DNA of 32,232 nucleotides, from the IMG/VR virus record IMGVR_UViG_3300037847_002675, positions 1-32,232 of that record, one strand, 5' to 3'. The stretch's first letter is position 1. Every line of letters begins with the position of its first letter. The position numbers were made by a program, and so were the translations under genes. The notes beneath the pieces were generated by a model that was not told the origin of the DNA, did not search any database, and saw only the letters and a program-made list of their open reading frames with translations. The stretch is from a virus. Positions 1-32,232 of the stretch are shown here, piece after piece.

Positions 1-33
1 CCAGGCAGTATGTAACACAAACTCGATGACAAT

Positions 34-93
34 CTGAGGCACTCTGAGTATCACTGAGCGGGAGCAACATTGTGGTCACTGAGTAATACTGAG
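34..93. repeat. Five CTGAG words on near-helical spacing in a gene-free leader
   Basis: CTGAG occurs at 34, 44, 54, 79 and 89. The spacings are 10, 10, 25 and 10 bases, so four of the five lie one DNA turn from a neighbour. Flanking bases are partly conserved: TCACTGAG occurs at 51 and 76, and ACTGAG at 88. All three forward frames are closed by base 37, so this is not coding on the + strand. The rest of the gene-free leader (1-242) shows only AT-rich sequence from about 181. Phased short repeats can be protein-binding sites, but no protein can be named. Confidence 0.45.
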
Positions 94-215
94 CAGCGAC
101 AGTTGTTCGGTGTTTTGTGTTGTTATTATGCGGTTTAAATGCGATGGGTCCTTCTAACCTACAACGAACCAAATTCGAGATCGATATATCAAGCAAATAA
201 AAAAAAATTTTGATA

Positions 216-223
216 TATAAAAA
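216..223 (+). promoter_or_regulatory. Possible T4-type late promoter box
   Basis: TATAAAAA matches 7 of 8 bases of the T4 late promoter core TATAAATA. It sits in an AT-rich leader about 20 bases before the ATG at 243, with no gene between. One mismatch in such AT-rich DNA could be chance. Confidence 0.35.
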
Positions 224-242
224 TGACTCACAGGTTCGCGTA

Positions 243-422
243 ATGGAAAAAAAATCTCACAGAATTCTAACCTCTATAAGGTTCGACCCCGTTTCTGATG
301 AGTATGTCGTGAGTCTGCCCGAATCTTTCTGCAACGAGTTGGATTGGTACGAGGGCACCGAAATCACTATGAATCTAGATGTCGATGGAATCTTCCTTGA
401 AGAGGAGTATGATGAAGAATGA
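243..422 (+). CDS. Small acidic protein of unknown function (59 aa)
   Basis: I do not recognise a family with a known activity. The protein is 59 residues, basic at the extreme N-terminus (MEKKSHR) and strongly acidic at the end (EEEYDEE). The central part, ending in DWYEGTEITMNLDVDGIFLE, has the alternating pattern of a small beta-barrel or AbrB/SpoVT-like swapped-hairpin fold. That is a resemblance of pattern only. The frame stays open upstream to a TTG at 210, but ATG 243 is preferred because it is a standard start and lies downstream of the late-promoter-like box. Its end overlaps the next gene, which suggests co-transcription. Similar small genes are common between structural genes in cyanophages. 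Confidence 0.6.
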   Translation: MEKKSHRILTSIRFDPVSDEYVVSLPESFCNELDWYEGTEITMNLDVDGIFLEEEYDEE

Positions 423-576
423 AACAATCTTCCATGTTTATGATGGAGATGAGTGTATCTTCGCAAACCTCAGTGTAGACGAATTTAAAAAGAAAATACT
501 CAACAGCGAAATCGACCTGACAGACCACGAAGTCGAAATGGTAAGAGGAGTTGTTGACAACGAAGCGTCCTATTGA
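412..576 (+). CDS. Small hypothetical protein (54 aa)
   Basis: A 54-aa acidic protein beginning MKNETIFHVYDGDECIFANL, followed by a predicted helix (SVDEFKKKILNSEI) and a second helix (DLTDHEVEMVRGVV). The beta-hairpin-then-helix layout resembles small uncharacterised proteins seen repeatedly in T4-like cyanophages; no activity is known to me. The purine run AGAGGAG at 401-407 serves as ribosome binding site. It is too close to the ATG at 409, so 412 is chosen; 409 would add one Met. The gene overlaps the end of the preceding one by 11 bases in another frame, so the two are probably translated together. Confidence 0.6.
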   Translation: MKNETIFHVYDGDECIFANLSVDEFKKKILNSEIDLTDHEVEMVRGVVDNEASY

Positions 577-585
577 CGCTGACTA

Positions 586-593
586 TATAAACT
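586..593 (+). promoter_or_regulatory. Weak late-promoter-like box before the glycosyltransferase gene
   Basis: TATAAACT matches 6 of 8 bases of TATAAATA. It lies in the 46-base gap after the 54-aa gene and 30 bases before the ATG at 623. The position is right but the match is weak. Confidence 0.25.
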
Positions 594-622
594 GTTAGAA
601 TGATGAAGCGTAATTAATCATT

Positions 623-1381
623 ATGGCTAAAGGATTTACTGTAAAAGCAAAAGCGCCCCAAGCAAAAGACAAAGAACCTGAATGGGACTATGATGCTGCC
701 CGCGAAATGCTGAAGGGGAAAGCAATTGTCTTCTGCCTTCCTGGTCGGGGTTGCTCATATCAATTCATGAAGTCTTTCTTGCAACTGAGTTTCGACTTGG
801 TTCAGATGGGCGCAAGTATTCAGATCTCTCAAGACTACAGCAGCATGGTGAACTTCGCCCGCTGTAAGTGTTTGGGTGCTAATGTACTCCGTGGTCCCGA
901 TCAGATTCCCTGGGACGGCAAACTGAAGTACGACTATCAACTGTGGATCGACTCGGATATTGTTTTCAATACTGAGAAGTTCCTGCAACTCGTTCTGATG
1001 GACAAGGACATTGCTGCTGGTTGGTACATGACCGAGGATGGTCGCACCACCTCTGTTGCTCACTGGTTGGATGAAGGTGACTTCCGTAACAACGGCGGCG
1101 TCATGAACCACGAGACTGGTGAAACCATGACCAAGCGTAAGAAACCCTTCACGGTTGACTACACTGGTTTCGGATGGGTGCTCATTAAGAACGGCGTCTT
1201 CGAGCACAAGGAAATGAAGTATCCTTGGTTTGCTCCTAAGATGCAAGTCTTTGAGTCTGGTGATGTTCAAGATATGTGTGGAGAGGATGTGAGTTTCTGT
1301 CTCGATGCTATCGAAGCAGGATTTGAGATTTGGTGTGATCCCCGTATCAGGGTTGGTCACGAGAAGACTCGGGTTATCTGA
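623..1381 (+). CDS. Glycosyltransferase-like protein, GT-A fold (252 aa)
   Basis: Probably a nucleotide-sugar-dependent glycosyltransferase of the GT-A/GT2 type, acting in the host cytoplasm. The order of motifs fits: a first beta strand (KAIVFCLPGRGCS, about residues 32-44), the sequence SSMVNFARCKCLGANVL (about 73-89), a DxD-like metal/nucleotide site within LWIDSDIVFN (about 107-116), VDYTGFGWVLIK (about 178-190), and a late acidic motif GEDVSFCLDAIEAGF followed by CDPRIRVGHEK (about 220-250). GEDVSFC and the final His match the usual acceptor-side acid and late metal-ligand positions of GT2 enzymes. Substrate and acceptor cannot be read from the sequence; a virion protein or host surface glycan are both possible. 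Length suits a single catalytic domain with no membrane segment. The first 30 residues are Lys/Ala-rich and look like a disordered tail. The ribosome binding site is weak. Confidence 0.7.
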   Translation: MAKGFTVKAKAPQAKDKEPEWDYDAAREMLKGKAIVFCLPGRGCSYQFMKSFLQLSFDLVQMGASIQISQDYSSMVNFARCKCLGANVLRGPDQIPWDGKLKYDYQLWIDSDIVFNTEKFLQLVLMDKDIAAGWYMTEDGRTTSVAHWLDEGDFRNNGGVMNHETGETMTKRKKPFTVDYTGFGWVLIKNGVFEHKEMKYPWFAPKMQVFESGDVQDMCGEDVSFCLDAIEAGFEIWCDPRIRVGHEKTRVI

Positions 1382-1387
1382 TGAACG

Positions 1388-1549
1388 ATGACAGTCTACA
1401 CGATATATGTCAATGGTGCTGAGAGGCACACCGATGTAAGTGAAGACGAGTTCTTTGATATAATGGATGAGTACTCGTATTCTTTCTATATGACGGGTAC
1501 TCCCCATCCAGACGATATTTCACATGTAATGAAGGAGATTGATGGCTAA
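1388..1549 (+). CDS. Very small acidic protein (53 aa)
   Basis: A 53-residue acidic product with N-terminus MTVYTIYVNGAERHTDVSED, then a helix (EFFDIMDEYSYSFYMTG). A short strand pair followed by an acidic helix is the same gross plan as the 54-aa protein further upstream, so the two may be distant relatives. ATG 1381 stops after 13 codons, so 1388 is the usable start. The stop lies inside the next gene, an 8-base overlap. It fills what would otherwise be a gap in a tightly packed operon. No function is known to me. Confidence 0.5.
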   Translation: MTVYTIYVNGAERHTDVSEDEFFDIMDEYSYSFYMTGTPHPDDISHVMKEIDG

Positions 1550-1691
1550 GATCAAAAAATCGTTGCTCGGAACTAGTTTCATTGAAGCAACTCCCAAAAA
1601 AACTCGGCAAGGTAACGGAAAGCATTCCAAACTTAGCGCGACGAGCGCGAACGCTGCTCGTAAACGGTATCGTGGACAAGGTAAAAAATGA
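1542..1691 (+). CDS. Very basic small protein (49 aa)
   Basis: A 49-residue protein starting MAKIKKSLLGTSFIEATPKK. Its second half contains QGNGKHSKLSA and ends ARKRYRGQGKK. About one third of residues are Lys or Arg and there are only two obvious hydrophobic clusters, so it is probably extended and nucleic-acid or membrane-surface binding (inference). I associate this type of conserved Lys/Arg-rich micro-protein with T4-like cyanophages, where it is annotated as hypothetical. A good ribosome binding site, AAGGAG at 1532-1537, is placed 4 bases before the ATG. Its stop overlaps the next start as ATGA. Confidence 0.6.
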   Translation: MAKIKKSLLGTSFIEATPKKTRQGNGKHSKLSATSANAARKRYRGQGKK

Positions 1692-2341
1692 GTCAGTTAA
1701 TCATCAATCTACCATCCCAAAAGGTCTGGGTTCGTAAAGAATACCTTAGAGATCTCAAAGATGGATTTGGTGAGTTTGTAGAAGGCGTCTGGGTATCGTG
1801 TAAATCGATCCCTGGACGCGCTTTTTATTTTGAGACATACTTACCTGAGTATGGAGCAATGTTCGACAAACTCCCAATCTCTGCATTTTTGTCGCGCCCC
1901 GAAACGCCGACGCCCGATCTGGATCTCCCTAACCTCCAGTTCTGGAACTGCATGGACTATGGTGTCAGATGCCTCCAGAAGCAGTTTATCGGGTCAATGG
2001 ACTTCGAGGTACGCACACGCAATTTCGGGTCTCTCAAGGGCGAATACTGCTTCACTCTGGACAATTATCATCCTGATCCAGACACTACAGACTACAATGT
2101 AAGTGAGGTGCCTGATGAGCACAAGTCACATAACTGTATTGAATTGGAAAACGGTCAATTCTGTTTGTATCCCAATAACAGAACACGCATCTATGACCTG
2201 TCAATTACACCAGAGAACCCGAAGACACCTGACTTTAAGGTAAGCACACATTACTTCCAAGTAGAGAATGGTGTACGATGGGGACGATTAGGTGATACTG
2301 ACGAATATTTCTGGGAGACTGAAGAAGAAAAGTCACAATAA
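1688..2341 (+). CDS. Conserved-looking phage protein of unknown function (217 aa)
   Basis: Not recognised. The protein is soluble, acidic overall and rich in aromatic residues (many W, Y and F), with no signal peptide or membrane segment. The N-terminus reads MSQLIINLPSQKVWVRKEYL. Visible landmarks are an acidic, Pro-rich loop (SRPETPTPDLDLPNLQ, about 69-84), CMDYGVRCLQKQF (about 88-100), and a Cys-containing LENGQFCLYPNNRTRIYDL segment (about 153-171). The last 15 residues are Glu-rich. The start overlaps the previous stop (ATGA) and has AAGGT 5 bases upstream. Its position between the basic micro-protein and the gp25 block suggests a virion or assembly role, but nothing in the sequence proves it. 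Its stop codon lies inside a late-promoter-like box. Confidence 0.65.
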   Translation: MSQLIINLPSQKVWVRKEYLRDLKDGFGEFVEGVWVSCKSIPGRAFYFETYLPEYGAMFDKLPISAFLSRPETPTPDLDLPNLQFWNCMDYGVRCLQKQFIGSMDFEVRTRNFGSLKGEYCFTLDNYHPDPDTTDYNVSEVPDEHKSHNCIELENGQFCLYPNNRTRIYDLSITPENPKTPDFKVSTHYFQVENGVRWGRLGDTDEYFWETEEEKSQ

Positions 2342-2344
2342 ATA
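2337..2344 (+). promoter_or_regulatory. Late-promoter-like box AATAAATA over a stop codon
   Basis: AATAAATA differs from the T4 late core TATAAATA only in the first base. The TAA stop of the 217-aa gene is its third to fifth base. It lies 58 bases before the ATG of the 75-aa gene. This is the same arrangement as the two exact boxes at 2626 and 17753. Confidence 0.45.
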
Positions 2345-2368
2345 AATTTTAGGGATAGCAACCCCTTT

Positions 2369-2391
2369 AAAAGTTCTATTTTAGGACTTTT
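2369..2391 (+). promoter_or_regulatory. Hairpin upstream of a strong ribosome binding site
   Basis: AAAAGTTCT (2369-2377) can pair with AGGACTTTT (2383-2391) around the loop ATTTT, giving nine pairs, one of them a G-T wobble. The stem ends exactly at the ribosome binding site GGAGG (2392-2396). The T-run is inside the stem rather than after it, so this is a poor intrinsic terminator. It may modulate translation or mRNA processing of the 75-aa gene. Confidence 0.4.
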
Positions 2392-2396
2392 GGAGG
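2392..2396 (+). promoter_or_regulatory. Strong ribosome binding site GGAGG
   Basis: GGAGG stands 6 bases before the ATG at 2403 and fixes the start of the 75-aa gene. It is one of the strongest sites in the window; many of the structural genes have no clear one. Confidence 0.7.
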
Positions 2397-2402
2397 TTTC
2401 CA

Positions 2403-2630
2403 ATGGCTAATCATCCTGTTCCTGATCATGACAAAGAGTATATGAAAGAGCAACACGGTACAGAATACCTCATTACAGACCCCGCATCGGACAAAATTCT
2501 CCGAGAAGTGGTCGGTGATCATAAACATGACCTCAAAAGGCAGACTTTACTGCACGAAGAGATCAGAAATGATGATGATTATGATGATTGGGACTATGGC
2601 ACAGAGCCTAGTTACGGCAAGCCCCTATAA
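2403..2630 (+). CDS. Small acidic hypothetical protein (75 aa)
   Basis: A 75-residue hydrophilic protein beginning MANHPVPDHDKEYMKEQHGT, with a central helical stretch (SDKILREVVGDHKHDLKRQTLLHEEIRN cut by charged residues). It has a very acidic tyrosine/aspartate tail containing NDDDYDDWDYG. It has no hydrophobic core long enough for a large fold and no membrane segment. Its function is unknown. It has a strong ribosome binding site and its own possible promoter and hairpin, suggesting relatively independent control. The C-terminal codons CTA-TAA-ATA form the late promoter of the gp25 operon. It could be an assembly cofactor of the baseplate, from position only. Confidence 0.6.
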   Translation: MANHPVPDHDKEYMKEQHGTEYLITDPASDKILREVVGDHKHDLKRQTLLHEEIRNDDDYDDWDYGTEPSYGKPL

Positions 2631-2633
2631 ATA
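2626..2633 (+). promoter_or_regulatory. T4-type late promoter TATAAATA for gp25-gp6-gp7
   Basis: An exact match to the T4 late promoter core, which in T4 is read by host RNA polymerase carrying the phage sigma factor gp55. It lies 23 bases before the gp25 ATG. Bases 2628-2630 are also the TAA stop of the upstream gene. It would drive gp25, gp6 and the giant gene downstream, since no other good box lies between them. Confidence 0.8.
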
Positions 2634-2656
2634 ATCTCGATATATAGTGTCATTTC

Positions 2657-3055
2657 ATGCCTGAAACCAACTCACGGGCGTTTCAGGACATTAATTTGTC
2701 CTTCAAAGCACATCCTGTTACTGGAGATATTCAAGTTCTCAAGAATGAGAATGCGATAAAGCGTGCTGTAAGGAATTTGATTCAAACAATTGGAGGAGAG
2801 AGACCATTTCAGGACTCTCTTGGCACTGATGTAACAAGTTCGCTGTTCGATTTCGTCGATTTTGGTACAGCGAACTTAATTTCTCAGCAAATTTTTGATG
2901 TTTTGAGGAATTTTGAAGGTAGGATAGCAAATACTAAGGTGGTTGTCAACCCACAACCCGATGATAATGCGTTTGATATCTTAATTACCTATGATATTGT
3001 TGGTGATGATTTCCCTCGACAGACATTTGAGTTTGTTTTAGAACCAACTAGGTAA
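2657..3055 (+). CDS. 25: Baseplate wedge subunit gp25 (132 aa)
   Basis: A homologue of T4 gp25 and the GPW/gp25 family, a small wedge protein that contacts gp6 and gp53 and helps anchor the sheath at the baseplate. The family core is seen in NENAIKRAVRNLIQTIGGER followed by PFQDSLGTDVTSSLF (about residues 31-65). The C-terminus, FEFVLEPTR, matches the conserved EPR-type ending of the family with one inserted Thr. The length of 132 residues equals that of T4 gp25. There is no strong ribosome binding site despite the exact late promoter upstream; the ATG at 2657 is the first in frame. The gp6 gene follows after four bases. Confidence 0.92.
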   Translation: MPETNSRAFQDINLSFKAHPVTGDIQVLKNENAIKRAVRNLIQTIGGERPFQDSLGTDVTSSLFDFVDFGTANLISQQIFDVLRNFEGRIANTKVVVNPQPDDNAFDILITYDIVGDDFPRQTFEFVLEPTR

Positions 3056-3059
3056 AAAA

Positions 3060-4979
3060 ATGCCATCTTTCAAGTATACAAACCTAAATTTTGATCAAAT
3101 TAAGAGTTCGATCAAGGATTATTTGAGGTCTAACTCGGATTTTTCCGATTTTGACTTTGAAGGATCGAATATGTCGATCTTAATTGATGTTTTGGCGTAC
3201 AATACTTACTTGACGGCATTCAATAGCAACATGGTTGCTAACGAATCCTTCCTAGATTCGGCAACTTTAAGAGAAAATGTCGTTTCTCTTGCAAGAAATA
3301 TCGGATATGTCCCCAGATCGCGTAAAGCAGCACAAGCGATCGTCGATTTTCCGTTCAAATTCAATGGAAATAGCACAACTGTCACTCTGAAGAAGGGTTT
3401 GGTGGCAGTTGGTGGCGTAGAAAACACATCTTTTGTCTTTTCCATCCCCGAAGATGTCACTGTAACGAGTCCTATTGACGCTGGTGGCGTTGCTGGCGCA
3501 AATCCTCCGCGTACAGCAACTTTTTCTGGTCTTACTCTTTATCAAGGGACACTTTTAACCAAGTCTTGGGTTGTAAATGGCAATAGTGACCAAAGATTTT
3601 TGATTGAAAACTCAAATGTTGACATTGATACACTAAAAGTCGATGTTAGAAAGTCTGGAGCGTCTGCTGGATTGTCATTTTCTAAGGTTGACAACATTAT
3701 TGCAGTAACAGAGAAGTCAAATATCTTCTTAATCCAAGAAGCACCGAATGAAACCTACGAATTGCTATTTGGCGATGGTCTTTTTGGCACAAAACTAGAA
3801 GTTGGTGATACTGTTAATATTAGTTACATTGTAACTGACGGTAGATTTGGTAATGAAGGTAAGAATTTCGCATTTTCTGGCGATGTTCAAGATGATGCTA
3901 ATAATTCTATCGCATCAACGAATGTAGTTCAAATTACAACAACTCAAACTGCCCGTAATGGGTCCGATATTGAGTCAATTGACTCTATTCGATACTTTGC
4001 ACCTAGAATGTACTCCGCGCAGAACAGAGCGGTCACACCTAGGGACTACGAGGCGATTATTCAAGACATTTATCCCAACACAGAGTCGGTTTCCGTTGTA
4101 GGTGGAGAAGAACTCGACCCTCCAGAGTTTGGAACGGTCGTTTTGAGCATCAAACCTCAAAATGGCACATTTTTGTCTGACTTTACAAAGCAAAATATCA
4201 TTAACAAACTAAAAAGTTATACTATTGCAGGTATCAATCAAAGAATCGAAGATTTGAAGATTCTTTACATCGAACTTGATGCTAGTGTTTACTATAACAA
4301 CGCTGTTTTCGACAATGCGCCCGAATTGAAGGCAGAAGTAACACAATCATTGACCGAATACGGCAGATCTACTAATTTGAACAAATTTGGTGGTAGATTT
4401 AAATATTCTGAGGCACAAAATATTGTAGATAAGACTAATGAGTCTATTACATCCAATATTATGAAGGTTACAATGCGCCGTGACCTAAAATCTCTTGTAG
4501 ATCAGGTTGCACAGTATGAATTGTGCTTTGGTAACCAGTTCCACATCTTACCAGGTGGAGGAACTGTTAAATCTACTGGATTTAAGATTGCTGGTGATGA
4601 TGAAGTTGTATATCTTACTGATGTCCCTCGTGAAGATGGTAGATTTGGCGATATTGCTATTTTTAAACCAGCAAAATTAGAGGGAGACAGCGCAGAGGTT
4701 GTTATTAAGTCTGCAGGAACTGTAGATTACATGAAGGGTGAGATTTTGATCAACGCAGTCAAGATTACTGACACTGAAAAGGGTAATGGCATCATTGAGG
4801 TGCAAGCATACCCAGAATCTAATGATGTCATCGGTCTTAAGGACATTTACTTAAGCCTCGACCTGTCAAACTCCGAGATAAATATCGTGAGAGACACTAT
4901 TTCCTCTGGTCAGCAAATCTCTGGCATTGGATATCAAGTAACATCTAGCTACTCCAACGGATCGCTAATTAGACAGTAG
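3060..4979 (+). CDS. 6: Baseplate wedge subunit gp6 (639 aa)
   Basis: A homologue of T4 gp6, which forms the inner ring of the baseplate wedge and relates to the baseplate J-like family. The N-terminus shows the typical helical start: FDQIKSSIKDYLRSNSDF, then NMSILIDVLAYNTYLTAFNS and ANESFLDSATLRENVVSLA (about 12-82). The hallmark RAVTPRDYEAIIQDIYP is at about residues 323-339, preceded by FAPRMYSAQN. After about residue 480 the protein is beta-rich. Its length is close to T4 gp6 (660 residues). It starts four bases after the gp25 stop, and the giant gene starts one base after its own stop, so the three are almost certainly one transcript. Confidence 0.92.
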   Translation: MPSFKYTNLNFDQIKSSIKDYLRSNSDFSDFDFEGSNMSILIDVLAYNTYLTAFNSNMVANESFLDSATLRENVVSLARNIGYVPRSRKAAQAIVDFPFKFNGNSTTVTLKKGLVAVGGVENTSFVFSIPEDVTVTSPIDAGGVAGANPPRTATFSGLTLYQGTLLTKSWVVNGNSDQRFLIENSNVDIDTLKVDVRKSGASAGLSFSKVDNIIAVTEKSNIFLIQEAPNETYELLFGDGLFGTKLEVGDTVNISYIVTDGRFGNEGKNFAFSGDVQDDANNSIASTNVVQITTTQTARNGSDIESIDSIRYFAPRMYSAQNRAVTPRDYEAIIQDIYPNTESVSVVGGEELDPPEFGTVVLSIKPQNGTFLSDFTKQNIINKLKSYTIAGINQRIEDLKILYIELDASVYYNNAVFDNAPELKAEVTQSLTEYGRSTNLNKFGGRFKYSEAQNIVDKTNESITSNIMKVTMRRDLKSLVDQVAQYELCFGNQFHILPGGGTVKSTGFKIAGDDEVVYLTDVPREDGRFGDIAIFKPAKLEGDSAEVVIKSAGTVDYMKGEILINAVKITDTEKGNGIIEVQAYPESNDVIGLKDIYLSLDLSNSEINIVRDTISSGQQISGIGYQVTSSYSNGSLIRQ

Positions 4980-4980
4980 G

Positions 4981-7900
4981 ATGATCGAGACAAACTCCCC
5001 TTTAAGTCCACGGGTCAAAACTTATCAGGTTATTTCTGAGGTTGTACCCGAATTTGCTGTATCTGAGAACCCTGCGTTTGTTGAGTTCTTAAAACAGTAT
5101 TATATCTCGCAAGATTATCAAGGCGGTCCTGCTGATATCGCTGAAAATATCGATGCGTACATTAAAGTCGATAATCTGACCGTAGATGTAATTAGAGGGC
5201 AGACAACTCTTTCTTCAGACATTTCTGCAACTGATGATACGATCAATGTTGTAAGCACAGAGGGATATCCAGAAAAGCATGGTCTTATTAAGATCAATAG
5301 CGAGATTATCACCTATGCAGACAAAACTCAAACTTCTTTTTCTGGATGTACCAGGGGATTCAGTGGTATCTCCTCTTATACCGCTCCTAATGATCCTTCC
5401 TCTCTAGTTTGGGAACAAACAACTGCCGCAAGTCACTCTAGAAGTGATGTTGTGCAGAATGTTAGTGCTCTTTTCTTAAAAGAGTTTTATAAAAAATTAA
5501 AAGCGATGTATACTCCTGGATTGGAAGGAGTAAACCTCTCACCACAGTTAGATGTCAATAATTTCATCAAAGAAGCAAGAAGTTTATATGAAGCAAAGGG
5601 AACAGAAGATTCTTTCAAAATTCTGTTCAAAGCATTGTTTGGAATTACTCCAAAAATCAACGATCTTGAAAAATATCTGATTAAACCGTCATATGCAAAT
5701 TATGTTCGTAGAAAAACTCTTTCGGTAGAGTTGATTTCGGGAAATCCTTCAAATTTGGTCGGTGAAACCCTTTTTCAGGATAATGACCCTTTAAATGATA
5801 ATGTCAATGCTGCTTCTGGACCTATTTCGGAAGTTTCCAGCATTAGAGACAATTATTATAAAATTTCTCTGTTTACGGGTTTTGATGAAAGATCTCTTAC
5901 TGATGGAACCTTCGTAGTCCCTGGTAGAACGAGAAATGTTGGTCAAGTTGGACTTGGTGCGTCTGTTATTACAGTAGATTCTACGATTGGTTTCTCTAGC
6001 ACTGGTACGCTTAATATTGGCGACCCAAATGACTCTTATTATCAAACTTTAACATATACGACTAAAAGCATCAACCAATTCTTTGATGTAAATCCGTCAA
6101 TTGCAACATCTATCCCAAACAACACAAAAATCTCTGCACCCATCGTTGTTTATGGTTATGAGGGTGGAGATTCTACCAAAAAGGTAGAAATGAGAATTAC
6201 TGGGGTTTTAGATGAGTTTTTGACAAATCAAAAACTCCAAAATCTAGATTCAACCTCATCTATCAAGATTCGCAACCTTGGTCGTCTTATTTCTAATCCT
6301 CCAGAGAATAAGTCATATGATCAAATCTTTTATAACTCCTGGGTATACAATACTTCCGCAAGATATCTTGTAGACACCTTTGCTGGTTCTAGTTTTGTAT
6401 TGCTTGGCACTGTTGATAAAAGTTCTCTTAGAGAAGGTGATGACATTCAAATTGTTGGCAGAAATTCAGAGTTAGTATATGCTTCTGGATTGAAAGTTGC
6501 TTCTATCAATACTTCAACTAATACAATTACAATATCGGGATCAATCCCAACTTTGAACTCAAGTCTTAACTATGATATTAGAAGAGTTCAAAATAAAGCA
6601 AATTCTTCTATTGTTCCAATCAGAGGTGGTCAAGATCAACTTTTATCAGACATCAATAACACTTACATTGTAACTGAGAATGAATCTGATAGTGGAAAGA
6701 GAGAAGCATATGTTGCATCTAGTTCTCTCCCAAGTTATCTAATCTCTAGTGATAAAATCAGATCTACTCTGGTAAATCCTACTGCTGCTTTAGGAAACTT
6801 TGACAACTACAGCAGCGTAGAAGCTGCCTATTCTGTTGTTGCATTTACAAATGATGTTCCATTCAGAACTGGTGATGAAATTACATATGTTCCTAATGGA
6901 GAACCCATTGCTGGTTTGACTGCGGGAAATTATTTTGTAAAGGTTTTGAGTCCTGCTAACAGAATTGAACTTTATACTTCTAGAGCGTTCATCAAAGCAA
7001 ACTTACCGAATTATTTCAACCCACCGACAACTGCAGGAACTCATGACTTTATTTTGAGTTCTCAGGGAACAAGAAATATTTTCCCATCTAGACCAATTCG
7101 TAGATTTATTCTTGAGCAAGATCTTAAGAGTGGAAAAGAAGCACAAACCACATCAGAAAGAACTTCTGATGGTAACACTGGTATGTTGGTTAATGGTCTA
7201 GAGATCCTTAATTACAAGGGTGAAGACCAAGTATATTTCGGACCACTTCAAAAAATTAATATTTTAACTAGTGGGGATGACTTTGATGTAATGAATCCTC
7301 CCCAGATCATAATTAATGATCCATTGGTCAGTGCGGCAAATACCGCTGCAGCAGTACTGTCCGCAGAAGGAACTTTTAAAGATATCTATATTGACCCAGT
7401 TACATTCGATATTGATAAAGTTGTTAGTGTTGATATCTTTGGTGGTAACGGGTCTGGAGCGCGAGGTAGAGGTCTTACTGAGGAAAGATACAGAGAGATC
7501 TCATTCAGCGGCGTCAGCACCCTTACTGGTGGTGCTGTAGAAGCAGCAAACGATCTATTCTCATTTAATTCCAATCATAACCTGGTAACAGGAGATAGAA
7601 TTGTATATAACAACAATGGTAACGCTAATTTAGGAATTGCCACCACTGGTTCTTCTAAAGATGCTCTTACCCTGATGAGTGGGCAAGATTATTATATTGG
7701 AGTACAAGATCAAGATTCTGTTAGACTGCATTTTTCAAAACAAGACGCAGTTCTCGGTATCAACACTATTACCATTAGTGAAGACGCTGCAGCATTAAAC
7801 AGTGGTCTTCATATCTTCAGAACTTTTGAGAAGAAGACAGTTATTTCTAGAATTGTCTTAGAATCTCCTGGAGAAAGATATAGGTCCAGAAATCTTATTG

Positions 7901-10900
7901 TTAAACCAACTGGAATTAATACATTTAGAGATTATGTGTATTTTGAAGGTCATGGATTTGAAGATGGTGAAGTTGTAAATTACTCTTTTGATACTACTGG
8001 AGTTACTGGATTAAGTAGCACAAAACAGTATCAAATCTTAAAATTAGACGAAAATGCATTCCGTCTTGCAGAGGCAGGCAATAAAGGAGATGCTGCTGTA
8101 TCTGGAAATGATTATACAAACAGAGTTCATGCATTCTTAGATTCTACTGGTAGTGGATATCAGAGATTCTCTTATCCAGAAATTCAAGTTAAAGTTACTG
8201 TTCTCACAGAGGATCAGAAAGAACAAACTCTTACAGCAACGCCCGTTGTAAGAGGACAAATCACTGATGCCCTTTTATATGAATCTGGAGCAAACTACGG
8301 TTCCACCATCATTAATTTTGTCAATGCACCGACAATTTCTGTCCCTAGAGGAAAACTGGGTCAGATTGGTATCATTGTTTCCAATGGAAGAATTATTTCT
8401 GCTTTCATTCAAAATGGTGGTACTGGATACTCTGGTCCACCAGATATTGTTGTTGGTAGCGCAAACACAGAAGCATTTGGTGCCATCCTCAGAGCAGAGG
8501 TATCAAACGGTGCAATTAGTGCAGTTAAAGTAATTTCTGGTGGCGTTGGATACGCTCAGACAAATACCACCCTTAATATTCTTCCTGTTGGCACAAACAT
8601 CAGACTGCAAGCTGCTCTCAGACCTCTTGTAGTCAATAAGTCATTTGGTCTCGATGAGGATGAATTAGATTATCTCTCTCCTCTGGGTGATGGTGTCGCT
8701 GTTAACTACATTGGTTACGGTAACTCTATTAGAAATTTCTTTAATGACGATGGTTCTAGTCATTCTCCTATCATTGGATGGGCGTATGATGGAAATCCAA
8801 TTTATGGTCCATATGGTTTAGAAGACCCTGATAATATTCAATCTGATGTTCAACTTCAAACATCAAGTTATGCGATTAATTCTAGCAATATTGTCAATAG
8901 ACCCCCTACAGGAGAGTTCCCATTTGGATCTTTAGTAGAGGATTATGTTTACAATGGATCAGGGACTCTGGATGAGCATAATGGTAGATTTACAAAAACT
9001 CCAGATTTCCCCAATGGAATATATGCATATTTTGCAACTGTTGATATTTTAAACAAACCAGTATTCCCTTACTTTGTCGGAGATACTTACAGAAGTTCTT
9101 CTATCCCTGAAAATACTGTTAGAGGTCTTGTAATCGATCAGACTAACTTTAATTTTGAGAGGTCTAATCTTGTAAGAAATACTTTCCCGTATAATATTTT
9201 TGGTGACGGAAAAGCATATGAGTATGTTTTCCAACCTTATCTAACAAATAACCAAGAGTCTCTTCCAGATGTTCTCGGTATTGGTTCTATTACTGATATT
9301 ACAGTTAAGACCAGGGGCGAGGGTTATTCTGTAGGGGACAGTGTTGTCTTCGATGAGTCGGATACGAGTGGTGGTGGATTAAGCGCAGAGGTTCAGAAAA
9401 TTTATGGTAAAGATGTCAATAAGGTAACCAGCGAAACCACAAGATTCTTGGATGTTCCCTTCAAGGTCGTTAGAGAGGGTGTCAAGTTTAGAGTTGATCC
9501 TTTCCATGAATTCAAAGAAAACGAATTCGTTAAGGTAAGCGGGGCTTCTACTTATATTGAAGGTCTTCAAGGTTTCCATAAAATCTCCCTACCAACATAT
9601 TCAGGGAATCTGAATGATAACGGTTACACTGGTATCATTACAGATCTCAAAGTTACTGTTGTTCCACCTAATGTATCCGCTGGTGACTCTATTGGCATTG
9701 GCACGGAGACAATGCGTATTATCAACGCATTCCCTTCAGAAAAGATTGTAAGGGTTGAAAGATATGCTGGATTTGCCACAGCAGCAACTGGAGCTGCTGT
9801 AACTTACTTTACTAGCGAGTTTACAATCCCGCTTTCTGATTTAACTCCTGTTGATTCGGAGTTTCAGCAACTTTACTATTTTAACCCTAAAGAAGCAGTT
9901 GGTGTTGGCACTACTGTAGGTTTCTCTACATCAGTTAGCGTATCTCTCAATGGAGTAACCAAAACCAGATCAATTCTTTCCAAGTCTATCTACATTGGTC
10001 AACATGATCTGAAAAATAATGATATCATTACTTTCAACAAAAATGGAAATGCTGATCTGTTTGCTACACGATCAGTAGATCCATATGTCGCTCCTAGCGC
10101 CCTTACAGGCGATTTCTATGTGGTTAGAAAGACATCTACCACAATTGGTCTTAAGACGACTCCAGACACCGCAGAACTGTTCTTTACGAACACTGGTGAT
10201 GATAAGGCAAACTACTATTTTGAGACAAATTATAGTCAAGAGATAGCAGATATTGAAAAGAGTGATCTGACTGTAGAAACTGCAGTAGAACATAATTTGT
10301 CTAAAGGAGATCAGTTCTCCTTAGTGGTTCAACCTGGTCTTAGCACTGGTATCGGAACATCTACTTCTGCCAGAGTTCAACTGTTGGATGGTAATGTAAT
10401 TATCAATCCACTCCAACTCCCCACATCTGGTGTAAACACCACTACTAACACATTTACGATTGAAGATCATGCTTTAGAAACTGGATTCAAAATTTTAGCG
10501 TATGGTACTAATGGTGTTGGTTCTAGTCTGCCAAGTGGTCTTGAGCAAAGGAGTTATTTTGTTCTAAAGGTAGATAATGATAATTTCCAATTAGCAGATT
10601 CAAAAGTACAGTTATTCAAAGATCCTCCAGAGATTGTTAGCGTAGCATCGACTGGTTTTGTTGGACAAACTATCAATCCAATCAACCCCCCGATCAAGGT
10701 AACTAGAAACAATAATATTGTCTTTGATCTGAATCACACATCTTTATCTGGATCTGAGTTAAAGATTTTCTATGATAACAACTATTTTAATGAGTTTGTC
10801 GGTAGTGGAACTACAGCAAATCTCGAAGTAGTTGGTTTTGGGACAGTTGGTATTGGAACTACTCTTGCCTCTGCTACTCCGACTAAGACAATTAATTACA

Positions 10901-13900
10901 ATAAGTCTTTTAGCGGAGAATTGTATTATGGTATTGAAAAAGGTGGATATATGTCCACCTCAGACACAGAGGTTGTTGGATATAATAAAATCTCTTTTGT
11001 AAAGAGCAGATACACTGGATCCTACAAAGTTAGTGGAATTGGTTCAACTACATTTACTGCAACATTAACGACAGAACCAGAAAAGGCATCATACATCTCC
11101 ACCGATTGTGATGAGTTGTACTATACAACAACTTCGATTGGAGCAACGGGTGGTCTTGCGAAAATTAGAGTTATTAACAATGGTATTGGATATGATGCAT
11201 TCCCAGCGGTAACATCCATTGGAAATAGTGGTATTAGCGGAGAATTGATTCTTTCTGGTGATGATGTAAACTTACTGGAAAGTCTTACCGTACCAACTGA
11301 TGTTTACGGATATCCATCTGATAATACTTTGAAACCAGATGCGTTCCTTCCCAGAGTTGTCAGGATTAAGAATGCAAATAAAGTTATTGAGGCAGAAGTA
11401 ACATTTGGTGGTAAGTCGTATCTGAATGCTCCTTCTCTGTCACTGTTTGATAAATCTACTGGAGAAATTATTCAGAATGGTCTTATTACTTGTGATTTGA
11501 GTGATTCTGCGGTAAACACAGTAAAAGTTGTAGTTGAACCAAGAGGACTCACTGGTAATGATTATGGACTTGCTCCACTGAGAAACAGCAATGGTATTTC
11601 TATTATCGAAGCATTCTCCGATGTAGGTTTCCTTACCTGTAAGATTACAACACCTATTTTGGGATATGTTGACGAACCATTTACAACTGGAGAGTCGGTA
11701 TTTGTTGAGGGTATTGAATTCAATGGTGATGGTACTGGATTTAATGGTGGAGATTATAAGTTCGTAAACTTCACTATTGCAGATTACAATACTGCGGTCA
11801 ACCCCAGAGAAGTAACTTTTGCATATGCTGGTCTTACTAATAACACAGGAACTGGTGCAACTGTAACTCCTGGATTCGGTCAGATTGTCAAGGCAGGCAA
11901 TCTTGCACAATTTGCGGTGACTAAGAAGTTCTCCGACTTTGCTAGGAACGAACCTCTTAGAAGAAACAATGATCTTGAAACAGATCTCATTTTAAGATCT
12001 ATTAATACCAGCACAGGTATTATGGTTATTGAAGGGTCTAGACCCCTAGAACCAGATGATCTTCTTGTAGGTACAAACAGCGGTGACCGCTGCGAAGTTG
12101 ATATTGTCAGAGAATTTGACGGATATTTTGATATCAATTCAAACATTGAAACTAACATTGGTTGGTCTGACAATATTGGTCTTATCGGTGATAACAATCA
12201 ATACCTACCAGATAATGATTATTATCAAAACATGTCTTATGCCATTGAGAGCGATAAGACATATGAAGAACTGATTAACTATGTGAACGATATTGTTCAC
12301 CCTGCTGGAATGAAAAACTTCGCCAATACACAGATCTTGTCTGTTGGTGATGCTGGTGAGAGCACTCAACCTGCAGACGATGCTGGTGGATTTGTTCTTG
12401 ATTTTGTTAGCGATCCGTTAAGGGTTGATGCGATTTATGGATTTGACCTTTCTAGAGATGTTAACTCTTCTGACAATGTTTCAAAATTCTTAGAACTTCA
12501 GTCAACTAGACTTGCTGACTACATTCTCAATAAAACAAATAGAGTTCTTCAGCATGATGATATCAGTCCCAAATTCGTTAGTAATGAATCTAATGATTTG
12601 AGTGATGATAGAACTATCGCTGCCGCTGTTGGTGGTAGAAACTTTGCGAGATATCTGATCCAGACTACACATGATGCTGAGAATCCTCTCAATAACCAAT
12701 ATCAGCAAAATGAGGTCATTCTTGTCACAGTAAATGAAAATACTTATTTACTACAAAAGTCCCACCTCAACAATACCAACAATGTTGGTTTAGCAACTGG
12801 TTATGCAGAATTCTTCTCATTCTTTAATCAACAGGACAATATAACTGAAGTAAGAATCAAACCTTACGAGACATTTGATACTGACTATGACATTAAAGCA
12901 TTCCAGCAAGGATTTGCGTCTGATGTTGGCATCGGATCTACAAACCTTGGCAATACTGTCAACTCCTCCTTCAATGTCACCGTAGGTTCAGGTACTACTA
13001 CGGAAGTATGTGGTTTTAGCACAACAACCTTCGTTGGAGGTATCGGTCATTTTGTTGTTGTAGATACTGCTGATAACAAGATTGATTATGTTGAGTTAGC
13101 GCTACAACATGATGGAGTAGATACTTATTTGACAGAACTAGCATCGTTTAACACTAGACAGTCTGTTGGTGGTATTTCTGGTCCCACATTTATGGGAACA
13201 TTTACATCTGCCATTGAAAGCGGTGTAATTAAAATCAATTATATCCATGACGAACCAATCCCCCTCTCAATTAGATCTAAGTTTGTATCGTTTGAGAATG
13301 TTGGACTTGGCACTACTAGCGTAAAACATCTGAACCTTGAATTTACTCCAGAAGGAACAGAGAGAACTGCTAGAGTAGTTGTCGGTGCTTCTGCTACTAC
13401 AGGTATTTCTACCATTGTTGGAGTCACTACAAATATTGATCTTTCCTTCAAGACAACTGCACATGTGTCTATTGGTGAGACTCAAACGATCCACCAAATC
13501 TATGTTTTAAGTGATCCTGAGAAAGCAGATACTTACTTTACTCAAGGACCTATTGCTGCGGTTGGAACAACTACAGGCGTAGGTACATTTGGTGCTGAGT
13601 ATAGAGGAAATCAAGTTGTTCTTGAATTCTTCCCTGATGCTAGTGTATCTGGCATGGTAAGTATCTTCTCTTACAATGAAATTCTTTACAAAGATCTTGA
13701 TTCTAACGGCACTCTGGCAGGTATTGGTTCATTTGACTATGGAAGAGTATTTGAGAATGTAACTCAAAACACATATCTCGGTATCAACAATAGAAATATC
13801 AGAACCTTTGATCTTACTTACCAAGGAACTCCAATTTATGAGAGAAATCTCAACCCACAAAACCCCAACCAAATCAACTTTGGTGATGGTTTAATCAGTT

Positions 13901-16900
13901 TCAAACACTTCTTCTCTAACGCTGAAGAAGTTACTTATACACCAGGTTCTAACATTGTTGGTGTTGCTGCAAGTGCTCTGCAATATGTTACTGGATATGG
14001 TCACACATCTCTACCTGGCACTGTATACATCATTAAAAATAACAATAACCAATTCTACATCTCTACCACTCTTACAGATGCTAGACAAGGTATTGCCGTA
14101 ACATTCCAACCTGGAACCTCTGCTGGCAACCAGCATAGATTCACAATGAACAAGAGAGATGAGAAAACAATCATTTCTCTCAGTGGCATTGTTCAAAAAC
14201 CGATTTCCTTTACAAGTATCATCTATGATCTTGATGTAGCAGTCAATGGTATTGTTACAGCATTTGCTCTTAGTGGTCTTAGCACCGTTACATCTGGTGA
14301 TTTGCTCAAGATTGAGGATGAATATTCTATTGTCAAAACTGTTGGTTTTGCAACTCAACCATCTGGTCCTATTACAGGCATTGGTACTTGGAGTATTGTA
14401 GAGGTCGAACGGGGTGCAGTTGGATCTGCAGCAACTAGTCACGCTGCAGGCGAAGTAGCAAGAATCCATAGAGGATCTTTCCAGATTCTGAACAGTCAGG
14501 TTCACTTTACTGAAGCACCTCTTGGTGGTGACTTAGGTATCATTGACCCAAGTAACTTGCCGTATCCTAGAGCATCCTTTGGTGGTAGAACATATCTGAG
14601 GAATGATTATGCAACAAACGAACTGTTTGATGACTTCTCTGATAAATTTGATGGTCTTGAAAATACTTTTGACTTGACTGCTACTGGTGCTGCTGTAACT
14701 GGTATTGGTTCTACTGGCGGTAATGGTGTTCTGTTCATCAACGGTATCTTCCAAGCACCATTTGGTGAAAACAACGAAGGCGTTTCTAACTTCAAGATTC
14801 TTGAGGATCCTGTTTCTACTGCTGCCAGTGTTCAGTTTACGGGTATCACCTCAGTTGGATTTACGGATCTAATTATTGATGAGGATGATATTAACCAAAA
14901 CCAGTTACCAAGAGGCGGCATCATTGTCTCTGCTGCTTCTACTCCTGGTAGAGGATATGCTCCATTCAATGGTGCATCAGTCAAAGTCAATGTAAACACT
15001 GCAGGAACAATCACTGAGATTGTTGGTGTATCTACTACAGGTATCTTTGTTAACATTGAAGATGCCGCTTATGATAATAAGACTGGCATTATGACAGTCA
15101 CAACTACTGGTAACCATACTCTTGTACTTGAAGATCAAGTCAAGTTAGTTGGTCTTGAGTTTACCTGTCCTAAGAATCCTGTGGGAACACCCAATGGATT
15201 TACTTATGACCCTTCTACTGGTATCTCTACCATTTCATTCGCAACACCTCACGGACTTGTAAATGGTGATGCAATTTCTATCGAAGCGAACAGCATTACA
15301 TTTACATGTACACAGGGTCCTGGCAATCATACCTATCCTCGTGTAACTGATCCTGCATACAACCAGTATCTTACCATTTCTGGTGTAACTGCAAATTCAT
15401 TTAAAGTTAATGTTGGAACTGGTGGTACAGGTACATCTCCACACACTTTTGTTAGTGCTGCTACGGATGCTATCAGAACTCTGAACTATCAGGGTATTAC
15501 CACTACAACATTCCCAGATCACGATGATCCGTTCTCTGTTGTTGGTATTACATCTGCAAGAACATTCAAGGTACAGGTCGGTGCATCTACTATTCCACAC
15601 ACTTATGTAAGTGGCGGTACTGCTGCTCAGTTCTTCCCACTGACATTTGGTTCTGGATACAATACCAATCTTGGAACGATTGGTATCGCTATCACTGATG
15701 TTGCATTTGAGCACAGATTTGCATCTGCTGGTATCAATTCTATCTTTGACAACACTGGTACAACATATACTGCAACTGGCGGTAGTTACATCTCCACTAG
15801 CGGTCAGCTGACCTTAACTATCAATGGTCATGGTCTTACTACCAGCAACACTCTTGGTATTGATACTGGATCTATCGGATTCACTTGTGATAGTGACAAC
15901 TTCTTGAGTGTCAATCTTTATCCTAGAGCAACTGATCCTGTTGCTGGTATTCTTACTGCTATCACTGAGGTGACTACAAATACAGTAACAGTATTTGTTG
16001 GTCCTGGTGGTGGTGCTGGAACTGGTGCAGATGTCTCTGCAGTTGTTGGTGCTGGCGGTAGTCTTGTCTTTACCATCAACGATGGTGGTGTTGGTTATGT
16101 AAATGCACACGCAAATCCACCAGAACCAAATGGAGAAAATCTTCCTATTGTAGGCGTATCCAGAATCGGTCTGGGTAATACAACCGTTACTGGCGTTGGT
16201 TGCTCAGTATCCGTTCAAATTGCTGGTGTCTCTACGGCAACAGGTATTGGATCCACTTACTTTGAGGTTTCTGACTTTGAATTCTCTAAGAAGGGTTATG
16301 GATTTAAGCGTGGTGATAAGTTCACTGTAACTGGTCTCTCTACAGATCCTTCTGCTGGAGATGACTTCCAACAGTTTGAACTTGAGGTTATTGATGTATT
16401 CACTGATCAGGTATCTTCCTGGCAGTTTGGTAACATTGATTACCTTGATAACATCAAGAGATTCCAAAATGGAAACCAGAAGAGATTTATTCTTGAGTAT
16501 CAAAGATCTATTGTCAGTTTCGAGATTGACAGAAATGATCAAGACTCTAAAGAAATTGATCTTGGTTCAGTTCTCTTGATATTCATCAATGGTGTTATTC
16601 AAGAACCTGGAGTTCACTATACATTTGATGGTGGTTCCGTAATTGAATTTACAACTGCTCCTACTAGAGAAGACAATGTTGTTATCTTCTTCTACAGAGG
16701 AACCATTGGACAGGATAGTTTCCTGTTCGATGTTAACGAGGTCATCAAAGTTGGTGATACTGTCAAACTGGAGAAGAGTACTGAAGTAGAACTTAATAGA
16801 GTAGATAAAAACGCCGCTAACTTTGCTCAGAGTGAAGATAGAATTGTTAAGAGAATTGACAGTGCTGCTACTGTTGAGACTGCATTCTATCAAGGTGTTG

Positions 16901-17757
16901 GTATTAGTAATGACAATTACAAACCACTTAACTGGATCAAGCAGAAGAAAGACATTCTGATTGATGGTTCTCTTGTATCCAAAGCAAGAGATTCTATTGA
17001 AGCACAGATCAATCCAGTGGCAAATGTAATTGGTGTTGTAAGTACAACTGATGCATTCTTATATGTTGATTCCACAGCATTGTTTACTGATACTGATGGA
17101 TTGTTATCTGCCACATTTGGTCTTGCTTATGTTGCTGAAGTTGGATTTGGAACAACCGCAGTTTATGGTGTTAACTATGAAAACATCGGTGGTATTGAAC
17201 CGTTGGTTGCAAATGTCCAAGGTTTCATTGGAGTTGTTACTGGTATCAGCACGGTTCCTGGAATTGGTACGGATCTTGCAATCCAAATTCAGTTTGATGT
17301 TCAAGAGTATGTTAACAATGGCAATGATCCCACTGGGTTACAAACTGGACAACCATTCAGACTTTATGGGTCTGGAATCAACACTGCTGGTGTTGCTTTG
17401 ACCAGTATTGATACTCACGACACCGATATTGTTGCAATCAGTACATATAACGGCGACAACATTTATTATACCCATGGTATTTCTTTCGTACCTGGAACTG
17501 GAAGTCGTCTTGGTATTATCACCACAAACATTGCTTCTTATACTGATGTAAGTGATTTTGTTGGCGTCGGTTCTACCGCTGGTCCTAATTGCCACTTCAC
17601 ATGGGGTAAGTTTAGCGGTCTCACTAGAGACGGTTCAAACCCCGTATATGCCAATCTTAAGGGTCTTAATTTTGACCCACAATTGAGCAACTATCCTATT
17701 GTTCAAAGGCGTGGAGTTGGTTTAAGAGGCACTGGGGGTCTACCGAAGCTGTTATAA
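4981..17757 (+). CDS. 7: Giant gp7-position baseplate wedge protein with YHYH domain (4258 aa)
   Basis: By position between gp6 and gp8 this replaces T4 gp7 (1032 residues), which links the wedge proteins; it is about four times longer. The first 265 residues look like the core: PEFAVSENPAFVEFLKQYY (about 23-41) and a helical part with EARSLYEAKGTEDSFKILFK (about 198-217). A YHYH domain spans about 1235-1370, with IGWAYDGNPIYGPYG at 1265-1279 and DEHNGRF at 1331-1337. IVHPAGM lies near 2438. The rest is a mosaic of beta-rich modules: at least nine G-G-x-G-Y turns, many GIGTT/GVGST pentapeptides, two IxxE...RG...H modules (about 74-140 and 3107-3165), a triplicated FTC/YPR/HTF module (about 3388-3700), and FINGVIQEP near 3869. 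It has no membrane segment or frameshift. The start lies one base after the gp6 stop. The gp7 assignment is by synteny; the wedge role is well supported, and the functions of the modules are unknown. Confidence 0.8.
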   Translation: MIETNSPLSPRVKTYQVISEVVPEFAVSENPAFVEFLKQYYISQDYQGGPADIAENIDAYIKVDNLTVDVIRGQTTLSSDISATDDTINVVSTEGYPEKHGLIKINSEIITYADKTQTSFSGCTRGFSGISSYTAPNDPSSLVWEQTTAASHSRSDVVQNVSALFLKEFYKKLKAMYTPGLEGVNLSPQLDVNNFIKEARSLYEAKGTEDSFKILFKALFGITPKINDLEKYLIKPSYANYVRRKTLSVELISGNPSNLVGETLFQDNDPLNDNVNAASGPISEVSSIRDNYYKISLFTGFDERSLTDGTFVVPGRTRNVGQVGLGASVITVDSTIGFSSTGTLNIGDPNDSYYQTLTYTTKSINQFFDVNPSIATSIPNNTKISAPIVVYGYEGGDSTKKVEMRITGVLDEFLTNQKLQNLDSTSSIKIRNLGRLISNPPENKSYDQIFYNSWVYNTSARYLVDTFAGSSFVLLGTVDKSSLREGDDIQIVGRNSELVYASGLKVASINTSTNTITISGSIPTLNSSLNYDIRRVQNKANSSIVPIRGGQDQLLSDINNTYIVTENESDSGKREAYVASSSLPSYLISSDKIRSTLVNPTAALGNFDNYSSVEAAYSVVAFTNDVPFRTGDEITYVPNGEPIAGLTAGNYFVKVLSPANRIELYTSRAFIKANLPNYFNPPTTAGTHDFILSSQGTRNIFPSRPIRRFILEQDLKSGKEAQTTSERTSDGNTGMLVNGLEILNYKGEDQVYFGPLQKINILTSGDDFDVMNPPQIIINDPLVSAANTAAAVLSAEGTFKDIYIDPVTFDIDKVVSVDIFGGNGSGARGRGLTEERYREISFSGVSTLTGGAVEAANDLFSFNSNHNLVTGDRIVYNNNGNANLGIATTGSSKDALTLMSGQDYYIGVQDQDSVRLHFSKQDAVLGINTITISEDAAALNSGLHIFRTFEKKTVISRIVLESPGERYRSRNLIVKPTGINTFRDYVYFEGHGFEDGEVVNYSFDTTGVTGLSSTKQYQILKLDENAFRLAEAGNKGDAAVSGNDYTNRVHAFLDSTGSGYQRFSYPEIQVKVTVLTEDQKEQTLTATPVVRGQITDALLYESGANYGSTIINFVNAPTISVPRGKLGQIGIIVSNGRIISAFIQNGGTGYSGPPDIVVGSANTEAFGAILRAEVSNGAISAVKVISGGVGYAQTNTTLNILPVGTNIRLQAALRPLVVNKSFGLDEDELDYLSPLGDGVAVNYIGYGNSIRNFFNDDGSSHSPIIGWAYDGNPIYGPYGLEDPDNIQSDVQLQTSSYAINSSNIVNRPPTGEFPFGSLVEDYVYNGSGTLDEHNGRFTKTPDFPNGIYAYFATVDILNKPVFPYFVGDTYRSSSIPENTVRGLVIDQTNFNFERSNLVRNTFPYNIFGDGKAYEYVFQPYLTNNQESLPDVLGIGSITDITVKTRGEGYSVGDSVVFDESDTSGGGLSAEVQKIYGKDVNKVTSETTRFLDVPFKVVREGVKFRVDPFHEFKENEFVKVSGASTYIEGLQGFHKISLPTYSGNLNDNGYTGIITDLKVTVVPPNVSAGDSIGIGTETMRIINAFPSEKIVRVERYAGFATAATGAAVTYFTSEFTIPLSDLTPVDSEFQQLYYFNPKEAVGVGTTVGFSTSVSVSLNGVTKTRSILSKSIYIGQHDLKNNDIITFNKNGNADLFATRSVDPYVAPSALTGDFYVVRKTSTTIGLKTTPDTAELFFTNTGDDKANYYFETNYSQEIADIEKSDLTVETAVEHNLSKGDQFSLVVQPGLSTGIGTSTSARVQLLDGNVIINPLQLPTSGVNTTTNTFTIEDHALETGFKILAYGTNGVGSSLPSGLEQRSYFVLKVDNDNFQLADSKVQLFKDPPEIVSVASTGFVGQTINPINPPIKVTRNNNIVFDLNHTSLSGSELKIFYDNNYFNEFVGSGTTANLEVVGFGTVGIGTTLASATPTKTINYNKSFSGELYYGIEKGGYMSTSDTEVVGYNKISFVKSRYTGSYKVSGIGSTTFTATLTTEPEKASYISTDCDELYYTTTSIGATGGLAKIRVINNGIGYDAFPAVTSIGNSGISGELILSGDDVNLLESLTVPTDVYGYPSDNTLKPDAFLPRVVRIKNANKVIEAEVTFGGKSYLNAPSLSLFDKSTGEIIQNGLITCDLSDSAVNTVKVVVEPRGLTGNDYGLAPLRNSNGISIIEAFSDVGFLTCKITTPILGYVDEPFTTGESVFVEGIEFNGDGTGFNGGDYKFVNFTIADYNTAVNPREVTFAYAGLTNNTGTGATVTPGFGQIVKAGNLAQFAVTKKFSDFARNEPLRRNNDLETDLILRSINTSTGIMVIEGSRPLEPDDLLVGTNSGDRCEVDIVREFDGYFDINSNIETNIGWSDNIGLIGDNNQYLPDNDYYQNMSYAIESDKTYEELINYVNDIVHPAGMKNFANTQILSVGDAGESTQPADDAGGFVLDFVSDPLRVDAIYGFDLSRDVNSSDNVSKFLELQSTRLADYILNKTNRVLQHDDISPKFVSNESNDLSDDRTIAAAVGGRNFARYLIQTTHDAENPLNNQYQQNEVILVTVNENTYLLQKSHLNNTNNVGLATGYAEFFSFFNQQDNITEVRIKPYETFDTDYDIKAFQQGFASDVGIGSTNLGNTVNSSFNVTVGSGTTTEVCGFSTTTFVGGIGHFVVVDTADNKIDYVELALQHDGVDTYLTELASFNTRQSVGGISGPTFMGTFTSAIESGVIKINYIHDEPIPLSIRSKFVSFENVGLGTTSVKHLNLEFTPEGTERTARVVVGASATTGISTIVGVTTNIDLSFKTTAHVSIGETQTIHQIYVLSDPEKADTYFTQGPIAAVGTTTGVGTFGAEYRGNQVVLEFFPDASVSGMVSIFSYNEILYKDLDSNGTLAGIGSFDYGRVFENVTQNTYLGINNRNIRTFDLTYQGTPIYERNLNPQNPNQINFGDGLISFKHFFSNAEEVTYTPGSNIVGVAASALQYVTGYGHTSLPGTVYIIKNNNNQFYISTTLTDARQGIAVTFQPGTSAGNQHRFTMNKRDEKTIISLSGIVQKPISFTSIIYDLDVAVNGIVTAFALSGLSTVTSGDLLKIEDEYSIVKTVGFATQPSGPITGIGTWSIVEVERGAVGSAATSHAAGEVARIHRGSFQILNSQVHFTEAPLGGDLGIIDPSNLPYPRASFGGRTYLRNDYATNELFDDFSDKFDGLENTFDLTATGAAVTGIGSTGGNGVLFINGIFQAPFGENNEGVSNFKILEDPVSTAASVQFTGITSVGFTDLIIDEDDINQNQLPRGGIIVSAASTPGRGYAPFNGASVKVNVNTAGTITEIVGVSTTGIFVNIEDAAYDNKTGIMTVTTTGNHTLVLEDQVKLVGLEFTCPKNPVGTPNGFTYDPSTGISTISFATPHGLVNGDAISIEANSITFTCTQGPGNHTYPRVTDPAYNQYLTISGVTANSFKVNVGTGGTGTSPHTFVSAATDAIRTLNYQGITTTTFPDHDDPFSVVGITSARTFKVQVGASTIPHTYVSGGTAAQFFPLTFGSGYNTNLGTIGIAITDVAFEHRFASAGINSIFDNTGTTYTATGGSYISTSGQLTLTINGHGLTTSNTLGIDTGSIGFTCDSDNFLSVNLYPRATDPVAGILTAITEVTTNTVTVFVGPGGGAGTGADVSAVVGAGGSLVFTINDGGVGYVNAHANPPEPNGENLPIVGVSRIGLGNTTVTGVGCSVSVQIAGVSTATGIGSTYFEVSDFEFSKKGYGFKRGDKFTVTGLSTDPSAGDDFQQFELEVIDVFTDQVSSWQFGNIDYLDNIKRFQNGNQKRFILEYQRSIVSFEIDRNDQDSKEIDLGSVLLIFINGVIQEPGVHYTFDGGSVIEFTTAPTREDNVVIFFYRGTIGQDSFLFDVNEVIKVGDTVKLEKSTEVELNRVDKNAANFAQSEDRIVKRIDSAATVETAFYQGVGISNDNYKPLNWIKQKKDILIDGSLVSKARDSIEAQINPVANVIGVVSTTDAFLYVDSTALFTDTDGLLSATFGLAYVAEVGFGTTAVYGVNYENIGGIEPLVANVQGFIGVVTGISTVPGIGTDLAIQIQFDVQEYVNNGNDPTGLQTGQPFRLYGSGINTAGVALTSIDTHDTDIVAISTYNGDNIYYTHGISFVPGTGSRLGIITTNIASYTDVSDFVGVGSTAGPNCHFTWGKFSGLTRDGSNPVYANLKGLNFDPQLSNYPIVQRRGVGLRGTGGLPKLL
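15145..16074 (+). repeat. Coding repeats: three related FTC / YPR-xDP / HTF modules in the giant protein
   Basis: Copy 1 (about 15277-15465) reads SITFTCTQGPGNHTYPRVTD, then KVNVGTGG and PHTFVSA. Copy 2 (about 15505-15630) keeps FPDHDDPFSVVGI, FKVQVGA and PHTYVSGG. Copy 3 (about 15832-16035) keeps SIGFTCDSDN, YPRATDP and TVFVGPGG. An extra FTC stands at about 15165. The modules are diverged at DNA level, so duplication was not recent. They probably form similar beta domains in series. Confidence 0.6.
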
Positions 17758-17760
17758 ATA
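17753..17760 (+). promoter_or_regulatory. T4-type late promoter TATAAATA before gp8
   Basis: An exact TATAAATA core, 33 bases before the gp8 ATG. Its bases 17755-17757 are the TAA stop of the giant gene. It would allow gp8 and the downstream 7.3-kb gene to be expressed independently of the 12.8-kb gene upstream. Confidence 0.8.
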
Positions 17761-17793
17761 CAAAAAAGTTAGACCCTCCGCCCGCTTATAATA

Positions 17794-19368
17794 ATGGCAG
17801 CCATTATCACCGACCAATTTAGGGTTATTAATGCAAATAATTTTGTAGACTCTGTAATTGACGGTACTAATTCTTATTTTACTTTTTTAAGTCTCGCCAA
17901 TCCAACCATTACTGGTTATGGAAGGACGAGTACATGGAATAGTACCACGGTTCAACCACCGTCCCCGATTGACAACATCAGTTATGTCAATCATGTTTAT
18001 GATACGATGCTTTTCGGGCGGAAAGTGTTGCCTGGTGATGTTAGGAGACTGATCCGCAAAGTACAGTGGACAAAAGGTACATCATATGACATGTATCGTC
18101 ATGACTATGATACAAATAATAGATCTCTAGTTTCTAACTCTAGTAGATTGTATTCATCCAACTACTATGTGATGAATAAGGACTTTAGAGTCTATATTTG
18201 TATTGACAATGGATCAGCAGGTATTACATCTACCGCTAATGCATCTCTCGATGAACCAACATTTACTGATTTGGAACCATCCGCTGCTGGGACGAGTGGT
18301 GACGGCTATCTATGGAAATACCTCTTTACTGTTCCTCCCGCAGATATCGTCAAATTCGACTCAACCGAATATGTAGCTGTACCTAACTCGTGGACATCTT
18401 CTACAGAAAATGAAATTAAAGTCGTTAGGGATAATGGGGACTCAACAGTAAACAATAATCAAATCAAGGTTGTTTCTATTGACGAACAGGGTGAAGGTTA
18501 TTCTTTCCTTTCCAATCCTGTAGAACTTGATATCCTTGGTGATGGTACGGGTGGTAAAGTACGGGTACAGACAAATACGAACGGACAGATTATTTCTGCA
18601 ACTGTAACTGCTGGCGGTCAAGGTTATAGTTTTGGTAGAGTTGATCTTTCTTCCATCAATGCTGCTGCTACTAAGTTTGCGAGATTGACTCCAATCATTC
18701 CTCCCTCCAGAGGACATGGTTTTGACTTATATAAAGAACTAGGAACTGATAAGGTCTTGATTTATTCTAGATTTGATAGTTCTTCATATGACTTCATCTC
18801 AGATACGACATTTGCTCAAATTGGTGTTCTCAAAAACCCAATTGCAGCAGGTGCTGGATCTACTGCTGTATTGAATACATCAGAATATTCTTCTACTAAG
18901 TCAATTAAGTTTACTGGTAATACTACACAATCTCTAGCAATTGGTGCAGAGATTAAGCAAGATATTACTGGTATTGGCACGGCAAAGGGATATGTCGCAT
19001 CTTATGACATTAGCACTAGAGTGATTAAATACTTCCAAGACAGAAATCTCTATTTGAACCCCGTCTTTTACGATGCGACAGATAGTCTTGGTGTGGGGGG
19101 AGATGCCAAAGTGCTTGAATTTAGTTCTTCTGGCAATGCTGTAACTGGTCCTAGTGGTTTTAGTGTAAACATCGATTCTGGTTTTTCTGGTATCTCAACC
19201 ACTACGCCTGCAGGTAAAGTTGTGGATCTTGGCGTACAATTCACTAATGGTCTTGCTGGTGCAGAAATAAATAAAAGGACTGGTGAGATTATCTACCTTG
19301 ATAATAGACCTTCTATTACCAGGAATGAGCGTCAAAAAGAAGACATCAAAATCGTTTTAGAATTCTAA
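17794..19368 (+). CDS. 8: Baseplate wedge subunit gp8 (524 aa)
   Basis: A homologue of T4 gp8 (334 residues), the wedge protein that dimerises and binds gp7 and gp10. The N-terminus reads ITDQFRVINANNFVDSVI. Family landmarks are VYICIDNGSAGITST (about 132-146), SGDGYLWKYLFTVPPADIVKF (about 169-188), RGHGFDLYKELG (about 307-318) and FAQIGVLKNP (about 341-350). Between 220 and 300 it carries two G-x-GYSF turns (EQGEGYSF, AGGQGYSF) of the type repeated in neighbouring proteins, plus extra C-terminal sequence, which helps explain the added 190 residues. The leader between promoter and ATG is pyrimidine-rich with no visible ribosome binding site, unusual for a major structural gene. Confidence 0.85.
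   Translation: MAAIITDQFRVINANNFVDSVIDGTNSYFTFLSLANPTITGYGRTSTWNSTTVQPPSPIDNISYVNHVYDTMLFGRKVLPGDVRRLIRKVQWTKGTSYDMYRHDYDTNNRSLVSNSSRLYSSNYYVMNKDFRVYICIDNGSAGITSTANASLDEPTFTDLEPSAAGTSGDGYLWKYLFTVPPADIVKFDSTEYVAVPNSWTSSTENEIKVVRDNGDSTVNNNQIKVVSIDEQGEGYSFLSNPVELDILGDGTGGKVRVQTNTNGQIISATVTAGGQGYSFGRVDLSSINAAATKFARLTPIIPPSRGHGFDLYKELGTDKVLIYSRFDSSSYDFISDTTFAQIGVLKNPIAAGAGSTAVLNTSEYSSTKSIKFTGNTTQSLAIGAEIKQDITGIGTAKGYVASYDISTRVIKYFQDRNLYLNPVFYDATDSLGVGGDAKVLEFSSSGNAVTGPSGFSVNIDSGFSGISTTTPAGKVVDLGVQFTNGLAGAEINKRTGEIIYLDNRPSITRNERQKEDIKIVLEF
19266..19273 (+). promoter_or_regulatory. Weak internal late-promoter-like box AATAAATA
   Basis: AATAAATA within the end of gp8, 100 bases before the start of the DUF4815 gene, differs from the late core in one base. 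It lies in coding sequence (the codons for EINKR), so chance is likely; it could supply extra transcripts of the next gene. Confidence 0.2.
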
Positions 19369-19372
19369 GAAG

Positions 19373-22300
19373 ATGCCACAACAGACTAACCTAAATGTCA
19401 GCCCTTATTACGACGATTTTGATTCGGATAAGGGATATCATCGCGTCCTGTTCAAACCAGGATTTCCCGTACAGGCTAGAGAACTTTCTACCTTACAGTC
19501 TATCCTGCAAAATCAGGTAGAGACATTTGGTAGTCATATCTTCAAAGAAGGATCTATTGTTATTCCTGGATCCATCACATTTGATGGTCAGTATTATGCT
19601 GTCCAAGTCAATCCCACTCACTTAGGTGTAGATATTGGCGTATATGCTGATAAGGTAATTGGTAAAACAATTAAGGGTCAAACAACTGAGGTAACTGCAA
19701 AGGTTATCAATTTTATCAGCGCATCAGAGTCTGATAACGATTTTGACACATTTTTTGTAAAATATATTAACTCCTCCACAACTGGAGATTTTAATTTCTT
19801 TGACCCCTCAGAAATTCTTGTTACTGAGGAGTCATTTACATATGGCGGTACAACTATTAATGCTGGCGGCACTTTTGCTTCTACTATTGATTTAGATCCA
19901 TGTAGTATTGGTTCTGCTGCTTCCGTTGATGAAGGCATTTATTTTATCAGAGGTAACTTTGTAAGGGTCCTCAAGCAAACAATTATCCTTGATCAATACA
20001 ACTCACAACCATCTTTTAGAGTTGGTCTTAGAGTTCTTGAGAGTACAATCTCAGCAAAAGCAGACAACAGTCTCTATGATAACGCAAAAGGTTTTAGTAA
20101 TTTTGCTGCTCCTGGCGCTGACAGACTTCAAATCTCTCTGGTTCTTGATAAGAAACCTGTAGAAGATTTTGATGACACGGACTTCGTAGAAGTCATGCGT
20201 GTTGATAATGGTGAAGTCCTTTCTATCAAGAGAGAAACAGAATATTCTAAAATTAGAGATTATCTTGCAAAAAGAACTTTTGATGAGTCTGGAGATTATA
20301 CCGTCAATAAGTTCCTTGTAAATGTAACTGAGTGTTTGAACGACAGACAAGGAAACAACGGAGAGTATTTTTCCGATCAAATAACCTTTGATGGCAACGA
20401 ACCTAACGATGATCTTGCATGTCTGAAGATCAGCGCAGGTAAGGCATATATTCATGGATATGATATTACTACTGATGGTCCTACCACATTAGATTTTATC
20501 AAACCCAGAGAAACTCAAGAAGTAAAAGATAAGTCATTCCCATTCCAGATGGGAAATAAGTTTGTTGTTAATAATGTATCGGGTATTACCACCCTTACAG
20601 ATAGTATCGATCTGTTTGGCGGACCTCATGTCAATGGCACAGGTTTAGCAGCTGGTACATCAAATCAGATTGGAAATGCAAAGGTATATAACTTTGGTCT
20701 GAAAGATACTAAGTATGAGGATGCTTCTACTGAGTTTGATCTCTATTTGTATGACATCCAAACATATACAGACCTCAAACTAAATGATAATGTAAGTTCT
20801 ACTGAAGTTATCAAATCTGCATTTATTGTAGGTAAAGAGAGTGGTGCTAACGGATTTACTGTATCTGCTGGTGCAGGTTCTAGTACTATCCAAATTACTC
20901 AGGTATCAGGTAACTTCCGTCCTGGCGAGAAAATTCTCATTAATGGTGTCGAAGAAATCTCAAGATCCGTTGAGTCTGTAAAGGCTTATGGTATTAATGA
21001 TGTATTCTCCTTCGCACAAAGTGGCAACAGCTTTACTGCAAACAAAAAAATTAATGACAGAATTCCTCCTAGATTAGGAACTGGTGAGGTAACTATTGAC
21101 TTGAGCGGTTCTACTGCTACGGTAACTGCTCCTAGAATCGATAGTTTCCAGAGATTCAAACCTGGTGACATTATTAGATATACTGACAACAAGAGCGGAA
21201 CACAGACTCAGTTCCAAAATGTTGTATTGACTATTGCTGCTGATTTGCAGTCAATGACCGTTGGTACTATGACAACGGTATCAAACTTGTATGATGGTCG
21301 TGTTGCTGATTTTACAGGTCCTATTACGATTGCAGCACAGGACACATCTACAGAGAATGCATCTCTGATTACAATCCTTCCAGATCTCAATGTATCTAAT
21401 GTTGATTTTACTGGATCTACATTGTTCCTTACTGCACAGGTAACCAATGAGTCAACAAATGCTTTGGGTCAATTAGTTGTTCCCATTTCTTCTGTTGATC
21501 TTGATGATGTCTCCTTCGCAGCATTTGATGAGGAAAGATATCAAGTTCAATATTCTAATGGCACGATTGGTGTAATTGAAGACAACCAAGTAACAGTATC
21601 TCCTACTCAATTGACCATCACTGGTCTCAATGCCTCTCAAACAGGCATGAAGGTGAATGTTACAGTAATCAAGTCGAACATCAAAAATAAAGTAAAAGAA
21701 TATAAGCGTTGTCAACAACTCTCCGTTACTAGATCAACAAACAAGTCTTCTGGTACTGACCCAGCGACCAGCGTCGGTGATGGTCTCACACATAGCGAAC
21801 TGTATGGTCTGAGAGTTCAAGATAGAGATATCTCTCTCAATGAGCCAGACGCAATTGATGTTGTTGCTATCTATGAGTCTTTAGATACTAATGCTCCTAT
21901 TTTAGATAAACTCACATTCACATCTACTGATGATGTGTTTACCAGTGCAATCATTGGTGAGAATATCTTTGGATCGACTAGTAAAGCAATTGCAAAAGTT
22001 GTATCTATTGATGTAGGTAATAGTCAAATTGAAGTAGTTTATTTAACTAATGATAGATTTGCTATCTTAGAAGCTCTTACATTTGAAGAGTCTAATACAA
22101 CTGCTGTTCTTCAAGGAGCAACACCTGGAAAATATAGAGACATTACTAGCAGTTATTTGTTAGATAAGGGTCAGAGAGATCAGTATTATGATTACTCTAG
22201 AATTGTAAGAAATAGAGGATCATATATTCCTCATAGACAACTTCTGATTATCTACAACAGATACGATATTCCCAGTGGAGATACTGGAGATGTCTTTACT

Positions 22301-25300
22301 GTCAACAGTTATGATGAAGAAAGATATACTAAGGATGTCCCTCAAATTGGACCTGCTCGTATTGAAGCACATGATGTCCTGGATTTCCGCCCAAGAGTAG
22401 AATCTTACAATGTTGGTAGTTCTTCAATTTCACCATTCTTCTACGAAAATAGATCCTTTACTGATAAACCAGATAGAATCTTGACTCCAAATGAGTCAAT
22501 GACATTTGATTATGATTTCTATCTGCCTAGAATTGATAAACTGATTCTCCTGCCTGATGGTAATTTTGACCTCATGAAGGGCAAACCAGCGAGACAACCA
22601 ATTCCTCCTGTTCATAAGGGCATGGGTATGGAGATTGGTACAATTCTTCTCCCCGCATATCTTAGAGAGACTGATGAGGCAAGGGTATATCTGAAGGATA
22701 ACCGCCGCTACACCATGAGAGATATTGGTGATCTTGCGGATAGAATTGAAAACTTAGAAACAGTTACAAGTCTGAATCTCCTTGAGAAGAGCGCAGAAAG
22801 TCTTCAGATTAGAGATGCACAAGGTCTGAATAGATTCAAGTCTGGTTTCTTTGTTGATAACTTTAAGACTTTCGATTTTATGCACCCCAGTTCTCCTTGT
22901 GAGATTGATAGGGATCTTGGAGAGTTGCGTCCTCTTAGAGAGTTTGATTCTTCTGTATTACAAGTTGCTGCTGCGTCTAATCTCCCAGTATCGCAAATTG
23001 ACTACAGCACAAACTTTACTCTCTTAGACGAGAACAATACACAAAAGACTGGTAATCTTCTCTCTCTGAAATACGAAGAAGTAGTATACATTCAGCAAGA
23101 GTTTGCCACGAAGGTAAACAACATCAACCCCTTCCATGTTGTTGCATACACTGGTGAAATCAAACTGAATCCATCTGTTGATAACTGGATCAATACAAGA
23201 GAAACTCAAAATGTTATCCGCAATACTATTGGTATTACGGTCTTTAATAATCAAGTTGCTGCAAACTTCTCTATTACTAGAGGTGGCGCTCTTGGTGGAT
23301 CTGCAACGGTAACTACTAGAGAAACTGGTAGAACTGTCCAGAGAGATGATATTAGATCAGAGAACACTTTTATCGCAGAAGAAACTTTCGATCCATTCTG
23401 TCGTTCCAGAAATATCGAATTCCAAGCAATTGGTCTGAAACCGTTTACTAACTTCTATCCATTCTTTGATAATCAAGGTGGTGTTGATATTGTTCCTAAA
23501 CTGCTTGAGATTTCCAATGTATCTGGTGCTTTCCAAGCAGGAGAGACTGTAAGAGGAACGATTGGCGGTGCTAATGGAACTAGTTTTGAATTTAGACTCT
23601 GTACTCCTAATCATAAGACAGGTCCTTTCAACAATCCAACTACAACATATACAGTCAATCCATACGATCCAACGAGCACTCTTCCAACTGGATATTCTCA
23701 GGCATCTACTGTCCTGAACCTTGACACTGTTGCATTGTCTGCACAAGCACAAGGTGCATTCTTCGGATTTGCGCCTACAGGCATGGTCATCAGAGGTCTT
23801 ACAAGCGGTGCTCAAGCAACTGTTGCTGGTGTCAGATTGGTTTCTGACGACTTTGGTGATCTCACTGGTTCTATCTTCTTGAGAGATCCTAACCAAACTC
23901 CTACACCCGCAGTAAGAGTTAGATCTGGTAACAGAGACTTTAGATTAACATCTAGTCAAACTAATGAGAATCCCTTACCAGGATCTACCCTGATTTCTCA
24001 AGCTACAGGTCGTTATCTTGCTACTGGAACTACAAGAGTTGTACAAACTGATATCAGAATTACTACTCTTGAAACTACAACTATTACTAATCTCTCTACT
24101 ATTGATATTAGAGCAACTGTTCCCCCGCCGCCTCCACCGCCGCCTCCAGTTGTTATCAACAACACTCGGGTTATCAATAGAACAAGAACTATTGTCAGAA
24201 ATGTTACCAGAGTTGTAAGAAGAAGACGCAGGCGTCGTACAAGAAGAAGAGACCCGCTGGCACAAACAATTGTGACAGGACCAGAGGGCGCATGGATTAC
24301 ATCTTTAGATGTATTCTTCGCTAAGAAGAACACAGGAACCACTCCTGTGCGTGTAGAAGTTAGAACAGTTGAACTTGGTACTCCCACGCTGTTCTTGATT
24401 GATAGAGCTGCTCAGGCAACTGTTCGTCCTGCAGATATTAAAACTTCTACAGATGGTTCTGTGGCAACCAATGTCAAGTTTGAGACACCTTTCTACTTAG
24501 ATCCAGATACCTCTTACGCTATCGTTCTTCTTTCTGATAGTGATGAGTATGAAGTATTCTGTGGTCAAATGGGTCAAAAGGCATTGAACCAACAGACTCT
24601 TCCTTCTGCTAAAGGTAAGATCTACTCTCAGCAGTTTGCTATGGGTTCTCTGTTCAAGTCACAGAACGGTGCAACTTGGACACCATCTCAGTTTGAAGAC
24701 CTCACATTCAAACTCTACAGAGCAAAGTATACTTCTGACCTGGGTCTGCTTACTTTCTTCAACCCTCCTGTTGAACCTAACAATGGCGTATTGCCTCCGC
24801 TTGCGTTTGATCCAATTACTGCTATTCCTAAGAAAGCAAAACTTGGTATCACGACAACCTCTACCGCTGGTCTAATCGGTACTGTCTTTGCCCCTGGTCG
24901 TAAGATTAGTCAAAGCACAGAGACATATCGCTTTGGTTATATTGAGGATAAAGGTGGTCCCGTTCTTGGAGTTCCTGGAATTGAAACGGGTGGTTCAAAC
25001 TATGGCGTACCTACTAATCCCGTTAGCACATACAACATCAGTGGCGATGGTTCTGGATTGACTCTTACTGCTACTGTTGGTATGGGCATCTCTGCTATCA
25101 CTGGAGTTTCTATTGCTTCATCTGGTAGAGGATATAAAGTTGGTGATGTTGTTGGTATTGTAACTGCCGATACAGGTGGTTCTGGTTCTGGTGTTCGTAT
25201 TGGTATCAACTCTCTTGGCGGTATTGACACTCTGTATCTGACTAATGTTCAGGCAGAAGAATTTGATACCACAACTGGTACTGATGTAACTTATCATCAT

Positions 25301-26704
25301 GCATTAGGTTCGGTTATTGATACTGGATTGGATGTAACTTCCTATGATGCCACTGGCAGCATTTACACTGGCGAATACTTCAAGGTCGATCATCGCAACC
25401 ACGGTATGCATAGTCCCCTGAATAAGGTGATTATCAGTGATGCTGCTTCGGATGTATTACCAACAGAATTGTCTGTTGCACTTGCATCTAACGAGACAAC
25501 TGTATCTGTTGCTTCTACTGAACAGTTTGACTTCTTTGAAGGTGCTTTGGTTAGCGCAGCAAACACTGGTTATGCTTTTGTTGGTAGTGAGATTCTTTCT
25601 TACACTAGCGTTGGCGTCAGCAGTCTTAGCGGTGTCGTAAGAGGTGTTGATGGAACTAAAGCTCTCAATCACCTCAAAGACGACATTATTACTAAGTATG
25701 AATATGCTGGAGTATCTCTCAGAAGAATCAACGCTGAGCATGATGTAACTTCTCTCCTTAGAGGTATCGATTCTTACTATCTCCAAATTGATAGAGGATC
25801 TAGCAGAGGTAGTGATGATACTACCAATAACATTCCTCAGGTATCTTTCAAAGAAGAAGCAGCAGGCGGCGGAAAAGAGGTACACGCTTCTAAGAACATC
25901 CAGTTTGACGCTGTAAGACCTCTCATTGAGGCAGATACATTCGGACCCCAAGACTTTGTTTCTCTGCAGATGAGAAGCGTTACAGGAACCTCTCCCGATG
26001 GTACGGAGACATCATTTATTGATGCTGGTTTTGAAGATCTGAATTTTGATAGAATCAATCAACTGGAGACCACCAGAGTTCTTGGTTCTAGAGTCAACGA
26101 GTCGAATCGTCTTGGTTCTCTGCCTAGAAACAAATCATTTACATTTACTGTTGAACTTGCTAACAGTGGTGATGAGTACAACTCTCCTACAGTTAACCTT
26201 GAAGGTGCCAATGCACTCTTCTATGAGAATAGACTGAACAAACCGATTGAAGATTATCGTACTGATCCTAGAGTCAAGTCTAGATTCAACGATCCTCATG
26301 CTTCTTACTATATGTCTAACCCGATCTATATTAAGAACCCCGCAACATCATTGAAGGTTGTATTTGAAGCTCGTAGACCTATTGAATGTGATTTCAGATG
26401 TCTCTATAGTATTCTGAAGACAGATTCAAGTGAAGTAACTCCTGACTTTGAGTTATTCCCTGGTTTCCTCAACCTCAGAGATACTGATGGAGATGGAATC
26501 GGAGATGAGGTTATCGATCCTACTCAAAATGACGGTCAATCTGATTCGTTTGTTGGCGCAGATGAGACCCAGTATAGAGAGTATACATACTCTATAGATG
26601 ATCTTCCTAGTTTCAACGGTTTCCAAATCAAAATCGTATTCACTGGAACTAATCAAGCGAAGTATCCTGTAGTGAAAAACCTTAGAGCAATTGCAGTAGC
26701 ATGA
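19373..26704 (+). CDS. DUF4815 virion protein, probable wedge/fibre-attachment subunit (2443 aa)
   Basis: A large structural protein with an N-terminal DUF4815-type domain: LNVSPYYDDFDSDKGYHRVL, then PGFPVQARELSTLQSILQNQ (about 6-55). The typical IENLETVTSLNLLEKSAES follows at about 1125-1143, then GLNRFKSGFFVDNFKTFDFM. A hinge follows: nine prolines (1584-1592), then seven Arg, Thr and three Arg (1616-1626), leading straight into DPLAQTIV, a variant of the DPLAQTF motif of T4-like tail proteins. The C-terminal part holds G-G-Y turns (near 1871 and 1916), an IxxE...RG...H module (about 2070-2106) and a calcium-loop-like DTDGDGIGDE (about 2370). Synteny after gp8 suggests a gp9/gp10-like place at the wedge rim, but I see no convincing T4 gp9 or gp10 similarity. 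The start follows the gp8 stop by four bases; the end overlaps the next start as ATGA. Confidence 0.8.
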   Translation: MPQQTNLNVSPYYDDFDSDKGYHRVLFKPGFPVQARELSTLQSILQNQVETFGSHIFKEGSIVIPGSITFDGQYYAVQVNPTHLGVDIGVYADKVIGKTIKGQTTEVTAKVINFISASESDNDFDTFFVKYINSSTTGDFNFFDPSEILVTEESFTYGGTTINAGGTFASTIDLDPCSIGSAASVDEGIYFIRGNFVRVLKQTIILDQYNSQPSFRVGLRVLESTISAKADNSLYDNAKGFSNFAAPGADRLQISLVLDKKPVEDFDDTDFVEVMRVDNGEVLSIKRETEYSKIRDYLAKRTFDESGDYTVNKFLVNVTECLNDRQGNNGEYFSDQITFDGNEPNDDLACLKISAGKAYIHGYDITTDGPTTLDFIKPRETQEVKDKSFPFQMGNKFVVNNVSGITTLTDSIDLFGGPHVNGTGLAAGTSNQIGNAKVYNFGLKDTKYEDASTEFDLYLYDIQTYTDLKLNDNVSSTEVIKSAFIVGKESGANGFTVSAGAGSSTIQITQVSGNFRPGEKILINGVEEISRSVESVKAYGINDVFSFAQSGNSFTANKKINDRIPPRLGTGEVTIDLSGSTATVTAPRIDSFQRFKPGDIIRYTDNKSGTQTQFQNVVLTIAADLQSMTVGTMTTVSNLYDGRVADFTGPITIAAQDTSTENASLITILPDLNVSNVDFTGSTLFLTAQVTNESTNALGQLVVPISSVDLDDVSFAAFDEERYQVQYSNGTIGVIEDNQVTVSPTQLTITGLNASQTGMKVNVTVIKSNIKNKVKEYKRCQQLSVTRSTNKSSGTDPATSVGDGLTHSELYGLRVQDRDISLNEPDAIDVVAIYESLDTNAPILDKLTFTSTDDVFTSAIIGENIFGSTSKAIAKVVSIDVGNSQIEVVYLTNDRFAILEALTFEESNTTAVLQGATPGKYRDITSSYLLDKGQRDQYYDYSRIVRNRGSYIPHRQLLIIYNRYDIPSGDTGDVFTVNSYDEERYTKDVPQIGPARIEAHDVLDFRPRVESYNVGSSSISPFFYENRSFTDKPDRILTPNESMTFDYDFYLPRIDKLILLPDGNFDLMKGKPARQPIPPVHKGMGMEIGTILLPAYLRETDEARVYLKDNRRYTMRDIGDLADRIENLETVTSLNLLEKSAESLQIRDAQGLNRFKSGFFVDNFKTFDFMHPSSPCEIDRDLGELRPLREFDSSVLQVAAASNLPVSQIDYSTNFTLLDENNTQKTGNLLSLKYEEVVYIQQEFATKVNNINPFHVVAYTGEIKLNPSVDNWINTRETQNVIRNTIGITVFNNQVAANFSITRGGALGGSATVTTRETGRTVQRDDIRSENTFIAEETFDPFCRSRNIEFQAIGLKPFTNFYPFFDNQGGVDIVPKLLEISNVSGAFQAGETVRGTIGGANGTSFEFRLCTPNHKTGPFNNPTTTYTVNPYDPTSTLPTGYSQASTVLNLDTVALSAQAQGAFFGFAPTGMVIRGLTSGAQATVAGVRLVSDDFGDLTGSIFLRDPNQTPTPAVRVRSGNRDFRLTSSQTNENPLPGSTLISQATGRYLATGTTRVVQTDIRITTLETTTITNLSTIDIRATVPPPPPPPPPVVINNTRVINRTRTIVRNVTRVVRRRRRRRTRRRDPLAQTIVTGPEGAWITSLDVFFAKKNTGTTPVRVEVRTVELGTPTLFLIDRAAQATVRPADIKTSTDGSVATNVKFETPFYLDPDTSYAIVLLSDSDEYEVFCGQMGQKALNQQTLPSAKGKIYSQQFAMGSLFKSQNGATWTPSQFEDLTFKLYRAKYTSDLGLLTFFNPPVEPNNGVLPPLAFDPITAIPKKAKLGITTTSTAGLIGTVFAPGRKISQSTETYRFGYIEDKGGPVLGVPGIETGGSNYGVPTNPVSTYNISGDGSGLTLTATVGMGISAITGVSIASSGRGYKVGDVVGIVTADTGGSGSGVRIGINSLGGIDTLYLTNVQAEEFDTTTGTDVTYHHALGSVIDTGLDVTSYDATGSIYTGEYFKVDHRNHGMHSPLNKVIISDAASDVLPTELSVALASNETTVSVASTEQFDFFEGALVSAANTGYAFVGSEILSYTSVGVSSLSGVVRGVDGTKALNHLKDDIITKYEYAGVSLRRINAEHDVTSLLRGIDSYYLQIDRGSSRGSDDTTNNIPQVSFKEEAAGGGKEVHASKNIQFDAVRPLIEADTFGPQDFVSLQMRSVTGTSPDGTETSFIDAGFEDLNFDRINQLETTRVLGSRVNESNRLGSLPRNKSFTFTVELANSGDEYNSPTVNLEGANALFYENRLNKPIEDYRTDPRVKSRFNDPHASYYMSNPIYIKNPATSLKVVFEARRPIECDFRCLYSILKTDSSEVTPDFELFPGFLNLRDTDGDGIGDEVIDPTQNDGQSDSFVGADETQYREYTYSIDDLPSFNGFQIKIVFTGTNQAKYPVVKNLRAIAVA
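24125..24148 (+). repeat. Perfect 12-bp tandem duplication encoding polyproline
   Basis: CCGCCGCCTCCA occurs twice in direct succession (24125-24136 and 24137-24148). With the preceding CCC it encodes the nine prolines of the DUF4815 protein hinge. An exact repeat points to recent slippage or unequal duplication. Confidence 0.9.
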
Positions 26705-26904
26705 GTTTGATTCCCGTAGAGGGGCATTCCAATTTGTTTAGAGATTCTGAGACTGGGGCTATCGTGAATAACGATGACTCCAGTTATCAGGCATATATGA
26801 GAGCAAAGAGTGCCAAAATTAATGAAAGAGCTGAGCTCGATGAAATGAAAAAAGATATTGATGAGATTAAGAGTATGCTCAGTAAAATTGCAGATAAATT
26901 ATGA
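26701..26904 (+). CDS. Small coiled-coil phage protein (67 aa)
   Basis: The N-terminal half reads IPVEGHSNLFRDSETGAIVN, a short conserved-looking motif I associate with small proteins in T4-like cyanophages. The second half is a charged helix with heptad hydrophobics (AELDEMKKDIDEIKSMLSKI) that should form a coiled coil. The start overlaps the stop of the DUF4815 gene as ATGA, and the stop overlaps the next start the same way, so translation is probably coupled. The function is unknown. Being tiny, helical and next to a long fibre gene, it could be an oligomerising adaptor or an assembly chaperone comparable in kind to T4 gp57A, though I see no sequence match to that protein. Confidence 0.75.
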   Translation: MSLIPVEGHSNLFRDSETGAIVNNDDSSYQAYMRAKSAKINERAELDEMKKDIDEIKSMLSKIADKL

Positions 26905-27065
26905 GTAAGAATCCTCATTCGGAATTTTTAAAATATCATGGGTTTCAACTGGATACACCAGATACAATTCCTACTACAGATGTAGAGTTACTCAGAGCAG
27001 AGGTCTTAGAGATCAAACTAACCCTGCAGCAAGTATTACAGGAATTAAGGAAACTAAATACCTAA
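26901..27065 (+). CDS. Small coiled-coil protein (54 aa)
   Basis: A 54-residue product starting MSKNPHSEFLKYHGFQLDTP and ending in a leucine-rich heptad helix (VELLRAEVLEIKLTLQQVLQ, then ELRKLNT). The hydrophobic spacing L-L-V-I-L-V-L is a clear coiled-coil pattern. It resembles its neighbour in plan: a short N-terminal segment, then an oligomerising helix. The ATGA overlap with the previous gene supports this start, although no strong ribosome binding site is seen. The two proteins may pair with each other or with the fibre. No family is recognised. Confidence 0.65.
   Translation: MSKNPHSEFLKYHGFQLDTPDTIPTTDVELLRAEVLEIKLTLQQVLQELRKLNT
27053..27060 (+). promoter_or_regulatory. Weak late-promoter-like box before the fibre cluster
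   Basis: ACTAAATA matches 6 of 8 bases of TATAAATA and overlaps the end of the 54-aa gene, 28 bases before the ATG at 27089. Its position resembles the stronger boxes, but the stop codon is outside it. Confidence 0.25.
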
Positions 27066-27088
27066 TAGGATAATCCGTGATGTAAAGA

Positions 27089-27427
27089 ATGGCAGTTTAC
27101 ATTGCTAATCTCCAAATTGATACAGGTGTTGATTTTCAACATGGTTTCAGTCTCGGAGATAATGACACAGGCACCTATTTAAACCTGACAAACTATACGG
27201 CAACCTCTCAAATGAGAAAGTGGTCGGGAAGTTCTACTGCCGTTTCATTTGCGTCAACTGTTACCGATCCAGAAGCAGGTCAAATTCAGATTTCTCTGGG
27301 TTCAACCGAAACTGCTGATATTAAACCAGGGCGATATGTATACGATGTGAACCTTGAGGACTCTGGTGGCTTTAAGTATAAGGTCGTTGAAGGAATGGTC
27401 CTAGTCAGAGCAGGAGTCACAAGGTAA
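27089..27427 (+). CDS. Small beta-sandwich virion protein, BppU-N/Ig-like (112 aa)
   Basis: Begins MAVYIANLQIDTGVDFQHGF and ends with MVLVRAGVTR. The alternating strands, the STVTDPEAGQIQISLGSTET segment and KPGRYVYDVNLED resemble the N-terminal beta-sandwich of phage baseplate upper proteins (BppU-N-type) and other fibre-adaptor Ig folds. In that family the domain joins receptor-binding parts to the baseplate. That identity is inference from pattern. Lying just before the fibre gene fits a fibre-to-baseplate adaptor. The 23-base gap upstream contains only a weak ribosome binding site. The stop overlaps the next start as TAATG. Confidence 0.7.
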   Translation: MAVYIANLQIDTGVDFQHGFSLGDNDTGTYLNLTNYTATSQMRKWSGSSTAVSFASTVTDPEAGQIQISLGSTETADIKPGRYVYDVNLEDSGGFKYKVVEGMVLVRAGVTR

Positions 27428-27639
27428 TGCCATCATTACGAATAGGCACATCGAATCAAGTCAAAGTTATTGCCAGCGGATCCCTTGGTGGAGGTTCGGG
27501 CGGTCGATTAACTTTGCTCGCGGATGTTGATGCATCCAGCTTGGAAGACGGGAGCATCTTGGTATACGAAGCGGCATCGAACGCTTTCAAAACAACTAAA
27601 AATTTCCCTGCTGCCATCATTGACGGAGGAGTCTACTAA
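27427..27639 (+). CDS. Small fibre-associated protein (70 aa)
   Basis: Residues 1-30 contain a Gly/Ser-rich linker (GSLGGGSGG). The remainder has the motif LLADVDASSLEDGSILVYEA, then NAFKTTKNF. A 'L-DVD-S-L-DGS-LVYdA' strand pair of this kind is common in tail-fibre and fibre-tip proteins of tailed phages, normally as one module of a longer protein. Here it stands alone, so this may be a detached fibre module or a cap. It overlaps both neighbours by one base (TAATG), so it is probably translated in fixed proportion to them. AGGAG at 27412-27416 precedes the start. Confidence 0.7.
   Translation: MPSLRIGTSNQVKVIASGSLGGGSGGRLTLLADVDASSLEDGSILVYEAASNAFKTTKNFPAAIIDGGVY
27625..27631 (+). promoter_or_regulatory. 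Ribosome binding site GGAGGAG of the fibre gene
   Basis: GGAGGAG, 7 bases before the ATG at 27639, sits inside the last codons of the 70-aa gene. It is one of the two strongest sites in the window and fixes the fibre start. Confidence 0.75.
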
Positions 27640-30600
27640 TGTCTGCAACAATCCTCCTAAAAAGAACGCTTGGCACTTCGCCGCCGAACATTGCACCAGT
27701 TGGTACTGGCGTATCGTTCGGTGAATTAATCTATACTTACGATACCAGCGATGTTGGTGCTGGTAAGTCGTACAAGAAATTATATATTGGTAACCCTGCT
27801 GGTCCTACCGCTGCTCCGATTCCTATCGGTGGTGAGTATTATACCAGTCTCTTTAATGACAATCCCTCTGACTACGGAAAACCTCAGGCATCTAAGGTCC
27901 TCATCCTCGACAGTCAAGGACGAGTTGCATCTTGGACAGTTGTAGATGATTTCTACACTGCAGGTGTTGGTACAGTTGCTGGTGACTTTACTGTCGGCGG
28001 TAACCTTAATGTAACTGGAGACCTCCAATACGACGAAGCAAACGCTCGTAACTGGAATATCACTGGTGTTGCAACTGCTAACACCTTAGAAGCATCCAAT
28101 ATCCTGTTCACTCAAGGTACTATTACTGATCTGTTCGCAGTAACAGGTGTTGTAACTACGCTGAGTGGCACTGCTGCTGACTACTATGAAGTCAATGTAG
28201 GACATGCTCTTACTGCTAACAACTTAGAAGTAACAGGTGTTGGTTCGTTTAGTAACCAAGTTACATTTGCTAATGATATTGTCAAGATTGGTCGTGACAC
28301 TGCTGTAGGTCTTAGCAGTGCAGACGGATCTATTTTCATTGGTGATTTTGCTGCAGCTGGTATGGGTCAAACGACCCTCAACCGTCGCAATATTGCGATT
28401 GGTGCCAGTGCAATGCAATATGCTGGTATTCTTTCCAGCAGTGACGAGTTAGAATCTAACATCGTCATGGGTAACTTTGCAGGTTATAGGCTGCAAGGTA
28501 CAAAGAACTTGATGATTGGTGATAAGGTAGGTTTTGCCTTATCTTCTAGCGGCAACGACGAGAACATTGCTCTGGGTAACCAGTCAATGTATGGTGAGAC
28601 CTTCCCCGTTGTTGATGGGGTAACTCTCAGCGTCAATGTTGGCGATCAAACTGCTCTTGCTAACTACGACCAGACAGAAGATGTAACCGAGACCAGTGGA
28701 TCTGGTCAAGGTCTGTTAGTTAGAATTCAGACTGGTGCTACTGGTCTGATCACTAACATCGAGATCATGGCTCCTGGCGATGGTTACGAGGTTGGTGATA
28801 CATTCACCATGCCGTTTGGTTTCCAGACTCTTACAGGTAGCGTAACCAGCAAGAATGGTCGCTTCCTCAGTGGTGGTACAGGAACCAGACAGCAGCAAAG
28901 AAACATTGCTATTGGTCCTTACACTCTCTTCAGTGTAGACGGTAGCAAGAACATTGCCATTGGTTACTCTGCGGGTAACGATACTCTTGGTAGTGGTAAT
29001 GTTATCATCGGTTATGAGCGAAATGTTGCTATCGGAGATAGTGATAACCAGCTCGTAATTGGTAATCAAAATATTAATTGGATCGACGGTAACCAACTTG
29101 GTTATGTCGGTATCGGCACCACACGACCCTTCGGGTTGCTCGATGTCGGTGGTGTAGTAATCGTTGACAAAGGCACTGGTAACACAGTAATCGCTGGCGT
29201 AACATCTGTTCCGCAAATCGATGCCGATGATATCGGTGTTGAGGATATCAAGGTCACTGCTGGTTTGGCAACTGACTTTGCAATTACCAACGCCAAGATT
29301 CAGTCGGGTATCATTACCGACACTGTTGGTACTGCTGCAACTATTACGAATGTAGACTTCGTAAATGCAGATATTGAGGCAGCTAAGATCACTGCTGGTA
29401 TCATCACCAGTCAGGTTGGTACATATGCCACAATTACAACCTTTGATACTGAGGTTGCTGATCTCAAGGATATTAAGGTAACTACAGGTTTAGTTACCTC
29501 TCTGGTTGGCACCTATGCCACAATCACAACCTTCGACTCCAACGAAGGTGATATCAATACCCTGAAGACTGTCGCTGGTGTTGTTACATCACTGACTGGT
29601 TTTGGCGTAACTTATAACACGGCAGACTTTGAGATCCTTGATGCTAAGGATGTCAAAGTTACCACAGGTCTGATCACATCTCTGGTTGGTACATATGTAA
29701 CCTTCCAAGATGCTAACTTCCAAGACGATGTTCGTGTTGGCGGTGCTCTTACTGTTGTAGGTGATCTGACTGTAAACGGAACCACAAGTTTCGTTCAGAG
29801 TACGGTCGTTCAAATCACCGATAAGAACATTGAACTTGGTATTACATCAGGAACTCCTGCTGCTAATGCCACAGCCGATAACGGCGGTATCATTCTTAAG
29901 GGAACCACCGACAAGACCTTCCTCTACGATCAACCCAGAGAGGCATGGGAGTCTAACCTCAAGTTCACTCCTGTCAGTGATGACACTCTCGATCTTGGTA
30001 CTACCGATCGTGAGTGGAGAGATATCTACATCGATGGTACTGCACACCTCGATGCTGCTGATATCCTGGATGCCAAGATCACCGCTGGTGTTATCACCAG
30101 TCAGGTTGGTACATATGCAACCATTGGCACTGTCGATATCGAGACTCTCGATGCCAAGGATGTAAACATCACTGGTCTTGCTGTAACCGATGTAGTCGGT
30201 ACTGCTGCAACCATCGTTACCGTCGATTTTGATACAGCTGACATCGTAACCGCTACAATCGGTTCTGGTATTGTCACAGATATTCAGGTATCTGGTGCTG
30301 CTACTGTAACTGGATTTGTAGATCTCAATGATGGTCTAGATGTACAAGGTGACTTTAGAGTTGGTGGAGCTTCCACATTCGTTGGTAATGTAACTTTTGA
30401 AGGCGGCACAATTGGTCTTGGTAATTCCAACACCGATAACATCGTATTTGAAGGTGATGTTGACTCCAACATTCTCCCTGATAATGACGATACCTACGAT
30501 CTGGGTAGTGCCACTAAGGAGTGGCGCGATATCTACATCGATGGCGTTGCTCGCGTAGATGATCTGATTGTTGACTCTACAGTTGGCACATATGCAACAA

Positions 30601-32232
30601 TCACAACTGCTGATATCGATGTACTCGATGCCAGACAAACAAATATTACGGGATTAGCAGTTACTGATATTGTCGGTACAGCTGCTACCATCACGACGAT
30701 TGATGCCACTGAGGGCGATATCGTCAACGCTAAGATTACTGCTGGTGTTGTAACCTCTTTGGTTGGCACCTACGCTACGATCACCACATTTGACACTGAG
30801 ACTGCTGATCTCAGAGATGTCAAGATCACTGCTGGTATCATTACTGATATCGTCGGTACTGCAGCAACTATCACCACGGTTGACTTTGAAGTTGCAGATA
30901 TTCTGAATGCCACTGTATCGGTTGGCATTGCAACTTCCGCATTCGTACAAGCTGGTTTCATCACCTCGCTGTATGACTCCACTGGTGTTGTTGGTCTGAA
31001 CACTCAGCACATCCTGAGTACTGATCCTGCAGGAACAATCACTTGGCGTGAACCTGCTCAGATCGGTATTGCAACAATCAATGCCAAACTCGATACATGG
31101 TTTGTATCTACCAATGGTGTTGACGATGGTGAACCTTCTCGCGGTAGAACGCCAGAGAGACCATTCAGAACGATTGCATACGCTCTGTCCCAGATCTCCA
31201 ACATTGGTGTTAACGATGTTCTGAACATCGCTGCTGGTGTTTATGAAGAAGTCTTCCCACTGACTGTTCCAGCTGGTCTGACAGTCAAGGGTGCTGGTCT
31301 CCGTGCCACCAAGATCGTTCCTACAACTGCTACTAAGCAGAAGGACTGCTTCTTGATGAACGACAGATCTGTTGTTGAGGATGTCACGATTGCTGACATG
31401 TTCTTCGACACTGCTGGCAATCAAGGTTATGCATTCAAATATGCTCCTGGCATTGCGATCACATCTAGATCTCCTTATGTCCAGCGGGTAACCGTATTCA
31501 ACAAAGGTAGCAATACTTCCACTGCTGATCCCTATGGTTATGGTTCAGCTGATGCTGCACCTTCCTCCTACATTGCTGGTGGTGGTGCATACATCGATGG
31601 TTCTGAGGTAGCAGCAGGATCTCTTGAGGCAGCGTTCCTGTTCAATGAAGTTACTTTCATTGTACCGAACAGCAAAGGTCTGATTATGACCAACGGTGCT
31701 CGTACTGAGTACCTGAACTGCTTCTCCTACTTCGCTGCTGAAGCGATCAAGGGTACATCTGGTTCTCTTGGTATCAGCTCTGCTGGTGAGACCAGACTCA
31801 GACTGACTGGTATCACGACAGTCGGCGTTGGTAACACCATTACAGTCTTTGATACTGACGGAACTACTGGTGTTGCAACTGCTATTGTTGCTGGTTACGA
31901 CGGAACATACCTGGATGTAACTGGTAAGCAAACTGGTTTTGAAGTTCTTCGCGCAAGAACTGCTAAGGTAGTCACCTTCAATGATAATGCTCAGTTAGAT
32001 ACCACAGTTAAGAAGTTTGGTTCTGCTGCTCTGAAACTTGATGGAACCAATGACTCTATCAGCGTTCCTTCTAGCGGTGATCTTGGTTTTGGAACTAATA
32101 CAGACTTCACGATTGAATTCTGGGCATACGCAAATACAACTGGTCTGACCAGCGCAACTCTCTTCGACTTAAGAGACAATGGCACTGATGCTGAGGGTAT
32201 TAGCGTTGCCTTCCGTGCTGCTGGTGAAGTTG
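27639..32232 (+). CDS. Long tail fibre, 3' end outside the window (1531+ aa)
   Basis: An open frame of 1531 codons running off the right edge, so length and C-terminus are unknown. N-terminus: MSATILLKRTLGTSPPNIAP. Residues about 250-470 hold YadA-like head repeats (NIAIGASAM, NIALGNQSM, NIAIGPYTL, NIAIGYSAG), expected in a trimeric fibre, with one G-x-GYEVGD turn near 378. From 552 to about 1090 come eleven 30-residue repeats, split by a segment with DKNIELGI and GGIILKGTTDKTFLY and by two copies of LG-x6-EWRDIYIDG (about 786 and 951). A beta-helix/pectate-lyase-like region starts near 1154 (STNGVDDGEPSRGRTPERPF, then AAGVYEEVFPL). A LamG/ConA-like lectin domain starts near 1458 (KKFGSAALKLDGTNDSISVP, FTIEFWAYA) and is cut. 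The likely role is host recognition at the cell surface. Any C-terminal chaperone or S74 peptidase would lie outside. Confidence 0.88.
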   Translation, partial: MSATILLKRTLGTSPPNIAPVGTGVSFGELIYTYDTSDVGAGKSYKKLYIGNPAGPTAAPIPIGGEYYTSLFNDNPSDYGKPQASKVLILDSQGRVASWTVVDDFYTAGVGTVAGDFTVGGNLNVTGDLQYDEANARNWNITGVATANTLEASNILFTQGTITDLFAVTGVVTTLSGTAADYYEVNVGHALTANNLEVTGVGSFSNQVTFANDIVKIGRDTAVGLSSADGSIFIGDFAAAGMGQTTLNRRNIAIGASAMQYAGILSSSDELESNIVMGNFAGYRLQGTKNLMIGDKVGFALSSSGNDENIALGNQSMYGETFPVVDGVTLSVNVGDQTALANYDQTEDVTETSGSGQGLLVRIQTGATGLITNIEIMAPGDGYEVGDTFTMPFGFQTLTGSVTSKNGRFLSGGTGTRQQQRNIAIGPYTLFSVDGSKNIAIGYSAGNDTLGSGNVIIGYERNVAIGDSDNQLVIGNQNINWIDGNQLGYVGIGTTRPFGLLDVGGVVIVDKGTGNTVIAGVTSVPQIDADDIGVEDIKVTAGLATDFAITNAKIQSGIITDTVGTAATITNVDFVNADIEAAKITAGIITSQVGTYATITTFDTEVADLKDIKVTTGLVTSLVGTYATITTFDSNEGDINTLKTVAGVVTSLTGFGVTYNTADFEILDAKDVKVTTGLITSLVGTYVTFQDANFQDDVRVGGALTVVGDLTVNGTTSFVQSTVVQITDKNIELGITSGTPAANATADNGGIILKGTTDKTFLYDQPREAWESNLKFTPVSDDTLDLGTTDREWRDIYIDGTAHLDAADILDAKITAGVITSQVGTYATIGTVDIETLDAKDVNITGLAVTDVVGTAATIVTVDFDTADIVTATIGSGIVTDIQVSGAATVTGFVDLNDGLDVQGDFRVGGASTFVGNVTFEGGTIGLGNSNTDNIVFEGDVDSNILPDNDDTYDLGSATKEWRDIYIDGVARVDDLIVDSTVGTYATITTADIDVLDARQTNITGLAVTDIVGTAATITTIDATEGDIVNAKITAGVVTSLVGTYATITTFDTETADLRDVKITAGIITDIVGTAATITTVDFEVADILNATVSVGIATSAFVQAGFITSLYDSTGVVGLNTQHILSTDPAGTITWREPAQIGIATINAKLDTWFVSTNGVDDGEPSRGRTPERPFRTIAYALSQISNIGVNDVLNIAAGVYEEVFPLTVPAGLTVKGAGLRATKIVPTTATKQKDCFLMNDRSVVEDVTIADMFFDTAGNQGYAFKYAPGIAITSRSPYVQRVTVFNKGSNTSTADPYGYGSADAAPSSYIAGGGAYIDGSEVAAGSLEAAFLFNEVTFIVPNSKGLIMTNGARTEYLNCFSYFAAEAIKGTSGSLGISSAGETRLRLTGITTVGVGNTITVFDTDGTTGVATAIVAGYDGTYLDVTGKQTGFEVLRARTAKVVTFNDNAQLDTTVKKFGSAALKLDGTNDSISVPSSGDLGFGTNTDFTIEFWAYANTTGLTSATLFDLRDNGTDAEGISVAFRAAGEV
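29292..29741 (+). repeat. Fibre 30-residue repeats, block A (five units)
   Basis: Units start at 29292, 29382, 29472, 29562 and 29652, exactly 90 bases apart. A typical unit begins AKITAGIITSQVGTYATITT, followed by FDTEVADLKD. Unit 4 has FGVTYNT in place of the TYATITT segment, and the second half of unit 5 has drifted. A half unit (IKVTAGLATDF) precedes the block. Confidence 0.85.
30072..30251 (+). repeat. Fibre 30-residue repeats, block B (two units)
   Basis: Units start at 30072 (AKITAGVITSQVGTYATIGT) and 30162 (VNITGLAVTDVVGTAATIVT), again 90 bases each. A degenerate half unit (ATIGSGIVTDI) follows at 30252. Confidence 0.85.
30549..30908 (+). repeat. Fibre 30-residue repeats, block C (four units)
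   Basis: Units start at 30549, 30639, 30729 and 30819. The first is degenerate at its start (ARVDDLIVDSTVGTYATITT). The others begin TNITGLAVTDIVGTAATITT, AKITAGVVTSLVGTYATITT and VKITAGIITDIVGTAATITT. Block C closely resembles blocks A and B, which points to internal duplication. Confidence 0.85.

Follow-up and report, generated by a model that had tools for sequence, protein, structure and literature searches.

The 32,232 bases of the IMG/VR record IMGVR_UViG_3300037847_002675, analysed here over their whole length (the window), carry the baseplate operon of a marine, T4-like cyanophage, in which a giant reading frame very probably encodes the baseplate wedge protein gp7. The giant form of gp7 was known before; what is new is the domain layout, in which two core segments are followed by a separable C-terminal extension, and a single variable array of modules, to which nearly all the length variation among the relatives is confined. 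Judging only by the relatives of the virus, we infer that its host is a cyanobacterium.

The giant frame in the baseplate operon

The giant ORF lies between gp6 and gp8, which gives the 6-7-8 gene order found in T4, and the synteny gp25-6-7-8 is kept around it:

2657-3055: gp25, operon member upstream of gp6
3060-4979: gp6 (PHROG 219)
4981-17757, + strand: giant gp7 (PHROG 2885), 4258 aa, ATG start, one frame, 39.6% of the window
17794-19368: gp8 (PF09215/PHROG 438)
19373-26704: VrlC/DUF4815 protein, after gp8
from 27639: long ORF of which the window holds only the start

The preliminary description of this DNA had placed in the gp7 position a 12.8-kb single frame, about four times the length of T4 gp7 and taking up 40% of the window, and these claims agree with the ORF at 4981-17757, its ratio to T4 gp7 (4258 against 1032 aa, or 4.1 times) and its measured share. 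The 'baseplate wedge subunit' profile PHROG 2885 matches residues 10-4038 of the protein with its positions 8-3889 of 4179 (2961 bits, E = 0). Elsewhere in the window, the ORF at 1688-2341 matches PHROG 3704, 'ferredoxin' (E 3e-110), and none of the Pfam families; this label may be an annotation error.

Two core segments of gp7

A direct BLAST of the giant protein against T4 gp7 found zero similarity, and a PDB search with the whole chain returned only a chance match (2kyy, E 0.52), such that profiles were needed. The arrangement of the protein is as follows:

4981-5670, + strand: gp7 core, N-terminal part, residues 1-230, with a KGT segment around residue 206
5671-12126, + strand: insert between the core pieces, residues 231-2382, about 2150 aa
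8749-9045, + strand: YHYH-type domain (PF14240) within the insert, residues 1257-1355
12127-12450, + strand: gp7 core, closing segment, residues 2383-2490, with YYQ...SY...HPAG
12451-17754, + strand: separable C-terminal extension, residues 2491-4258, 1768 aa
15067-16023, + strand: array of 84-aa modules, residues 3363-3681, with full copies at 3408-3490 and 3602-3681 and partial ones at 3363-3407 and 3499-3542
16024-17754, + strand: conserved tip region after the array, residues 3682-4258

Two profiles, both built from cyanophage sequences only, one from an alignment of residues 1-260 in 23 sequences and the other from residues 2383-2490 aligned from 10 cyanophages, were searched against 177,635 PDB sequences. 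Each had T4 gp7 as its first-ranking match, the N-terminal core at T4 residues 731-759 (E = 8.4e-5) and the closing segment at 863-908 (E = 0.024, weak on its own). Compared by hhalign with 13 T4-type gp7 sequences, the N-terminal core gave E = 6.7e-8 and the closing segment E = 4.9e-5, and the order of the two segments is the same as in T4 gp7. Because these two weak-to-moderate matches agree in rank, order and synteny, we consider it safe to call the giant ORF gp7, an assignment made from sequence comparison and held with high confidence; what had been described as a position is thus upgraded to homology by two separate core segments. T4 gp7 (1032 aa, PDB 5IV5) shares with the window protein the KGT and HPxG segments, in order, and the place between gp6 and gp8. 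However, its N-terminal part of ~640 aa has no counterpart in the window protein, the distance between the core segments is ~100 residues in T4 and ~2150 here, and the long C-terminal extension is a feature of the window protein that T4 gp7 does not share.

It has been stated that T4 gp7 is absent in such phages (PMC7029224), so that VrlC (19373-26704) would replace it and the giant ORF would be some other structural protein, and the lack of direct BLAST similarity between the giant protein and T4 gp7 agrees with that statement. Nevertheless, both core segments of T4 gp7 are found in the giant ORF in their proper order, the gene order is 6-7-8, and VrlC is located after gp8 and carries DUF4815; on these grounds VrlC was rejected as a gp7 substitute, a reading that we disfavour as very improbable.

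Core residues 67-156 (5179-5448) look like a small beta insert. About the same stretch bears a weak resemblance to residues 2031-2094 of VrlC (window ~25460-25660; E 4e-4), and weak matches in the VrlC-sized frames of five relatives agree with this; therefore, the module may be common to both baseplate proteins. In VrlC itself, residues 1584-1626 (window 24122-24250) comprise a run of nine prolines and then the arginine-rich RRRRRRRTRRR, directly before DPLAQT. Downstream of VrlC in P-HM1 (GU071101), a second gene at 70324-77601 is annotated, by annotation only, as 'gp7 baseplate wedge initiator', and locus L362 presents the same situation.

Giant gp7 proteins among cyanophages

The first 465 residues match 464 phage records, nearly all of them from cyanophages. 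In isolates, the protein in the gp7 position has 1454 aa in S-CRM01, 1942 in S-H34, 3048 in S-PM2, 4225 in ACG-2014f, 4314 in S-CAM7, 4446 in P-HM1, 5195 in P-SSM2 and 7124 in P-SSM7, and the full-length IMG/VR relatives range from 3956 to 5456 aa, so that 4258 aa is ordinary for the group. As giant gp7 proteins are already in the databases (PHROG 2885), the size alone is nothing new. In all 24 of these full-length relatives, some of which are near-identical to each other, the gene is one open frame with zero internal stops, and against a relative of 98.7% identity there are 153 synonymous and 51 non-synonymous codon differences across the giant ORF. A chance frame, or an assembly or sequencing artefact fusing several genes, for which nothing but the unusual length speaks, is thus refuted by the unbroken relatives, by the isolates P-SSM2, P-HM1 and P-SSM7, and by the synonymous excess.

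The giant gp7 proteins of P-SSM2, ACG-2014f, P-HM1 and S-CAM7 ('baseplate wedge initiator', PHROG 2885) share the gene position and are colinear with the window protein over thousands of residues, that of P-SSM2 with 36% identity over ~3900 aa. The marine cyanomyoviruses of PHROG 2885 have in common with the window protein the core segments, the YHYH domain and the C-terminal region, whereas the copy number and sequence of the array differ, as does the length (4258 against 4225-5195 aa). In the P-SSM7 protein (NC_015290, 54052-75426), which contains 12 modules, the KGT segment is not reached until residue 695; this is a still larger form with added N-terminal sequence, to be compared with locus L132 from 16180. 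In six other loci (L064-L067, L076 and L079), ~120 extra residues are found within the N-terminal match of 250 residues.

One module array accounts for most of the length variation

The repeated unit has 84 aa and the motif FTC...HTYPR.tDP. Comparison of the window protein with itself revealed one strong repeat, 3408-3506 against 3602-3704 (E 3e-11), the other internal matches being weak (E about 1e-3 to 6e-5). Scored at 20 bits or more, there are 3 modules in the window protein, 0-14 in the metagenomic relatives and 15 in gp7b of S-SSM7. When 25 proteins were aligned, the array region extended from 55 to 1522 aa and correlated with the total length at r = 0.98, whereas the segments outside it had length standard deviations of about 1-16 aa with a single exception, a value of 545 in L129 that is probably spill of the array in the alignment. 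Nearly all length variation among the relatives is, then, that of one module array. The preliminary description had seen in the extra length a mosaic of repeated beta modules; one array of repeats is indeed there, but most of the chain is non-repetitive and of near-fixed length, and models of low to moderate confidence support a beta content for parts of the chain only.

The array also changes between very similar proteins. L325 and L123 are 98% identical, and L325 carries two extra units; the array regions measure 1304 and 1522 aa in one pair of 98% identity, and 341 and 247 aa in a second pair of ~94% identity. Units within one protein are mostly ~33% identical and pair in order with the units of close relatives, between which the shared units keep their order and extra blocks appear. 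With respect to the window protein, L319 has 97.8% identity in the array and 84.6% in the rest, while L122 has ~55% in the array between flanks of ~80%. These patterns fit an exchange of array blocks between lineages, as far as can be read from the sequences. Slippage of DNA tandem repeats was rejected as the source of array change, given that we found no long DNA tandem repeats in the window and that the units are mostly ~33% identical. A hypervariable array under positive selection was likewise unsupported: non-synonymous differences from the closest relative, the one of 98.7% identity, are zero in the module array.

The insert and its YHYH-type domain

The length of the insert is nearly constant in relatives down to ~39% identity. 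Within it, residues 1257-1355 match positions 88-183 of the 193 in PF14240 (E 5.6e-24; 85.6 bits against a gathering cut-off of 25), and the domain was found in the insert of eight of the nine cyanophages tested, though not in S-CRM01 or T4. The YHYH domain of the preliminary description is therefore present, in a truncated and degenerate form without the YHYH signature: the first half, with the YHYH motif, is absent, and the sequence at the second motif is YAYF, as it is in the large majority of the related phage copies, whereas several cellular members of PF14240 retain one or two copies of YHYH. Zinc binding has been proposed for this motif and the histidines, and the domain has been proposed to be a zinc hydrolase (PMC7824862). 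Such an activity appears unlikely for the window domain and, as the signature is lacking, the domain is unfit as evidence for enzymatic contact with the host.

The C-terminal extension

The extension is a separable part of gp7, as the gene arrangements of other cyanophages show. The gp7 proteins of S-H34 and S-CRM01 are without it and end just after the closing segment, and S-SSM7 carries two genes where the window has one, gp7a matching residues 11-2553 and, after a 340-aa ORF, gp7b matching 3130-4030. Given this separate gene, the extension may act elsewhere on the virion. It is likely to be a peripheral appendage. Its tip region contains a fibre-like INGV/DUF4183-like stretch (a weak match, below cut-off).

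That the chain is made as one and then cut, with the extension acting as a separate fibre-like protein, would be in line with gp7b of S-SSM7 as a separate gene for much of the extension. Neither a cleavage site nor a link to a protease was found, and all 24 full-length relatives, as well as several isolates, encode the extension in one frame with the core, which makes cleavage improbable.

Discussion

Taken as a whole, the best explanation of these data is a cyanophage gp7 orthologue with its core in the wedge and its extra length serving as an adhesion arm, which we give an even chance of being right. The core segments (1-230 and 2383-2490) would link a pair of gp6 molecules within every baseplate wedge, as T4 gp7 does, and from this core the insert of ~2150 residues and the extension of 1768 would stand out in one or two beta-rich projections, with six copies on the virion. 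The array would set the reach of the conserved C-terminal tip, or the number of binding units displayed, and the phages would alter it by gaining, losing and exchanging blocks of modules, of which the variation in length is observed. The most likely use would be adhesion, with the arm making contact with the surface of the cyanobacterium and relaying the signal through the wedge to the sheath. The 'arm' or 'projection' shape of the extra length is something that we infer; the AlphaFold2 models were poor, with a mean pLDDT of 47 for residues 1080-1520 and 36 for residues 3240-4258. A bolder version, with the wedge protein as a length-tunable adhesion arm that unites in one polypeptide the wedge core, the route by which the signal reaches the sheath and the modules in contact with the host, the modules being added, lost or swapped at one fixed site, is tentative, possible rather than probable.

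The array links gp7 to fibre-like proteins. Among the phage records searched, the 84-aa module occurs in 369, all of them from cyanophages or marine viruses, and the proteins that bear it are annotated as structural, tail or tail fibre. These genomes also encode it outside gp7, for instance in SSSM7_113 of S-SSM7 ('phage tail fiber-like protein') and PHM1_097 of P-HM1 ('YapH protein'). Other indications come from S-CREM2, S-PM2 and XM1 and concern gp7 homologues, not the extension or the array. In S-CREM2, a shorter protein in the gp7 position (1937 aa) is reported in virions with 91 unique peptides and 27.2% coverage (PMC10665884). A chemostat co-culture study describes an early non-synonymous change in the giant gp7 homologue of S-PM2d (S-PM2d081) grown with its host, in an experiment in which many other genes changed (PMC9910659). 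The deposited gp7 sequences of S-PM2 and S-PM2d show no difference from which to locate the selected mutation, and as our module search found the array absent from S-PM2 gp7, the mutation says nothing on the array. In XM1, spikes attach to the T4 gp7 orthologue gp17 (242 aa) at a loop and at the C-terminus (PMC10457771), and by this published description gp17 resembles the window protein in carrying appendages at these two sites, although it docks separate spike proteins, unlike the single chain of the window gp7.

Appendages on the wedge protein, an idea of the preliminary description, are plausible in view of the separable extension, the variable array shared with fibre proteins and the spike sites of XM1, even though most of the chain does not consist of repeats. 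Direct contact of giant gp7 with the host, based on the shared modules and the one selected mutation in a homologue, is a possibility that we place close to, or just short of, an even chance. The extra length could instead be structural only: it would enlarge the baseplate into a layered one, serve as a dock for fibres and a brace for the wedges, and at no point come into contact with the host. The insert, near-constant in length down to ~39% identity, is what a packed part is expected to be, XM1 gp17 holds separate spikes at the same two kinds of site, and we identified no receptor-binding domain in giant gp7; but an array that varies in length, is apparently exchanged and is common to fibre-like proteins fits poorly in a tightly packed plate, and we regard this structural role as conceivable, if rather doubtful.

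Whether it works as an adhesion arm or as a brace, giant gp7 ranks with the largest proteins in the virions of ocean viruses that are very abundant. The papers found give no description of its layout, and one of them calls gp7 missing (PMC7029224). With a known core and one variable site, it offers a defined target for cryo-EM and host-range studies, and direct contact between wedge and host becomes testable with naturally occurring pairs of phages whose main difference is the length of the array.
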